Shown here one piece after another: positions 1 to 64,000 of a DNA stretch of 64,000 bases. The stretch spans positions 1,802,900 to 1,866,899 of the forward strand of contig NZ_CP047593.1 of NCBI RefSeq assembly GCF_009905215.1, given 5' to 3'. The position numbers and the translations under genes are program-made. Under the pieces are notes generated by a model. That model did not search any database. It was not told the DNA's origin and was given only the letters and a program-made list of their open reading frames with translations. The DNA is from Tichowtungia aerotolerans. Lineage in GTDB: Bacteria; Verrucomicrobiota; Kiritimatiellia; Kiritimatiellales; Tichowtungiaceae. Within the stretch, counting starts at the first letter, position 1; every line of letters starts with the position of its first letter.

Positions 1-139
1 CCTCATCGTCCCGAGGCTTCGCTTTGTAGAAAAAGGTGGTCCGGCTTAACTCAAAAAGCCCGCACGCCCGGCGGCCCGAGAGTCCGTATGCATCACATGC
101 CCCCTCGGCCAGTTCGCGCTTCCGTGCAGGCTTCAGAGC
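1..139 (-). CDS. IS3-family transposase OrfB, N-terminal part only
   Basis: In the -1 frame relative to OrfA, the minus strand reads ALKPARKRELAEGACDAYG and then continues through LSRTTFFYKAKPRDDE to the window edge without a stop. This matches the start of IS3 OrfB, a helix-turn-helix segment before the DDE integrase core. There is no strong independent start codon, so expression as an OrfAB fusion by frameshifting at 145-139 is the likely route. The DDE catalytic residues lie outside the window, so activity of the element cannot be judged here. Confidence 0.75.
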
Positions 140-399
140 TTTTTTGCAATGACCTCCTGCAAGATGTGCTTGTCCAGACTCAGGTCGGCTACGAGCTGCT
201 TCAACTTGCGGTTTTCATCACGTAACATGCGTAACTCCCGCACCTCGCTTACTCCAAGCCCCTTGTACTTCTTGCGCCAGTTGTAAAACGTGGCCTCACT
301 GACTCCCATCGACCGGCATAGTTCGGCTATCTTCTCGCCGTTCTCCGCCTGCTTCAGGGCATATACGATCTGTTCCTCTGTGTATCTCTTCCGCTTCAT
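133..399 (-). CDS. IS3-family transposase OrfA
   Basis: This 88-residue protein carries the N-terminal helix-turn-helix of IS3/IS911 OrfA, which binds the element's inverted repeats. It begins MKRKRYTEEQIVYALKQ, and the recognition part reads GVSEATFYNWRKKY. A leucine-rich coiled coil follows (RELRMLRDENRKLKQLVADL), as expected for multimerisation. The length is normal for the family. The last codons contain the heptamer A-AAA-AAG on the minus strand at 145-139, where -1 slippage would make the OrfAB fusion transposase. The start is preceded by an AGGAGG-like stretch at about 407-413. Confidence 0.9.
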   Translation of the reverse strand: MKRKRYTEEQIVYALKQAENGEKIAELCRSMGVSEATFYNWRKKYKGLGVSEVRELRMLRDENRKLKQLVADLSLDKHILQEVIAKKL

Positions 400-475
400 T
401 CGTCCTCCTTATCATGAGGTTAAACGAAGCCGAATCCTAAAGTATCAACTGGTCCAGTTTTCGGGGTGAACGTCA

Positions 476-638
476 GGGCTTGTCCGGTGAGGGATGGGCT
501 TTGAGAGCAGTTTGCCGATATTTTAATCGGAATTGTTTAGGTTAAAAGCATTATGGAAAATAGTAAACAATCGTAGCTTGAGCAGGGGCGTGTATGATTA
601 TTTCTGTTTTATTTCGAATTTTAGAAACAGGAATATTT
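476..638 (+). other. Spacer between the IS end and the first dehydrogenase
   Basis: About 160 bases with no convincing gene. A ribosome-binding stretch (AAACAGGAA, about 624-632) lies before the ATG at 639. No clear sigma-70 promoter pair was found. The IS may have separated the downstream gene from its original upstream neighbour. Confidence 0.4.
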
Positions 639-1913
639 ATGCGGAAGAAGTCGAGATTGGCGGCGATTGGGTGTGGCGGACGGACGCAGACATATATGTC
701 GATTGCTGCAACGCTGCCGGAGCATTATGAGAATGTGGCCGTGGCCGATCCGGTGGCTGTGCGTCGCGAGGCGATGCGCACAATTTCCGGGAATGCAGAT
801 ATTGCCCTTTATCACGACGATAAGGATATTCTTTCCGTCCCGAAGCTGGCTGACGTCATGATTATCGGCACGCAGGATGATTATCATGTTGAGCCCTGCC
901 TGCGGGCGATGGAGGCGGGCTATGACATTCTGCTGGAAAAGCCGATTGCTCCCACCATGGCCGAGGTGCGGGAACTGGCGGACGCTGCAAAGTGTCTGGA
1001 TCGGCGTGTGCTGGTTTGCCATGTGCTGCGCTACACGCCGTTCTATAAAAAGGTAAAGGAAATCATCGACTCCGGTGCGCTGGGAGCAGTGGAGTCGGTT
1101 AATGCCCGCGAGGGAGTGGGTGCCTGGCACCAGGCGCATTCCTATGTGCGGGGACATTGGGCGGTGACCGATAAGTGTTCGCCGATGATTATCGCGAAGA
1201 GCTGCCATGATCTCGACATCCTTTATTGGCTGATCGGCCGTCCCTGCAAGTCGGTTGCGAGCTATGGCGGGTTGAGCCATTTTACGGAAAACAACAAGCC
1301 GGAGGGATCACCGCTGCGCTGCACGGACGGCTGCCCGCTTGGGCTGGACTGCATGTATAACGCGCTGCACTACATGGATCGGAACCGCGAGCTGCTTCAT
1401 CTCGTCATGGATGGCGGGGCTGCGGCTGCCCCGGATGAGATCGAGGCCTGGCTGAGGCAGAGTCCGTGGGGGCGTTGCGTCTATTCCTGCGATAATACCG
1501 CGGTTGACCATCAGGTGGTTGCTATGGAATTTGAGGGCGGTGTGACGGCGACGTTTACGATGACGGCATTTGACGAAGGTCGCAGCATTGAAATCTTCGG
1601 CACGAAGGCACGACTGGTGGGCGGTGCGGCCTATAAGGAAACCTGCGGCGATGATATTGTGGTGACGGATCATGCTGACGGTCGGCAGGTGCGCCATAAC
1701 GTTGAGTTCGATGACCTTGGTTACAGCGGGCACGGAGGCGGGGATTTCGGTTTGATGCAGGCGCTGCACGAGGAAATGAGGTGTAGTGCTCCCGAGCAAA
1801 TGCTGTCTTCAATTCATACGTCTGTAATGAGCCATGCCATGGGTTTTGCCGCGGAAAAAGCGCGACTCACAGGAACCACTGTGCGGGTAGAGGATTTTGA
1901 GTGTAAAGAATGA
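639..1913 (+). CDS. Gfo/Idh/MocA-family oxidoreductase
   Basis: A 424-residue NAD(P)-dependent dehydrogenase of the inositol dehydrogenase/glucose-fructose oxidoreductase type. The N-terminal Rossmann fold starts AAIGCGGRTQTYM, and the family motif EKPIAP is present at about residue 100. The C-terminal alpha/beta domain contains a cysteine-bearing loop (CTDGCPLGLDC), as in homologues from polysaccharide loci. Such enzymes oxidise or epimerise sugars, uronic acids or inositols; the substrate cannot be read here. The ATG at 639 is preferred over an upstream in-frame ATG at 594 because AAACAGGAA lies just before it and the Rossmann fold begins directly after it. It precedes a secreted protein and probably opens the first catabolic block. 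Confidence 0.88.
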   Translation: MRKKSRLAAIGCGGRTQTYMSIAATLPEHYENVAVADPVAVRREAMRTISGNADIALYHDDKDILSVPKLADVMIIGTQDDYHVEPCLRAMEAGYDILLEKPIAPTMAEVRELADAAKCLDRRVLVCHVLRYTPFYKKVKEIIDSGALGAVESVNAREGVGAWHQAHSYVRGHWAVTDKCSPMIIAKSCHDLDILYWLIGRPCKSVASYGGLSHFTENNKPEGSPLRCTDGCPLGLDCMYNALHYMDRNRELLHLVMDGGAAAAPDEIEAWLRQSPWGRCVYSCDNTAVDHQVVAMEFEGGVTATFTMTAFDEGRSIEIFGTKARLVGGAAYKETCGDDIVVTDHADGRQVRHNVEFDDLGYSGHGGGDFGLMQALHEEMRCSAPEQMLSSIHTSVMSHAMGFAAEKARLTGTTVRVEDFECKE

Positions 1914-1981
1914 GTGGGGAGTGACGAAATCAGATGTGGTTTTAAAATTTTCGTGAGGGTTAACAAAAGGAAGGAGCATAA

Positions 1982-4465
1982 ATGAGAAAACACCAGTACA
2001 GAGTGATAAAATCAATCGTTGCTGTAACGTTATTGTTTGCGTGCGGTACTGCATTCGCCGCGAATTGGACCGGTGCGGGAGGAGATGATGACTGGATGAA
2101 TCCTGCCAACTGGGGCGGAACGTTGCCTACCGCTCAGAACACCTGGATGGATAATTCCGATACTGCGGTTCTTTATGCCGATGATGAAGATACCGTGGCC
2201 ATGTTTTTTCCTGGAGGAACCCCGGGGATTGACCTGACGATTAAGGGAACATTAAACGCCACCGGAAGAATGAGGATTGCTGAAGGTGCAGGAACAACAG
2301 GGATCGTTACGGTCGATGGCGGAACGCTGAATGTCGCCGATCACTTTTATGTTGGCGCAGGAGGTACCGGGAAACTGATTGTCACAAATGGAGGGACAGT
2401 TAACCAGACTGTCAGCGGTTATGGGTTCCAGGTGCCGCCGGCTTGGGGCACAGGCACGGCTACGAACGTCGTGGAACTGATTGATGGGGCCATTAATACC
2501 GTTGATCTCGCCATGACAGCCAAGGGGCTGATCAAGATCGGCGCTGACGGTTCTCTTGTGGTTGACGGTAATGAAAAGACTGAGATCGAAGGTTATATTG
2601 GAAATGGATGGATTGTTCCCGTCAGTTCGTTTGGAACGATTACTGTAACTTATGATGGTTCAAACACGATCGTTCAGGCGGTGGTTCCGGATCTGAGCCA
2701 TCGGGTTCCTTATGTGGATAATGAAAATACGGTTGCTCTGTGGCATATGGATGCGGTTCGTGATCAGGAGTTTGTCGATGATGACGACCGTGTCGTTTTT
2801 GGCCGCAATGCCGATTTGACCGTGTTCCCCAATCCTAACACAAACGGTCCGGCGCTGGTTGATCCTGCAGTGACACCCGGTCTTGATTTCCCGGTTGGCA
2901 ATGCCGCGTTCGGCAATTGTCTCTATCTGGATAATATTCAAAGCGCTGCCACTAATACCGCTCAATATCTGAATATTCCCTGGGGGGATACTCCTGTGGA
3001 TCGGACGAAAATGCGTATTGAGGGATGGTGCAAGTCAGATGTTGCGTATGATGACCAGATTCTGGTTGATCGTTGGGGCCAGATTGTGGTGTATGCACGA
3101 GATGATGGATTTACGGTTTTAAGGTGGGATGCAAATTATGTAGCGTCTTGGAAAGACGCCAAGCCTGCCGGTTTCGCGGCCACCAACTGGAATCATTTTG
3201 CGGTAGAGGCAACCTCTTCCAACCTGCTGATCTATGTGAACGGGACACTCGAAAGCGATACCGAGCTCGACGGTGGGCTGTTTGACTTTACATCAAGAGA
3301 GGCCACCACGATTGGCGCACGTTATAATACGAGTTCCGCCTTCAAAGGCTATATTGATGAATTCCGGATTTATACGACCGGCCCGGCGGTTGAAAGTCTG
3401 CGGGCATTTGATGCGCCCCAGGCGGTGGTCCCGCCAGTGATTGACGGGGTTTTGGGCAACAGTGAATGGGGCGATTCGATAACGCTAGATCTGGCTTATC
3501 CTGACCTGACAACCCTTCCTAATGTGGGGGCAGTTGCGGGGAATAGTGCTGATATGGATCCCGCGGATATCAGTGGTTCTTTCAGTTACAAGTGGGATGC
3601 GGATTATCTCTATTTCGGGTTTGAGATTACTGATGATGTGCATATTGCAGGCGGATATCCGGATGACCATCTTCTGTTTGGGTTCAACCCGTCCATCAGC
3701 AACACCGTTTGGGACGATACCCTGACGTTTGAAATGTTTGTGGATGGGAGCGGAACTGCGCAGACGTCTATTTATAAAGATGGGGGAGGGACGCTCAAGC
3801 TGGACAGCTCAGTCTTTGCTGGTTCCACCGATGGGGCGAGCTGGAAGTTTGAAGCCAAGCTGAAGTGGACGGAGATATTGAATGATGCCGGATATGTGCC
3901 GGCCACCAATGACCAGTTCGGAACCATCTTGTTGCTTTGCGACAACGATGCGGACGACGGGGCGCGTGACGTGTTCTTGTACAGTATTGCGGGCGGTTCT
4001 GTGATGACGGAACCCGCCGGATGGCACACGGTGTCACTCGCGGGGCCGATTCCAACGGTCGTCGTAACTTATAACGATTGGATTGCGGACTACAGCGTCG
4101 GCGTCCAGACCAACCTGAGCGATGACTTCGATCTGGATGGGATGAACCATCTGGTTGAATACGCTCTCGGAGGAAACCCGGAAGTTGATGATGCGGCGGA
4201 TATTCTGCCGGTCTCCTATGTGGACAGCAGCAGCAACCTGTTTGCCTATGTCTACAGTCGCCGCCTAGGATCTGAAGGGCTTGGGCTCACTTACTATGTT
4301 CAGCGAGATAGCGATTTGGTGAACACGCCGGACGGGTGGACGACGAACGGTGTGGCCGAAGTTGTTTCGGGGCTTATCAGCGCCAGTTTCGAGGAAGTCA
4401 CCGCCACCGTTCCTATGGATGTGGACGGCCGGTTCCTGCGCTTGCAGATTGAAGCTTCCCAGTAA
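1982..4465 (+). CDS. Secreted multidomain surface protein (beta-helix repeat, LamG, CBM9-like, shared C-terminal module)
   Basis: An 827-residue exported protein. A signal peptide ends near AFAANWT. Residues about 27-230 are repeats of the type GGTLNVADHFYVGAGG found in autotransporter-associated beta-helix proteins. Residues about 240-470 look like a LamG/concanavalin-type lectin (ending YIDEFRIYTTG). Residues about 480-690 resemble a CBM9-like/DOMON sandwich (VIDGVLGNSEWG, then YLYFGFEITDD). The last ~130 residues hold a module (DFDLDGMNHLVEYALGG ... FLRLQIEASQ) also seen in the proteins at 45533, 49992 and 53769. No catalytic signature was recognised, so glycan binding or a surface role is inferred. 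The ribosome-binding site AAGGAAGGAG stands 4-5 bases before the ATG. Confidence 0.8.
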   Translation: MRKHQYRVIKSIVAVTLLFACGTAFAANWTGAGGDDDWMNPANWGGTLPTAQNTWMDNSDTAVLYADDEDTVAMFFPGGTPGIDLTIKGTLNATGRMRIAEGAGTTGIVTVDGGTLNVADHFYVGAGGTGKLIVTNGGTVNQTVSGYGFQVPPAWGTGTATNVVELIDGAINTVDLAMTAKGLIKIGADGSLVVDGNEKTEIEGYIGNGWIVPVSSFGTITVTYDGSNTIVQAVVPDLSHRVPYVDNENTVALWHMDAVRDQEFVDDDDRVVFGRNADLTVFPNPNTNGPALVDPAVTPGLDFPVGNAAFGNCLYLDNIQSAATNTAQYLNIPWGDTPVDRTKMRIEGWCKSDVAYDDQILVDRWGQIVVYARDDGFTVLRWDANYVASWKDAKPAGFAATNWNHFAVEATSSNLLIYVNGTLESDTELDGGLFDFTSREATTIGARYNTSSAFKGYIDEFRIYTTGPAVESLRAFDAPQAVVPPVIDGVLGNSEWGDSITLDLAYPDLTTLPNVGAVAGNSADMDPADISGSFSYKWDADYLYFGFEITDDVHIAGGYPDDHLLFGFNPSISNTVWDDTLTFEMFVDGSGTAQTSIYKDGGGTLKLDSSVFAGSTDGASWKFEAKLKWTEILNDAGYVPATNDQFGTILLLCDNDADDGARDVFLYSIAGGSVMTEPAGWHTVSLAGPIPTVVVTYNDWIADYSVGVQTNLSDDFDLDGMNHLVEYALGGNPEVDDAADILPVSYVDSSSNLFAYVYSRRLGSEGLGLTYYVQRDSDLVNTPDGWTTNGVAEVVSGLISASFEEVTATVPMDVDGRFLRLQIEASQ

Positions 4466-4480
4466 GTAAAACCCGCATGT

Positions 4481-4525
4481 ACAACCTTTGGGGAAAGCAC
4501 GAAGCGTTTTCCAAAGGTTGTTTTT
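4481..4525 (+). terminator. Rho-independent terminator
   Basis: Arms ACAACCTTTGGGGAAA (4481-4496) and TTTTCCAAAGGTTGT (4507-4521) pair over about 15 bases and are followed by a T run. It lies 16 bases after the stop of the secreted protein and separates it from the next gene. Confidence 0.8.
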
Positions 4526-4582
4526 CGATTTTGAGCTGTGTCAGTTCGCGGGAGATTGTTGTGAATATTATTAACAGGAAGA

Positions 4583-5410
4583 ATGATGAATAGATTTTGG
4601 TGGATAATTCTGGTTGGTATGGGGCTGCTGGCTTCGGTGTCAGTGGCGGTAGAGCCGGTCGTTGCGGTTGATTTTGGCGCGGACTATTCAGATAGCTATA
4701 TCAATGCGTTTGAAGTGCCGGTGTTCAGTACGGTGGATGCGGACTCCGACGGGAAGAAGGATGATCGGCTGTTGAGCATTGCATTCGGAACCGCTTACTG
4801 GCCGTTGGATTCCGATATTGTCGTGATACCTGAGGGAAAGTCGGGGCCAGGCCTGAAGTATGGGGTGAGCCTTGCCAATATTGATTCCGATCTGGATCCA
4901 GTGATGAATCTTAATCGGTTTACGCCCAAGGATGAGACGGTTATCTACGGCTGGACGAATACTGTGCCGGGAATAAGCCGGAGAATGGCTTCGGCCTGGT
5001 ATTGGGAAAAGATCAATTTTTTAAACGGTGCGGATCAGAAAAAGGGTCTGAGATTTGCGGACGAAGAGGATTCCCTTAAGCTGGCGACCAATTTGGCAGG
5101 AACCCCGGCCGCCGGGTTTATGCGGGGGGCTGCTTTCCTGGTGCAAAGCGATGGCCGGTGGTACATCACAAAACTGACTTCTGCCGGATACACGACGCAA
5201 TGGTCGATTAACGGGGCTGCAGCAGACTGGTATGAATTTGAACCGGCCAAAGGAACGCTGTTTTTCGACCGATCCAATCCGGGGCCGGCTGTGAAAGGTT
5301 CGTCGCTTATGGATATTACCGCATTCGGAATGGTTGCACAGCATGGGCTGACATCCGGGACCCTGTATCAGGGATTTAAAACCATGTCGGCGGTGTTGGT
5401 TGCTGAATAG
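4583..5410 (+). CDS. Secreted protein of unknown function
   Basis: A 275-residue protein with a clear signal peptide (FWWIILVGMGLLASVSVAVE) and then a soluble domain beginning VVAVDFGADYSDSY. It contains an acidic D-x-D-x-D-like stretch (VDADSDGKKDD) that could bind calcium. The opening VAVDFG... resembles stand-alone PVC-group exoproteins, but no family was recognised. ATGs at 4583 and 4586 are both possible; AGGAAG at 4576-4581 gives better spacing to 4586. It lies between a terminator and the Kelch-transporter gene. Confidence 0.7.
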   Translation: MMNRFWWIILVGMGLLASVSVAVEPVVAVDFGADYSDSYINAFEVPVFSTVDADSDGKKDDRLLSIAFGTAYWPLDSDIVVIPEGKSGPGLKYGVSLANIDSDLDPVMNLNRFTPKDETVIYGWTNTVPGISRRMASAWYWEKINFLNGADQKKGLRFADEEDSLKLATNLAGTPAAGFMRGAAFLVQSDGRWYITKLTSAGYTTQWSINGAAADWYEFEPAKGTLFFDRSNPGPAVKGSSLMDITAFGMVAQHGLTSGTLYQGFKTMSAVLVAE

Positions 5411-5429
5411 AATGGTTCCGATACTCTTT

Positions 5430-5444
5430 TTCCAAGGATTGGAG
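5430..5444. repeat. Dispersed palindrome TTCCAA-N3-TTGGAA, near-exact copy
   Basis: TTCCAA GGA TTGGAG, one mismatch. Intergenic, between the stop at 5410 and the transporter start at 5528. Confidence 0.75.
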
Positions 5445-5527
5445 AAGTCGGTGGAGCGCGATTCTGTTATAATCGCCGTTGTTTCGTTGTTGTTTAACAA
5501 TGGGTTGCAGGCAAGAAAAGAGATGGA

Positions 5528-7732
5528 ATGAGACAATTGATAAAGATGATGATTGCGAGCCTGCTGGTTGGAGCGGGGGGCGGGGCTGCTGAGCCGTCGG
5601 GTGGTTTTTTTGAGTTTTCTTCGGCACCGGTTGTTGAGGCCATTGAACAAAATGCTTCCGATGTTCTGGTTTTCCAAGGCTTGGAAATCAAAGACGGGTT
5701 TATTCGGATCAGCGGGCAGAGTGTGACCCATGTGGAAGGCGATGGGGTTACAGACCTCCCGGAGCTGCCGGTTTCATTGTCAAATCCCGGTGCGGCGCTG
5801 GTCGGAAGCACATTGTATGTGGTCAGCGGAGTTACACTGCTGAAGCTGGATCTGGACAGTCCGGATGCCGGCTGGGTTGAATGCTCTAAGTCACCTGAAG
5901 ATTCTGTGGAAACCAGAGCCGCCGTCAGTTTGCAGGACTCTCTGTATATCATCGGCGAATCAGCACTTTTATATCATCCGGCACGGGATGAGTGGCAGCG
6001 ATTAACCAGTCCGCCGGAAGACTTGAGTGGTTTTGTTGCGGCCTCTTGTGGGAACGATCATTTGCTCTTTTTCAATGCCAAGGCATCCGATGATCGGATT
6101 CTGGCGTATCACCGTATTACCGGGGAGTGGCTTGAAATGGGGCGCCTGCCGGAAAAGGTCAAGGTGTTCGCTGCGGCATCGAGCGGCACGGAGTTTGCTC
6201 TGTTCACCTCCGATTCGGTTGTGAGCGCCAAAGCGTTGCTGAAGCCCACCAAATATGGATGGGTGGACCATTCGGTTGTCGCGGGTCTGGTGCTCGCCTT
6301 GGTTGGTGTCGGGATGTATTTCTCCAAAAAAGAGAAGTCCAGCGGCGACTATTTCCGCGCCGGCAACCGGATTCCGTGGTGGGCGGCGGGTCTGAGCCTG
6401 TTCGCCAGTGGGGCGAGCGCGATCAGCCTGATGGCGATGCCGGGCAAGGCCTTTGCTGACAACTGGATCTATTTTTCGATCTCTTTGTTTGTGGTTGTGG
6501 TGCAGTTGCCGTTGATGCTGCTGGTGTACATTCCGATTATTCGTCGTCTGAATATTGCAACCGCCAATGAGTATTTGGAACGTCGTTATGGGTTGCCGGT
6601 CCGCATGCTCGGCTTTGTCATCTATTCGCTCAATCAAATGATGGGTCGGATGGCTGCGATTCTGCTGCTGCCTTCAATTGCGCTCAGTGCTATTTTTGGG
6701 CTTCCGATGGAGCAGAGTATTTTGATTATGGGTGTGGTCGCCACCATCTATGTGACCCTGGGCGGCCTTGAAGCTGTTATCTGGACCGACGTGCTGCAGG
6801 CGACCGTTATGCTGCTGGCTGTGCTGACCTGCTGTTTCTGGGCTTTTTTCTCGCTCGATATGACGGTGCCGGCTGCCAGAGAAGTCATCAGCGGGATGAA
6901 CAAACTGCAGGTATTCGATTTCAGCTTTGACTGGACCGCGCCGGTATTTCTTATTGTCTTTTCCAATGTAGTCTCGATGACTCTGGGAATGATTGGCGAC
7001 CAGACTTTTATTCAACGCGTTCAGTGTACTCATGATGAAAAGGAATCACGTAAAACCATTCTTACGCAACTGGCGGTTGCTGTGCCGATGAATATTGTTC
7101 TCTTTGCCCTCGGGACCCTGTTGTTCCTTTTTTATAAAACGCGCCCGGAAATTCTCAGTCCGGCGCTCAAGTCCGACGGTATCTTCCCGTTTTTTGCCGC
7201 GCAGACCCTGCCGCCCGGCATGGCGGGGTTTGTCGTCGCCGCGCTGCTGGCAGCCACCATGTCCACTGTTTCCGGAGCCATCAACAGTGTGGCTAACCTT
7301 GGAGTGGAAGATGTCTATCGTCGCTTCTTTCCCAAAGCAACCGATCATAAGTGCCTTATTGTTGGGCGGACGCTCACAATCAGTCTCGGAGTCTTTGGGA
7401 CTGGCGCCGCGTTATTGCTGGCCCGTACCAGTCTGCTGTCAGTCTGGGATCTGGCTCTGATGATCACCGGGATGATCCTTGCGCCGATCACCGGGATCTT
7501 CGTGCTGGGGATCTTCACAACGCGCACCAACAGCTTCGGGGTCTGGGTCGGAACTGTTGCCTCTATTGCGGCCAATTATTACGCGAAGTTCTGCATGAAC
7601 CTGCATGCGCTGGCTTACCTTACTGTCGGTGTGTTCGCTTGCATTATCGTGGGGTATCTTGCCAGTTTTCTGGCGCCTCAGTCGAAGAAGAATCTCGATG
7701 GTCTGACCGCCTACACTCTTTTGGAAAAATAA
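5528..7732 (+). CDS. Kelch-like domain fused to a sodium:solute symporter (SSS family)
   Basis: A 734-residue fusion. Residues 1-21 form a signal peptide or anchor. Residues about 22-240 look like an incomplete Kelch/NanM-type beta-propeller with repeated blades (ALVGSTLYVVSG, AVSLQDSLYIIGE). The rest is an SSS symporter starting at HSVVAGLVLALVGVGMYFSK and carrying SSS landmarks (GNRIPWWAAGLSLFASGASA; the GGLEAVIWTDVLQ stretch). The propeller would face the periplasm, probably presenting or trimming a sugar for Na+-driven uptake; that role is inferred. Codons 48-53 (FQGLEI) overlie an exact copy of the dispersed palindrome. The dehydrogenase gene follows after 2 bases, suggesting coupled translation and one uptake-and-oxidation pathway. 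Confidence 0.88.
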   Translation: MRQLIKMMIASLLVGAGGGAAEPSGGFFEFSSAPVVEAIEQNASDVLVFQGLEIKDGFIRISGQSVTHVEGDGVTDLPELPVSLSNPGAALVGSTLYVVSGVTLLKLDLDSPDAGWVECSKSPEDSVETRAAVSLQDSLYIIGESALLYHPARDEWQRLTSPPEDLSGFVAASCGNDHLLFFNAKASDDRILAYHRITGEWLEMGRLPEKVKVFAAASSGTEFALFTSDSVVSAKALLKPTKYGWVDHSVVAGLVLALVGVGMYFSKKEKSSGDYFRAGNRIPWWAAGLSLFASGASAISLMAMPGKAFADNWIYFSISLFVVVVQLPLMLLVYIPIIRRLNIATANEYLERRYGLPVRMLGFVIYSLNQMMGRMAAILLLPSIALSAIFGLPMEQSILIMGVVATIYVTLGGLEAVIWTDVLQATVMLLAVLTCCFWAFFSLDMTVPAAREVISGMNKLQVFDFSFDWTAPVFLIVFSNVVSMTLGMIGDQTFIQRVQCTHDEKESRKTILTQLAVAVPMNIVLFALGTLLFLFYKTRPEILSPALKSDGIFPFFAAQTLPPGMAGFVVAALLAATMSTVSGAINSVANLGVEDVYRRFFPKATDHKCLIVGRTLTISLGVFGTGAALLLARTSLLSVWDLALMITGMILAPITGIFVLGIFTTRTNSFGVWVGTVASIAANYYAKFCMNLHALAYLTVGVFACIIVGYLASFLAPQSKKNLDGLTAYTLLEK
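5672..5686. repeat. Dispersed palindrome, exact copy
   Basis: TTCCAA GGC TTGGAA inside the Kelch-SSS coding sequence, encoding F-Q-G-L-E. Confidence 0.8.
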
Positions 7733-7734
7733 TC

Positions 7735-8793
7735 ATGAATCAGTCTGAAAAAATCAGCATGGCGGCGGTGGGGCTTTTCTTCGGGGAGCACCTCATTAAG
7801 GAGATCGTTTCTGGACGGGCTGAGCCGTATATTTCGCTGTGTGGAGTGTGCGACCTGAATGCAGAATTGGCCAGCGAGGTGGCTGAACGCTACGATACAC
7901 GCGTGTATGCTTCGTTGGATGAAATCCTGGCGGATCCGGAAATTGAATCCGTCGGACTGTTTACGCCGCCGGCGGGTCGCGCGGAGCTGATCCGCAAAAT
8001 TATTCGCGCGGGCAAGCATGTGATGACCACGAAGCCGTTCGAGGTGGATGCCGATGAGGCACTGTCCGTTTTGCAGGAAGCCCGGAGTCTCGGAAAAGCG
8101 GTTCATTTGAATTCACCCAGTGCGCTGCCGGATCCCGAAACCGCGCAGATTCTGCAGTGGCAGCAGGAATTTGATTTAGGGCAGCCAGTCGGGGTTCGAT
8201 GGGAAACCTATTCTTCGCTTCGTGAAAAAGCGGACGGCAGCTGGCAGGATGATCCGGAGCGGTGTCCGGTGGCGCCGATTTTCCGCTTGGGAATTTACGG
8301 GATTAACCAGCTGCTTCGTCTTTGCGGAACGGTGGAGGCGGTGCATGTGATGCACAGTCGCATTTTTACCGGACGGCCGACCCCTGATAATGCAGAGCTT
8401 TCGCTTCGCTTTTCCAGCGGGGCCCTTGCAAGCGTTTTCGTTTCGTTTTGCATTGATGACGGACATCGCCTGCCGGATGTGCTGACACTCCATTATAAGC
8501 GAGGAACGGTTCGAGTTCGGGCTTTGGAAGTGGATGCCGGTATGTTTGTGACGGCGAAGGAGCTGTTGCTGCAGATGCGGCAGGAGGATGGCGCGGTGCT
8601 GAACCGTCGCATTGAAATGTTCGACTATGGGCCGCTGAACAATTACCAGTGGAAAAATTTCCATTCTGCGGTTCGCAATGGCGGAACGGTGGACGGGGAG
8701 GTTTCTCCCGAGCAGGTTGCGCATAGCATTTGGATTATCAGCGCGATGCGTACGGCCGACCAGACCGGTGCGCAGGTTTTGATCGATGGATAA
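7735..8793 (+). CDS. Gfo/Idh/MocA-family oxidoreductase, divergent
   Basis: A 352-residue protein starting MNQSEKISMAAVGLFFG, 2 bases after the symporter stop. It has the family's two-domain layout, but the nucleotide loop is atypical (AAVGLFFGEHL rather than G-x-G-x-x-G) and the usual E-K-P is T-K-P (TTKPFEVDADEA). It may therefore have altered cofactor handling or a regulatory role. A longer in-frame opening upstream overlaps the symporter in another frame and is rejected. Context suggests it acts on the imported sugar. It ends 74 bases before the convergent AraC gene. Confidence 0.82.
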   Translation: MNQSEKISMAAVGLFFGEHLIKEIVSGRAEPYISLCGVCDLNAELASEVAERYDTRVYASLDEILADPEIESVGLFTPPAGRAELIRKIIRAGKHVMTTKPFEVDADEALSVLQEARSLGKAVHLNSPSALPDPETAQILQWQQEFDLGQPVGVRWETYSSLREKADGSWQDDPERCPVAPIFRLGIYGINQLLRLCGTVEAVHVMHSRIFTGRPTPDNAELSLRFSSGALASVFVSFCIDDGHRLPDVLTLHYKRGTVRVRALEVDAGMFVTAKELLLQMRQEDGAVLNRRIEMFDYGPLNNYQWKNFHSAVRNGGTVDGEVSPEQVAHSIWIISAMRTADQTGAQVLIDG

Positions 8794-8867
8794 AGCGCGT
8801 TCCGGCAATACATCAAGCCGGTTTGTCTGCGTTGTATGAAACCTGTCCGGGATCGTATCACTCTGGT

Positions 8868-9776
8868 TTACATGCTGTTCCCGTTCCTGCGGAATTGATG
8901 CGGCGCGACGCCGGTCGCTCTCCGGAATGCGCGGGCGAAACTCTGGGACGAGTTGAAGCCGCAGTCGATGGCGATGTGTTTGATGGGCAGGTCGGTTTCT
9001 GCAAGAAGTTGCTCTGCATGATTGATGCGAATGCGGTTGATATAATGCCCCAGTCCTATTCCGATCCGGGAGCGGACCAGCAGCCGCAAGTGGCTCGCGG
9101 ACACTCCGACATTCGCGGCGAGTGTGTCAATGTTGAGGTTTTGGTCAAGATTGGCGTAAATGAACCGGTTGATTTTTTGTATGATCAGTACAGCTCGGCT
9201 TTTGGGCGCAGTATGCTGAAGGGACTCATCCTGGTTGCCTTTATCTGTTTGGATCAGGTTTGCCAACAGATAGCCTAGGGTGTGGGTCAGGATATGACTG
9301 TGTCGGACGATCTTTTCGCTCGAGTATGTTTCCAGTAACTGAAAAAGGATAGATTCCGTTTCGGGTGAAATGGAGAAAACCCGGTTTTGAAGCGGACTCA
9401 GCCATTGGGTTTCCGGCAGTTCAAAGGTGATGAACAGCCAGTGGGTTGGCTCTTTCGGCAGGATATAATGATGAAACTGATGAGGAAAAATAAGGGTGGC
9501 GTGTCCTTCCGGAAGCTCCAGCATCTGTTCATTGACGAACAGGGTTCCCGGTGTTTTCAGGCAGCAGAACAGCACATAGCGGTTGTGCACGTTGGTGTCG
9601 CGGTGTGCCGGGCTCAAGGTGTCGCGGTGAAATAAGAGGATGTTTTTAGGAAGGACAGCCGTTGTATCGCTTTGTCCGGCATAGTAGTTATCCGGCTCCG
9701 GAAGCTTAGCCGACCGTTCGATCAGTTCCGGGGAAACGCGTTGAGGCATCTCAGGTAGATTGCGGCGTGTAATCAT
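8868..9776 (-). CDS. AraC-family transcriptional regulator
   Basis: A 302-residue one-component regulator. The N-terminal half is cupin-like (GHATLIFPHQFHHYILP). The C-terminal ~100 residues hold two helix-turn-helix motifs (LAANVGVSASHLRLLVR and IAIDCGFNSSQSFARAFRR) and end in the usual GVAPHQFRR. It is divergent from the alpha-toroid enzyme at 9884, which it probably controls; that link is positional inference. The effector is unknown but is likely a sugar from the local pathway. Confidence 0.9.
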   Translation of the reverse strand: MITRRNLPEMPQRVSPELIERSAKLPEPDNYYAGQSDTTAVLPKNILLFHRDTLSPAHRDTNVHNRYVLFCCLKTPGTLFVNEQMLELPEGHATLIFPHQFHHYILPKEPTHWLFITFELPETQWLSPLQNRVFSISPETESILFQLLETYSSEKIVRHSHILTHTLGYLLANLIQTDKGNQDESLQHTAPKSRAVLIIQKINRFIYANLDQNLNIDTLAANVGVSASHLRLLVRSRIGIGLGHYINRIRINHAEQLLAETDLPIKHIAIDCGFNSSQSFARAFRRATGVAPHQFRRNGNSM

Positions 9777-9883
9777 AATTGTTCATGATTGCATCGTTTT
9801 TGTGTTTTGTAAACCATTGAGGCTGGTGAGATAGGTTGTACGATAAGATTTCAAGTAATGCAGTGAAGAGGTGGGTACACGGT

Positions 9884-11788
9884 ATGAGAATGATCCATGG
9901 AATTGTGACAGCAGTTTTTTTTGTATTCAGCTCTGTCGAGGGCTCTGCGGGCCAGTCTTTAGATGATCTGGTCGAGCAGGTTCATGCAAACTCCATGCGG
10001 CAGCGGGCCGCAGTGTTGAACGAGGCGGTCGGCAAAGAAACGCTGTGGCCGGCTCCCGGAGCGCAGGCCTGGGGCGATGTGATGTGGGCGCTTTCACTGT
10101 TATTTATGAATGAGCGCGTGGATGAGGCTAATGAGCGGATCCAGGCCCTTGCGCTGACCGACGAACCCTTTGCCTATTTCGGCGCGGTTGATTATGTGCG
10201 GATTCTGGCATTGTTCAACAGCCGGAGCACATATTATCCGGGACGGCTGACGCCGGAAACCGAAGCCGCCATGAAAGAGGTGCTCTGGAAATGGGCAAAA
10301 GAGTTCGAGGAGTACTGGGAGCCTTCCCGCAATGAGGCGGCGGAACCTGAGGGATCGGTCTGGTCAGTCTACGCTTCTGAAAATCATGACCTGATCCGCA
10401 AAGGCAATAACCACATCATTTTTTCCGTGCTGGCGGATGATCCGGCCTACAGCAGCCTGATCTGCTCGAACGGTCACACAGTCGCGCAGGTTGACCAGTG
10501 GTATGTCACTTATTTCAAAAAATGGCTTAAAGAGCGTGCCGCATCCGGGCTCTGGATGGAGGTCGGTGCGGAGTATGCAAAATATTCCAATTCGGTGCTT
10601 TTCAACCTGTACGACCTGTCGCCCGATCCGGATATCCGGAAGCTTGCCAGGATGGTGCTGGACATTTCGTTTATCGAGGAGGCGCAGATCTCCTTTGCAG
10701 ACGGATTCCGGGGCGGAGGAAAAAGCCGCTTTCCCAGGTCAGCGCCGGAGACGGTTCCCGGCATGATGAGGCATAAGCGACTTTTATTCGGCGAGGTCGG
10801 TTCCGGTACTCATTCGCGTGTGTTTGAAACGAGTCAGTACCAGGTGCCGGGACTCGCGGTTTTTCTCAGAGAATTCGGTGACAGCGAGCCGCCGTTCCTG
10901 ATCCGCAATCGGGTGCTCGGGGAGAGTGTGAAACCTTCCAGAATGTACGACCGTGAGCATGGTGAAACCTACTATATCGCGGACGATTCCGCGCTGGTGA
11001 ACTATTGCTGGAAAACTCCTGCTTATATGATCGGCAGCACGCTGCAGCTGTTGGACGGTATCGATGACGGAACTGGCGATGATTCGGGGATCACCCGTCA
11101 GGATCGCTGGGGCGGCGTGGTGTTTAATGATGCCAAGCATTCGAAGGTACTGCCGTGGGCCGAAGGCACGGCGGGAAGTACACGGGTGCATAATGCCTAT
11201 TGGCAGGTGCAGCACGACAATCTGATGATTGCCCAGAAGACGATGCGTTCGCGCTACATGGAACGAATGATGGTCTACTTCAGCCCTTCGCTGAAACGAA
11301 CAGAAACCAACGGATGGGTGTTTGCTTCGACGGGCGATGCGTGGGTTGCCGTGAAGGCAGTTGGCGGGCACTCCTGGGGGGAAGCCTCGCATCATTATCA
11401 GGGAACGACCTTCCTGATTCCGACGAACGACTTTGCACCGATTGTGTTCTTTGCCGGCAGTACGCATGACGGGGTTGCCTCGGCCGAGGCTTTTCAAAAT
11501 TATGTGCTGAACGAACTCGTTCTGCTGGAAAAAACGAATGAACTGCTGATCCAGCGTCCCGGCAAACCGGACATTCAGTTTTTCACGGATTACCGACCGC
11601 CGGTGATTCACGATACCGATGCGGACAATCCCTATAACAAGGCTCTGAGAACGGACTACACGTATAACAGTCCCTATTTGAAAACGGGGCAGAACCGCTA
11701 TGAAGTGATTGCGCAGTGGGGCGACATCCGGTGGGTTTACGATTTTGAAGCCCTGACGATAACGGAGACGCGTGATGGCAGCGAGTAG
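9884..11788 (+). CDS. Secreted alpha-toroid protein, candidate polysaccharide lyase
   Basis: A 634-residue exported protein. ATG 9884 gives a good signal peptide (MIHGIVTAVFFVFSSVEGSA) with GAAGAGGTGGG upstream; an alternative TTG start lies at 9836. The body has a helical toroid-like pattern with PGRLTPETE and the polar motif ASENHD near residue 165, then a beta-rich C-terminal half. It is clearly paralogous to the next large gene, which shares PGRLTPE, SENHD and an SPYLK-type ending. Layout and context suggest a uronic-acid-specific lyase; a PL38-like family is possible but not proven from sequence reading. The TAG stop is followed in frame by a further coding-like fragment (see 11789). Confidence 0.65.
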   Translation: MRMIHGIVTAVFFVFSSVEGSAGQSLDDLVEQVHANSMRQRAAVLNEAVGKETLWPAPGAQAWGDVMWALSLLFMNERVDEANERIQALALTDEPFAYFGAVDYVRILALFNSRSTYYPGRLTPETEAAMKEVLWKWAKEFEEYWEPSRNEAAEPEGSVWSVYASENHDLIRKGNNHIIFSVLADDPAYSSLICSNGHTVAQVDQWYVTYFKKWLKERAASGLWMEVGAEYAKYSNSVLFNLYDLSPDPDIRKLARMVLDISFIEEAQISFADGFRGGGKSRFPRSAPETVPGMMRHKRLLFGEVGSGTHSRVFETSQYQVPGLAVFLREFGDSEPPFLIRNRVLGESVKPSRMYDREHGETYYIADDSALVNYCWKTPAYMIGSTLQLLDGIDDGTGDDSGITRQDRWGGVVFNDAKHSKVLPWAEGTAGSTRVHNAYWQVQHDNLMIAQKTMRSRYMERMMVYFSPSLKRTETNGWVFASTGDAWVAVKAVGGHSWGEASHHYQGTTFLIPTNDFAPIVFFAGSTHDGVASAEAFQNYVLNELVLLEKTNELLIQRPGKPDIQFFTDYRPPVIHDTDADNPYNKALRTDYTYNSPYLKTGQNRYEVIAQWGDIRWVYDFEALTITETRDGSE

Positions 11789-12031
11789 AAGGATAAATGG
11801 TCAGATAATCGCGGGATGCATTCTTACGACCGCATGGGGGCTGAGGCGGATATGAACAATGAACAGGTATGTCTGGGCGGAGAGTTTGCGACCCTCACGA
11901 ACAACGGGTCGATGCTGTGCCGCGGGGAAAACACGGATGTCCCTCCGGTTCGCGAAGGACAGATCGGGCTGCGGCATATGTTTGCCCGCTCGGCCCGCTA
12001 TCGCGATTTTGAGGTCTTCGTGCGAAACTAA
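11789..12031 (+). pseudogene. In-frame fragment of a beta-sandwich domain after the TAG stop
   Basis: Reading on in the same frame past the stop at 11786-11788 gives an open stretch of about 80 codons. It ends VREGQIGLRHMFARSARYRD and FEVFVRN. The GQIGLRHMFARSARYRDF signature resembles the end of concanavalin-like domains (DUF1961/3-keto-disaccharide-hydrolase type) in polysaccharide-degrading proteins. Only about the last 45 residues look domain-like, so it is probably a remnant of a deleted gene or a former C-terminal domain cut off by a nonsense mutation. Stop-codon readthrough cannot be excluded. Confidence 0.45.
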
Positions 12032-12054
12032 AACGATTGCGAAAGGAACATGTA

Positions 12055-14688
12055 ATGAAAAAATCAATCCAATTCATGATGGCTGTGCTGTTCTGCAGTG
12101 CGGGGGGGTATGCAGAGGAAGCCTTGCTGGATTTCTGGGACGAAGCGCCCCGGTTGTTTACGGTCGCGAACGAGGGGCAAAGCCTGTATCACGATTTGGA
12201 CCGCCGGCTGGCAACGAACTATAAGCCCGCCTTTTTTCAGGTGGATCATGCGGATAAGCGGGTGGGCGACCTGAGTGTTATGTATGATGCGGGCAAGGCC
12301 GGCAGCGCGAAAACCTTCGGTTTTGTGTCGAGCCTTTGGGGCGGGGTGTGGGAACTCGACGATCAGTTTTCCCTGAACCTGCATGTGAAGGTGAAAGGCT
12401 CGGCCCCCGCGGGCGCCTGCACGGTGGCTCTGGTGGATCAGGCCGGTAAACAGGCCATGAAAACCATCGCGGCATTGGGTCAGGACGATTGGCAGGAACT
12501 GCGGCTTTCTTTGGCGGAGTTCAAGGCGGAGGACGGGTTTGATTTTTCCAATGTGACTGCGTGCCGGTTCAGGGCGGTGCTGCCGAAGGATGCGCTGGTC
12601 TGGCTGGACGGAATCCGATTTGCCAAGCAGGGAACGGTGATCGGTGTGACCGACAAGCCGCTCGAACAGCGCATGGCCGAGGAGCGCAAGACGCGGTCGG
12701 CCCGTATCCTGGATGCCCACGAACGCGCGGCAAAGACGAAGTGGGGCAGCCCCTATGTGAACTATTTTACGAAACTGTATCTGGGCCGCGATCTGGAAGA
12801 GGCGAATGCCGGGCTTCTAGAAGAGCTGCAAAAGCCGGATGTGCTGGATGATCCATGGTCCCTGTTTTTGAATCCGATGCTGTGCCGGCTTTATCTTAAT
12901 TTTTCAAGTAAGTCGGACATCTTTCCCGGCCGCTTAACACCGGAGGTTGAGAAAAAGCTGCTGGAGGTGCTTTGGGAACGGACTTATAGCAAAAACGATA
13001 TCCATTGGGCCCGGCAGAGCACCTGGTGGCTGGATGGCAGTGAGAATCATGACATCAACGCCAAGGCGTGCAACCTGGTTTCATCGCGCATTTTCATGAA
13101 CGAGCCGGACTATAAAGACCGCATCTATCCGGACTATGGTTTTGGCGGCGCGTACCATTACGGCGGTAACGGATACTATGGGAAAGATGTGGATGGCAGT
13201 ACACGCGACGGCGGCGGACGGGCCAACCTGAAGGATGGCAAGGAGTACAATGCCGCCGATCATTACGAAGCCTGGCTGGCGTTCCTGAAGGAATATTTTC
13301 AGGAGCGCGCCAAGCGGGGGTTCTTTGTTGAGCGGGCGGCTGACGGCTACATGCACCACACTCTGAACTTTGTGGATCTGGTCTACACCTGCAGCGGCGA
13401 TGAGGAGCTGAAGCAGATCGTCGGAAACTTTTTTGACCTCGTCTGGGCCGACTGGGCGCAGGAATCCATTTCCGGTCTGCGCGGCGGTATGAAAGGCCGG
13501 CACAACTATGAGGGCGGCTATGCGTCGATCACGGAATATATGCGCTATTATCTGGGCGGTCCGGGGAACGGGACGATCTGGTATTACTACACATTGGTGA
13601 ATGACTATCAGCTGCCGCCGGTCGTCATGAAGACCGCGCTGGACCGTCAGGGGCTTGGTTGTTTCGAGTATAAATCGCGCGGAGTGGGTGAAGAGGAAAA
13701 TGTCTGGCCGCGCCCGCTGGGAACCGAGCGCACTTTGCTGTGTGATACCGAATCGCGGTTTCTGAAATACAGCTATGTCACGCCCGATTATGTGCTCGGC
13801 GCACAGATGGAGCATCCGGCCGCGGTGCACAGTCACTTGAGCTTAACGAAGCGCTGGCACGGCATGATCTTTGCCCAGTCTCCGAAAAGCCGGATTGTGA
13901 CCGTCGGTCTGAATGTGGAGGGCAAGGATGAGCCGGGCTATGTCAAAAGCAAGAAGGGCTATGACATGCACCTGAATTACCGCAGTGTGCAGAGCCAGTC
14001 GGTTTTGATTACCCAGCAGGCTCGCCGGATTTTCCAGATGAATCCGGATTGGTTCCCCGCAGGCATTATGTATGACCGCGGCATGGGCGTTTTTGTCGGT
14101 GACGATTGGGATGAGCTGGTTGAGCGCGAGGGCTGGGTTTTTGTTCGGAAGGGCAACGCCTATGCGGCCATCAAACCGATCCTCTGGGATGAGGCGTATG
14201 AAAAGGCTAAGAAGGACAAGGCCGGCGGTGCGGACACGCAGCAGTATTTCAACAGCTCCAAGGAGGATGCAACCGTGAAAATCAAGGCGGGAGCCTATTC
14301 CTGGATTTGTGACCGCAAGGTGATCCGGCTCGAGGATCAATTCTCTCCGGTCATTATCGAGGCGGGGCGCAAGGCCGACCATCCGACGATGGAAGAGTTC
14401 ATTGCGGATATTCTTGATAATCCGATCGCGCTCTACAAAACCGTGGTGCCGGGCTACAACGTCCTGGTCTACACCGGCTGCGGTGAAGATGCCGAAGAGA
14501 TCGTTTTTAATGCAGGCACCATGGAAATGCCGACGGTCGGCGGCGAATATATCGACTATTCCTACCCGATGACCTTCGACAGTCCGTATCTGAAATCCGA
14601 ATACAAGAGCGGTTTGATTGAAATGCAATACGGTGATGAGAAGCTAGACCTGGACTTTTCTGATCAGCCGTGGTGGAAAATCTGGTAG
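12055..14688 (+). CDS. Secreted alpha-toroid protein with N-terminal carbohydrate-binding-like domain, candidate polysaccharide lyase
   Basis: An 877-residue paralogue of the preceding enzyme. The ATG at 12055 is chosen over one at 12037 because GAAAGGA lies 8 bases before it and a signal peptide follows directly (QFMMAVLFCSAGGYAEE). Residues about 25-195 form a galactose-binding-like sandwich (WQELRLSLAEF ... VWLDGIRFAKQG). The helical domain has PGRLTPEVEKK and the motif DGSENHD, and the rest is beta-rich. Glycine/tyrosine-rich loops (YHYGGNGYYGKD) may line the cleft. Function is inferred from fold pattern and context. Confidence 0.65.
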   Translation: MKKSIQFMMAVLFCSAGGYAEEALLDFWDEAPRLFTVANEGQSLYHDLDRRLATNYKPAFFQVDHADKRVGDLSVMYDAGKAGSAKTFGFVSSLWGGVWELDDQFSLNLHVKVKGSAPAGACTVALVDQAGKQAMKTIAALGQDDWQELRLSLAEFKAEDGFDFSNVTACRFRAVLPKDALVWLDGIRFAKQGTVIGVTDKPLEQRMAEERKTRSARILDAHERAAKTKWGSPYVNYFTKLYLGRDLEEANAGLLEELQKPDVLDDPWSLFLNPMLCRLYLNFSSKSDIFPGRLTPEVEKKLLEVLWERTYSKNDIHWARQSTWWLDGSENHDINAKACNLVSSRIFMNEPDYKDRIYPDYGFGGAYHYGGNGYYGKDVDGSTRDGGGRANLKDGKEYNAADHYEAWLAFLKEYFQERAKRGFFVERAADGYMHHTLNFVDLVYTCSGDEELKQIVGNFFDLVWADWAQESISGLRGGMKGRHNYEGGYASITEYMRYYLGGPGNGTIWYYYTLVNDYQLPPVVMKTALDRQGLGCFEYKSRGVGEEENVWPRPLGTERTLLCDTESRFLKYSYVTPDYVLGAQMEHPAAVHSHLSLTKRWHGMIFAQSPKSRIVTVGLNVEGKDEPGYVKSKKGYDMHLNYRSVQSQSVLITQQARRIFQMNPDWFPAGIMYDRGMGVFVGDDWDELVEREGWVFVRKGNAYAAIKPILWDEAYEKAKKDKAGGADTQQYFNSSKEDATVKIKAGAYSWICDRKVIRLEDQFSPVIIEAGRKADHPTMEEFIADILDNPIALYKTVVPGYNVLVYTGCGEDAEEIVFNAGTMEMPTVGGEYIDYSYPMTFDSPYLKSEYKSGLIEMQYGDEKLDLDFSDQPWWKIW

Positions 14689-15008
14689 CAAGCGGCTCCA
14701 TACTTTGGGAAAAAGGGTGAGGTGCAATTATCGGGGTGTCAGGTCAGACGCTGTCTTGTTCGGGTTTTGGCGCTGGCAAAACTTCGATAAACGGGGACCA
14801 CATCAGCTGGCTCGTTACTTTATGAATGTATTGCTGATGGACGGTCGCAGTATGATTCTGTCGTGGAATGCGTAATACCGAATACTACATTTATAGAGCT
14901 GAAAGCTGGGTGGTCATGGTAGCTGATCGGCCGGTCTTATTCCGTTTTCGGCGAGCCCTCCAGTGGGGTTTTCAAACTGCCAGCCGAGCCGTTTGATCCA
15001 GTTCAGGA
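14689..15008. other. Gene-free stretch
   Basis: About 320 bases between the alpha-toroid gene and the AraC stop. A plus-strand open stretch of about 50 codons ends at 14875, and a minus-strand stretch overlaps the AraC end. Neither has a start with a ribosome-binding site or a recognisable domain. No terminator hairpin with a T run was seen. Confidence 0.4.
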
Positions 15009-15917
15009 TTACGCCGTTTTTTTCGCGCAGGCGGTCTGCCGATACTGTCCCGGGCTCTGCCCGAAGGCGGCGCGGAACGTTCGGTTGAAGTTGGAGACGT
15101 CCGAAAACCCGCATTCGTGGCAGATGCTCAGCACTTTATCATTGGTGGTGCGCAGTTTCTGCAGGGCGGCGGAAAACCGGAGTTGTTTCAGATATTCGCC
15201 GGTGCTCAATCCCGTGTATTTTTTAAACTGCTGGCACAGGTTGGGTTTCCGAAGATTGGAAAGACGGCATAGATGCTCAAGCCGGACCGGCTCTGAAAAA
15301 TGATTCTCCAGATAATGACGCACCGTTTCCATGCGTGGATTGAACGCCTGCTCTTCGGCGGCGGGATCAACCGGCGCAGCCCGGCACAGTTCAATGAGGA
15401 ACAGCCGGAAGAGGGCATCGATGGCAGCCTCGCTTCCTGCCGTCGGCTCCTGCTGCTCCTGCAGGAGTGCGAACAGCAGTTGTTTGGTTTTTTCTTTTGC
15501 TTCGACCTGAAGGTGACGAATCCGGTTGAGCCGGTGTCCGAGCATCGGATGAGCTGGAATCAGTTCATTCATTCGGGAAGACAATGGTTCTGGAAGTGAC
15601 GGCAAAGGCCATTTCTTTAAGTTCCAGTATACATTGATCAGTTCAACGGGGCCGTTCGGTGTCTTGAGCGTGTGAAACTGGTTGTAGTTGAGAATGGTCA
15701 GGCCCCCCGCGGCTTCATCATACGTGCGATCCGCGGTGACGTGCCGAAAGGTTCCGTTGAGTACAAAAAGAATTTCCACAAACTCATGGGTATGGAAGTC
15801 GTGTTGCTGCTGTTCGAACGCTGGGAAATATTCCAGTGCCAGACCGGTTGCCTGCAGCTCTTTGAACGCACTTTCCCGATTGGGGGTTTTGATCAGATGT
15901 GAATTTCCACACGCCAT
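15009..15917 (-). CDS. AraC-family transcriptional regulator
   Basis: A 302-residue regulator; the start at 15917 (MACGNSHLIKTPNRES) is preferred to a longer opening that runs into the divergent gene. The N-terminal cupin domain contains HDFHTHEFVEILFVLNG, with histidines placed as in sugar-binding AraC pockets. The C-terminal helix-turn-helix pair includes LEHLCRLSNLRKPNLCQQF and ICHECGFSDVSNFNRTFRA and ends QSPGQYRQ. A 70-base divergent promoter separates it from the UroD-like gene. A one-mismatch copy of the dispersed palindrome lies inside the gene at 15247-15261. Confidence 0.9.
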   Translation of the reverse strand: MACGNSHLIKTPNRESAFKELQATGLALEYFPAFEQQQHDFHTHEFVEILFVLNGTFRHVTADRTYDEAAGGLTILNYNQFHTLKTPNGPVELINVYWNLKKWPLPSLPEPLSSRMNELIPAHPMLGHRLNRIRHLQVEAKEKTKQLLFALLQEQQEPTAGSEAAIDALFRLFLIELCRAAPVDPAAEEQAFNPRMETVRHYLENHFSEPVRLEHLCRLSNLRKPNLCQQFKKYTGLSTGEYLKQLRFSAALQKLRTTNDKVLSICHECGFSDVSNFNRTFRAAFGQSPGQYRQTACAKKTA

Positions 15918-15987
15918 AAAATGAATATATACCAAGAAATATTGGTTTGGAGTGTATATTTTATTCAAAAAAAGAGAGAGAGTAAAT
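15918..15987. promoter_or_regulatory. Divergent promoter with AT-rich inverted repeat
   Basis: The 70 bases between the AraC and UroD-like starts are very AT-rich and contain AATATATAC ... GTGTATATT as an imperfect inverted repeat around CCAAGAAATATTGG. This is a plausible AraC operator and promoter for the plus-strand gene. GAGAGAG before the ATG at 15988 is the likely ribosome-binding site. Confidence 0.4.
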
Positions 15988-17037
15988 ATGAGCGCAAGAG
16001 ATCGGGTGTTGGCAGTGCTGAACGGCGAGGTTCCGGATCGAGTCCCGGTGGACCTTTGGCTGGTGCCGGAACTGGTGCAGAAATTCAAGACGCAGCTGGG
16101 TGTGAACGATGAGCTCGATATCTACCGTCAGCTGGATATCGATAAAATCGTTTGGTTGGGCATTCCCTATAAAGGAGTGCTTCTGAAAGATCCCAACGAA
16201 CACGCATCGGTCAACCACTGGGGAGTCAAACACCAGAAGATTGCCGCCAATGATGAAACCGGTTATGGCGAAGTCTGCTTCAACCCGCTGCTCGAACTCG
16301 ATTCGGTTGAACAGCTGGACGCCTATCCGTGGCCGAACCCGGATGATTTCGACTACGAAACTGCCGCTGCCGAGGCAAAAAAAATCTCACAGGAATTTGT
16401 TACCCTGGGTCCTTGGATTTCCATTTTTGAGGTTTACTGCCAGATGCGTTCCCTCGAAGAGGCGCTGATGGATACTGTCGCTGAACCGGAGTTTCTGCAT
16501 GCCGCGCTCGACCATATTGCCGGGGTGCAGGGCGAAATGTGCCGTCGGTTTCTAGAAGCTGCCGACGGGGCCATTGATCTGGTGTTTATCAGCGACGACA
16601 TGGGTACCCAGCAGAGTTTGCTCATGTCTCCTTCTGCATTTGATGAATTTATCTTTCCTCGTCTCAGACAGTGGTGCGATATGGTGCACTCTTTTGGCGC
16701 CAAAGTCTTCTTCCACACAGACGGTGCGGCCGCGCCGCTCATCCCGCGTCTGATCGACGCGGGCATCGACGTGCTCAATCCGGTTCAGCACGTCTGCCCC
16801 GGCATGGACTGCAGAGAGCTGAAAGAACAGTACGGCGACAGGCTGGTTTTTCACGGCGGCGTTGAAAACCAGAAAATTCTTCCGTTCGGCACGCCGGAAG
16901 AGGTCGCGGCAGAAACCTTCCAATGTTTGGAAACACTGGGCCCGACCGGTTATCTGCCGTGCTCCTGCCACTTCGCGCAGGCCGACACCCCGATCGAAAA
17001 CATCATGGCGATGATCAAAACCGTGCAGCAGTACTAG
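15988..17037 (+). CDS. Uroporphyrinogen-decarboxylase-fold protein
   Basis: A 349-residue member of the UroD/corrinoid-methyltransferase superfamily. It opens ARDRVLAVLNGEVPDRVPVD, the usual start of non-heme UroD-like proteins. It carries DLVFISDDMGTQ, a metal-ligand-like FFHTDGAA segment, FHGGVENQ and a cysteine pair in LPCSCHF near the end. Non-heme members are often methyltransferases and recur beside sugar-catabolic genes in PVC bacteria; a role in removing methyl groups from sugars is possible but unproven. It is divergent from an AraC regulator, suggesting substrate-induced expression. Codons for FQCLE overlie an exact dispersed palindrome. The start at 15988 follows a GAGAGAG site. 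Confidence 0.8.
   Translation: MSARDRVLAVLNGEVPDRVPVDLWLVPELVQKFKTQLGVNDELDIYRQLDIDKIVWLGIPYKGVLLKDPNEHASVNHWGVKHQKIAANDETGYGEVCFNPLLELDSVEQLDAYPWPNPDDFDYETAAAEAKKISQEFVTLGPWISIFEVYCQMRSLEEALMDTVAEPEFLHAALDHIAGVQGEMCRRFLEAADGAIDLVFISDDMGTQQSLLMSPSAFDEFIFPRLRQWCDMVHSFGAKVFFHTDGAAAPLIPRLIDAGIDVLNPVQHVCPGMDCRELKEQYGDRLVFHGGVENQKILPFGTPEEVAAETFQCLETLGPTGYLPCSCHFAQADTPIENIMAMIKTVQQY
16918..16932. repeat. Dispersed palindrome, exact copy
   Basis: TTCCAA TGT TTGGAA within the UroD-like gene, encoding F-Q-C-L-E. Confidence 0.8.
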
Positions 17038-17062
17038 TCTATTGCATAGATGCGCATATTTT

Positions 17063-17119
17063 TCCCAAGGCTTGGAAAAAGACAGGTGCAGGCCCGGCCT
17101 GCTTTTTCAAGGATTGGAA
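17063..17119. repeat. Two near-exact dispersed palindromes in the convergent intergenic gap
   Basis: TCCCAA GGC TTGGAA (17063-17077) and TTTCAA GGA TTGGAA (17105-17119), each with one mismatch, flank a separate GC-rich terminator hairpin. Confidence 0.65.
17088..17107 (+). terminator. Rho-independent terminator
   Basis: GCAGGC CCG GCCTGC followed by TTTTT, 50 bases after the UroD-like stop. Confidence 0.7.
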
Positions 17120-17149
17120 ACTCAGAACCAGAAGCTGTGAATTCGGAAC

Positions 17150-18874
17150 TTATCCAGCCGTCAGCCAGACGGTTTGGTATGGATCGAGGGTGAGAACTTT
17201 TCCGGCGCCGTTGTAGCGCTTTCCGCTGAGAAGATCGGTACAGGGATCCGGGGTGTCGAGTTCCGCGATTCGCTCATCGAGGTGCACCTCCTTCCACTCC
17301 CCGGAAAAACTGCTGATGCAGATGACCGGCCTGTGGCCGTCCGCGGAACGGACGAAGCAGAACAGGTCTTCGTCGAGGTCAATCACGCGTTGGGCGGCAT
17401 CGGGGTGGAAAGAACCGTGCTTGCGGCGGATGGCGATACGGCGGCGGTATTCCTTAAACACTTTTTTTGCTGGGCCGGTTTTGTGAAGCTCAGCATCGAG
17501 TTCTTCGAGGTTCCATTTTTTGCGGTTGATGGAACGCGCCCGTCCGGTGGCCTGGACGCCGTCCTGATCATTCGGCGTGGCGGTGAGGCTGTGAAAATAC
17601 ACCGCCGGAACACCTTTGAGTCCCAGCATGACGGTTTGTGAGCAGAGAAAGCGGTCGATCTGGTGTTCGTCATCACCGAGTGCGTCAAAATAAGTGATGT
17701 TCAGTTCGTAGGGGCTGTCGGTTCCGTCAGCGTTGCGCTTGGTGGATACCTGTCCGCCAAGCTCTTTTACTTTATCGACGAGTGCGGTGAGCTCGCTCTC
17801 CGGGACGAGTCCGGTCAGCGGGCGCACGCCGATTCCGTCGTGCGAGGCCGTGAAGTTGAACCAGGTGCATCCGTCCGGTGTTTCCGAAATGGATTTCGCC
17901 CACGGCGTGAGATATCTGGATGTGCCGTTGTGCAGCGCGTGGAGCAAAAGCGGCGGAAGTGAGAAGTTGTAGACCATGCGGGCTTCGTCGCCGTTGCCGA
18001 AGTACGAAATGTTTTCATCATGCGGCACATTGGTTTCGGTGAGAATGATGACCCCGGGCGCGATCATGTCGAGCAGGTCGCGCATCAGCTTGACAACTTC
18101 GTGGGTCTGTTCGAGATGGATACAGCTTGTGCCGGGCTGTTTCCAGAGATAGGCAATAGCATCGAGCCGGATGATCTTTGCGCCGTTGGCGATGTAGAGC
18201 AGAAGAATATCGAAGAATTCAAACAGGACATCCGGATTGGCGAAGTTGACGTCGATCTGATCTTTGCTGAATGTTGTCCACAGATGTTTGGTTTTTCCGT
18301 CTACGGGAAACTCGGTGAGCAGCGGCAGGCTGCGCGGGCGGACGACTGCCGACAGGTCGGTTTCGGGGTCGGCTTCAATGAAGTAGTCGCGGTAGGGCGC
18401 GATTTCCGAAACATAGTTTTTAAACCAGCTGCTTTGGCTGGAAACATGGTTAAGGACGAGGTCGAACATCAGTTCGAAATGACGGTTGAGTTCCTTAATG
18501 TGTTTCCATGTTCCGTAGCTGTTTTTAACCCGGCGATAGTCGATCACTGAAAAGCCGTCATCAGATGACCACGGATAGAACGGCAGAATATGGATGGTGC
18601 TGAACAGATTTTCCAGATGTGTGCTGCTGAAATGCTGCAGCGTAGCCAGCGGTGGTTTTCCGGCCTGACACACGGTGTCGGCATAGGTGATGAGCACGGC
18701 GGTGGTTTCGTCCCATGTTTTTTCAGTCGGGGCGACGCCGTAGCCGACGCCGTAGCGGCCGATCATGGTAACGAGCCGCTCGATACAGCGGTCCGCCTGC
18801 CGCCTGCCGTAGAGTCGGTTGAAGTGTCCGCGCATCCGTTCGAGCGGCTCTTTGGAAAGCGATTTGATGAGCAT
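17150..18874 (-). CDS. GH13_18 sugar phosphorylase (sucrose or glucosylglycerate phosphorylase)
   Basis: A 574-residue retaining phosphorylase. The nucleophile aspartate is in IIRLDAIAYLWK, the acid/base glutamate in LTETNVPHDEN and the stabilising aspartate in ASHDGIGVRP, as in sucrose phosphorylase. The family splits alpha-1,2-linked glucosides with phosphate, giving glucose-1-phosphate. In this subfamily sucrose, sucrose-6-phosphate and glucosylglycerate phosphorylases occur and cannot be told apart by eye. The upstream GT4 gene (1-base overlap) and the GpgS gene about 7.5 kb away favour glucosylglycerate. Cytoplasmic, no signal peptide. Confidence 0.88.
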   Translation of the reverse strand: MLIKSLSKEPLERMRGHFNRLYGRRQADRCIERLVTMIGRYGVGYGVAPTEKTWDETTAVLITYADTVCQAGKPPLATLQHFSSTHLENLFSTIHILPFYPWSSDDGFSVIDYRRVKNSYGTWKHIKELNRHFELMFDLVLNHVSSQSSWFKNYVSEIAPYRDYFIEADPETDLSAVVRPRSLPLLTEFPVDGKTKHLWTTFSKDQIDVNFANPDVLFEFFDILLLYIANGAKIIRLDAIAYLWKQPGTSCIHLEQTHEVVKLMRDLLDMIAPGVIILTETNVPHDENISYFGNGDEARMVYNFSLPPLLLHALHNGTSRYLTPWAKSISETPDGCTWFNFTASHDGIGVRPLTGLVPESELTALVDKVKELGGQVSTKRNADGTDSPYELNITYFDALGDDEHQIDRFLCSQTVMLGLKGVPAVYFHSLTATPNDQDGVQATGRARSINRKKWNLEELDAELHKTGPAKKVFKEYRRRIAIRRKHGSFHPDAAQRVIDLDEDLFCFVRSADGHRPVICISSFSGEWKEVHLDERIAELDTPDPCTDLLSGKRYNGAGKVLTLDPYQTVWLTAG

Positions 18875-20133
18875 CAGTCAATCCCGGTTATATTGGTGAT
18901 GAGTGTGCGCAGGCGGCGGCGCAGCAGCGGATAGCTGAAGAAGCGTTTGGCGACGGCATAGTTATGTTCCACCGTCTGTTCGCGATAGGCGGCATCGTTG
19001 ATCAGCCGCCGTACGTCTTCAATCGTCTGTTTGGTTAGATACCCGTCCATCAGCGGCAGTCGGAAGCCTTTCGGTTCGATATCGCGTGCAAAAATGGAGT
19101 AACGGTTGATGAGAATCGGCAGGCGGAAATAGATGGCTTCAAGGAAGGCGTTCCCGAATCCTTCATAGAGGCTGGGGTAGGTTACAAAGTCAACGTGCGG
19201 ATAAAGATCCCACAGCGTGAAGATTTTTTTTCCAGCGGAATTGGTTTTGCGGATATCGCCGATCCGGTCCGATACAAACCGCAGGTCCACGCCTGTCTCG
19301 TGGGCGAGATCCGACAGCATATCGCGGTACTCATAGCCTTCGTCGCCTGCATCGTGCGAGATCACCAGCTTGCAGCGCGGGTTCTTCAGCGCCTCGACCA
19401 GTTTGATCGAATGCTCGATGCCTTTGCGAGGCACAATCCGCGTCGGCTGCAACAGAATAATGTCATCCGGACTGAAGCCGAGTTCGGCACGAATGTCTTT
19501 GCTGTAGTCATCCGGTTCGGGAGCGGGCACGTCAAAATTGAACACATTCGGAACGAGCTGCGACGAGGTTCCCTTGCGCCACGCCAGCTCTTCCTTTGCG
19601 GCTTCGTTGATCACCACGTGCTGCAGATGCGTGCCGCGCGGCGGGAATGCGAAGTCGAGATAGTCGCTGACGGCGTTGACCGAAAAGCGCGTGCGCTCCC
19701 AGTAAAAATCGTGATGGTGCGCAATGGCGGGCATACACGTTTCGGCCAGAAACTCTGTCAGTGCCACGCCCAGCGGTATGTGCATGGGAATCGTCAGCGC
19801 GTTCTGTGCCACCAGAACGGAAATATCAAACCGCTCGGTGAATTCATACAGCGAGGATTTGAGATAGTTCGCCATATCTCGGATACGGCGGCTCACCAGC
19901 GGGTCGCGGTGATACTGTCCCCAGATCCGCTGATTGATCCAGATGTTTTCCGGATGTTCAAAATGCGCTTCGGGAACGCAGTGGCTGACCGCCGGATCGC
20001 GGTCGAGCAGTCCGGCATACCAGAACGACTTGTGATTGGACCCCCAAAGCACTTCCGCCCACTTGGCGCTTTCCAGCGACACTCCGTCCGTGCCGGCAAA
20101 ACGAGTTGATATAAACCCAATGCGTTCGCTCAT
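18874..20133 (-). CDS. GT4-family glycosyltransferase, possibly a mannosylglucosylglycerate synthase
   Basis: A 419-residue GT-B glycosyltransferase. The N-terminal domain starts [20 protein letters not shown]. The C-terminal domain has [19 protein letters not shown] and the donor-site motif [15 protein letters not shown] with the conserved glutamates. Its stop overlaps the phosphorylase start by one base (TGATG), so the two are coupled. GT4 enzymes beside glucosylglycerate genes include mannosylglucosylglycerate synthase, known from Petrotoga and Rhodopirellula; that assignment here is inference from context. Involvement in another glucoside or in glycogen-like metabolism is an alternative. 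Confidence 0.82.
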
Positions 20134-20205
20134 AACGCAAGGATAAACATTCCGGCCGATTGGGAAAGAAGGAATCGTGCGTTTTTTCCAGGTTTGGAAG
20201 GGTTT

Positions 20206-22386
20206 CTATTCGCCTAGATAGATCAGCACTTTGTCCTGACAGAGCAGGACGAGATCGCCGATATTGTCACCGTTGAAATCGCCGCTGCGCAAATTGTGTG
20301 GCTCGGTGCCGCGGTTCTGCTGGCGCTCGACGAAGTCGGACGACAGGTAGACTTCAAAAACCAGTTCGGTTTTGAGTTCGTCGCTCTGGCGGCTGAGCAG
20401 CTCAAGGCTGCGGTTAGCGGGATCGACCACGGCAATCATCGGGCGGGGCGGCGAGCCGAGTTCGACGGCACGTAGATAGGAGAGCATCGGCTTTTCGGCG
20501 GGCGAAACATACTCGGCTTCCGAAACGGGTGTGAAACACGAGCCGTTGCTGAGGATTTCGCTGAGGCCGGTGCGGTCGATCAGTATGATTGTGTCGTGCG
20601 TTTTGTTGTGGAGCTGAACCAGATTGAAGATGGTCTGGTCGGCGTCAGGAATATGAATTTTTCCGGTTTGATCATCGCTGCTGAACCAGATGAGGTCTCT
20701 GGAATTTTGGTCGTAGATCAAGGTGCCTTTGCTTCCATCGAGCAGGGAATATTCGGTGGAGGCGGCGAGCTTCCCGGCGGCGTTCTCCGGGTTGAACTGT
20801 CGGATGATTTTATACTGCCCGTCTTTCCATTTGAACTGCCGGGCGACGGAGCCGGTGGCGACAGTGAGACGGGAGCCGTCGCCAGGGTTATCCAGATGAA
20901 TGTTGGAGCGGATCAGCGGGCTGGTGAGCGCCCGGAATGATTCGCTGGACAGTTCGGTCAGTTCCGGTCCGTTCTGGAGAAACAGTTTAGGGGAGTCGTA
21001 GGGCGTGAAGAGCAGCAGGCCGGTTTGGTTGTCCGGCAGCGAAAAGGCCAGCAGCTCGTTCGGTTCGTTGTTGAGGTCCAGCGGGTGGATGGATTGGTCG
21101 CCGGTGCGGTCAGTCTGGCTGAGGAAAAGGGCGCCGTCCTCATTTTTGCAGACCAGCCAGTACCGAGAGGTCCCGGCAATGGCGCAACCGGCCAGCACGT
21201 CGCCGGACGCACTGATAATTTCCGGGAAGGTGTTCAGGGATCCGGTGGCATGAATGCCGGCGATTTTTTCTTTGCGACTGATCACGAGCAGGTCGCCGTT
21301 TCCAAACTGCGAAATGTGGGAGACTTCGGAGAGTGTATCGATTCGCTCCGGTTCAGAGTTGAGGCCGTCAACTCTTCCGTGATAGAGGTGCAGGCGATTG
21401 AGTGATGGCGCGGAAACTATCAGGTCACCGAAGCCGTCGGCGTTAAAATCGGTTGTGAGCCAGGCCGGAATATCTTTTTTATCGGTTCCTTCGAGGCCGA
21501 TGCGGGAGGGAGACGTTTCTTGCGCCTGCAACAGTGGGGGTTGTTCTTTTTCGGCAAAGCCGTAGATGCGGCAGGCGAGGCGATTGCGTAGAACCATGCC
21601 GACCTGTGCGGGCTGGTCAGGAAATTCAATCAGGCTGGTGTATGTGCGCGGCGGCAGGTCGAGCGGCAGCTCGGTATCGTAGAGTCCGCCGCCTTTGCCG
21701 AAGCGGACACGCAGCGGATTGCGCAGGGTGGTGCTGTAGAACACGAGGTCGGTAATGCCGTCGCAGTTGATGTCCGCGAGATCCACATAGCGGCACTCAT
21801 CAGAAAAGAGCAGGGTTTCCTTTTCCTGGAAGGAGCGCTCGGGCCGATTCCAATGAAGGTCGGCATGTTTTTTACAGCAGACGATAATGTCTACTTTCTG
21901 GTCGCCGTCGAGATCGCCGGTTTGGATGGTGGTGACCTCGTCAGTGTCTTTAATAAAAATGCGCTCGGCGTCGCCGAAGGCCCCATCCTTATTTTGGTAG
22001 CGGATGAGCAGACCGAGCGTTGCCCCGAAGGTGGCGATATCTTTGCGGCCATCGTTGTTGAGATCGGCAATGCGGATGGTGCGGATGCTCTGATCGACCA
22101 GTACGCCGCGGTTTTCGAAGCGGTCTTCAAGTCCCGGCAGGCCGGCAACTTCGACGGGATCGTTTCTGCGGATTAGAATTTCGAGTCGGGAGACGTGGTT
22201 GTTGGAAAAGATGATGTCATCAAGCCCGTCGCCGTTGATGTCTTCGACGAGCAGGTCAGACGTGCCATTTTCGAATTCATAGATTTCCAAAGGTTGGAAA
22301 CCGAAGTCCCGCTGAGCGGCCGGTTCGTCCGGAAAGGCCGGAAGCGACAGCAGGCAGGACGCGGCGATGATGACGGAGGTACGCAT
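20206..22386 (-). CDS. Secreted FG-GAP/VCBS-repeat protein
   Basis: A 726-residue exported protein; ATG 22386 is used because AAGGA stands before it and the signal peptide follows (SVIIAASCLLSLPAFPDE). It holds repeated calcium-binding FG-GAP/VCBS blades such as DINGDGLDDIIFSNN, DLNNDGRKDIATFG, DFNADGFGDLIVSA and DFNGDNIGDLVLL, consistent with a seven-bladed beta-propeller. The start overlaps the end of the 561-residue gene, making it the last gene of a three-gene operon. Function is unknown; such propellers bind proteins or glycans. Its early codons FQPLE overlie an exact dispersed palindrome. Confidence 0.85.
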   Translation of the reverse strand: MRTSVIIAASCLLSLPAFPDEPAAQRDFGFQPLEIYEFENGTSDLLVEDINGDGLDDIIFSNNHVSRLEILIRRNDPVEVAGLPGLEDRFENRGVLVDQSIRTIRIADLNNDGRKDIATFGATLGLLIRYQNKDGAFGDAERIFIKDTDEVTTIQTGDLDGDQKVDIIVCCKKHADLHWNRPERSFQEKETLLFSDECRYVDLADINCDGITDLVFYSTTLRNPLRVRFGKGGGLYDTELPLDLPPRTYTSLIEFPDQPAQVGMVLRNRLACRIYGFAEKEQPPLLQAQETSPSRIGLEGTDKKDIPAWLTTDFNADGFGDLIVSAPSLNRLHLYHGRVDGLNSEPERIDTLSEVSHISQFGNGDLLVISRKEKIAGIHATGSLNTFPEIISASGDVLAGCAIAGTSRYWLVCKNEDGALFLSQTDRTGDQSIHPLDLNNEPNELLAFSLPDNQTGLLLFTPYDSPKLFLQNGPELTELSSESFRALTSPLIRSNIHLDNPGDGSRLTVATGSVARQFKWKDGQYKIIRQFNPENAAGKLAASTEYSLLDGSKGTLIYDQNSRDLIWFSSDDQTGKIHIPDADQTIFNLVQLHNKTHDTIILIDRTGLSEILSNGSCFTPVSEAEYVSPAEKPMLSYLRAVELGSPPRPMIAVVDPANRSLELLSRQSDELKTELVFEVYLSSDFVERQQNRGTEPHNLRSGDFNGDNIGDLVLLCQDKVLIYLGE
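22285..22299. repeat. Dispersed palindrome, exact copy
   Basis: TTCCAA AGG TTGGAA inside the FG-GAP gene just after its signal peptide (F-Q-P-L-E on the minus strand). A one-mismatch copy lies at 22505-22519 in the next gene. Confidence 0.8.
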
Positions 22387-22400
22387 GGGCAGTCCTTTTC

Positions 22401-24086
22401 TCAATACTGGGTGGTCACCCGCTGGTGCAGTCCGTTCCCGGTTTTTTCGGAGTACTGATAGGTGGTGTTGAAGAAGGATGCAAGGTGCTCGGCGGGCGGA
22501 AGTTTTCCAAGATCTGGAAGTTCCATTGATCCATCCGATCCTTCTATAAACCCTTTTTTGAAGGCGGCCAGTACAGCGGGCTGGGTGAGCTGTTTTAGGA
22601 TGCTTTCCATCTGCTGTTTCCAGTCGATGGCGCGGAAGCCGAAGGCGCCGGGCGGAGTGTGCCGGCGCAGTCCGCGCACCAGCGGGGAACTTTCAAAAGA
22701 GGTGTGCGCGGTGTCGACGCTGCTCTGGGTGCGGATGACGCGGCGAATGACGTTCGGCGGGCCGTAGAAGAAACGGTTGGCCGCAATGCTGAACGCAATG
22801 GGTTCGCTGCCCGGCTGCTGGTTCTGGACGGTGTAGATGGTGTGTTCCAGAAACAGCTCGGCTTTGAGCAGGGTGGCAACCTGCGGTTGCAGGGCCGGAG
22901 CGGCCAGTGCCGTTTCAAGGGCGGTTTGGAAAGCATAGCTGTCTTTGAGCTCAATGCCGACAACGCCAACCTGCTGTGTGGTTGCCGGGTCGGCGGAGGA
23001 GAAGGAAATATACTGCGTGCCGAGGTTGGAGAGGAGGTCCTGGCCGAGATCGACCTGAGCCTGCTGCTGGATCATGCCGGCAATCATGTCGAACTGCATT
23101 CTTCCTCCGGGGGAAATAGCGGCGATGATGTTGGGGACTTCTCGCCAGAGGCCGAGCAGGTCGATGCGGCCGACTTCGATGGAGGAAATGTCTTCGGGGA
23201 TAAAGGTGACGGTTGGCAGGCTGGAGGGCTGCATATCCATTAGGGCGAAGAGTCCTTTGGTCAGGTCGATTATGTTCAGGGTGCTGTCCGAAACCATTTT
23301 GTCTTCGTCAAGGCGGAGGGTTACCAGACAGTCTTCAACGCCGGTTAGGCCGAGTGCGGCGACGAGCGCCTTCTTGTCCGGCGCGCCCGGTTGCGTCGGG
23401 GATTTGTCTTCCATGTTTTCCGCGGCTTTTTCGATGATCCGGGCGATGTTCAGTTTCAGGTTGAGGGTCGGGGATCCGGACGGAGTACCCGGGGCTTCCT
23501 TTTTCAGCTGAATGATGGAGCGTTCGAGCCACTCGCGCGAAGAACCTATCAGCATCGTATCGGCGAGGTGTGCCTGCCAGGAGCTGTCCTCTTCTTCGGT
23601 GCCGCCGTTACGGATGTGTCGGGTGAGTTTGACGCCTTGAAATTCATCGTGGATGATTTCAAACGGGTCTTCTTGCATGGCTTTAAGTTTTTCGTCCTGC
23701 TCCTGACTTCGGGCGTAGTCTTCCGGCGATATGGCCGCGATGATGCTGACATCCATGGTGTCGGGATTCACTCCGACAATCAGTTCGCCGTTGAGCATTT
23801 TAAACTGGTCGAGTGTGATTTGTTTGTAGGCCTCGGATTCGTCGGCATAGAGGAGGTTCATCCAGTTTTGTTCGTCGGGGTACCCGGCGAAGTCCTGGAA
23901 CTGCGGATCGGCCCAGAGCTGCCCAAGCGGTGATTTTTTCAGGCGGGTAATAAATTCCGGGATGTTGGAAACGCGAATGTATACCGGGTGGTCCGGAGGG
24001 ATCAGGGAGAGCCGGTCGAGCGCAAAAGAGCTCAGGGCGAATGACAGGATCAGAGCGGATGTCAGGAAGCGGCGTTTATTCAGCAT
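22401..24086 (-). CDS. Exported protein of unknown function
   Basis: A 561-residue protein starting MLNKRRFLTSALILSFALSS with a signal peptide; the longer opening upstream lies inside the protease gene in another frame. The mature part begins with a recurring PVC-type phrase (LIPPDHPVYIRVSNIPEF) and has alternating alpha/beta stretches with no catalytic signature that I recognise. Similar 'VYIRVSNIPE' proteins appear as conserved unknowns in related bacteria, to my memory. It overlaps the protease gene by 11 bases and the FG-GAP leader region by a few, so the three are co-translated and probably act together in the periplasm or outer membrane. Confidence 0.7.
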   Translation of the reverse strand: MLNKRRFLTSALILSFALSSFALDRLSLIPPDHPVYIRVSNIPEFITRLKKSPLGQLWADPQFQDFAGYPDEQNWMNLLYADESEAYKQITLDQFKMLNGELIVGVNPDTMDVSIIAAISPEDYARSQEQDEKLKAMQEDPFEIIHDEFQGVKLTRHIRNGGTEEEDSSWQAHLADTMLIGSSREWLERSIIQLKKEAPGTPSGSPTLNLKLNIARIIEKAAENMEDKSPTQPGAPDKKALVAALGLTGVEDCLVTLRLDEDKMVSDSTLNIIDLTKGLFALMDMQPSSLPTVTFIPEDISSIEVGRIDLLGLWREVPNIIAAISPGGRMQFDMIAGMIQQQAQVDLGQDLLSNLGTQYISFSSADPATTQQVGVVGIELKDSYAFQTALETALAAPALQPQVATLLKAELFLEHTIYTVQNQQPGSEPIAFSIAANRFFYGPPNVIRRVIRTQSSVDTAHTSFESSPLVRGLRRHTPPGAFGFRAIDWKQQMESILKQLTQPAVLAAFKKGFIEGSDGSMELPDLGKLPPAEHLASFFNTTYQYSEKTGNGLHQRVTTQY

Positions 24087-25017
24087 GTTTGATCTCCTTG
24101 TTTTCTTCGGAAAATTTGCCGGGCCGGCGTGGCGGATCGGGATAGAAAAAGCCGGACTCGGGATTGGTTGCGTCGTAGGCAAAGGCGTCGATGTGGTCGA
24201 GGATATATTTGAGGTGGCGCGCCGGAATGGCGAAGTTGAGCCCTTCCATGGACGGAACGCCCATGTTGATGACTCCGATGACCTGTCCGCGGGCGTTGAA
24301 GAGCGGCCCGCCGGAGTTGCCCGGGTTGACCGGCGCGTCCACCTGCAGATAGAGGATTCCTCCAAAGTTGCGGTGGGTCTGGCTCAGTACGCCTTCGGTG
24401 ACGGTGCGTTCCAAGCCGAGCGGGTTGCCGATGGCAAATACGGTTTCGCCGATCTTCAGGTCCTCATCCGGTTCAAAGATGACGGGAGTGATTTCGGTAT
24501 CAAAATCCTTAATGCGCAGGACTGCAAGGTCGTGGAACGGGGCGGTGGCCACGATCTCGACATCCTTGTAGACTACGCGCCGCAGGATTTTTCCGTCGCT
24601 GATAAAGCGGGTGACGGCGATATGTTTTTCGCCCTGAATGACGTGAAAATTGGTGACCAGGTCGCCTTCTTTGTTGATGAAAAACCCGGAGCCGAGGCCG
24701 GATGCGGTTTTAACAACGACGACGGCCGGGGCGTAGCACTCGGCTGCTTCGGCGGTGGTGACCTGTGCGGGGGATAAAATGGTGTAGAGGTGATCGGTGA
24801 TGTCCGCAGAGGGAGATGCGTCTGCGACAGTGTTCTGAATGGAGAGAATTTCCTGACGCGGGATCCGCAGCACATCAAAGCCAAGGTCGGCAACGATGGC
24901 ATCGGATGTGTCTTTGAGCAGCGGTGCCTGAATTTTTCCGCCGCCCCGCAAGGTGATTTCTTCTGCGAAACCAATCGTCAGAAGCAGTGTAAGCGCAGTA
25001 CAGATGAGACCCTTCAT
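24076..25017 (-). CDS. HtrA-like trypsin-fold serine protease without PDZ domain
   Basis: A 313-residue exported protease. The signal peptide is GLICTALTLLLTIGFAEE. Residues about 25-65 form a small beta module (ITLRGGGKIQAPLLKDTSD), followed by a trypsin-like domain with the full triad: His in LVTNFHVIQG, Asp in FHDLAVLRIK and Ser in NPGNSGGPLFN. There is no PDZ domain after residue ~290, only a short tail, unlike classic DegP. Quality control or processing of exported proteins is likely. It heads the three-gene minus-strand operon and overlaps the next gene by 11 bases. Confidence 0.88.
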   Translation of the reverse strand: MKGLICTALTLLLTIGFAEEITLRGGGKIQAPLLKDTSDAIVADLGFDVLRIPRQEILSIQNTVADASPSADITDHLYTILSPAQVTTAEAAECYAPAVVVVKTASGLGSGFFINKEGDLVTNFHVIQGEKHIAVTRFISDGKILRRVVYKDVEIVATAPFHDLAVLRIKDFDTEITPVIFEPDEDLKIGETVFAIGNPLGLERTVTEGVLSQTHRNFGGILYLQVDAPVNPGNSGGPLFNARGQVIGVINMGVPSMEGLNFAIPARHLKYILDHIDAFAYDATNPESGFFYPDPPRRPGKFSEENKEIKHAE

Positions 25018-25191
25018 ATAAATAGCCTGTCGGTTCGAGCAATAAGTTCGTCACAAGCTAATCTAAACTTGAGATGGTGTCAAAAGATCAGCCCGTTCCG
25101 TTTTGGATGGATTTAAATAAACTTTACAGCGCGGGTCTTGCCGTCTTTTGACTTTTAGCTTATACATAAAAGCCTTTTAATGGGAGGAACG

Positions 25192-26373
25192 ATGAGCCGT
25201 ACCTATCAGAATGTGGAAGATATCATCCAGGATCTGCCCATGATTCGCGAGGCCTGTGTGTCGTTGCGCGAAACACTGCTGGCGAATCTGGTGATGCTGG
25301 CGGAGATTCCGTCGCCGACCTCGAAAGAAGATGCCCGGATCCATTTCCTGCTGCAGCGCTTCAGCGAGTGCGGACTGAACAATACATCAACCGATGAATA
25401 CGGCAACGGAGTCGGCGTGCTTCCCGGTCGGAACCGCGAACGCAATATCCTGATGCATTCTCACGCCGACACTGTATTCTCGGAACGCCGTGATCATACC
25501 GTTTCGGTGCATGCCGACAAAATGTGCGGCCCGGGAATTGCCGACAACAGCCTCGGCCTGGCGGTGCTCGCTACGCTGCCGACCCTGTTGGAAAAACTGG
25601 GCATTGAGCTGGATGCCGGTCTCGTTCTGATGGGTGGGGTTCGCAGTCTGGGCCGTGGCGATTTGGCCGGAATTCGTTTCTTTCTTGAGCATAATAAAAT
25701 TCCGCTCACGTCCGGAATCTGTGTGGAGGGCGTTCAGCTCGGTCGCCTCAGCTACGCTTCAGCCGGCATGCTTCGCGGAGAAATCACCTGCCATGTTCCC
25801 GAGGAGTACGACTGGGTCCGGCGCGGCACAACCGGCGCCATTCTGGTGCTGAACGAAGTGATCAACCGGATCCTCGGGATCGCATTGCCGCGCAAACCGC
25901 AGACGTCGATTGTGATGGGATCCGTTGAGGCCGGGGAAGGGTTTAATATTATTCCCACAGAAGGCCGCCTTTGCTTTGAAGTGCGCAGTGAATCCGGCGA
26001 GATTGTGCATCGGATTGCCGGTGAGCTGGATGACATCATTGAGGACGTTGTTTCTCAGACCGGCGCAGAGGTGGATCTGGATGTGGTGGCGCGTCGCGAG
26101 CCCGCCGGCCTTCCCATCGGCCATCCGCTCGTTAAACAGACGCGCGAAATTATGAGTTCGCTGGGGCTCCGGCCGCACATTACGCCGAGCATCTCAGAGC
26201 TGTCGGCCATGATTTCCCGCGGGCTGCCTGCAATCACGTTGGGAATCACACAGGGCGACGGGCTTCATGAGATGCGCGAAACCGTAAAGATTGATCCGAT
26301 GTTTACCGGAATGGCCCAACTGGTTGCTGTGCTGCTGGCCATGGATGGAGGCTTCTGCGATGAACCTGAATAA
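25192..26373 (+). CDS. M20-family metallopeptidase-like protein lacking the catalytic glutamate pair
   Basis: A 393-residue M20-fold protein. ATG 25192 is preferred to 25180, with GGAGG at 25183-25187. Metal-ligand regions are visible: LMHSHADTVF (H-x-D), GPGIADNSLGLAV (bridging Asp) and the late His in GDGLHEMRET. The usual G-E-E motif carrying the catalytic base reads GGVRSLGRGD, so both glutamates appear replaced, making ordinary peptidase activity doubtful. A dimerisation (lid) domain is present in the middle. It overlaps the glucosyl-3-phosphoglycerate synthase start by 14 bases, so its job is probably tied to that enzyme. Confidence 0.78.
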   Translation: MSRTYQNVEDIIQDLPMIREACVSLRETLLANLVMLAEIPSPTSKEDARIHFLLQRFSECGLNNTSTDEYGNGVGVLPGRNRERNILMHSHADTVFSERRDHTVSVHADKMCGPGIADNSLGLAVLATLPTLLEKLGIELDAGLVLMGGVRSLGRGDLAGIRFFLEHNKIPLTSGICVEGVQLGRLSYASAGMLRGEITCHVPEEYDWVRRGTTGAILVLNEVINRILGIALPRKPQTSIVMGSVEAGEGFNIIPTEGRLCFEVRSESGEIVHRIAGELDDIIEDVVSQTGAEVDLDVVARREPAGLPIGHPLVKQTREIMSSLGLRPHITPSISELSAMISRGLPAITLGITQGDGLHEMRETVKIDPMFTGMAQLVAVLLAMDGGFCDEPE

Positions 26374-27331
26374 ATGGATTTCCAAAAACACATTTCACCA
26401 CTCCCAGTTCTGGGACTTGAAACAGTTGATTGAAGAAAAAGAACGGCAGGGTCTGACTGTGTCGCTCTGCCTGCCGACGCTCAACGAAGAAAAGACCATC
26501 GGCAAAGAGATCATTCTTTTCAAATCCGAGCTGGTGGACCGCTATCCGCTGCTCGATGAAATCGCCGTGATTGACTCCGGTTCGACCGACCAGACCCGCG
26601 AAATCGCCGCTGCATACGGAGCCGACGTTTACCTTTCCGCCGATATTCTCCCGCAGTATGGGGAGAAAAAAGGGAAAGGCGAAAACCTTTGGAAAGCGGT
26701 CTATCAGCTCAAAGGCGACATCATCTGCTATGTCGACGCCGACATCGCCAACATTCACCCGCGCTTTGCCTACGGACTGATTGCCCCGCTGATTTACAAC
26801 GAGACCATCAAATATGTGAAAGCATTTTATGATCGTCCGCTCGCGTTTTCGCAGGGGGTGCGCCCGTCCGGCGGCGGCCGTGTGACTGAGATTCTGGTTC
26901 GCCCGCTCTTCTCGCTTTTCTTTCCGGATCTGACCGGCCTGATTCAGCCGCTGTCCGGCGAATACGCCGTGCGCCGCGAAGTGCTCGATAAACTTCCGTT
27001 CCCGATCGGTTACGGCGTGGAAACCTCGCACATTCTCGACGTCTATAAGGAATGGGGGCTGGAAGCGTTTGGTCAGACCGACCTCGACCAGCGCGTACAT
27101 CGCAACCAGGAAACCCTCAGCCTCGGAAGAATGGCCTTCGGTATCCTGCGCGCCTTCCTCGCCCGTTCAAAGGATATGGGCGTTGATGTCGACATGGATA
27201 AACTCTCCAGCATCATGCGCCAGTTCCAGGCCCACGACGAAAAATATGAGCAGGTCGAATACGAAATCGTCGAAGAAGAGCGCCCGCCCATGATCAGCCT
27301 CCCCGAATACCGCGAAAAATTCGGGCGGTAG
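26360..27331 (+). CDS. gpgS: Glucosyl-3-phosphoglycerate synthase (GT81-like)
   Basis: A 323-residue GT-A glycosyltransferase. The start at 26360 (MNLNKWISKNTFHHSQF) lies inside the end of the M20-like gene; the longer opening to 26291 is a frame shadow. Family landmarks are SLCLPTLNEEKTIGKEI at the nucleotide-sugar site, the metal-binding D-x-D in CYVDADIANIHPRF, GGGRVTEILVRPL and the acceptor region LSGEYAVRREVL. GpgS transfers glucose from NDP-glucose to 3-phosphoglycerate, the first step to the compatible solute glucosylglycerate. With the GH13_18 phosphorylase in the same window this supports a solute cycle. The phosphatase step could be done by one of the two HAD genes, which is speculative. 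Confidence 0.85.
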   Translation: MNLNKWISKNTFHHSQFWDLKQLIEEKERQGLTVSLCLPTLNEEKTIGKEIILFKSELVDRYPLLDEIAVIDSGSTDQTREIAAAYGADVYLSADILPQYGEKKGKGENLWKAVYQLKGDIICYVDADIANIHPRFAYGLIAPLIYNETIKYVKAFYDRPLAFSQGVRPSGGGRVTEILVRPLFSLFFPDLTGLIQPLSGEYAVRREVLDKLPFPIGYGVETSHILDVYKEWGLEAFGQTDLDQRVHRNQETLSLGRMAFGILRAFLARSKDMGVDVDMDKLSSIMRQFQAHDEKYEQVEYEIVEEERPPMISLPEYREKFGR

Positions 27332-27537
27332 GTCATGGGTAGTCCTTACATTTGATATTTTCCCACCTTTGGAACCATGATCCGTTGAGATCTCTGTGTT
27401 TTTCCAATGTTTGGAAGAGAGGCGGGATGTCGCTGTCACATTCTTTCTTTGTGGGAAAAAGCCTGCATCACTTCTTCTTTGAACCGGACGGAAGAAATCA
27501 GTAATATACAGAATTCAATGATTGGAGGACGAATCGT
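27332..27537. other. Intergenic stretch with a dispersed palindrome
   Basis: About 200 bases between gpgS and the membrane pair. An exact dispersed palindrome lies at 27402-27416 (TTCCAA TGT TTGGAA) and a degenerate one near 27358-27375 (TTTTCCCACCTTTGGAA). GGAGG at 27524-27528 is the ribosome-binding site of the next gene. No T-run terminator was seen, although the palindromes could form short hairpins. Confidence 0.6.
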
Positions 27538-28059
27538 ATGAAGTTTTTACGCGGATTTTTTATTTCACTCGGCGTGTTGTCGCTGGCAGCCATTATTGTT
27601 TTCGGAGTCTCTCTTCTTTTCTCTCCATCAGGTGCACCCGGTACTCCGGAGGAAACCGGCGCCATCAGCCCGGAGATGGTGGCTCAGGCTCAGGAAATGG
27701 CGGCCCGGATCGGCCGCCGGCTGGCGTGGGTGATGGTTTTGGCTTCTGCGGTGATGCAGATCGGCGCCTGGATTGCCGCCGGACTCAAACTGCATGCGGT
27801 TCGTAAAACCGGTCATCCGGCAACCAAAAAACTTCAGTTGCTCGAAGCCATCGATATCTATTTCGATCTTCCCCTCTATTTTGGACTGCTTGGGTCCGTC
27901 GGCAGTTTTATTCTGGTTACGTTTTTTCCCGATGCCGGGCTGATGTTTGCCTATGCCTCCACGGCGATGGGGATCATTGTATCGGTCATTTTGCGACTCG
28001 GCTATCACACGCCGTTTAAGCAGGAGCTGCTGCAGTCCGTTGATGTACCCGTAAGCTGA
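27538..28059 (+). CDS. Small membrane protein resembling ExbB/TolQ/MotA proton-channel subunits
   Basis: A 173-residue protein with about four hydrophobic segments (residues ~7-28, 62-84, 107-130 and 134-152). The last two read YFGLLGSVGSFILVTFF and YASTAMGIIVSVILRLG, close to the G-L-L-G-T-V and T-T-A-x-G-L-x-V-A-I channel segments of ExbB/TolQ, including the polar S-T inside the membrane. It is shorter than the usual ~220-240 residues and lacks a large cytoplasmic loop. The next gene looks like the matching ExbD/TolR-type partner, 10 bases downstream. The ion-channel assignment is inference from pattern; a search against MotA_ExbB profiles would decide. Confidence 0.55.
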   Translation: MKFLRGFFISLGVLSLAAIIVFGVSLLFSPSGAPGTPEETGAISPEMVAQAQEMAARIGRRLAWVMVLASAVMQIGAWIAAGLKLHAVRKTGHPATKKLQLLEAIDIYFDLPLYFGLLGSVGSFILVTFFPDAGLMFAYASTAMGIIVSVILRLGYHTPFKQELLQSVDVPVS

Positions 28060-28069
28060 GGATTCACTG

Positions 28070-29527
28070 ATGCGGCGTTCAATTTTAGTTGTAATGATCG
28101 ATGTCATGGTGCTTTCCGTACTGGCGCTCAGTGCCGGGAACCGCGCCGGCGGCGAAAACAAGATTCCCATGCCGCTCTACCGCTGGAGCACGGTCGTCGA
28201 AGAAGGGCTTCGGAAAGAGCAGGCCTATCAGGACGAAGTCAAACGCCTCGAAGAGCAGCTCTCCCGGACATCGGAGCTGGCCGAACAGGCACTGGCTCAG
28301 GCCGAAGAGGCCCGCGACACCGCCAGCCGTGAGCGAAGCGGCAGTCAGGAAATGCAGACGCGTCTGCATGAAATGGAGCTGACCGCTGAAAAGGCCCGGG
28401 CCGCTGCACAGCTTGCAAAGAGCGAGGCACAGATGGCTCAGCAGACCGCCGAGGAAGCACGCCGCCAGGCCGAAGAAGCGGCGCAGCGCCGCGCCGCCGC
28501 CGAAAAAGCAGTCCTGGAAGCTCAGAAAACCGCATCGGATGTCACATCCCGGATCAGTGAACTGCAGACAGAACTCACCGATCATACGGAAGAGCTGGCA
28601 AAGCTCCGGGCGTCCGAAGCGGCCGCGAAAGAACGCGCCCTTGCATTGGAAGAGGAGCGCTCCCGGCTGGCCGCCCAGAATGAACAGTTTGCCTCTAAAA
28701 TGGCTTCGCTCAGTGGAGAGGTTGCTGCTCTCGAAGTTCAGAAGCAGGATGCAGAACAAACTGTTGCTCAGCTGGAAAAACAGAAGCAGGCTGAAGAAGC
28801 AGAACGCAAAAAATCCATCTGGGTGCGCCGCGATGAATCCCTGCGCCGCCTGAACATCAGCTACACAGAATATAATTCCAGCGATGACCGCAACTTTGTG
28901 ACGCGCCGTGAACTGGTCATGCCGCTCGTGCAGGTCGGACGCGCAGTTCTGGTTCCGGCCGACTTCCGCAAGCTGGGCCTCGCCCGCTCTTTCTTCGGCG
29001 GGCTGTCCGAGTCAGTGACCCAGGTGGACGGCTCTGTCAGTTCTTTAACCGGTGCATTCAACGCCCTTCCTTTGGAATCCATTGTGGTTCCGGGGGCCGA
29101 GCCGCAGGTCTGTCTGGTTCGCTTCACCGGCGCACTGGATGGCGCGCTGCAGTCGATCACCATGGAAACGCTGAAAGAACGCCGCATCAAAGATGCGCTT
29201 CTGTTCAGTCCTGATGAAGTCAACGAGCACGGCCGGGTTGAAGTCAGCCCGATTATCGGGAGCGACTATCTCACCGTGCTCTATACCAGCGGCAAAAAAC
29301 CGAAAGTCGGCGACTATCTGTTGACCGACCGTGGAGAGTTCATCGGCGTTATGGTCACCAAAGAAGAGTGCTACGTGATGCCGCAGGTGCTCAGCCGCAC
29401 ACCCGCGCCGATTTCCATTCCGATTGCTTCCCGTACGCAGGACGGTGGTTATTTCGATGAATTCATCAACAGCCTCAATCGCGCCCGCAAGCGGATGGAC
29501 GACCATCTCAAAATCCGCAAGTTCTAG
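28070..29527 (+). CDS. Membrane-anchored coiled-coil protein with ExbD/TolR-like N-terminus
   Basis: A 485-residue protein. Its single membrane segment, VVMIDVMVLSVLALSAG, carries an aspartate in an I-D-V-M-x-x-L context as in ExbD/TolR (L-I-D-V-M-L-V-L). Residues ~45-255 are a long alanine/glutamate-rich coiled coil. Residues ~260-485 form a globular beta-rich domain (PSIWVRRDES-like start, then YLTVLYTSGKKPKVGDYLL) that I do not recognise; it faintly resembles an inactive trypsin-like barrel. The protein would sit in the inner membrane with the coil crossing the periplasm. Known ExbD/TolR proteins are only ~140 residues, so this is a large variant if related. It overlaps the convergent HAD gene end by 4 bases. 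Confidence 0.6.
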   Translation: MRRSILVVMIDVMVLSVLALSAGNRAGGENKIPMPLYRWSTVVEEGLRKEQAYQDEVKRLEEQLSRTSELAEQALAQAEEARDTASRERSGSQEMQTRLHEMELTAEKARAAAQLAKSEAQMAQQTAEEARRQAEEAAQRRAAAEKAVLEAQKTASDVTSRISELQTELTDHTEELAKLRASEAAAKERALALEEERSRLAAQNEQFASKMASLSGEVAALEVQKQDAEQTVAQLEKQKQAEEAERKKSIWVRRDESLRRLNISYTEYNSSDDRNFVTRRELVMPLVQVGRAVLVPADFRKLGLARSFFGGLSESVTQVDGSVSSLTGAFNALPLESIVVPGAEPQVCLVRFTGALDGALQSITMETLKERRIKDALLFSPDEVNEHGRVEVSPIIGSDYLTVLYTSGKKPKVGDYLLTDRGEFIGVMVTKEECYVMPQVLSRTPAPISIPIASRTQDGGYFDEFINSLNRARKRMDDHLKIRKF

Positions 29528-30168
29528 GCGAACAGCTCCGTGAGCCTTTCGCCGGTCAGTCCGTCGAGTGTATCGACGATGACGTCGGCGTCTTTGAGAA
29601 GTTCTTTCGGATAGCTGTTGGTTACGGCCAGTACCTTCAGGCCCGCACCTTTGGCGGAGGCGATTCCCGCAGGGGTGTCTTCGATTGCAATGCCGGATGC
29701 AACGCGAAGCCGCTCTTTTGCCAGCAGGTACGGAGCGGGATCGGGTTTGCTGATATGCGTATCGTCCGCCGTTACAATCTGATCAAACGCATCGGCCACG
29801 CCGAGTTTTCCAATGATTGGAAAGATATCCTCTTTCAGTGCGCCGGAGCAGATTGCGATCGGAATGGTTCCCGACAGATGTTGAATCAGCTCAACGGAGC
29901 CGGGCAGAGCCGCCGCGCCGCCGTCGTTCAGCAGTTCCTGAAACGCCGCCGCCTTGGCTTGAATCAATTGGGGCAGCTCATCTTTTCCAAGGTTTGGAAA
30001 AGCACAGCGGAACGCATCGCGATCATCAAAACCGATGTAGGTTTCGAGATACTCCGGCCATTCAATCGTTTTTCCGCGCGGCTCCATAACTGCATTGAAT
30101 GCCGCCCAGTGCAGCCGCTCGGAATCAACAATGACCCCGTCAAAATCAAAAATTACTGCTGAAATCAT
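29524..30168 (-). CDS. HAD-family phosphatase, beta-phosphoglucomutase-like
   Basis: A 214-residue HAD hydrolase. Motif I is FDFDGVIVDSE (nucleophile and acid/base aspartates), motif II is in AICSGAL, the lysine is in ISKPDPAPY and motif IV in AIEDTPAGI. The helical cap after motif I is of the beta-PGM/Gph type. It dephosphorylates or isomerises a small phosphosugar; the substrate is unknown. Two exact dispersed palindromes lie inside the gene at 29808-29822 and 29985-29999. It ends head-on against the coiled-coil gene with a 4-base overlap. Confidence 0.85.
   Translation of the reverse strand: MISAVIFDFDGVIVDSERLHWAAFNAVMEPRGKTIEWPEYLETYIGFDDRDAFRCAFPNLGKDELPQLIQAKAAAFQELLNDGGAAALPGSVELIQHLSGTIPIAICSGALKEDIFPIIGKLGVADAFDQIVTADDTHISKPDPAPYLLAKERLRVASGIAIEDTPAGIASAKGAGLKVLAVTNSYPKELLKDADVIVDTLDGLTGERLTELFA
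29808..29822. repeat. Dispersed palindrome, exact copy
   Basis: TTCCAA TGA TTGGAA inside the HAD gene. Confidence 0.8.
29985..29999. repeat. Dispersed palindrome, exact copy
   Basis: TTCCAA GGT TTGGAA, second copy inside the HAD gene, about 175 bases from the first. The palindrome extends one or two bases beyond each arm. Confidence 0.8.
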
Positions 30169-30568
30169 GTAAATAATTTAACTCCGAATAGATGCAAATA
30201 GACACACATATTTTTGAATGAGCTAAAATAAATTCTGGGCATGAAAGCCTCAAGGGAAAATTTGTATCCGGCGCAATGCGTGATTTCTGATGGTGAGACT
30301 TGTGCGAAAAAGGTCGTTCCGCCGGAATTTCGGGAATTGATCGCAAGACTTTTCAAAACAGGCTCAAGGCATAACCGCTTCTGTCCGGAGCTGTAGAGAT
30401 TTTCTTCATTGCGGAATTTTTCCGCAGAGTCTCAGGGGCCGGGCAATACAGAATGCCGGTTTTTTCCGAAGCGGGCTCGGCCGTTTGGTTCCTGCGAACC
30501 CATTCATTGCAGGGGGAATCTGTATTGTTGCGGCGGAAAAAATGGTTTCAAGTGCCCCTGTCTTTTTT
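30169..30568. other. Intergenic region upstream of the sigma-54 promoter
   Basis: About 400 bases without a firm gene. A 51-codon opening at 30241-30396 (MKASRENLYPAQCVISDG...) has no good ribosome-binding site and is left uncalled. The stretch just before 30569 would be where a sigma-54 activator binds; no obvious repeated activator site was found. Confidence 0.4.
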
Positions 30569-30585
30569 TGGCATACCTTTTGCAT
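30569..30585 (+). promoter_or_regulatory. Candidate sigma-54 (-24/-12) promoter
   Basis: TGGCATACCTTTTGCAT: GG at 30570-30571 and GC at 30582-30583 are exactly 10 bases apart, matching TGGCAC-N5-TTGCW apart from one base. The predicted start near 30595 is followed by AAGGAG (about 30602-30607) and the ATG at 30615. Confidence 0.65.
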
Positions 30586-30614
30586 ATGGAGCCGGCTGGA
30601 AAAAGGAGCAGGTC

Positions 30615-30818
30615 ATGCATTTTCACTTGATTGATAAATTAAGAAAGGTCTTCCGACGCCGGTATGAGGCCAGTCGTTTGCATCAGAATAGAATTACGCC
30701 GATTCCGCGGCTGTTTCCCACCATCGTGCGCATTCTGCGTGAACGTAACAAATCTGCGCGATGGTTAAATCGGAAAGACGGGAAGAGCGGCTTCGAAGCC
30801 ATGGAAGATGGATTGTGA
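30615..30818 (+). CDS. Small basic protein of unknown function
   Basis: A 67-residue, arginine-rich protein (MHFHLIDKLRKVFRRRYEAS...). Support comes from position: a sigma-54-like promoter ends about 30 bases upstream, and AAGGAG sits 7 bases before the ATG. It is the first gene of a putative operon with the Rnk-like and Usp-EIIA genes. The sequence matches nothing I know; its charge would suit nucleic-acid or ribosome binding, but that is a guess. It is within a longer in-frame opening from 30453, which would start before the promoter. Confidence 0.45.
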   Translation: MHFHLIDKLRKVFRRRYEASRLHQNRITPIPRLFPTIVRILRERNKSARWLNRKDGKSGFEAMEDGL

Positions 30819-30859
30819 AGACCCAGCCTGAGGCAGAAAAAGTAACGAAAGGAAAACGA

Positions 30860-31318
30860 ATGAAAAAAAAGCCCATCATAATAACCTGGCCGGATCATGC
30901 GCGGCTGACCGAACTGGTTGAAGAGCAGAATCCTACAAGCCTCGCCCCCGATGCTCGCGCCTTTCAGCAGTTGCGTCGTGAATTGGAGCGTGCGCAGCTG
31001 GTTGCGGCTAAGGATATTCCCGCGGATGTTGTCACCATGAACTCTCAGGTTCGGGTTTTTGATCTGGAGGTAGGCGACCAGTATATCTTTACACTTGCCT
31101 GGCCGAATCAGCAGAATATGTCGGATGATCGGATCAATGTCTTGGCTCCGCTGGGCATGGCGTTGCTCGGCAGCCGGGTGGGGCAGGAAATTGAATGGCC
31201 TCTGCCTGATGGAAGAAGCTGTCAGTTGCGGGTTGAGGAGGTTCTTTACCAGCCGGAAAACAGTCCCCAGAATGAGAATGCAGGCAGGAGCGGTTGGCAT
31301 GAGTCAATTTCGTCATGA
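30860..31318 (+). CDS. GreA/GreB C-terminal-domain protein, Rnk-like
   Basis: A 152-residue protein starting MKKKPIIITWPDHARLTELV, with GAAAGG before the ATG. A short N-terminal helical part leads into the FKBP-like GreA/GreB C-terminal fold: VRVFDLEVGDQYIFTLAWP, then NVLAPLGMALLGSRVGQEIEW, the phrase usually seen as SPIGxALLGxxxGD. This is the Rnk pattern, a protein that binds RNA polymerase and lacks the GreA coiled-coil finger. It overlaps the next gene by 20 bases and lies in the candidate sigma-54 operon, suggesting a stress or nutrient response. Confidence 0.85.
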   Translation: MKKKPIIITWPDHARLTELVEEQNPTSLAPDARAFQQLRRELERAQLVAAKDIPADVVTMNSQVRVFDLEVGDQYIFTLAWPNQQNMSDDRINVLAPLGMALLGSRVGQEIEWPLPDGRSCQLRVEEVLYQPENSPQNENAGRSGWHESISS

Positions 31319-32447
31319 AATCACTGTGATCATGGTGGCTTCACCGGGTTTCCGTTCTCTTATTGGCTGTTATGCAGAAATGATTGCCGGAAATCCGAGC
31401 GCGCGAATTTATTCGACTGATGAGGGAGGTCTTTCCGGTCTGGTGGCAGAACTCAAATGTTCTGCCCTCACCGAAAGAGTGGACCTGATTGTCAGTGAGT
31501 GGATGAAGGATCCGAAGATCATGCAACGTCTGCTGCGGATCGCTCAGGAGCTGGAACTTCCGGCCGTGTTTATTCGACCCGGCACGACTCAGCCGGGGGG
31601 GCGATTGGTTGTGTCCACAAGCGGCGGCCCGAATATTTGTGAACAAATGTGGGTTGCTCGGGAGATATCGACCCGCATCGGGCGACCGCTGGAGATACTT
31701 CACTGGCAGGACGAAGGGTGCTTCGGCAGGCGGTGTTGCTCTGCCGGGGACTTTGCGGTTGAAAAGATATTGTCGCACCTGCTGGGAATTCAGCCGGTCG
31801 TCCATCAGCCGGCGGGTTCGGATTTTATCACTGGAGTGGCTGAATGGCTTGCTCCTGACGATCTGCTTATTATGGGGGCCCCCAGTTCGTTGCGATGGAC
31901 TGCAGACTTCGCCGGTTCATTGCCCGACCAGGTGGAAAAACGTATTAAAAACCCGTTGTTCTTATTCTCTTCTCCGGAAGGATGCGTCAGGTTGAGACGC
32001 CTTTTCTGGGGAGAGTTGATTAAGCCGCAGATGCGGGCCGACGGAAAGGAAGAGGCGCTCAGTCTTTTGGTTGATAACTTAGTTGATCACAATCAACTGC
32101 CGGCCCATTGCAAGGCGGAGATTCTACGGCGCGTGTTGAAGCGGGAGAAAAGACAATCCGCCGCGGTGGATTGTGAAACAGCCTTTCCTCATGTTACATT
32201 GCCCGGTTGCTTTGGTGTGGTGTGCAGTATGGGGATTTTCCCGGAGGGGGTCGATTTCAAGAGTGCTGACGGTTCCCTGTCGCGTTTTATTTGCCTGTTT
32301 GTCACGCCGGAGGGTTTCTCTGATGAATATCTGACAGCCTTGGCAAAAATCGCGAAACGAATGGTTCTTCCAGACGTGCGTCAGGCGTTGCTTCGGAGCG
32401 AAACGTTTGTACAGGCTCTGGATATTCTGGAGCCGAATTCAAAATAG
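31299..32447 (+). CDS. Fusion of a universal-stress-protein-like domain and a PTS EIIA (fructose/Ntr-type) domain
   Basis: A 382-residue protein starting MSQFRHEITVIMVASPGFRS. Residues 1-230 have Usp-like alpha/beta stretches (ITVIMVASPG, DDLLIMGAPSS) but lack a clear G-2x-G-9x-G nucleotide signature. Residues ~240-380 resemble type-2 EIIA: the helix ALSLLVDNLVDHNQLP, then the region of the phosphorylatable histidine, CETAFPHVTLPG (compare I-A-I-P-H-A), and ICLFVTPEGFSDEYLTALAKI. No EIIB/EIIC genes are near, so a PtsN-like regulatory role is likelier than sugar uptake. Its start lies inside the Rnk-like gene. Confidence 0.75.
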   Translation: MSQFRHEITVIMVASPGFRSLIGCYAEMIAGNPSARIYSTDEGGLSGLVAELKCSALTERVDLIVSEWMKDPKIMQRLLRIAQELELPAVFIRPGTTQPGGRLVVSTSGGPNICEQMWVAREISTRIGRPLEILHWQDEGCFGRRCCSAGDFAVEKILSHLLGIQPVVHQPAGSDFITGVAEWLAPDDLLIMGAPSSLRWTADFAGSLPDQVEKRIKNPLFLFSSPEGCVRLRRLFWGELIKPQMRADGKEEALSLLVDNLVDHNQLPAHCKAEILRRVLKREKRQSAAVDCETAFPHVTLPGCFGVVCSMGIFPEGVDFKSADGSLSRFICLFVTPEGFSDEYLTALAKIAKRMVLPDVRQALLRSETFVQALDILEPNSK

Positions 32448-32551
32448 CCGGTAATGCCGGAGCGTCGATTGTGGGTTCAATTTAGCAGGAATTCTCAGAG
32501 CTTCGATCTCTCATAAAGCCAGAGTGTTTGTGCGTATAGGCAGGAAGGCGT

Positions 32552-33415
32552 TTATCGCGCAAACGGTCGCGCGATTTGAAAGCGGAGCCAGTTGACAACG
32601 TTCATGGTTGCGGACTGCCCCCAGAGGCGATCCGAAAAATCTTTGTGGACGATGTACATCGTTTCGCCGAAATCCCAGAAGACGAGGGTTTTGTCTTTGG
32701 GCTTTAAATTGATCAGGTCTTCAATATTGCTCAGATTGGCGGTGTAAAGCATGAGGTAGTCCGCCGAGGTGGTGCGGTACAGTCCTTTGGTGAGGAAATC
32801 AAACGGCAGCCAGGTGGATGCTTTTACGAAAAAGATCTGTCCGGCTTTCATCTCAGGATATCGGGTTTTCACGTATTCCACTGCCTCGTTGGAAATAGAG
32901 CTGATCAGCACGCCTTCTTCAATGCCCCGGTCTCGGATGTCGTCCATCACTCGGTCGATCAACTGTCGATCGGCTTCTTCATCACCTTGTGATTTGATTT
33001 CGATGTTGACGCGTTTCCCGTCCGCAAGGTTCATGATGTCTTCATAGGCAGCAATTTCATTGCCGCTCAGCTTTTGAAGCATATCAAACGGTTCTTTTTT
33101 CACCTTTTCCGGATGTTGAAAAACCCGGCGCAGATTGCCGTCATGCACGACTACCGGCACTCTGTCCGCGGAATATTGGACGTCAAATTCGATGAAGGCA
33201 TAGCGCGGATTGTTCTGTGCGGCGCGGATCGCTCGCGGCGAATTCTCGGTGTAAAAGCTCGAATCTCCGCGATGAGCCCCCATCGTGCAGCGATAGTTTG
33301 CAACATCCTGGCGCTCTTTTCCCAGCACGGCATGCAGGCCGGTTGTGTTTTTCGGCATTATGCAGCCGGTGATGACCAGAATGGCTGAGCAGAAAAGGAT
33401 TCGGAAAATATTCAC
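32552..33415 (-). CDS. Glycerophosphodiester phosphodiesterase, lipoprotein
   Basis: A 287-residue GDPD. The lipobox is in ILVITGC near residue 18, so it is probably membrane-anchored. Catalytic features are GAHRGDS (HRG), IEFDVQYSAD (the E-x-D metal pair) and VVHDGNL (second histidine), followed by VNIEIK. It hydrolyses glycerophosphodiesters to glycerol-3-phosphate and an alcohol. It is the last gene of a five-gene overlapping operon and starts within the end of the HAD gene (4-base overlap). The link to the upstream Na/Pi transporter suggests phosphate scavenging. Confidence 0.88.
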   Translation of the reverse strand: MNIFRILFCSAILVITGCIMPKNTTGLHAVLGKERQDVANYRCTMGAHRGDSSFYTENSPRAIRAAQNNPRYAFIEFDVQYSADRVPVVVHDGNLRRVFQHPEKVKKEPFDMLQKLSGNEIAAYEDIMNLADGKRVNIEIKSQGDEEADRQLIDRVMDDIRDRGIEEGVLISSISNEAVEYVKTRYPEMKAGQIFFVKASTWLPFDFLTKGLYRTTSADYLMLYTANLSNIEDLINLKPKDKTLVFWDFGETMYIVHKDFSDRLWGQSATMNVVNWLRFQIARPFAR

Positions 33416-34281
33416 ACCATCTCCGTGATTTGATGCAGGTGATCGACTACGGCGTCGGCAGCCAGATGTTTGCAGTGTTTATCTTTTTTGCGCAGGCGCA
33501 GCGAGCGCCGGTCCCCGGCGAACAGGCAGGTGCGGCATCCGACCTGCGAGGCGGTCCAGATGTCGTTGAGCATGTCGTTGCCGACATACAGCGTTTTGCT
33601 CCAGTCGGTTTTCGTTTCCAGGGTTTGGAAAAGTTCAATGGACGGTTTGGCGCGCAGCGCTTTATAGGAAAACACGCACAGGTTCGGCTCGAAGCCGAGT
33701 TCTTCGAGCGGCTTGCCAAACAGCGTTTCCATAATCAGCGGTGTATAAAACTGCGCATTCGAAACAATTCCGAGGCGGAAGCCGCGCGCTTGCAGGTTTT
33801 CGATGGTGCTTTGTGCGGCAGGCATCGGCCAGACGGGATTGACCCGGCATTCATATTCCACCGCCAGCCGCTCAATCCGCATCGGGTCGTCGTCGTGCTT
33901 GAGAATTTCCAGGGATTGGAAACGTTGAATCAGTTTTTTCCAAACCCGGGAAATCTCCACTTCCGGATAATCGGTTCCGGCGTCGCGGGCGATTTCGTGC
34001 CAGTGCTCGATTTCTGTGCGGAGCAGCCCGGGACCGAGTTCGCCGGCGCGCTCGTGATCGCCTTCATAACCGGACACAATCAGCGACTGGACCAGCGCTT
34101 CCGAGCTGTCGGTTGCGGCCGCGGTTCCGACGTCGCCGGACCCGGAGATCAGCAGGGTCCCGTAAATGTCGAACAGAACGGTGTCGATGTCGTCCAGCGG
34201 TTTCAGACAGAGCGCTGTTCCGGTCGGGAGCGGTTCGAGTGGCCGGCTCAACTCCTGGATGCGGTCAGTCAAGATGTTCAT
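33412..34281 (-). CDS. HAD-family hydrolase
   Basis: A 289-residue HAD protein with an extended N-terminus of ~30 residues. Motif I is VLFDIYGTLLISG, motif II is in LGIVSNAQFY, the lysine is in ALRAKPSIELF and motif IV in YVGNDMLNDIW. The cap lies between motifs I and II. The substrate is unknown; phosphosugar or phosphoglycolate-like compounds are typical. One-mismatch dispersed palindromes lie at 33616-33630 and 33907-33921, encoding FQTLE and FQSLE. It overlaps its neighbours on both sides. Confidence 0.83.
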   Translation of the reverse strand: MNILTDRIQELSRPLEPLPTGTALCLKPLDDIDTVLFDIYGTLLISGSGDVGTAAATDSSEALVQSLIVSGYEGDHERAGELGPGLLRTEIEHWHEIARDAGTDYPEVEISRVWKKLIQRFQSLEILKHDDDPMRIERLAVEYECRVNPVWPMPAAQSTIENLQARGFRLGIVSNAQFYTPLIMETLFGKPLEELGFEPNLCVFSYKALRAKPSIELFQTLETKTDWSKTLYVGNDMLNDIWTASQVGCRTCLFAGDRRSLRLRKKDKHCKHLAADAVVDHLHQITEMV

Positions 34282-35986
34282 AAAAATCGCTTTCGTCGAG
34301 TTCGTCTAAAATATCTTTTTCAGCATAGGCCTCAGAATGGCGTCCGAGCTTGTGTTCCTTCAGCCAGAAGAAGGGACTCTTCTGTGCTCCGGCAATCGTT
34401 TTACAGTGCCGGGCGATTTTACTGAAGGTCATTTGATACTCGTTCAGATAAATGCCTAAACGCGGCGGCATTTCATTGCGGCCGACGTGTTCGATAATCA
34501 GTCTCTTGGCCGTGTCTTTCTTTTCTACAAATTTTTTACGGTCAGCCAGAATGGCTGCGGCGGTTTCTTCGCGGTTTTTATGTTCCGGATCGAGTGATTC
34601 ACTCAGGTTCCCGAGAATACGGCTGATGGCTCGGTACAGTTCCTTGAGCTGGTTGCGGAACGGGGTGAAGAAAACGTGCTGCGTGTAGGGCAGAAGTCGA
34701 CTGTTGAGCCGGCAGATCACTTTGAGGTGATCCCCAATTCGTTCGATTTCCGTCATGCAGCGGTCGAGATGCTGCGCGAGGACCGCCTGCCGCCGCGACA
34801 GAACGCGCGAGGTGATTTTGACCAGATAATCACTGGTGGCCTGCTTAACCGAGTCGAGCGTCTTTTCGTTCTGATAAATGGTGCGGACGGCGCGGTTGTT
34901 TTTTTCATCGAGCAGCTGTTCGTCCAGAGCGAGGCTTTCGCGGCACAGCTCAGTCATGCGGCGCAGTTCGCGCAGGACGGCATGCAGCGCCTGTTCCGGC
35001 GTCGGCACCAGATCCTCATCGAGGAAGCTTGGCTGCGGCGGTGCTTTGCGGGACGGAACCAGCCGTCGGACCAGCGCGGCGTGCAGCGGCGCAAACGGAA
35101 GGACCATCAGCGCAGTGATGACCATTTTAACGGTGTTGGCGTTGGCGGCCTGATGAACCGGATCGTTTCCAAGCATTGGAATCCAGCGGTAGAACAGTGG
35201 CGCGGCGGCGGCCGCGACCGCCGTGCTGAAAATGTTGAACAGCAGATGCGAGATGGCACTGCGCCGGGCCTCGATATGGGTGCCGATGCTTCCGAGCAGT
35301 GCCGTGACGCAGGTGCCGATGTTGGCGCCGATAATGATCGGGAATGCGCCGGGCAGATCGGTAATCACGCCGGCCTCAATCAGTGCAAAGGTCATGCCGA
35401 TCACCGCGCCGCTGCTCTGGATGATGCCGGTAATGACCGTTGCGAGCAGAATCCCGCGGATCATACCGCCGATTGTGGAACCGTCCACCTGCTCGAAGAC
35501 GGGAGTAAATGTTTCGCGGTACGGAGCGATTGCGCCGCTCATGGTCGACATGCCGAGAAAGAGCAGTCCGAATCCGAGCAGGGCGGTGCCGCCGGCCTTG
35601 ATTCGCGGTTGCGGCACGGCGGCGCGCAGCAAAAAACCGAGCGCAATCGCCGCGAAGCAGTAATCGGCCAGTTTGAACGAAATCAGCTGCATCGAAAGCG
35701 TTGTGCCGATGTTGGCCCCAAGCATCACCGGAACCGACTGCGCCAGAGTCATCAGTCCCGCGCTGATAAACCCGACAATCATGACAGTCGCTGCGCTGCT
35801 TTGCACCAGAAATCCGATTAGCGTTCCGAGTCCTGCGCCGTTCACGCGATTACGCGTGGCGCGGGCCAGGATTTTACGCAGATTGGCCCCGGCGCAGCCG
35901 CGCAGGCCTTCGGTCATCGTGTGCATGCCGAAAACAAAGAGTGCCAATCCACCGGCCACCGAAAACGTTGTCATCCATTCATTCAT
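34265..35986 (-). CDS. Na/Pi cotransporter with C-terminal PhoU-like domain
   Basis: A 573-residue membrane protein. The two inverted NptA-type repeats are marked by GFLVQSSAATVMIVGF and by GIIQSSGAVIGMTFAL, each followed by GANIGT. Around ten membrane segments span residues ~5-310. The remaining ~250 residues are helical and PhoU-like (MTEIERIGDHLKVICR). It imports phosphate with Na+; the PhoU part may sense or gate. It overlaps the HAD gene by 17 bases. An exact dispersed palindrome lies at 35167-35181. Confidence 0.9.
   Translation of the reverse strand: MNEWMTTFSVAGGLALFVFGMHTMTEGLRGCAGANLRKILARATRNRVNGAGLGTLIGFLVQSSAATVMIVGFISAGLMTLAQSVPVMLGANIGTTLSMQLISFKLADYCFAAIALGFLLRAAVPQPRIKAGGTALLGFGLLFLGMSTMSGAIAPYRETFTPVFEQVDGSTIGGMIRGILLATVITGIIQSSGAVIGMTFALIEAGVITDLPGAFPIIIGANIGTCVTALLGSIGTHIEARRSAISHLLFNIFSTAVAAAAAPLFYRWIPMLGNDPVHQAANANTVKMVITALMVLPFAPLHAALVRRLVPSRKAPPQPSFLDEDLVPTPEQALHAVLRELRRMTELCRESLALDEQLLDEKNNRAVRTIYQNEKTLDSVKQATSDYLVKITSRVLSRRQAVLAQHLDRCMTEIERIGDHLKVICRLNSRLLPYTQHVFFTPFRNQLKELYRAISRILGNLSESLDPEHKNREETAAAILADRKKFVEKKDTAKRLIIEHVGRNEMPPRLGIYLNEYQMTFSKIARHCKTIAGAQKSPFFWLKEHKLGRHSEAYAEKDILDELDESDFYEHLD
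35167..35181. repeat. Dispersed palindrome, exact copy
   Basis: TTCCAA GCA TTGGAA inside the Na/Pi transporter gene (M-L-G-N on the minus strand). Confidence 0.8.
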
Positions 35987-35987
35987 A

Positions 35988-37373
35988 TCAGGTTCTTAAG
36001 AGGTTGAATCGCGCGGGGTTGAGGAATTCGTCGAGCAGTTTCCGGCCATCGGCATATTGAATGGAGCCGGGGCGGCTGTTCAGGACGGTTTGGTAGAGGG
36101 ATGCGAGCTGATCGCCATAGGCTTCGGGGCTGTAGCTTTTCTGAACAACGGCACCGTTGTTTGCAATCTGCCCGGAAGCATCGCCAAGCCCTCCGGCAAA
36201 CATCGCCGGGTTTTCTTTGGCGGCGCGGATGATGACGCGCTGCAGGTCTTCATCGAGAATTCCGAAATCAACCGTTCCGTCCGGAACCAGCTCTGTGCGG
36301 GCTTCTTCAAAGCGCTCATCGCTCCAGTCCCGGCCGTAGGCTTCATACGCGGCGCGCAGTTTTTCTTCCAGGGTTTGGAAAAATTCGGCTCCGATGTTCC
36401 AGGCATTGGAAGTGAGCGGAATGGCGATGCGGTCGTACAGCGTGGAGAGATCGAGTCCGTGCTGCGCAAAGTCGGCTGTAATCTCCGGCAGGTTTCGCCC
36501 GACGAGCGGTTTGCCGGCCAGCCACGGCTCGAGGAAGGCGAGGCCGAAACCTTCGGCGATGCTGGTGGTGACCAGCGAATCGGCTTGGGCAATCATTTCT
36601 TCAAACGGTGTGTCGGCGCCGACATCGAATTCCACGTTGAGGCCGAGCTCTTCGGCGAAGGCGACCCATGCGTCGTAAATGGGTTTTACATCCGGATTTT
36701 TCGGCGCGAGGGTGACGGCGAACTTCGCGTCCGGCATGGCGGCGCTCCACAGCAGCAGTTCGCCGATGTTTTTGCGTCTTATCGCTCTGCACGGATACAC
36801 ATAGAGTCGCTGGGCTTTAGGCTCGGGACGTTGGGTGGCGGGCAGTGGAGAAACGGCATTGGGAAGGAGATGCAGATTTTTTTCGGGAATCCCGGCGGCG
36901 TTGAGAAAGTCAAAGTCGCGCTGATTGAGTACAGCGTAATGGATGTGTTCTGAAACGGGATAGAGCCGGTCTTTGAGTTTGCCGAGGTTGGTGTAGTTGT
37001 CGGGGCGGCCGTCTTCGGCAAAGTCGTGGATCTGCAGCAGGATTTTCTGTCCGGCCATTGCGAGCGAGGTGACTTCCTGCGTCAGCGCGGGGTTTTTGCC
37101 GAGGCTGTGGTTGTGAATATGCCAGACGTCCGGGTCGCTGCCGAAGGCGCCGCGCGCCCGGCGCAGAAGTTCCAGAGGGTGGAACTTCTGCTGAGTTGAG
37201 TATCCAAGGTTTGGAACGACCCGGATTTTGTTCTGCAGCGGAGTGTCGCCGGTGGCTGCTTCGCCGGTGAAAAAGAGGCAGTGCGCCCGCTCGCCGAGCG
37301 ATTCGACGGCGCGTTCGACCACGCGGGTGACGCCGCCGGGCCGGGCATGATAATGGACGATGGCGATTTTCAT
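35988..37373 (-). CDS. GT4-like glycosyltransferase
   Basis: A 461-residue GT-B protein. The N-terminal domain opens MKIAIVHYHARPGGVTRVVE, with the acceptor-side glycine-rich loop. The donor region has YPCRAIRRKNIGELL and TTSIAEGFGLAFLEPWLAGK with the E-x7-E glutamates. Acceptor and donor are unknown; products of such enzymes range from solutes to lipids and surface glycans. One base separates its stop from the Na/Pi gene start, and it overlaps the CbiX-like gene by 4 bases. One-mismatch dispersed palindromes lie at 36366-36380, 36397-36411 and 37202-37216. Confidence 0.82.
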   Translation of the reverse strand: MKIAIVHYHARPGGVTRVVERAVESLGERAHCLFFTGEAATGDTPLQNKIRVVPNLGYSTQQKFHPLELLRRARGAFGSDPDVWHIHNHSLGKNPALTQEVTSLAMAGQKILLQIHDFAEDGRPDNYTNLGKLKDRLYPVSEHIHYAVLNQRDFDFLNAAGIPEKNLHLLPNAVSPLPATQRPEPKAQRLYVYPCRAIRRKNIGELLLWSAAMPDAKFAVTLAPKNPDVKPIYDAWVAFAEELGLNVEFDVGADTPFEEMIAQADSLVTTSIAEGFGLAFLEPWLAGKPLVGRNLPEITADFAQHGLDLSTLYDRIAIPLTSNAWNIGAEFFQTLEEKLRAAYEAYGRDWSDERFEEARTELVPDGTVDFGILDEDLQRVIIRAAKENPAMFAGGLGDASGQIANNGAVVQKSYSPEAYGDQLASLYQTVLNSRPGSIQYADGRKLLDEFLNPARFNLLRT

Positions 37374-37741
37374 GATGTTGTCTGGATCGTTTTGAAGATA
37401 AGGGTGGGCAGACCTTCGAGAGAGCCGAGGTGCGGAAGAATATGGAATGTGATGCCGGGGTGTTTTTGGCGGGCAGTTTCAATTTCGCGGGGAATATCGA
37501 AGGTTACGTGCGCGCCGGCGGCGAGAAAGTGCGGGAAAACCTGAATGCTCGTGACGCCGCTGTTGGCCATCTGATCGATTTTTTCCTGAACGGTTGGACG
37601 GGTGATTTCCAGAAACGCACAATCGACTATGGCGACGGAAGAGGCAGCGGCTTCGCGAAGGCTGGTCGTCAGGGAAAGCACTTCCTCATTCGATGCGGAC
37701 CGGCGGCTTCCGTGCGAAATTATTAACAGTGCATTGTTCAT
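37370..37741 (-). CDS. CbiX/SirB-like sirohydrochlorin chelatase-family protein
   Basis: A 123-residue single-domain protein; the start at 37741 (MNNALLIISHGSRRSASNEE) fits the family better than one at 37777. The SHGSRR motif carries the first metal-binding histidine and FPHFLAAGAHV the second. CbiX-small/SirB enzymes insert Co or Fe into sirohydrochlorin. There are no other tetrapyrrole genes nearby; the neighbours are a glycosyltransferase and phosphate genes, so either the operon is of mixed purpose or the protein has another role. It heads the five-gene operon. Confidence 0.8.
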   Translation of the reverse strand: MNNALLIISHGSRRSASNEEVLSLTTSLREAAASSVAIVDCAFLEITRPTVQEKIDQMANSGVTSIQVFPHFLAAGAHVTFDIPREIETARQKHPGITFHILPHLGSLEGLPTLIFKTIQTTS

Positions 37742-37872
37742 TCTCCAGAGCATAAATGCTTTGAAAAGAAAGGTCAAAAAACTAGATGAGTAGTCTTACG
37801 GTGTGTCCCCATGCTTGGAAAAACAATTTCGTTGACTCTGTCATTCCTTGAAAAGATTGCGTGGCCTGGCGG

Positions 37873-38646
37873 TTAAGCTTTGCCGATACAGAGCTCGACG
37901 GGGCAGTGATCGGAGCCGGTAATTTCATCAAGGATGTCGGCGGACTGGATCCGCGGCTCCAGTTCTTTGCTGGTGAGAACATAATCAATTCTCCAGCCGA
38001 CATTGTTTTCGCGGGCGCGTCCGCGGTAGCTCCACCATGAATACTTTTCTGCTTCCGGATGCAAAGAACGAAAGGTGTCGACGAGATCGGACTCGATATA
38101 GTTGGTCATGCCCTGACGCTCTTCAATGGTATAGCCGGCGTTGCCTTCGTTGGCTTTCGGCCGCGCCAGATCGATCGGGTGGTGCGCCACATTCATATCG
38201 CCGCAGAGAATGACCGGTTTGGTTTTTTCCAGTTGTTTAATCTTCGCTAAAAGCAGTGCGTCAAATTCCTGTCGTTCATCGAGGCGGGACAGATCGCCTT
38301 TTACGTTCGGGACGTAGGTGTTGATCAGGAAAAAATCGCTGAAGTCCATAAACTGGAAGCGGCCTTCGGCATCAAAGCGCTCATCGCCGATTTCGGTTTC
38401 AACGGAAACGGGTTCGGTTTTGCTCAGCGTGGCGGTTCCGCTGTAGCCCTTGCGTTTGGCACCGTTCCAGAATCCTTGATAGCCATCAAGCCATCCGCAT
38501 TGTCGGATGTCTTCCGGCAGGTCATCATTATGAACCTTAATTTCCTGTAGACAGAGGATATCGGGTTGCTGAACCGCAAGGAAATCCATGAACCCCTTTT
38601 TCATCACGGCCCGGATTCCGTTCACATTCCAAGACATCAGCTTCAT
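37873..38646 (-). CDS. xthA: Exodeoxyribonuclease III
   Basis: A 257-residue AP endonuclease/3'-5' exonuclease of the EEP fold. Diagnostic motifs are KLMSWNVNGIRAVMKKGF, LCLQEIKVHNDDLP (metal-binding Glu), GDMNVAHHPIDLARPK, RIDYVLTSKEL and SDHCPVELCI with the terminal catalytic histidine. It repairs abasic sites. The length is typical. A perfect inverted repeat lies 29 bases before its start (see 38675). Confidence 0.95.
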   Translation of the reverse strand: MKLMSWNVNGIRAVMKKGFMDFLAVQQPDILCLQEIKVHNDDLPEDIRQCGWLDGYQGFWNGAKRKGYSGTATLSKTEPVSVETEIGDERFDAEGRFQFMDFSDFFLINTYVPNVKGDLSRLDERQEFDALLLAKIKQLEKTKPVILCGDMNVAHHPIDLARPKANEGNAGYTIEERQGMTNYIESDLVDTFRSLHPEAEKYSWWSYRGRARENNVGWRIDYVLTSKELEPRIQSADILDEITGSDHCPVELCIGKA

Positions 38647-38674
38647 TTTTATTTCCCTTGTGTTTTGAGCGATA

Positions 38675-38694
38675 CATCTCTGTGTACAGAGATG
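38675..38694. promoter_or_regulatory. Perfect inverted repeat, candidate operator
   Basis: CATCTCTG TGTA CAGAGATG, 8-base arms and a 4-base centre, in the gap between xthA (minus) and the sulfatase (plus). It is short of a T run on either side, so a protein-binding site is likelier than a terminator. It could serve either gene. Confidence 0.5.
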
Positions 38695-38760
38695 ATAGGG
38701 CTGTGTCAGCCTTTTTCAAACGAGAGGGTTCTGAGCTGTATTACTGTAAATCTCTTTTGA

Positions 38761-38775
38761 GTTTACGGATAAACC
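38761..38775. promoter_or_regulatory. Candidate operator GTTTACGGATAAACC
   Basis: One of three near-identical sites (see also 53634 and 55574): arms GTTTA/TAAAC around CGGA, 44 bases before the sulfatase ATG. Confidence 0.6.
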
Positions 38776-38819
38776 GGCTGCAGTTTCAAATGTTCTGGCT
38801 GAAATCGGCCGGGTTTGGC

Positions 38820-40487
38820 ATGAACGTATCCATGGATCGCAGAAGTTTTATCGGAACGGGCGGTGCGGCCGCAGGGCTGCTTTGGGCAGGATGTAAAACC
38901 ACTCCGTCGGCTAAAAAGCCGAAGATCAATATCCTGTTCATTATGGATGATCAGCACCGCGGCGACTGCATCGGTGCGGCGGGCGCGGACTGGCTGAAAA
39001 CGCCGAACCTCGACCGGCTGGCCAACGAAGGCGTTCTGTTCAACCGCTCCTATTCGTCGATGCCGTCCTGCCTGCCTGCGCGCGCCGCGGTTCTGACCGG
39101 CCTGCGCCCGTGGAACCACGGCCTGCTTTCGTTTTTGACGATTCCGAATCAGTACAAGGTGGAGTATCCGCAGCTGTTCACCGATGCGGGCTACCGCACG
39201 CACGTGGCCGGCAAAAACCATTTTTACGGCGCGAAGCACGGCTTCCAGACCTGTGAGGTGGAGGAGATCGATAAGCGGCTGCGGCCCGACGGACTTTACC
39301 GCGACGACTACATGCGCTGGATGCAGCTTAATCATCCCGACAAGGATCCGAAGGGCGGGGCGCCCAGCTTTACCGACCATCGCGGCAACCGCGCCTGGCC
39401 GTACGAGGAGGAGGTCCATCCGACCACCTGGACTGCCGAGCGCGCCAAGGCATTCCTGCGCGAGTACGACGGCGACGCGCCCTGGTTCCTGAAGTTTTCA
39501 TGTCACCGTCCACATCCGCCGTTCGACGCGCCGAAGCGGTTGATCGATTTTTACAAGGCGCAGGATTTGCCGGAGCCGGTAGTCGGCGAGTGGGCTGAAG
39601 AGCAGTACGGGGAATGCCGCGGATCGATTTATAATTCACCGAGTTCCGGGATCGGCCATTATTCCGACGAGGAAATTCATGATTCGCGCGCGGCCTACTA
39701 TGCCGCCATCACCTACGTCGACGAAAAGATCGGCGAGGTGCTGCAGGTGCTCGAAGAGCGCGGCGAGCTGGAGAACACACTGATTCTGTTCACTTCCGAC
39801 CACGGCGACATGATGGGCGACCATCATCTGTGGCGGAAAGTCTATCCGTACGAGTCGAGTGCGCACGTGCCGATGATTATCCGCTGGCCTGACGGGCTCA
39901 GGATTGGGATGCCGCGGGGGCAGAAGCTCGATCATCTCGTTGAGCTGCGCGACATCATGCCGACCTTTCTCGATGCCGCAGGCATTCCGGTTCCGCCGAA
40001 TCTTGACGGCGACAGCATGTTGAAAATTCTGCGCAACCCCGCTTGCGCATGGCGCGAGGTGCTCGATCTCGAACACGGCGCGCAGTATTTTGCCGAGCAG
40101 GCGTACGTTGCGCTGACCGATCAGCGGTACAAATATATTTATCACACGCAGAGCGGCGAACAGGAGCTGTTCGACCTTAAAGCGGATCCGCACGAAACGA
40201 AGAATATCACCGACCCGGCACTGCTGGAACCGTGGCGCAGGCGGATGATCGCCTTCCTCGAGGAGCGCGGCGAAGAGTGGGTCAAGGACGGCGAACTCGT
40301 GGTGCAGCCCCGGCGCATTCGCTACGGCCCCAACTTCGCGAAGCAGATGGTGAAGCCCGCTGATGCGGAGTGCGAGGTGCGCTTCAACAAACCGGAAGAG
40401 CCGCCGGCGCTGGCCGAATACGTGAAACGGCTCGACGCCGTGAACCCGTATGTCGCCAGCGATCCCGACGCCCAGCGGCCGGAATAA
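38820..40487 (+). CDS. S1-family sulfatase, exported
   Basis: A 555-residue arylsulfatase-type enzyme. The N-terminus has a Tat-like twin arginine and lipobox (MDRRSFIGTGG then LLWAGC). The domain starts INILFIMDDQHRGD. The formylglycine motif SCLPARAAVLTG has Cys at the C-x-P-A-R position. Metal and substrate residues appear in FTSDHGDMMGDHH. A C-terminal subdomain follows (FDLKADPHETKNI). It cleaves a sulfate ester from a glycan, possibly iduronate- or galactosamine-type; no maturase gene is in the window. The start is uncertain (38820 or 38832) because no strong ribosome-binding site is visible. Confidence 0.9.
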   Translation: MNVSMDRRSFIGTGGAAAGLLWAGCKTTPSAKKPKINILFIMDDQHRGDCIGAAGADWLKTPNLDRLANEGVLFNRSYSSMPSCLPARAAVLTGLRPWNHGLLSFLTIPNQYKVEYPQLFTDAGYRTHVAGKNHFYGAKHGFQTCEVEEIDKRLRPDGLYRDDYMRWMQLNHPDKDPKGGAPSFTDHRGNRAWPYEEEVHPTTWTAERAKAFLREYDGDAPWFLKFSCHRPHPPFDAPKRLIDFYKAQDLPEPVVGEWAEEQYGECRGSIYNSPSSGIGHYSDEEIHDSRAAYYAAITYVDEKIGEVLQVLEERGELENTLILFTSDHGDMMGDHHLWRKVYPYESSAHVPMIIRWPDGLRIGMPRGQKLDHLVELRDIMPTFLDAAGIPVPPNLDGDSMLKILRNPACAWREVLDLEHGAQYFAEQAYVALTDQRYKYIYHTQSGEQELFDLKADPHETKNITDPALLEPWRRRMIAFLEERGEEWVKDGELVVQPRRIRYGPNFAKQMVKPADAECEVRFNKPEEPPALAEYVKRLDAVNPYVASDPDAQRPE

Positions 40488-40589
40488 ACAGCCGCAAAAA
40501 ACACAGGAAATCACAAAAAGGGGCCGTGGTCTTGGTGTCTTTTTGTGTTCTTTGTGGCGCTAGGATGGATGGAGATATGTGAGAGGCAG

Positions 40590-40735
40590 ATGGAGGGGCC
40601 GGGCATCGCGACCGTCGATGACGGATGCCTGCTGATTTATTCCAAGTGGCAGCCGGAGCTGGAAAGCTCGATGGGCAGGTGTTCAGTCTGAGGGATCCAG
40701 GCGTTCCGGTGATCGAACCGTTTATTCCAAGATAG
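40590..40735 (+). pseudogene. Possible frameshifted gene remnant
   Basis: Plus strand reads MEGPGIATVDDGCLLIYSK...WQPELESS, then after a 1-base shift near 40671 continues DGQVFSLRDPGVPVIEPF to a stop at 40735. Both halves look protein-like and join smoothly if one base is missing. No family was recognised. The remaining part of this 250-base gap (40488-40589) holds nothing I can name. Confidence 0.25.
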
Positions 40736-40738
40736 GAG

Positions 40739-42253
40739 ATGCGAGTGAAGCGAAATTCGGTGGTTGGATTGGGGCTTTGTCTGGCGATGCTGGGGCTCGC
40801 CGCGGACGGCGGAGAGCACGAATTGTTTGAGCCGACGTGGGAGTCGCTGGCGAAGGCGAATACGTCGCCGGAATGGTTCGAGGATGCCAAGCTGGGCATC
40901 TATTGCCACTGGGGCGTTTATTCGGTGCCGCAGAATTTTACGGAATGGTATCCGCGCTTTATGTTTCAGGACGGGCACGAGGTGCAGGATTTTCATAAGC
41001 AGAACTATGGCGATCCGGCCGAGTTTCCCTATCACAAATTCGTGCCGATGTTTACGGCGGAAAAGTTTGATGCGGCGGAGTGGGCCGAGGTGTACAAGTC
41101 GTCCGGCGCGCGTTTCGGCGGTCTGGTGGCGGAGCATCACGATGGCTTTTCGATGTGGGACAGCCGCTGGACGCCGTGGAACGCCAAGGCGATGGGGCCG
41201 AAGCGCGATGTGCTGGGCGAGCTGGCAGCCGAGCTGCGCAAGCGCGACATGAAGGTGATTGCAACCTTTCATCATGCCCGCCAGTTTCAGCGCAATCAGG
41301 GCGCGGAATCCGTGCAGGATCCGGCAGACAGTTTTGACAGTCATTATATTTATGACAAGCGCTACGCCACTGCGTCGGCCGAACCGGTGCTGCAGAAACT
41401 CTATGGCAATATGCCTGAAGACGAGTGGAACCAAATGTGGCTGGGCAAGCTCGAAGAGGTGATCGAGAACTATCAGCCCGACGTGATTTATTTTGACTCC
41501 TGGCTGAATCTGGTGCCGGAGGAATTCCGGCAGCGCTTCTGCGCGGCCTATTACAACCATGCCGCGCGGAACAATAAAGAGGTGGTAATTGTCTACAAGC
41601 AGGACGATCTGCCCGCCGACGTGGCGCTGCTCGATATTGAAAAGGGCGGGCGCATTGAGATCGATCTGAAAAAATGGATGACGGATGACACCGTTTCGTT
41701 CGGTTCCTGGTCCTATACGACCGATTTAAAGATCAAGCCCGCCGCGATGGTGGTGCACAGCCTTGTCGACATCGTCAGCAAGAACGGAAACATGCTGCTG
41801 AATATTTCTCCGCATCCCGACGGGTCGATCCCGCAGGAGCAGAAAGATATTTTGAGGCAGCTGGGGGACTGGCTGAAGGTTTACGGTGAAGCGATTTTTG
41901 ATACGCGCCCGTGGACGGTGCATGGGTTTGGACCGACCAAGCCGGACTTCGGGCCGCACGGCGGCATGAGCACCATCAACTATTACACGCCGGAAGATTA
42001 CCGTTTCACGATGTCTAAAGACGGAAAGGCGGTTTATGTGATTGTGCTGGGCCGGCCCGAGCCGGGCGGAAAACTGTTTTTGTGGAGCTGCGCGCCGCAT
42101 CGCTATCCATTGCCGGGCGCGGTGGAGCGGGTGGTGGAACTTTCGAGCGGCCGGGACGTGGAGTGGGAATCCCTTGATACCGGGAGCTACCTTCATTATC
42201 CGGACATGGATTACAACGAAACAGCCAATGTGTTTAAGATTATTCTTAAGTAA
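40739..42253 (+). CDS. GH29 alpha-L-fucosidase, exported
   Basis: A 504-residue enzyme. A signal peptide is present (SVVGLGLCLAMLGLAADGG). GH29 landmarks are WFEDAKLGIYCHWGVYS, the EHHDGFSMWDS substrate stretch, and PDVIYFDSWLN with the probable nucleophile aspartate. ISPHPDGSIP is typical of the domain's end, and a small C-terminal beta domain follows. It removes alpha-linked fucose. AGGAG abuts the ATG at 40739, so the in-frame GTG at 40745, 6 bases away, may be the true start. A heparinase-like gene follows after 24 bases, indicating an operon. Confidence 0.9.
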   Translation: MRVKRNSVVGLGLCLAMLGLAADGGEHELFEPTWESLAKANTSPEWFEDAKLGIYCHWGVYSVPQNFTEWYPRFMFQDGHEVQDFHKQNYGDPAEFPYHKFVPMFTAEKFDAAEWAEVYKSSGARFGGLVAEHHDGFSMWDSRWTPWNAKAMGPKRDVLGELAAELRKRDMKVIATFHHARQFQRNQGAESVQDPADSFDSHYIYDKRYATASAEPVLQKLYGNMPEDEWNQMWLGKLEEVIENYQPDVIYFDSWLNLVPEEFRQRFCAAYYNHAARNNKEVVIVYKQDDLPADVALLDIEKGGRIEIDLKKWMTDDTVSFGSWSYTTDLKIKPAAMVVHSLVDIVSKNGNMLLNISPHPDGSIPQEQKDILRQLGDWLKVYGEAIFDTRPWTVHGFGPTKPDFGPHGGMSTINYYTPEDYRFTMSKDGKAVYVIVLGRPEPGGKLFLWSCAPHRYPLPGAVERVVELSSGRDVEWESLDTGSYLHYPDMDYNETANVFKIILK

Positions 42254-42277
42254 GGTCGTCGCGGCCGGGAGTGGATC

Positions 42278-44518
42278 ATGAAAAAAATGATGGGGTTTGT
42301 TTTAACGCTGGCGCTGGCCGGCACGGCGGCGGCGCTGGACATTACGCAGGAAAAGGTGGCCGAAAAATCTGTGGCGGAACGCCCGCGGCTGGTGCTGCCT
42401 GCCGGCGGTTGGGATGTTGTGCGGCAGCGAGCCGAAACGAGCGCGCGGCATCGGGCGTGGTATGCCGATGTGAAGAAAAAGGCCGATCAGCTCGCCGCCG
42501 CCGAGGTGAAGATCGGGCGCAATACGCAGGACGACCTGATGACGCTGGCGCTGGTTTGTCGCATCGAGGGCGACAAAAAATATCTGGCCAAAGTGGAGGA
42601 GATCCTGCCGGCGGCCTATGTGAAAAAGATGTGGAGCAAGGGCTGGAAGCTGGATCAGGCGATGGTGTCGGTCGGCGTGGCCGTGGCCTACGACTGGCTG
42701 TATGACGAGCTGCCGGACAGCCTGCGCCGCGCGACTGAGGAGAATCTGGGCAAAGTCAGTCTGCCGTGCTACCTCAAGAGTTTTGACAGCGACATCTGGT
42801 GGACCCGTGCCGAGCGCCCGGACAATGTCTACTACAACAACCATAACGGTGTTTGCAACGGCGCCGCGCTCGTGGTGGCTGCGGCGCTGCTCGACAGCAA
42901 GGAGTTTGCAGGGTCGGCGCAGGAGGTGGTGGCCAGGGCCCTGCCGTCCATCGAAAACGGCACGCTCAACGGCTTGCTGCCGGGCGGGGCGTGGGACGAG
43001 GGCTCGGGCTATTTCGGCTACGGCATGACCGGCATGACGCTCGGGCTGTCATCGGTGCAGAACAGCCTCGGCACGCTGTTCGGTTTGCTGGAGCATCCGG
43101 GGCTTGAAAAAACCGGCGCATATCTCGCTGCAACCACCGGGCCAGCCGGAACCTTCAACTACGGCGACGGCACGTCGCGCATCAACCCGGCCTACTGGAT
43201 GAGTTGGCTGGCCGGTGCCGTCGAAAGCGAAAAGCTGGCGTCTTCGTTCCGGCACATGCAGGGGCTGCAGGTTCATCAAGGATCGGTGCTGGGCCTCTGC
43301 TGGGATGATCCGGCGCAGAAGGGCAGCGAGATTGCTTTCCCGCCGGCCGCCGGGTTTGGGCGGATTGAGGTCGGTGCGCTCCGCCAGCGCTGGGACGATC
43401 CGCTGGCCGCATGGGTCGGCTTTAAGTTTGGACGCCCCTGGCAGAGTCACGCGCATTCGGACGTCGGGAGTTTTGTCTATGACTGGGGCGGTGTTCGCTG
43501 GGCCGTCGACGTGTCAACGCCGCCATACCTGAAGGACTTTTTCAGCTATGAAGATCAGCGCTACCATTTCTATGGAGCCAAGCCCGAAGGCCACAATACG
43601 CTGGTAATCAATCCGACGGACGCCTATCAGCAGATCATCGACAGCGACAGCCCGATCGTGCGGGTGGAAGACGGGTCGGCCGTCGGCGACATGACCCCGG
43701 CGTATGCTGCGCACGCAAAATCTGTGCGGCGGGAGTTCCGGCTGGATTCGGAGAGCGGCGAGCTGATTGTGAAGGATGAGCTGCGGCTGAAAAATCCATC
43801 CAAGGTCTGGTGGTTCATGCACACTGCGGCACAGGTTGAGTTGAAAGACGAGGGCCGCATCGCCGTATTGTCTTCCAACAACAAACAGGTCGAAGTTCGC
43901 GTCGAGGTTCTGGAAGGACAGCCACAGCCGCGGTTTGTTGCCGAGCCCGCTCGGCCGCTTCCGACCTCGCGTGTTGTCCGGGGCGAATATCCCAATGAGG
44001 GGAAAATCACGCGGCTTGCGCTGCAGTTTCCGGATGCGCAGGAGCTGACCTTCTGCGTCGCACTGCGGCCGCTCGATACGCCGGAACTCCGGATGGGTTC
44101 GGTTAAGGAAATTCCGCTGGCGGCAAAAAATGTTCGCGTGAGTGAAGGCGATGCTGCCGCCCTGCTGGATGGCGATAGGGCGACGGTTTGGTCCGCCAAC
44201 AGTTATATTGAACATAACGGAGACAAACAGTTTGTCTCCCAGTTTATCGATATTGAACTAGACGCACCCGTTGAGGTGTCGGCGGTGGGGCTTGGCTTCG
44301 ATACGGCGTTTCAGCGGCGCTACGATTTCAATATTTATGTTTCCAATGATGGCAAAACGTGGGAGCAGGTGTTTCACGGGCAAAGCGGAAAACAGAACGG
44401 CGAACAGCGGTTTCGTTTTGCGCCGCGCCAGACGCGCTTTGTCCGAATCGAAGGCCTCGGCAACGAGCGTTATCAAAACCGCTTTAACAGATTGAAACTT
44501 TACAGTTGCGGTGATTAG
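42278..44518 (+). CDS. Heparinase II/III-like lyase with C-terminal discoidin (F5/8 type C) domain
   Basis: A 746-residue exported protein. The signal peptide is MMGFVLTLALAGTAAALD. Residues ~30-350 form a helical toroid (VYYNNHNGVCNGAALV, with the Asn-His pair). Residues ~370-620 form the heparinase II/III beta domain with QSHAHSDVGSFVYDWGGVRW, a conserved phrase of the family. Residues ~625-746 form a discoidin-like domain (VWSANSYIEH ... VRIEGLGN) that probably binds the glycan. It eliminates at uronic acids; the substrate is not determinable by eye. It is downstream of the fucosidase in one operon. Confidence 0.85.
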   Translation: MKKMMGFVLTLALAGTAAALDITQEKVAEKSVAERPRLVLPAGGWDVVRQRAETSARHRAWYADVKKKADQLAAAEVKIGRNTQDDLMTLALVCRIEGDKKYLAKVEEILPAAYVKKMWSKGWKLDQAMVSVGVAVAYDWLYDELPDSLRRATEENLGKVSLPCYLKSFDSDIWWTRAERPDNVYYNNHNGVCNGAALVVAAALLDSKEFAGSAQEVVARALPSIENGTLNGLLPGGAWDEGSGYFGYGMTGMTLGLSSVQNSLGTLFGLLEHPGLEKTGAYLAATTGPAGTFNYGDGTSRINPAYWMSWLAGAVESEKLASSFRHMQGLQVHQGSVLGLCWDDPAQKGSEIAFPPAAGFGRIEVGALRQRWDDPLAAWVGFKFGRPWQSHAHSDVGSFVYDWGGVRWAVDVSTPPYLKDFFSYEDQRYHFYGAKPEGHNTLVINPTDAYQQIIDSDSPIVRVEDGSAVGDMTPAYAAHAKSVRREFRLDSESGELIVKDELRLKNPSKVWWFMHTAAQVELKDEGRIAVLSSNNKQVEVRVEVLEGQPQPRFVAEPARPLPTSRVVRGEYPNEGKITRLALQFPDAQELTFCVALRPLDTPELRMGSVKEIPLAAKNVRVSEGDAAALLDGDRATVWSANSYIEHNGDKQFVSQFIDIELDAPVEVSAVGLGFDTAFQRRYDFNIYVSNDGKTWEQVFHGQSGKQNGEQRFRFAPRQTRFVRIEGLGNERYQNRFNRLKLYSCGD

Positions 44519-44548
44519 CCGCGCAAAGGCCCGAGCATTTGTGGCAGG
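44519..44548. repeat. Intergenic repeat unit, copy 1
   Basis: Starts CCGCGCAAAGGCCCGAGCAT. It matches 62497-62526 at about 25 of 30 positions and directly follows the lyase stop. Confidence 0.55.
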
Positions 44549-44567
44549 ACCGGCCTCCGACCCTGCA

Positions 44568-44978
44568 CTATTTTATCGAGGGCATGGTTTCAAAAGAGGG
44601 AATGTCTTTGGGAAGCCAGTCCTTGTGATCTCTCCAGTAAATGTTGGCCTTGGGAGAAAAGTCGAATTCGTTATCAATCGTTCCGGCGCGAAGATACAAA
44701 ATGCCGGGGCTGTTTTCTGCTTTTGAAAATATCGGTGTTCCGCAATTCGAACAGAAGTTTCGATGGATAGGTTTTCCGCTGTCTCCACGGGATACATAGG
44801 AGGTGAGGGTGTTTCCTTTGAGAGCAAACGTCGGTTCTGATACGCCGACGATTGCGGAGAACATGGAGCCACTCGTTTTTTTACACGACTTGCAGTGACA
44901 GTTGGCCATGAACAGAGGTTCTGTTGATACGCTGTATTTAATGTTTCCACATAGGCATGATCCAGTGATTCTGCTCAT
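44568..44978 (-). CDS. GFA-family zinc-binding protein
   Basis: A 136-residue member of the glutathione-dependent formaldehyde-activating (GFA/CENP-V) fold. The zinc cysteines are in GSCLCGNIKYSV, CHCKSCKKTSG and FCSNCGTPIF. The length is normal. Most members are not true formaldehyde enzymes, so the function is open. It stands alone and opposite to the catabolic genes. Confidence 0.88.
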   Translation of the reverse strand: MSRITGSCLCGNIKYSVSTEPLFMANCHCKSCKKTSGSMFSAIVGVSEPTFALKGNTLTSYVSRGDSGKPIHRNFCSNCGTPIFSKAENSPGILYLRAGTIDNEFDFSPKANIYWRDHKDWLPKDIPSFETMPSIK

Positions 44979-45173
44979 TACAATATTCTCTATCTTGGTT
45001 GTATTTTGTTAGTAAAGAACGTTTTCCATTTGTGGAAGACGAGGTCGTTTCGCAATCACTCCCTGATTGACAACATTGTTTTCATAAGTCATGCATGTTA
45101 GTCAACGTCTTGTTTTTTGTAAATATTCTTTTTCGAAAGTGGACTGTGTTGGGAAAGGACGTTGGCGTCATAT

Positions 45174-45260
45174 CCGGCGAATGCCCGGTCGGGGACCGGG
45201 CCTGCAAAACTATTGCAGTCGGTGTAGCTGTCGGCCAGGTGTCTCACCCGGCGAAGTCGT
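45174..45260. repeat. GC-rich intergenic repeat, copy A
   Basis: Contains the perfect hairpin GCCCGGTC GGG GACCGGGC (45183-45201) followed by CTGCAA, and ends CCCGGCGAAGTCGT. Confidence 0.6.
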
Positions 45261-45400
45261 TTTTGCGTATTTTGCAGGAAAAAGTTCGATGTGGAGTGAC
45301 CGCAAAAATGCGCGAAAGAGTCGCGAGAATTGAGGATTCAGGAGCGTTTAAAGAAGAAGCCCCACGTAAGGAAGACGTTTTAAACGATTCGTGATCATTT

Positions 45401-45468
45401 CGGGTGAGCACCCGGTCGGGGAACGGGCCTGCAACTGTAGGCCGGGGGCCCTCTCCCGGCGAAGTCAT
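45401..45468. repeat. GC-rich intergenic repeat, copy B
   Basis: Same order of elements as copy A: CCCGGTCGGGGAACGGGCCT, then GCAA, ending CCCGGCGAAGTCAT. The middle is shorter and the hairpin is imperfect. Confidence 0.6.
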
Positions 45469-45492
45469 GTAGAGGCATTACGGCCAAGTTGG

Positions 45493-45517
45493 TGGGGCAG
45501 GCGAAATGCCTGCCCCA
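45493..45517. repeat. Perfect 10-bp hairpin
   Basis: TGGGGCAGGC GAAAT GCCTGCCCCA, 16 bases beyond the stop of the large PL8-like gene. It may help terminate that gene but lacks a T run in its direction. The GGCAGGC/GCCTGCC core resembles the hairpin repeats near 62.5 kb. Confidence 0.6.
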
Positions 45518-45532
45518 TATTATATTATTTCG

Positions 45533-48500
45533 TTACTGGGCGGACTCGATTTCGAGTTTGATGAACTGTTTTTCTGTTCCGGCGGGAACGGTGTGGCGCA
45601 GGGTGGTTTCGACGCAGTTGCCGCCGCGGTCGATGACGGAAATCACGCCGGGTTTTTCAAAGAGGCTTTGGCGGGCATTGACGTATGGCGGGGAGACAAC
45701 GAGGAGCTCTGCCCACTCGGATGTCAGCTCCGGCGCGCTTTTGACTGTCAGACGCAGCCCTTCGTTTTTGGACACGCCGTTGTTGAATGTGAAGGTGTAG
45801 TCCATGCTGTTGGCGTTCGTCGTGGCGGCGCGGATGGTGGGGCGCAGCTCGCCGCTGGCGGTCAGCGGGCTCTGGCCGAGGCCGTATTCGAAATGGTTGC
45901 TGAGGCCGTCGCCGTCATAGTCCGCTTCCGGCCCGCCGATGCTGGCGGGCTGGCCGGCGCCGCCTTCGTACTGCGCTTTCCACGCCGAATAGGTTTCCCC
46001 GGAGGAGAGGGTCATTTCAATGCTCTTGCCTTCCGTGCAGTCAAATTCCAGGACGGTTGCCTCGGAGGAGGTTGAGATGACGCGCGCGTTGTCGGGAACG
46101 GCCTGCGCATTCCAGGAGCCGCGCAGGGTGACCTGGACTTTGGAGACCGGACTTTCGTTTGCCAGATCGCCGCTGGGGATGGACCACACGTGGTGCGGCG
46201 AGCTGGCGGTTAAACGGAGGTCGGGGTCGCACACGCTGATGGTGAGCGCATCGCCTGTTTCGCGGGTCATGGCCAGGCACGGTTTGTCGGCCGCCGCCAG
46301 CGGGCCGTGCGCGACGGCGCCGGCGTTGAAGAGGGCGTAGGCGGTGGTTGTGGCGGCGGGATCGCCGGTGTATTCGACGATGTGCGCGGCGGCCGCGCGT
46401 TCCAGTACGCGGTAGGTCGGCGCTGCGGCGAAGGTCTGCATGGCTGCGGCGGTTGTGTCGACGAGGATTGCGTAGTGGTATTCGCCGGCGGCGTTCCCGT
46501 TGTATCCCGGCGAGGTGCCGTGGTCGATCCAGGCGGTCGCAAAGTCGCCCGTGGTGTCTTCCGTATTGCGGTTGTTGCGGGACAGCTGGGTCGTCCGGGA
46601 AATGTGCAGCGGCTGGTTTTCGGGAACATAGTAGCCGTTGGAGGCGGCATCGATCAGCCAGTGCGGCGCGGAGGTGTCCGCGGCCTGTTCCAGCGGGAAG
46701 GCGGTGGCGGCGGTTCCGTCGATGACGGTGGGTGTCGCCGGCGTCGCGAGATGGGTTTGGAACAGGGTGGTCGCGGTCGGATAGCTCGCATCCGTATTGG
46801 CAATGCCGCGGCCGAGGGCGACGATCAGGTCGTCAAAGAAGAAGAGGGTGGTGCGGCCCTGCACATTGCGGTCGCGCCACGGGTAGTCGTCGAGTTCCAT
46901 CACAAACGCGCCGTCCCGGTTTTCCAGGCTCAGGCCGCCGGTGAAGCGCTTTTTCATCAGCACGTTTTCGTCCCAGCTCTTTTTGACCAGCAGGGAGGCG
47001 GGCAGGGTGATGGCGGTGGTGCCGGGAATCCGGTTCCAATCCCAGCCGTCTTCGACCACGCCGCTGGCTTCGCGCGTGACCGGATTGCCCTGGTTGAAAA
47101 TCTGGATGCCGCCGTGGCCGAGGTAACGGCCGAACTCATTTTCATGGTAATAGTGTTCGGTGGAGGCGCTGTACTGGCTCATGCCTTTGACGCTGACCAT
47201 CCAGTTGTCGCGGCGGTGGACGGAGAGCAGGCTGTAGTTGTGCGCCCAGTGGCCGGAAGGCGGGGCCTCGGCCGGCGTGCTGAGCGCGGCGGTCTGTTCC
47301 ATCAGTTCGACGGCTCCCAGCGTGTTCATGTACATAATCGTCGGCTCGACGTCGGCAATATGTTCGTTGACCGGGCTGGAGGCGGGTTCCCACAGGCGTT
47401 TGAGCACGCCGGCCATTTCAACGTCGACGGCCGCGCCGGTTTCCGGGTTCCCGGACAGGGCCATGTAGGCGAACGACGGCATGATCTCGAGCAGGATTTG
47501 GTTGTTGAACGGGAAGCGTCCGCAGACGCCCATCGGGACGTCGTACTGGTTGCACATGTTCCGCAGTGTGAGCAGAACGTTACGCAGGTTCTTTTGAGAG
47601 TTGTCCGAAAGAGCAAACGGCGTGTCGTGCAGGAAATAGTTGACCAGCGCCGAGAGGTGGAACGCCTGCGGGGCATAGGCACCGGAGTACGGAATGTAGT
47701 GATGGAAGCCGGTGTAATCCGGCTTGATCGTGCCCATCCAGCCGTGCGCAATGGACAGCCCGTTGTTCTGCCAGAGCAGCAGCCGGCTCATGTCGCGGAC
47801 CTTGGCTTTGAGCTGTTCCTCGGTCGCGTCGTTCATCAGGAGAACGGCGATCAGCCGGTTCAGGTAGATGCTGCGCAGTTCGTCGGCGCTGGCGCCGGTC
47901 CGTTCGGGATCGGTGTAGATTTTTCCCAGGTTGGAATACCAGCGGATGGCGTTGCGCTCGCGTTCCAGCCGGCCGGTCGCCCGCAGCTCGTCGCGCATCA
48001 GTACGACGGCGTTCATGTAGCCGGAGGTGCGCAGCGGTTCGAAATTCATCGATCCCATGGCGCTGCCCTCGTGCCAGCCCTGGTCGTGGCAGTGGTCGAG
48101 CAGGTCGAAAAACTTCTGTTTGGAGGCGTCGGAGCCGTTGAGTTTGCAGTCCATGGCCAGCGGAATCATGATCTTCTGGAAAACGTCCCGCCCGATATCC
48201 GGCGAGCCGCCGTTTTCTTTTGTGAACAGCGGGGTGCCGGTGATGGTTCCGTTTGCCCGCTGGATGTTCAGCGCGGCGTAGTTGTTCAGTCCGTCCTGGA
48301 TATACCGCTGGAGCGCCTGGTGGCGCGAGCCGATGGGATCGAGCATGCCCCAGGTGATGTCGTCCATGTTGAAATAGGGGCCGGTTCCGGCGGTGACTAA
48401 AAAGCCGCCGCCGTCGATGATGCCGCCGACTCGGTCGGCGAATGATCCCGGAGTTCCTGTGATCGTGAGGGCGGTATCATCGCCGCTGTCGAGGGCGTTG

Positions 48501-49726
48501 AGCATTCCATTGTTGGCCGTGCTCAGCGGGGTCCACGAAACGCTATGGACGTCAAGGTGGCCGTTGAGGGAGAGCAGGTCGAGGCTGTCCGAGGCATACC
48601 ATGCGGAGTCGGCGGCGGAGCGGACGAGGAAACGCATCTGGATTCCGGAAAAGGAGCCGAGGGTTGAAAACTGAATAAAGTCGACGGTCTGCTGTGTCGC
48701 GTTGGCCGGCGGCTGACTGCCGGAGGCGTCGAAGATGGTGTAGGCGTAGCTTCCGGCGGTTGCGGCCCCCTTGCGCCAGCGCAGCGATCCGGTGTCTTTG
48801 AGCTGGATGTTGTCGGACGAGCCGGCGTTGAAGCCGCCCCAGCGGTAGCCGGTGTCCTGGCTGGTCTGGACGGTTTCGTTGCCGTTGCCGGCCTTATCAA
48901 TTGTTTGGCTGGTGCCGGAGATCGTGAACGATTCGGCGATGCTGGGTTTCGGCGCAATGGCGGTGCCCAGGTTCCAGCGGTCAAAGCGGTCGAGGATGGC
49001 GGCAAAGGCATCCCGCTCGGCCTGGCCGGCGCTCGCCGGCAGGGCGGTCGGCGGGGTTTGGCTCCATGCGTAGGAGCTGAGCCAGAGGCTGCCGGACGGT
49101 TCGTTGACAAACGGCTGCTGATAATCGCGCTGGCGCGAGCTGATGATGCTTTCCTTGAACTCGATGCGGTCGAAAAAGAGCGTTCCGGCCTGGCTGGCGG
49201 CGGGGGCTTCGATCTGCATCATTTCCAGCGTGCCGCTTCCGGAGTAGCCGGGAACCGCGGCGTCTTCCGTGAATTTTACGAGGACGGCGCGCCAGCCGGT
49301 AAAGTTGAGGCCGAATTCAAAGGTGTAGCGGGGATTGCCGGCGGCCAGTTCGGCGGCCGAACCGAAACGGAAGCTCAGGGTTTCATCGGATGCGGCATCG
49401 TTATAAATCCAGCCGCTGATCCCGCCCCCCGCGACGCTGCCCGCGGCGGCCAGTCCCGCCGGGTTGTTTGCGGTGAGAACGGCCGCGCTGTCGGTGCGGT
49501 TCCACTGCAGCGAGCGGGTTCCGTCCTTGAAATGAAGGGCGCTCGTTTCGAGCGTTGCACCGGGGCCGGTCGTCCAGGTTGCCGGGACCGTGCTCTCCTC
49601 AAAACTTTGTATCTGTCCGAATGCGAAGAGCGGGCAGAAGATCAGCAGACCTATATTTACGTGAAGGATATTTGAAATACTTTTCAGTTTATACGTTGTT
49701 CGCAGCTTTAATGTTTGAGTCATCAA
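45533..49726 (-). CDS. Large secreted PL8-like lyase (chondroitinase/hyaluronidase type) with shared C-terminal module
   Basis: A 1397-residue exported protein. After the signal peptide, residues ~30-190 resemble the N-terminal lyase domain of chondroitin ABC lyases (FGLNFTGWRAVLVKF). Residues ~190-420 include a lectin-like insert. Residues ~430-760 form the helical catalytic domain, with GTIKPDYTGFHHYIPYSGAY (probable catalytic His and Tyr) and MGVCGRFPFNN (Arg). PL8 beta-sandwich domains follow (SVHRRDNWMVSVKGMSQYS). The last ~150 residues are the shared module (DYDGDGLSNHFEYGLG ... FIKLEIESAQ). It cleaves uronic-acid-containing glycans by elimination. It is divergent from a second PL8-like gene. 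Confidence 0.83.
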   Translation of the reverse strand: MMTQTLKLRTTYKLKSISNILHVNIGLLIFCPLFAFGQIQSFEESTVPATWTTGPGATLETSALHFKDGTRSLQWNRTDSAAVLTANNPAGLAAAGSVAGGGISGWIYNDAASDETLSFRFGSAAELAAGNPRYTFEFGLNFTGWRAVLVKFTEDAAVPGYSGSGTLEMMQIEAPAASQAGTLFFDRIEFKESIISSRQRDYQQPFVNEPSGSLWLSSYAWSQTPPTALPASAGQAERDAFAAILDRFDRWNLGTAIAPKPSIAESFTISGTSQTIDKAGNGNETVQTSQDTGYRWGGFNAGSSDNIQLKDTGSLRWRKGAATAGSYAYTIFDASGSQPPANATQQTVDFIQFSTLGSFSGIQMRFLVRSAADSAWYASDSLDLLSLNGHLDVHSVSWTPLSTANNGMLNALDSGDDTALTITGTPGSFADRVGGIIDGGGFLVTAGTGPYFNMDDITWGMLDPIGSRHQALQRYIQDGLNNYAALNIQRANGTITGTPLFTKENGGSPDIGRDVFQKIMIPLAMDCKLNGSDASKQKFFDLLDHCHDQGWHEGSAMGSMNFEPLRTSGYMNAVVLMRDELRATGRLERERNAIRWYSNLGKIYTDPERTGASADELRSIYLNRLIAVLLMNDATEEQLKAKVRDMSRLLLWQNNGLSIAHGWMGTIKPDYTGFHHYIPYSGAYAPQAFHLSALVNYFLHDTPFALSDNSQKNLRNVLLTLRNMCNQYDVPMGVCGRFPFNNQILLEIMPSFAYMALSGNPETGAAVDVEMAGVLKRLWEPASSPVNEHIADVEPTIMYMNTLGAVELMEQTAALSTPAEAPPSGHWAHNYSLLSVHRRDNWMVSVKGMSQYSASTEHYYHENEFGRYLGHGGIQIFNQGNPVTREASGVVEDGWDWNRIPGTTAITLPASLLVKKSWDENVLMKKRFTGGLSLENRDGAFVMELDDYPWRDRNVQGRTTLFFFDDLIVALGRGIANTDASYPTATTLFQTHLATPATPTVIDGTAATAFPLEQAADTSAPHWLIDAASNGYYVPENQPLHISRTTQLSRNNRNTEDTTGDFATAWIDHGTSPGYNGNAAGEYHYAILVDTTAAAMQTFAAAPTYRVLERAAAAHIVEYTGDPAATTTAYALFNAGAVAHGPLAAADKPCLAMTRETGDALTISVCDPDLRLTASSPHHVWSIPSGDLANESPVSKVQVTLRGSWNAQAVPDNARVISTSSEATVLEFDCTEGKSIEMTLSSGETYSAWKAQYEGGAGQPASIGGPEADYDGDGLSNHFEYGLGQSPLTASGELRPTIRAATTNANSMDYTFTFNNGVSKNEGLRLTVKSAPELTSEWAELLVVSPPYVNARQSLFEKPGVISVIDRGGNCVETTLRHTVPAGTEKQFIKLEIESAQ

Positions 49727-49991
49727 TTCACCTTCATTGTTAAGAACGGGGATTCCCTTGGCTTCACTTTAATTTGATCAAATCAAACTCCTGCGCGCGG
49801 GAGAGATCAACGGGCTTGCAGGTTTAACCGATTACTAAAGGGTTTTTTTTGAAAGAGGGGCTTTTGCGGCGGGGATGCGTTTACGGTTTAACCGGATAGG
49901 ATCCCAATAAAACGCCTGTCTTGTTCATCTATCGTTTAAATTATGAGTTGGAAAAGCGGTATTAGACTGAAACCTGAAGGGCGTTGTTATA
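49727..49991. promoter_or_regulatory. Divergent promoter region of two PL8-like genes
   Basis: 265 bases, AT-rich in parts. GTTTACGGTTTAACC (49879-49893) is a variant of the operator found at 38761, 53634 and 55574, and GGTTTAACCGATTACTAAAG (about 49821-49840) holds a further half-site. GAAGGTG lies before the minus-strand start. Confidence 0.5.
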
Positions 49992-52900
49992 ATGAGCAAA
50001 GCAGGGTTGGTAATTATAGCGGGTCTCGTATTTTGTTTTTGTTCGGGTGCTTTTTCGGCACTGACAACGAATGAGATCAATGCGGCGCATGCGCAGATCA
50101 AGGCGCGTTACCTGCAGTTTCTGAAAGGAACGCCGAGTTCATTTGACGGACCGCTGGGCACAGAGATTGCGAACCGGTTTGTCGGCCGGGTTGACCTGCG
50201 GGTGCGGCAGGCGCAGGCGTTTGATTTTTCTGCAGATGCCGATATTGTTTTTTCGCTCTTTCCGGAAGAGGTGGGGTTTGAGGAGGAAAAAGAGATTTAC
50301 AGCGTATTCCTTCAAAGCTGGCTGCCGGGGCTGGCGCTGGCCTATACGGTGGATGCGCCGGGCAATTCATATTATCTCGACCCGGCGGTGAAGGATCTCT
50401 ATTTCCAAGCGCTGGAATATCTGTATGGCCGCGGGATTAAGAGCGGCATGACGTTTCATCGGAACGCGACGCGCCAGCTGAATAATCCGCCGCCGCCGGG
50501 CTGCGCGAATATTGTCGATATGGAGCTGCGCATGGGTTCGCTCTGCCAGTCGGTGCTGCTGATGGAGGAGTATGCGGCCGGCGAGTCGATTTTTGAAGAA
50601 ATGAGGGCACTGGTCGAATTCCTCGAAATGCTGGGATATACGTCGGGGCATGTGGAATATTGGATTCCATATAACCCGCCGCCCGGGCTGGACCATCTGG
50701 TGCAGTCGGATGCCATGCAGATTTATCCGGATGTGACTTTTGTTTCTGCAATGCTCAAGACCAATGTAACTGACCGGCACAACGCGCTGCTGGATGCGCA
50801 GAATGTATTTACCGATTCGCTTAAAATCGTTCCCGGCTGGGCGGATACGATCAAGCCGGACTTTACCGGTTTTCATCACCGCGGGATCTATGGCAACTCC
50901 TATACCGGCGGCTTCCTTCCGCAGGCGGCGTTCGGCGTGTATGCCCTGCAGGGAACGCCGTATGCGGTGGATGCGAATTCGGTTTCGAACCTGCGCGAGC
51001 TGGCGCTGACGTATCGCCTGTACTGCCAGAAGTTCGGAATGCCGTTTGGAATTCGCGGCCGTTTCCCTGAACAGACGAACCTGATCCGGGAAGATGCGTT
51101 CGGCACCTATGTGTTGTTCGCCTCTTCGCTTGGAATTAATGACGAGTCAATGCATTCGCTCTTTAAGCGACTATGGGACGTTACGGATGTGAACGTCGGG
51201 TTTGTCTTTGACGGCGGGCGCGGAAAGATTCTGCGTGGATTGTACCTTTCCAACATGCTGAAGGAGCTGGATGCATTGACCGCTTTGCCGGAAGACAACC
51301 CCGAGGGATTCTGGATGAAGCCGTACGGCGGGCTGGCGATTCATCGGCGCGACAACTGGATGGCGGCGGTGAAAGGATACGGCAAGTATGTTTGGGATTA
51401 TGAAACCGGCGGCGGACAGAATGAGTACGGCCAATATCTCAGTCACGGAATGCTGACTATTTTTAATGGGACGTCAGAATATACCGATAAGGACAGTGGA
51501 TATGATCTTTCCAAAGGCTGGGACTGGTACCGTCAGCCCGGAACAACCGCCGTGCGTTTTCCGCTGACGGCAAAACAGACGGACACCCATCGCACGTTCA
51601 GCCCTGAAACCTTCATGGGCGGCGTTTCCATGAATGGACAGAACGGAGTGTTTGGAATGATTCTCAACGATCCGGAATTCGGCGACGGCATTTCGATTAA
51701 TTTGAAGGCGCGCAAGAGTGTTTTCTTTTCCGATGATTTGATCGTGATGCTCGGCACCGGCATTTCCGGCGGGGATGGACAGAACCGCGTGGAGACCACG
51801 CTGTTCCAGAGCTGTCACACGTCCGTCGGCCAGACGATGAAGAAGGACGGCGAGGCGTTTGCCGACGGGTCCGAAACCGTTACGGCTTCCGGCAGCATGA
51901 CACTGGCGGATCCGTTTGGGAACGGCTATTACATCCCTGACGCGCAGGGGGTGAAGCTGTTTCAGGGCGTACAGAATTCATTTGACGACAACGGCAGCAC
52001 ACCGACCAGCGGGGAGTACTCGACGGTGGTGTTTGACCACGGCTTGTCTCCCGCGGCGGCGGAGTATGAAGCCGCCATTTTGGTCGGCGGCGGGGAAACC
52101 GTCGGCGCGCTGGCCGCTGCGCCGGCGGCTCGCTATCAGGTGCAGCGCAAGGATGACAGCGTGCATCAGGTTTATTTCCCTCAGGCGGATCAAACCGCAT
52201 ATGTGTTTTTCGATGCGGCTGCAAATGCCAGCAGTTTGGTTGAGAGAGTTGATACGCCCTGCCTGGTGATGACCGAACCGGTTTCCAACGGTTGGAAGGT
52301 TGCCGTGGCCAATCCGGATCTCGGGATTGTGGATGCCTCTCAGGAGATGACCTTTGACTGGATTAACGATGCCGATGAACGGCAGTACCTTCCCAGTACA
52401 GTGCAGCCGGTGGAGGTTCGGCTGCAAGGACTGTGGGAGCTGCGCGGAACGAACTCCGCAGTGTCCGTAACGAGCTATGCCGGCGGGGATACGCTTCTGC
52501 GATTTGATTGTGTCGACGGGGCTGAAGTGGCCGTGGAGGTGGCGGCGTTCGGCGAGGAGACGGCGGCGCTCGATTTCAGACAGATTGCTTTTGAAGATGA
52601 TTTTAACAGTTATGCTGCGGATGCGCCGGTTCCGGTTGATGGTCAATGGACCTCGGTCAGCTATTATGAGCCGTCCAATGTATTTGTTCATGTGCGGACA
52701 GATACCGGAAATGTTTTCGGGGAAGGTGCCGGTAATAAATATCTTGGCTGCCGCGATGCCGGAGGGCGCACATCAAATCTGTTGGCCCAGGATATTCTGG
52801 ATGCCGATGCGGTGCGCGTGAGCTTTGATTTTATGGAGCCGGACAACGAGCTGACCGGGGCGCTGTCGGTTCGGGTTGGTGTCAACAGCGTGAAGGTTGC

Positions 52901-53633
52901 TGATGAAGATGTTGTCGGAGGAATCCGCCCGGTCGATGGTTTTTTTGATCCGGCGGGGACTTATGAATGCGGCGCGGTGGTACACGCGGATATATATTTC
53001 AATGAGCAGTCCGCAGAGATTACTTATATTGCGCCGGATGGAAACCCAAGCACGTTGGCCGCCGGTAAAATGGATGTCTGGTTGAATGGAATCAACACCG
53101 GGGACGATGTGGTTAATGATCGGTTTCTTGGCACGGCCAGTCTGTCGCCCATCAGGAGTCTGCGGTTTGAAACCTACTCTGCCGGACAGAATGAGGTTTG
53201 GTTTGATAACCTGGAGGTGGCGGTGGGGGTTCCCGTTGTTGTCGGGGATCCATTTGCAGTCTGGGCTGTTGAGTATGGATTGGTCGGGGACGATGCGGCG
53301 CAGACGGCCGATCCGGATGGCGACGGAATGAATAACCTGTTGGAATTTGCCCTTGGAGGTATTCCGACCAACCGCAGTGATAGCGCGGCTATCTTACCGA
53401 TTCTTGGGGAAATCAATCCTTTCTTTTTCGAGTACATCCATCGCCGGCGGGTGGATTCTACGCTGAAATACAGTGTCGAGCGAACCGGTGATTTGGTGTC
53501 CGGCAACTGGGCGACCGGCGGCGTAGCGGTGACCGGTTATGGGCCGGATGGCGAAGGGTTTGAACGGGTTACCAATTCTGTGCCGGCAGAGGGCGCAAAC
53601 CAGTTTGTCCGGTTGAAAATTACCGGCGAATAG
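49992..53633 (+). CDS. Large secreted PL8-like lyase with lectin-like domain and shared C-terminal module
   Basis: A 1213-residue exported protein. The signal peptide runs to about GAFSALTTNE. It lacks the N-terminal sandwich of its neighbour, and the helical catalytic domain begins almost at once. Key segments are DTIKPDFTGFHHRGIYGNSY and MPFGIRGRFPEQ, matching the His/Tyr/Arg positions of PL8 enzymes, and then AIHRRDNWMAAVKGYGKYVW. Residues ~855-1080 are a beta-sandwich (FEDDFNSYAAD ... VWFDNLEVAVG), and the last ~125 residues are the shared module (DPDGDGMNNLLEFALGG ... FVRLKITGE). An exact dispersed palindrome lies at 52283-52297. Confidence 0.83.
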   Translation: MSKAGLVIIAGLVFCFCSGAFSALTTNEINAAHAQIKARYLQFLKGTPSSFDGPLGTEIANRFVGRVDLRVRQAQAFDFSADADIVFSLFPEEVGFEEEKEIYSVFLQSWLPGLALAYTVDAPGNSYYLDPAVKDLYFQALEYLYGRGIKSGMTFHRNATRQLNNPPPPGCANIVDMELRMGSLCQSVLLMEEYAAGESIFEEMRALVEFLEMLGYTSGHVEYWIPYNPPPGLDHLVQSDAMQIYPDVTFVSAMLKTNVTDRHNALLDAQNVFTDSLKIVPGWADTIKPDFTGFHHRGIYGNSYTGGFLPQAAFGVYALQGTPYAVDANSVSNLRELALTYRLYCQKFGMPFGIRGRFPEQTNLIREDAFGTYVLFASSLGINDESMHSLFKRLWDVTDVNVGFVFDGGRGKILRGLYLSNMLKELDALTALPEDNPEGFWMKPYGGLAIHRRDNWMAAVKGYGKYVWDYETGGGQNEYGQYLSHGMLTIFNGTSEYTDKDSGYDLSKGWDWYRQPGTTAVRFPLTAKQTDTHRTFSPETFMGGVSMNGQNGVFGMILNDPEFGDGISINLKARKSVFFSDDLIVMLGTGISGGDGQNRVETTLFQSCHTSVGQTMKKDGEAFADGSETVTASGSMTLADPFGNGYYIPDAQGVKLFQGVQNSFDDNGSTPTSGEYSTVVFDHGLSPAAAEYEAAILVGGGETVGALAAAPAARYQVQRKDDSVHQVYFPQADQTAYVFFDAAANASSLVERVDTPCLVMTEPVSNGWKVAVANPDLGIVDASQEMTFDWINDADERQYLPSTVQPVEVRLQGLWELRGTNSAVSVTSYAGGDTLLRFDCVDGAEVAVEVAAFGEETAALDFRQIAFEDDFNSYAADAPVPVDGQWTSVSYYEPSNVFVHVRTDTGNVFGEGAGNKYLGCRDAGGRTSNLLAQDILDADAVRVSFDFMEPDNELTGALSVRVGVNSVKVADEDVVGGIRPVDGFFDPAGTYECGAVVHADIYFNEQSAEITYIAPDGNPSTLAAGKMDVWLNGINTGDDVVNDRFLGTASLSPIRSLRFETYSAGQNEVWFDNLEVAVGVPVVVGDPFAVWAVEYGLVGDDAAQTADPDGDGMNNLLEFALGGIPTNRSDSAAILPILGEINPFFFEYIHRRRVDSTLKYSVERTGDLVSGNWATGGVAVTGYGPDGEGFERVTNSVPAEGANQFVRLKITGE
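52283..52297. repeat. Dispersed palindrome, exact copy
   Basis: TTCCAA CGG TTGGAA inside the second PL8-like gene (S-N-G-W-K); the only exact copy seen right of 36 kb. A one-mismatch copy is at 50403-50417 in the same gene. Confidence 0.75.
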
Positions 53634-53649
53634 GGTTTACGGTTAAACC
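53634..53649. promoter_or_regulatory. Candidate operator GGTTTACGGTTAAACC
   Basis: Arms GGTTTA/TAAACC around CGGT, directly after the PL8-like stop and 120 bases before the beta-helix protein start. Confidence 0.6.
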
Positions 53650-53768
53650 TGAAGCGTCCGCAAAAAATCTGGAGAACCTTGACAGATCGTGGCAGAAACG
53701 AAACTAGCCCGGGGGGCTTAATAGATAATCAAATAGGAGCCAGCTTACTAATAGAAGGAGGCAGGGAA

Positions 53769-55511
53769 ATGAATACAATGACAGCAATCAAAATATGGAC
53801 ACTAGCTATCATCGCAGGTTTTGTTGTTCAGGCAAATGCAATTGAAACCCGGTTTAATACGGGCGGAAGTTGGACCAATGCTGCAAACTGGTCCGAGGGG
53901 GTTCCAACTATCAACGATCTGGCGCGCCTGCAGAATCCTGTGGTAGCCGACATCGACTCGGTCGAGGTGATCGGCGGACTCAATTTTCGCGGAGATGTGA
54001 ATTTGGGAGAATCCATTATCAACATTAATAACGGTGGATCGCTGACATCGGACGGGACTCAGTTTGCCGGAATCAACCGGATTGGTTCGGACGGAGATGC
54101 AACCCTGAATATTAATGACGGCGGAACGGTTAATTTTTCAGGAACAGCTGCTTTTGAAGTGGGGGAAAACAGCAGTGACTCGGGATATGTCAATGTGAAT
54201 ACCGGTGGCGTGCTGCAGGTGTCGCAGGTTACGCATCTGGGGACGGACAGCGGTTGTGTCGGGAATTTGACGGTCGCTGGGGGCGCCGCAACCTTTTCTG
54301 ACAGTCTGCTGGTTGGTAATTCTTTAGGAGGAACGGGGGTGGTCACGATCACGTCCGGTACGTTGACAATAAATACGGTTCTTCAGATGGCGTACAGTTC
54401 CGACGCAGCTGTCGGTATTGTGGAGATGAGCGGGGGAACATTATTTCACAATAATGGAACCATGCTGGTCGGTCGTAAAGGAGTTGCGAATTTTAATCAG
54501 TCAGGTGGCGAGGTTAATGCCAAGGATATCGTGGTGGGAAATATGGCTGGAGGAAACGGCGCAATGAATATTTCCGGAGGAACGAATCTTCTGAGCGGTG
54601 CGATGACCCTGGCGCGTGTTGATGGCGCAGTCGGTGCGCTGAATATGAGCGGCGGGTCGATGATTGTTAGCTCAATGTTGGTTGGTAAAGAACTGGGTTC
54701 GGTTGGAACACTCACCTTGAGTGGTGCAGATACATATCTCAAAGCATCTTCTCTTTCTCTGGGGGACGTCGGAGCCAGCGTAAGCAGTTCGATTGTCGTG
54801 AATGACGGAACCTTTCAGGTTCATGCAATTCAGTCGGATTCCAACAGCGCTGAAGAATCAATTCACGTTGCTGGTGGTGTGTTGAAGCTGCGTCACATTA
54901 GCGGAGCGACCGGATTTGATGATGCGGTGGCCCTGATTGACGCCGGCGTTCTGACCTGGGATAAAGGCGCGCTGGGGACGTTGGCTTCGACCATTGATCC
55001 CGCAACAGCAACCATGTCCTGGACCAATGAGTCAGGAATCGTCCTGTATGCCGATACCAATACGAACAATACCCATTATTATTATATGTGGGCAGAAGCG
55101 GAAATGCCGGTGCCGACGTTCAGTGACTGGTCGACCGATTTCGGGATGACCAGCAATAATACGTATGCGGATGACTTCGACGGCGACTTCCTCAGCAATC
55201 TCGCTGAATATGCGCTGGGCAGCAATCCGACGGATGCCGCGGATGCCGGTGCGGTTTCCGCTGTAAACGGTGAAAACTTCCTCTATATCTACAACCGTCG
55301 CACGGATGCGGTGGATCGCGGCTTGACCTATGAGATGCAGAACGCAGATCTTCTGTCCAGCGGAACCTGGACGAATGAATATGTGGAAGTCGGAACATCC
55401 GCTCCGTTCACCGATGCGCTGGGGGATGAGTTTGAAACAGTCACCAACAGCATTTCGATGAGCGGCAAAGACATGGGATTTGCCAAGCTGAAAATCACGA
55501 TCAGCGAGTAA
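53769..55511 (+). CDS. Secreted beta-helix repeat protein with shared C-terminal module
   Basis: A 580-residue exported protein; ATG 53769 follows a strong AAGGAGG site, and the longer opening is rejected. The signal peptide is KIWTLAIIAGFVVQANA. Residues ~25-430 are repeats of the form GxxNxSGGxxxLSGAMTLAR (autotransporter-associated beta-helix type), with phrases such as MNISGGTNLLSG and LNMSGGSMIVSS. Residues ~455-580 are the shared module (DFDGDFLSNLAEYALGS ... FAKLKITISE). No catalytic residues are evident; adhesion or glycan display is likely. It has its own operator and terminator and so forms a single-gene unit. Confidence 0.8.
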   Translation: MNTMTAIKIWTLAIIAGFVVQANAIETRFNTGGSWTNAANWSEGVPTINDLARLQNPVVADIDSVEVIGGLNFRGDVNLGESIININNGGSLTSDGTQFAGINRIGSDGDATLNINDGGTVNFSGTAAFEVGENSSDSGYVNVNTGGVLQVSQVTHLGTDSGCVGNLTVAGGAATFSDSLLVGNSLGGTGVVTITSGTLTINTVLQMAYSSDAAVGIVEMSGGTLFHNNGTMLVGRKGVANFNQSGGEVNAKDIVVGNMAGGNGAMNISGGTNLLSGAMTLARVDGAVGALNMSGGSMIVSSMLVGKELGSVGTLTLSGADTYLKASSLSLGDVGASVSSSIVVNDGTFQVHAIQSDSNSAEESIHVAGGVLKLRHISGATGFDDAVALIDAGVLTWDKGALGTLASTIDPATATMSWTNESGIVLYADTNTNNTHYYYMWAEAEMPVPTFSDWSTDFGMTSNNTYADDFDGDFLSNLAEYALGSNPTDAADAGAVSAVNGENFLYIYNRRTDAVDRGLTYEMQNADLLSSGTWTNEYVEVGTSAPFTDALGDEFETVTNSISMSGKDMGFAKLKITISE

Positions 55512-55531
55512 TCATCTCATCTTGCTCTTCG

Positions 55532-55565
55532 GGCCCGGATGCTGAAATGCTCCGGGCCTTTTTTT
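55532..55565 (+). terminator. Rho-independent terminator
   Basis: GGCCCGGA (55532-55539) pairs with TCCGGGCC (55551-55558) and is followed by seven T, 20 bases after the beta-helix stop. Confidence 0.88.
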
Positions 55566-55573
55566 GTCCTGAA

Positions 55574-55589
55574 GGTTTACGGATAAACC
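55574..55589. promoter_or_regulatory. Candidate operator GGTTTACGGATAAACC
   Basis: Same site as at 38761, 68 bases before the third PL8-like gene and just after a terminator, so within the promoter of the three-gene operon. Confidence 0.65.
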
Positions 55590-55657
55590 GCTGTCCTCAT
55601 TTTCGGGACAATCGTCTGTCGATATGTTATTTCCAGACAATCGGGAAAGGATTTCAG

Positions 55658-58600
55658 ATGAACAGAAAAACCGCAGCGCTCTTCCTATTTTTGCCGCTGG
55701 TTTCTTTGAGCAGTGTGTTCAACGAATATGCCGACAAAATCACAACCGGCACATACAGCTTCGAAAATCCCGACCCGTTGAAGGGCTGGAATGCCGTCAA
55801 CGGATCGGTTGGGATCAGCTCAAAACGCGCCAAGGTTGGAGATGTCTCTGCATTGTGGGCCTGGGAGCAGGGCGGTGGCCTTATTCTTGAAAATCCGAAG
55901 GGTCTCAAAGAAGCCTGCGAACCGTATGATGGCGGCAGCCCGGAGAAGTATGAACGCAAATACGTAAAGCCCGGCCTCGAAGGCGGCGTCAAACTATGGG
56001 TCTACAATGAAGTCCCGTCTGACTCGCAGCTTTTCCTTCAGGTCGGACACGACACAGATTCGGTCATCATAAACCCGCGCTACCGCATTCCGGTCAACCT
56101 CAACTTTAAAGGCTGGCGCGCCATCTGGGTTCATTTTGAACAGGATGCCCGGGTTGAGGGTTACGCCGGACCCGAAGAGATGAACTGCATGGCGCTGGTT
56201 CCGGGCGCAGGAACCTCCGGAGCGCTGTACATTGATTGGGTGAATTTTGTTTCCTACATGTCGCTCAAACGCCATTCGGACTGGCAGGTAACCAATAATA
56301 AGCCGACAGAGGAACGCTACGATTCTTATGTGGTTCTCGAATACGATCAGGGACTCAGAAACCTGAAAACCGCATCGTTCGGGGAGCAGCAAAAATCCGC
56401 CTTCCAGACGCTCGAAGAGCGCTACGAATTCCTCGTTCTCGGTTCGGAGCAGGGGCGGAGCCCATGGCTGCAAAAGTTCAACGCGCAGCTTGAAAAGAAA
56501 TACCGTACGGCGCACAAAACCTTTCAGGGGTTGGGCATTTCACAGAAAGACGGGGTGCTGAACGGTGAGCCGTTGTTTGCGATTCGCGACGAACATGCCT
56601 TGGAAGGCTCTCCGATCTATCAGAACCTCGGGGCGCCACTGCTGTTCCCGCTGGCGCTTGAATATCGCCTGACCGGAAATCCAAAGGCGCTCGATCAGCT
56701 GATGACGGCGCTCGACTATTTGGCGGATCAGGGCTGGGCCGCCGGCAGCGCGCTCGGCACTGCAGACCATCGAATTCGTGTCAACGGTTACGCCAATGCG
56801 GTTGCGCTGATTCGCCAAGAGCTGGAAGAGAGCGGCCGCCTCGGGCGCGAATCGGAAAGCCTGAAATGGTTTTCAATGCTCGGCGCCGCATTCTGCACGC
56901 CGGAAGGCGAAGGGGTGAACACCGACCTGATTCGCGGCGGCGCCATTCCCAAGCTGCTGGCCGTCATGCTTATGCCGGACGGTTCGGAAAAAGCCGGAGC
57001 CATGAGCGGGCTCGTAGACTATTTCAATCAGGTCTGTGCGTTTGCGCCCGGATATTCGGATACGATCAAGCCGGACTATTCGCTCTATCATCATCGCTCG
57101 GCCTATCAGTCCGCTTACGGCGTCTCAATGCTCACAACCATGACGCTGATCGACTGGATGCTCGACGGCACGGTGTACCAGCTTTCGGCGGAATCAAAAA
57201 CCAACCTGCGCGAAGCGCTCAAGGCGCAGCTGGCCATGGCCAGCAAGTATGACCTGCATCCCGGAGTCAGCGGTCGAATCCAGACCCGCCGCGCGCTCAA
57301 CACGCACCTGCTTCCGGCCTATGCGTTTATGGCCGGTCTCGAAGGGGAGTTTAAGCGGCTTTACGAGCCGAAGTGGAATACCCTCGGGATGCCCGGGCTG
57401 ACCTACAGCGGGACGCTTGGAACCGTGGAGCAAATGGCGCGGCGCGCCGGGCTGGATGTCGAGGGCGTCGGGGCGCCGGACGGGCATTTCACCTTTCCCT
57501 ATGCCGCTTATTCGACGCATCGCCGCGACGGCTGGATGGCTGCCGTGCGCGGCTGGAGCCAGTACGTCTGGGATTTTGAGTCGGGCAGCAAGAGTGAGAA
57601 CGACCTCGGCCGTTATCTCAGTCACGGCGCGCTGTTTATCATTTCCGAAGAGGGGTTTGTGAAAAGCGCGCAGGATCTCGACACCGGCTATCACTGGGGC
57701 TTCCTGCCCGGTGCCACCACCAAGGCGCTGCCCGTTGAGGAGACGGTTTTTAAATATGTCGCCACGCCCAAATATCTCGAGTGCAAGCACCGCAATTATA
57801 CGGACGAAACCTTCTGCGGCGGCGTCAACATGGCGGGCAACGGCTTCTTTTCCATGAAGCTTCACGACACCGTCGCGCCCGATGACGAGCGCATTCTGTT
57901 CGATGATTCCTTCCGCGCCACCAAGAGTTATTTCTTTGTCGATGACCGCATCTACTGTCTTGGAACCGGCATTGAAAACACCGATGAGCGTTTCTCGACG
58001 GCGACGACGCTGTTCCAGAATACGACGGATTTCGAGCCGCAGCTGAATGATGGGCTCATTCGGGATGCGACCGGAAACGCCTATGTGCTGATCGGGAACC
58101 CGGAGATCGAAATCTTTCGTGGCGACCAGAACTCCTACGGCAAAGGCCGCAAGCCCTGCAGCGGCCCCAATGTCCGCGCATGGATTAATCACGGCAAAGC
58201 TCCCTCAGACGCTTCTTATGAATATATGGTGGCCGTGAACGGCGCCAGCCCTTCCGTTCCGTTCGAGGTGCTTCAAAAAGACAGCACGGCCCACATTATT
58301 GACCACAGGAGTTCGGTTCGGCCGATCACTGCCTACGCCGTTTTTGAGCCCGAAAACTTTAAGGGGCAGGGCGTCATTGCCGCGGTCGACACGCCGCTGC
58401 TGCTGATGAGCGCAACCAACTCCGCCGCGCTCAAGCTGGCTGTGGCCGATCCGGATCTGCGGTTGAAAAAGTGGGGGCACAACATGTCGTTCATGCCGCG
58501 CGAAATTGTGCAGGCCGAGGCGGAACCCCATACGGCGTCCATCACGCTGGCCGGCGAGTGGAAACTGCAGCAGGCGGTGGATGGGGTTGAAATTATTCCC

Positions 58601-58675
58601 GGCGGTGGGCAAACCGGGGTGCGCATTGAGTTGCAGCATGGGCTGGCTGAAGAGCTGTTGTTCGTGAGGGATTAG
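55658..58675 (+). CDS. Secreted PL8-like lyase with N-terminal sandwich domain
   Basis: A 1005-residue exported protein; ATG 55658 follows GGGAAAGG and begins a signal peptide (TAALFLFLPLVSLSSVFN). Residues ~20-205 are the chondroitin-ABC-lyase-like N domain (NLNFKGWRAIWVHF). The helical domain contains DTIKPDYSLYHHRSAYQSAY and HPGVSGRIQTRR, the probable catalytic region. The beta domains include STHRRDGWMAAVRGWSQYVW. It ends without the shared C-terminal module of its two paralogues, suggesting another location, for instance the periplasm. It is the first gene of an operon with a sulfatase and a PL12-like lyase. Confidence 0.85.
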   Translation: MNRKTAALFLFLPLVSLSSVFNEYADKITTGTYSFENPDPLKGWNAVNGSVGISSKRAKVGDVSALWAWEQGGGLILENPKGLKEACEPYDGGSPEKYERKYVKPGLEGGVKLWVYNEVPSDSQLFLQVGHDTDSVIINPRYRIPVNLNFKGWRAIWVHFEQDARVEGYAGPEEMNCMALVPGAGTSGALYIDWVNFVSYMSLKRHSDWQVTNNKPTEERYDSYVVLEYDQGLRNLKTASFGEQQKSAFQTLEERYEFLVLGSEQGRSPWLQKFNAQLEKKYRTAHKTFQGLGISQKDGVLNGEPLFAIRDEHALEGSPIYQNLGAPLLFPLALEYRLTGNPKALDQLMTALDYLADQGWAAGSALGTADHRIRVNGYANAVALIRQELEESGRLGRESESLKWFSMLGAAFCTPEGEGVNTDLIRGGAIPKLLAVMLMPDGSEKAGAMSGLVDYFNQVCAFAPGYSDTIKPDYSLYHHRSAYQSAYGVSMLTTMTLIDWMLDGTVYQLSAESKTNLREALKAQLAMASKYDLHPGVSGRIQTRRALNTHLLPAYAFMAGLEGEFKRLYEPKWNTLGMPGLTYSGTLGTVEQMARRAGLDVEGVGAPDGHFTFPYAAYSTHRRDGWMAAVRGWSQYVWDFESGSKSENDLGRYLSHGALFIISEEGFVKSAQDLDTGYHWGFLPGATTKALPVEETVFKYVATPKYLECKHRNYTDETFCGGVNMAGNGFFSMKLHDTVAPDDERILFDDSFRATKSYFFVDDRIYCLGTGIENTDERFSTATTLFQNTTDFEPQLNDGLIRDATGNAYVLIGNPEIEIFRGDQNSYGKGRKPCSGPNVRAWINHGKAPSDASYEYMVAVNGASPSVPFEVLQKDSTAHIIDHRSSVRPITAYAVFEPENFKGQGVIAAVDTPLLLMSATNSAALKLAVADPDLRLKKWGHNMSFMPREIVQAEAEPHTASITLAGEWKLQQAVDGVEIIPGGGQTGVRIELQHGLAEELLFVRD

Positions 58676-58678
58676 AGT

Positions 58679-60418
58679 ATGAAAAATATGCTGATGACGG
58701 GTTTGGCGATGGGGATGTCTGCGTGTGCCGCAGAAAAACCCAATATTGTGCTGATGTATGTGGATGACCTGGATTTCGATCAGGTTTCCATTTACGACAC
58801 GGATTCGTTCCCGAGTTATACCGGCGCCCAGCGAACCGGCAACCTGGCGTCGAAAAACCTGATTACCGCCAACCAGAACGGACGCTTTCTCAAGACCGGC
58901 GAGATGAGCTGGCATAAGAATCCGACGATGCTGACGCCGAATGTCGCGCGGCTGGCCAAAGAAGGCGTGGTGCTGGATCGCTTCTATCTCACAACCTCGG
59001 TGTGCACGCCGAGCCGCTATTCCCTGCTGACCGGCCGCTACGCATCGCGTTCGCCGCGCCTGCTCAGCGAAAACCCGCCGGGCACCGTGCCGCTGCTGGG
59101 GTGGAATTCCCATATGGATTCCGGCGAAAACAATCTGGCCAAAGACCTCAAGGCGGCCGGCTATAAAACCGGCCTGGTCGGCAAGTGGCACCTCAACGAC
59201 TACGACATTCCGGAAATCGATTTCGCGTCCGGCTATGACGGGCATCATGTCCGCAATGGAACGGGCAAGGGGCTTCGCCCGTTTCAGCTGGTCGGCTCCT
59301 ATTTCCTGCCGACGGCCGACTACGGCGACCCGGCGGTGCAGAAGGAGGTCGGCCGAATTTACGACGTGATGCAGAAACGGGTGCAGCGCATTTCCGGGTT
59401 TGATGTGGTCGACCGCCTCTACTATGCCAACTACGGCGAGCTGCCGATTCCCAGGCATATGAAGGCCCATAATCTCGAATGGCTGACGGAGGGCGCACTC
59501 AACTTTATTGATGACAATAAAGATGAACCGTTTTTCCTCTACTTCTCTATCACGGCTCCGCACGGACAGTATTTCGCCGACTGGATGGAACGGGACTGGC
59601 GCGTCACGCCGGCGGGAATGCTGACCGAAAAGCCGAAGGGAATGCCGTCGCGCGAAAGTGTGCTGCAGCGCATTCAGGCCGCCGGCCTGCCGCCGCAAAA
59701 CACTATGGCCACCTGGATCGACGACAGCCTCGGCGCATTGCTCAAGAAGCTGGACGAAACCGGCCTCGCGGAGAACACCATTGTCCTGTTTCTCTCCGAT
59801 CATCAGTCGCGCGGCAAGCTGACCGTCCATGAAGGCCATCGGGCGCCGGGCGTCATTCGCTGGCCGGGGCAGATCCAGCCCGCAACACGGGAAGGGCGCA
59901 TCATTTCCAACATCGACATGCTGCCGAGCCTGCTGGCCGCCGTCGGGTCGGTGCCGCCCGCTGACGCGGTGGTCGACGGACGCAACTTTTTCCCGATCCT
60001 CGGCAATGAAGGGGATTGGCGCGATCACCTGCTGCTGGAAACCTCTTACAGCCGCGCCATCGTTTCCAAAGACTGGAAATATATTGCGCACCGGCCGCCG
60101 CAGGAGGTGCTCGATAAAATGGAGGCGGATCGCATCGCCTCCGAACAGGCTGACGGAGATGGACGCCGCCACGTCGGCTGGTCCGGGCGCTATACGAATC
60201 CCGCCAGCGGGCTGGGCGTGCGCTTTAATGCCGATCAGGATTTTCCGGCATACTTCGATGCCGACCAGCTGTACAACCTCGCGGACGATGTGTTTGAACA
60301 GCGCAACCTGTATACCAATCCCGAACTGCAATCGAAGGTGAAGGAGCTCAAGCAGCAGATGGATGCTGAACTGAAAAAGCTGCCGCACGCCTTTGGCGAG
60401 TTCGGAGAGAAACTGTGA
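58679..60418 (+). CDS. S1-family sulfatase, exported
   Basis: A 579-residue sulfatase 3 bases after the PL8-like gene. A short N-terminus (LMTGLAMGMSACAAEKP) may be a lipoprotein or cleaved signal. The domain opens PNIVLMYVDDLDFD with two metal aspartates. The formylglycine motif is SVCTPSRYSLLTGR (C-x-P-S-R). LVGKWHLND supplies the Lys/His pair, and VLFLSDHQSRGK replaces the common D-H-G. It probably desulfates the products of the adjoining lyases. The next gene starts inside its last codons (GTGA overlap). Confidence 0.92.
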   Translation: MKNMLMTGLAMGMSACAAEKPNIVLMYVDDLDFDQVSIYDTDSFPSYTGAQRTGNLASKNLITANQNGRFLKTGEMSWHKNPTMLTPNVARLAKEGVVLDRFYLTTSVCTPSRYSLLTGRYASRSPRLLSENPPGTVPLLGWNSHMDSGENNLAKDLKAAGYKTGLVGKWHLNDYDIPEIDFASGYDGHHVRNGTGKGLRPFQLVGSYFLPTADYGDPAVQKEVGRIYDVMQKRVQRISGFDVVDRLYYANYGELPIPRHMKAHNLEWLTEGALNFIDDNKDEPFFLYFSITAPHGQYFADWMERDWRVTPAGMLTEKPKGMPSRESVLQRIQAAGLPPQNTMATWIDDSLGALLKKLDETGLAENTIVLFLSDHQSRGKLTVHEGHRAPGVIRWPGQIQPATREGRIISNIDMLPSLLAAVGSVPPADAVVDGRNFFPILGNEGDWRDHLLLETSYSRAIVSKDWKYIAHRPPQEVLDKMEADRIASEQADGDGRRHVGWSGRYTNPASGLGVRFNADQDFPAYFDADQLYNLADDVFEQRNLYTNPELQSKVKELKQQMDAELKKLPHAFGEFGEKL

Positions 60419-62424
60419 AATCCCATTTAACGATTCTGCTGGTTGTGTCGATGGCGGCCGGGGCGTTTTGCGGTTCGGTCGAGCAGCATGTGGCGCAGTT
60501 TAATTCGGAGTGGGCGGAGCCGCTGCCCTCCGATTCGCCGTTTGGCATTCGACGGATCGTCGCTCTGCTGGATCTCGATTTTAAAGGGCTGGAGAAGGTG
60601 AAGGCTGCGGTCGCGGCCGAAGATGATGCGCTGGCGGAGCGGGAGCTGCTGGCTTATTTCCGCCGCACGCGGATTCCGCAGTCGGTCGGAACGCTGACTG
60701 AGAAGAGTGCGCTTCACGCTGCGGATGCGCTGGAGCACCGCTTTCGCGGCAATCGGGATGCGCACCCACCGGTATTCCGGGGCGCGGACATCGACTGGAC
60801 CGGCCGCGCGTTTGTCGATGGCCGGGAGATTCACGACGCGGAGTGGTACTATCAGTTTCAGCGGCTGACGTGGTGGCCGGCGCTGGCGCGCGCGTATGCC
60901 GCGACGGGTGATGAAAAATACTTTTTGGAATGGCGCTACGAGCTGGTCGACTGGGCGAGGGATAATCTTCCGATTACCAAAAAGACGCCGAAATTTGTCC
61001 GGCGCGGCATGGAGACCTATAACCGCTGCGAGCGGCTGGCGGAGGCGCTGCCGTTTATGCTGCAGTCGCCGAACTTTGATGCGAAGACGCTCGGTTTTTT
61101 CCTGGGCAGTTTTTATGAGCAGGCGGAGCATATCCGCACGGTTTATTCCGCGAAGGGCAATCATCTACTGGGTGAGTTGAGCGTCGTCTTTATGAACGGC
61201 ATCCACTTCCCGGAGTTCAAGCAGGCCAATGCCTGGAAGAATGATGCGGTGGAGCGGCTTCCTGCAATGATGGATCAAGAAGTTTATCCGGACGGCATGA
61301 ACCGCGAGCTGGTTTTCAGCTATCACAAAATGTATGTGGGTCTCTTTGCGCAGGCTTATGAGATGTTTAGGGAAAACGGCTATGCCGATCACTTGCCCGA
61401 CTATTTTTATCCTCGCCTGCTCAAGATGGCGGAGATCTATGCCCACCAGTCCTTTCCGGACAATACGGACTGCCAGTTCGGGGATGCGTGGAAACCCCGC
61501 TTTCCCGGCACTCTGTACCGCAAGAATTTATCACCCTTCCGGGATGAGATCCCTTATTTCGACTACATGGTATCCGGCGGAAAAGAGGGAGCGCCGCCGG
61601 CGGAGCGCAGCAAGGCGTATCCGCTGAGCGGTTTCTATTTTATGCGTTCGGCGTGGACTCCGGATGCGGTCTTCATGCCGATCAAATGTGCGGCGGGCGG
61701 GCAGTGGCACAGTCAGATCGATAACGGAACGTTTGAGCTGTTTGCTTATGGCCGAAATCTGATGACGGATTCCGGCAGTTACATGTATGGCAGTTCGTCG
61801 AAGGAGGATCAGCAATGGCGCGACTGGTTCCGCAGCACGAAGGTGCATCAGACGCTGACGCTCGATAACCGCGATATCGACCTCAAGCCGGAGTTTGTTT
61901 TCTGGGATGAGTCGGACAATCTCGTTGCGCTGGTGTTTGAAAACCAGAGCTATCCGGATTTGCGGCACCGGCGGACGGTGCTGTTTATCGACAACAAATA
62001 TTTCCTGATCCTGGACGAAGCAACCGGCTCCGCGGCCGGGACGGTTCGCACACACTATCAGTTCGCGCCGTGCGACTATGCAATCGACGGCCTTTCCGCC
62101 GAAACCCGTTTTGCGGAAGGGGCCAACCTGCTGGTGAAAAGTTTTCCGCAGGTCCGGCCGGTGGCCGTCGAAAAAGAGGACGGTTGGATTTCATACAAGC
62201 CGCAGGTTAAAGAGCCGCGCCCGGCCTGGAGCTACGGCGTCGAAAAAGGAGCCGATGAAGACAAGGTGGTTTTCCTGACCGCGCTGATTCCTTATCGGCA
62301 AGGTGAAAAACCTGGTTCCGTCGAGGCGTCTGTGCAGGACGACGTTTTCCTGCTGATTGTCGATGGACGGGAATATCGAATAGAGCTCGATGCGGAAAAC
62401 AAGCAGCTGAGTTACTCACTCTAA
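60415..62424 (+). CDS. Heparinase II/III-family lyase, PL12-like
   Basis: A 669-residue exported lyase starting with GTG and overlapping the sulfatase stop by 4 bases, so translation is coupled. The signal peptide is HLTILLVVSMAAGAFCGS. The helical toroid (residues ~60-370) includes SAKGNHLLGELSVVFM, with the Asn-His pair typical of heparinase III. The beta domain includes GGQWHSQIDNGTFELFAYGR and NLMTDSGSYMYG, the PL12 signature region. Heparinase III acts on heparan-type chains, but relatives accept other uronic-acid glycans. It ends the operon 55658-62424. Confidence 0.87.
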   Translation: MKSHLTILLVVSMAAGAFCGSVEQHVAQFNSEWAEPLPSDSPFGIRRIVALLDLDFKGLEKVKAAVAAEDDALAERELLAYFRRTRIPQSVGTLTEKSALHAADALEHRFRGNRDAHPPVFRGADIDWTGRAFVDGREIHDAEWYYQFQRLTWWPALARAYAATGDEKYFLEWRYELVDWARDNLPITKKTPKFVRRGMETYNRCERLAEALPFMLQSPNFDAKTLGFFLGSFYEQAEHIRTVYSAKGNHLLGELSVVFMNGIHFPEFKQANAWKNDAVERLPAMMDQEVYPDGMNRELVFSYHKMYVGLFAQAYEMFRENGYADHLPDYFYPRLLKMAEIYAHQSFPDNTDCQFGDAWKPRFPGTLYRKNLSPFRDEIPYFDYMVSGGKEGAPPAERSKAYPLSGFYFMRSAWTPDAVFMPIKCAAGGQWHSQIDNGTFELFAYGRNLMTDSGSYMYGSSSKEDQQWRDWFRSTKVHQTLTLDNRDIDLKPEFVFWDESDNLVALVFENQSYPDLRHRRTVLFIDNKYFLILDEATGSAAGTVRTHYQFAPCDYAIDGLSAETRFAEGANLLVKSFPQVRPVAVEKEDGWISYKPQVKEPRPAWSYGVEKGADEDKVVFLTALIPYRQGEKPGSVEASVQDDVFLLIVDGREYRIELDAENKQLSYSL

Positions 62425-62472
62425 GTTAAGCGACTATGTTAAGAAATATGATTGTTTCAGCATGTTTAACGT

Positions 62473-62541
62473 AGGACAGGCTTCCAGCCTGTCTAACCGC
62501 GCAAAGAGTCGAGCATGTGTGACAGGCAGGAAGCCTGTCCT
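62473..62541. repeat. Interrupted inverted repeat with nested hairpins
   Basis: Arms AGGACAGGCTTCCAGCCTGT+C (62473-62493) and its complement (62521-62541) match at 20 of 21 positions; each arm is itself a hairpin (ACAGGCT/AGCCTGT). The spacer contains the 30-base unit (62497-62526) also found at 44519. The rest of the 62425-62636 gap shows no gene. It may terminate the two convergent genes. Confidence 0.7.
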
Positions 62542-62636
62542 GCGTTGCCGAGGTGTCGTACAAATGAAGTTAACTTAGTATCATTCAAGCTTGCTTCACA
62601 ATTTGTATTCACTGCAGCTTAAATTGAAATCGAGGG

Positions 62637-64000
62637 TTATGATTCCGGAACCAGCTTCCATCCGCCCGAAACCGTGCCGGGAACGGTGAAGGTGTCGCCT
62701 GTTTTTTTGATCTCTGCCGCCAGTCGTTTGCGGTGTTCCTGGAGCACCTGGGCGTAGGCCGGGTCAACGGCGAGGTTGACCATTTCTCCGGGGTCATTCC
62801 GCATATCGGTCAATCGCTCGCGCAGCCTGCCGGTGGAGTAGGCGACGTACTTGTAGTTCTTTGTGCGCAGCATGCGGCCCTCGACCCCGGAGCTGAAACC
62901 GTAGGCCGGTGACAGGTCGTTTTCAACAACCAGCTGGTCCCGCCACTCTACCGGGCGGGCTTCGGCCAGCGGGCGCAGACTGCGCCCGTCCAGTTCTTCG
63001 GGCGCCGGAACGCCGGCGTAGTCACAGACGGTCGGAAAAATATCGAGACCGGTGGCGACCAGATGCTGCTCGTTCACAGCACCCGGGGTGCGTACGCCGG
63101 CTCCGCTGATGATGAACGGGACGCGCGCGGGTTCATCGTACATCAGCGTTTTCTGGTTCCATTTGTGGGCACCGTTTCCGTCGCCGTGGTCGCTGGTGAA
63201 GATGATGACGGTGTTGTCGTCGACCACCTCAAGGATTTTGGCGATTTCGGAGTCGACGCGCTCGGTGAGGCGGTTGAGCGCCCAGCGGTACTGCCGCCAG
63301 CGTTCGTCCGGCCAGTCGCGGACGGGATAGGTTCCCTTCTGCCAGGTTTGGTATTCGCGAATGATGTCCGGTTCGTTTTCCGGAATCTCGAAATTGTCTG
63401 GCAGCGCGGGGCACTGATCCGGTGGCGGGGCGTCGTCGATCGGGCCGTTCCAGAGCAGGGTGCGGCGCTCGGGGAATCCACCGGTGGCGCGGCGCGCCCA
63501 CTCACAGATGTCGTGCGGGTTGACGAAGGAGGCAACCAGGAAGAACGGCTGGTTGCGTTTTTCCTGAATAAACTCAACGGCCGGTTCGGCGAAGTGGCGG
63601 TCATTAAACTCGTGCCTGCCGCCTTCTTTCATCATGGTGAATCCATGCCAGTCGGAGGTTTCGGTGGACATGGGGATATGCCACTTGCCGATGTAGCCGG
63701 TGTCGTATCCCGCCTGGGTAATGAGTGTGCCGAGCGATGTTCCGTTTACATTAAAGCGATCCATGTTGATGGTGACGCCGGTTTCGTGCGGCATCTTTCC
63801 GGTCATCATGGAGGTGCGCGACGGCACGCAGATGGGGTTGGCGCAGTAGGCTCTTTCGAAGCGCACGCCGTTGGCGGCCAATTGGTCCATGGCCGGGGTT
63901 TTCAGGTCGGGGTTGCCGGTGCAGCTCATGCCGTCGGCCACCTGCTGGTCGGTCATAATCCAGAGGATATTGGGCCGGCGCTTGCGGCTGCCGGGGACGG
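62637..64000 (-). CDS. S1-family sulfatase, N-terminus beyond the window
   Basis: At least 454 residues; reading continues upstream of the ATG at 63956 as SRKRRPNILWIMTDQQ, so the true start lies beyond 64000. The formylglycine motif is NPICVPSRTSMMTG (C-x-P-S-R). YIGKWHIPMS and IIFTSDHGDGNGAHKWNQ carry further active-site residues. The C-terminal part has LRTKNYKYVAYS. It resembles choline- or iduronate-sulfatase-like S1 groups; the exact subfamily is not determinable by eye. It converges on the PL12-like gene. Confidence 0.9.
   Translation of the reverse strand, partial: VPGSRKRRPNILWIMTDQQVADGMSCTGNPDLKTPAMDQLAANGVRFERAYCANPICVPSRTSMMTGKMPHETGVTINMDRFNVNGTSLGTLITQAGYDTGYIGKWHIPMSTETSDWHGFTMMKEGGRHEFNDRHFAEPAVEFIQEKRNQPFFLVASFVNPHDICEWARRATGGFPERRTLLWNGPIDDAPPPDQCPALPDNFEIPENEPDIIREYQTWQKGTYPVRDWPDERWRQYRWALNRLTERVDSEIAKILEVVDDNTVIIFTSDHGDGNGAHKWNQKTLMYDEPARVPFIISGAGVRTPGAVNEQHLVATGLDIFPTVCDYAGVPAPEELDGRSLRPLAEARPVEWRDQLVVENDLSPAYGFSSGVEGRMLRTKNYKYVAYSTGRLRERLTDMRNDPGEMVNLAVDPAYAQVLQEHRKRLAAEIKKTGDTFTVPGTVSGGWKLVPES

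Follow-up and report, generated by a model that had tools for sequence, protein, structure and literature searches.

The catabolic genes analysed here in the Tichowtungia aerotolerans genome form part of a genuine, conserved regulon, whose type is known and whose operator is uncommon. The shared palindrome, RGTTTACGRNTWAACY (16 bp, a consensus derived from 19 sites in three genomes), is very probably the operator of a LacI-family protein encoded at genome positions 1870773-1871816, which, judging from sequence, would control genes of glycosaminoglycan (GAG) catabolism. The window, i.e., the whole 64,000-nucleotide stretch that was analysed, covers positions 1802900-1866899 of a single contig of 3.88 Mb, and window numbering is used below unless genome positions are indicated. 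An earlier note on this DNA had proposed a candidate local regulon with a shared operator and had advised looking for a LacI/GntR-type gene; a local regulon, probably under a LacI-type regulator, is supported by the clustering of the sites around a lacI gene.

Palindromes in the window and in the genome

In the window, GTTTACGG[A/T]TAAACC was found in three exact copies, all on the plus strand (38761-38775, 53635-53649 and 55575-55589), and a variant with one mismatch, GTTTACGGTTTAACC, was located at 49879-49893 between two PL8 genes. The earlier note had listed this variant and near-identical palindromes at 38761, 53634 and 55574, with coordinates at most one base off, and had placed them in promoters; all four indeed precede catabolic genes (Table 1). 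In the window, GTTTA-N2..6-TAAAC matched the three exact copies alone (100 shuffles gave a mean of 0.04 and a maximum of 1). The earlier note, which had seen no copies elsewhere in the window, missed a weaker operator, AGTAATCGGTTAAACC, on the minus strand at 49821. The same 16-mer recurs identically upstream of the orthologous PL8 gene in a metagenome-assembled genome (G004, C113:5777).

The window operators are even 16-bp palindromes located 45-134 bp upstream of likely gene starts. The sites at 38761, 49879, 53635 and 55575 are at -59, -113, -134 and -83 relative to the likely starts with signal sequences at 38820, 49992, 53769 and 55658, respectively. Two ORFs as called by program begin ahead of the operator, at 38658 and 55547, and extend across it; these are probably not real starts. 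The sulfatase at 38820, the fucosidase at 40739 and the heparinase II/III-like gene at 42278 are on the same strand and possibly form a single operon. No Pfam match was obtained for the protein at 53769-55511 in a Pfam search.

Table 1. Predicted operators and associated genes (window numbering unless marked as genome positions)
Feature	Position	Strand	Remarks
Operator AGTTTACGGATAAACC	38760-38775	+	26.0 bits; upstream of sulfatase
Sulfatase (PF00884)	38820-40487	+	likely ATG start, Tat/lipoprotein-like signal
GH29-type fucosidase	40739-42253	+	after sulfatase 38820
Heparinase II/III-like	42278-44518	+	after GH29-type fucosidase
PL8 lyase	45533-49723	-	divergent from PL8 49992
Weaker operator AGTAATCGGTTAAACC	49821-49836	-	13.5 bits
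Operator CGTTTACGGTTTAACC	49878-49893	+	23.6 bits; upstream of PL8 49992
PL8 lyase	49992-53633	+	
Operator GGTTTACGGTTAAACC	53634-53649	+	27.5 bits
Secreted protein	53769-55511	+	ATG with Shine-Dalgarno; "beta-helix protein" of the earlier note
Operator GGTTTACGGATAAACC	55574-55589	+	27.2 bits
PL8 lyase	55658-58675	+	first gene of operon
Sulfatase	58679-60418	+	
PL12 heparinase III-like lyase	60415-62424	+	
Sulfatase	62637-64000	-	continues beyond the window to 64070
Paired operators	genome 1867047 and 1867068 (64148-64163, 64169-64184)	-, +	between sulfatase and GH3-DUF2264-lacI
Paired operators	genome 1874935 and 1874957		between ROK-DUF3604 and SSF-HAD
Operator	genome 1900872		before 257-aa protein and PL8

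A refined motif, STTWACGRNTWAACY, had nine matches in the whole genome, all at genome positions 1841660-1900887 (59 kb, 1.5% of the genome) and each at the 5' end of a unit of the PL8, sulfatase, GH3-DUF2264, ROK-DUF3604 or SSF-HAD type. They run from 38761 to 34 kb beyond the window end, and the regulon reaches equally far, with four further operators by the refined motif. The pattern GTTTA-N4-TAAAC with CG following the first arm was likewise confined to 1.84-1.90 Mb of the genome. The scan suggested in the earlier note gave few hits in unrelated gene interiors: eight sites with up to one mismatch were found genome-wide, six around the window and only two, at genome positions 297137 and 649013, within unrelated ORFs, and these two were discarded for that location. 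In a 144-kb region, where 0.35 matches above 16 bits were expected, the sole other match above this value had 16.7 bits and was within a gene (genome position 1915929).

A separate repeat, TTCCAANNNTTGGAA, was present in 567 copies genome-wide, within and between genes, versus 0 for the reversed control; its window positions are 5672, 16918, 22285, 27402, 29808, 29985, 35167 and 52283. It was also dense in sampled stretches of G053, G004, G015, G035 and G033; most of the other families that were sampled lacked it. Close inverted pairs followed by TTTTTT (e.g., genome positions 1894970/1894992) are terminator-like, and the uptake-sequence repeats of other bacteria form similar pairs.

A LacI-type regulator and its predicted regulon

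The LacI-family gene (67874-68917 in window numbering) is located 3.9 kb beyond the right end of the window. The statement in the earlier note that the regulator is not encoded here was thus correct for the window but misleading, because a LacI-family gene, of the LacI/GntR type it suggested looking for, was found inside the regulon. The encoded protein contains a LacI HTH domain (PF00356, 56.5 bits versus a cut-off of 27) and a periplasmic-protein-like sugar-binding domain (PF13377, 32.4 bits versus 26.5). Since lacI is separated from the preceding DUF2264 gene by 133 bp in the window genome, their cotranscription is likely but less certain there. The ROK protein P0002 was rejected as the regulator, as the ROK domain alone was matched, without an HTH.

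Close lacI orthologs were found in three of the 43 genomes of the order, the window genome included (72-77% identity), the other two being Pontiella sulfatireligans F21 (77%) and G004 (72%). Clustered sites were observed only in these three genomes, whereas the other 40 had 13 motif matches compared with 21 for the reversed control, i.e., no excess. In all three genomes the sites stand upstream of orthologous operons, so the comparison of related promoters recommended in the earlier note came out in favor of the regulon. The lacI gene ends the site-controlled operon PL8-PL8-sulfatase-PL12-GlcN6P isomerase in P. sulfatireligans and the site-controlled operon sulfatase-GH3-DUF2264 in G004; the corresponding units of P. 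sulfatireligans lie on contig 2 at 2.08-2.13 Mb. The three LacI orthologs share exactly the same recognition helix, TTVSLALRNHPRIS. The motif and a lacI ortholog were both missing from G016, a genome taken as P. desulfatans F1. LacI and its P. sulfatireligans ortholog are 77% identical, close to the 81% seen for a housekeeping protein that resembles prolyl-tRNA synthetase, so vertical descent of the locus with losses is a possible explanation, as opposed to horizontal transfer.

We propose that LacI would act as a dimer and occupy a single operator at each promoter, except for two divergent promoters, where it would occupy a pair spaced by 21-32 bp. The predicted targets are the PL8 lyases, the PL12 lyase, sulfatases, GH3, DUF2264, the ROK/DUF3604 unit and the SSF transporter unit, and lacI would be cotranscribed with its own target genes. 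Occupancy by LacI would block transcription; here we infer both the binding and repression rather than activation. Release may occur when an oligosaccharide or monosaccharide from a GAG such as chondroitin sulfate binds LacI.

The operator is common to GAG lyases, sulfatases and downstream enzymes. The PL8 lyases have chondroitinase domains, PL12 resembles HepC, GH3 is nearest to beta-N-acetylglucosaminidases, and DUF2264 matches solved glucuronate dehydratases in the PDB. This enzyme set therefore points to a GAG, and the substrate predicted from it is probably of the chondroitin type. Chondroitin 4-sulfate supports growth of P. sulfatireligans, which has the ortholog locus (PMC6388578); this fits but is unspecific, because P. 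desulfatans F1 can grow on it too (PMC6388578), although the genome taken as that strain has neither the motif nor the ortholog. Elsewhere in the window genome, at G000:C1:1632451-1634145, there is another GH3 paralog (63% identical), with no motif nearby in the genome scans.

Recognition helices and operator cores in distant relatives

Distant relatives were sampled as 83 LacI loci from the phylum (17-20 kb each, 30-40% identity). The search for recurrent palindromes was too noisy at first and became usable once restricted to gene-poor DNA. In this unbiased search, GTTTACNNGTAAAC came up next to two pairs of LacI relatives. The core TTTACnnGTAAA occurred 14 times over the 83 loci, exclusively beside LacIs with the helix xM[TS]VSL[AS]; 8 of the 13 loci with an xM[TS]VSL helix had it, compared with none of the 70 others (Fisher 3e-8), and the remaining 5 relatives with a matching helix had no such core in the sampled locus. 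In a 40-locus test set, the core was found in 3/8 matching-helix loci versus 0/32 (p 0.006), a test that was not fully pre-planned because the relaxed core was examined only after the exact-site rule had failed. That rule, which required exact GTTTAN4TAAAC sites near each xMTVSL LacI, was true for 1 of 8 test-set loci and was rejected. At L148 and L190 the core site is ~100-120 bp before lacI itself.

The LacI of the window genome carries Thr instead of Met at a key helix position, and no core was found in the loci of L181 and L210, whose helices are ATTVSL or VTTVSL. The link between helix and core is thus not absolute. Upstream of LacIs with the helix KMTVSYSL, TTTTACCNGTACAA was observed at L145 9387 and L146 9410 (oriented with lacI), which suggests a related but different operator and a helix-to-operator code. 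Within a LacI subfamily, such a link between residues of the recognition helix and the operator sequence would provide a directly testable DNA-recognition rule. In the window genome, GTTTACAGTAAAC at G000:C1:3647394-3647406 precedes a different LacI gene (L045) by ~80 bp and is probably the operator of that paralog itself, with odd spacing. A tandem repeat of four copies with 175-bp spacing was seen near the LacI relative at L163 (10627-11184, oriented with lacI).

Operator geometry, mode of action and known systems

The axis of the palindrome lies between G and R in every site, so that the central pair is GG or GA and the CpG is displaced by 1 bp from the dyad; the central CG pair usual in LacI operators is absent. 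Ravcheev et al. (2014) reported a central CG for 1173 of 1303 LacI regulators, while the centre was another one or degenerate in 78 (PMC4052901); the off-dyad operator is therefore not a new type but one found in a minority. Across the three genomes, the spacing of the paired sites is 21, 21 and 32 bp in one divergent promoter and 22, 22 and 22 bp in the other, near two or three whole helical turns, whereas the PL8/PL8 pairs (57 and 69 bp) do not fit whole turns; these counts are not independent, because the 22-bp and 57-69-bp pairs are partly ancestral.

The palindromes could be non-regulatory repeats, such as terminators, mobile element ends or uptake-type repeats, as they come in near-identical copies and the one at 55574 follows a terminator-like hairpin. 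Such an origin is highly improbable, however, given that there are nine copies only, all 5' of one functional gene set, and that they are conserved at orthologous promoters whose flanks diverge. It is also improbable, though less so, that the sites belong to one of the 18 other LacI-family genes or to a regulator of another family, with the neighbouring LacI controlling something else. The genome has 19 LacI-type genes, and an off-dyad CpG is atypical of LacI (PMC4052901), but the readable recognition helices of the paralogs all differ from that of the regulon LacI, three genomes have the sites together with lacI, and independent relatives are accompanied by the same core.

The regulon LacI might also be an activator or a polar dual regulator instead of a plain repressor, which we consider unlikely. 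The orientation of the sites is uniform, with GTTTACG read toward the served gene at 10/10 sites of the window genome (two-sided p 0.002) and at 8/9 unambiguous sites in the relatives (p 0.04), but in divergent promoters sites were assigned to genes by proximity. No -10 element at a fixed distance downstream of the sites was found, the best offset in non-site DNA, +49, being ~2 sd above the mean among ~110 offsets. The majority of characterised local regulators of the LacI family repress. A Verrucomicrobiota LacI subfamily with polar operators, in which the CpG is off the dyad on the upstream side relative to transcription, is a tentative and somewhat doubtful idea; if it is true, the homodimer sits asymmetrically and may contact RNA polymerase or need one orientation.

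In the literature searched, neither a description of this regulon nor a described transcription factor for GAG breakdown in this sulfatase-rich group was found; the present analysis connects this process with a regulator, its operator and a set of genes. The predicted repressor system resembles the LacI-family local carbohydrate regulons (RegPrecise; PMC4052901) in its LacI HTH and periplasmic-binding-protein-like domains, its palindromic operators of even length, which in those regulons lie 30-140 bp ahead of sugar catabolic genes, and a regulator gene that belongs to its own regulon, and differs from them in the operator centre, with GG or GA and the CpG one base off the dyad. The text of Ravcheev et al. 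makes no mention of Verrucomicrobiota (PMC4052901). The protein matches PurR, CcpA and LacI across the DNA-binding domain, with the hinge Leu kept. The usual hinge in these proteins is N-x-V-A-x-x-L, whereas here it is NPMVSALM. As in PL8-type chondroitin/hyaluronan lyase loci, PL8 lyases and sulfatases are accompanied by a GH3 near beta-N-acetylglucosaminidases and a DUF2264 protein like glucuronate dehydratases, but the control predicted here is of the LacI type with dispersed operators.
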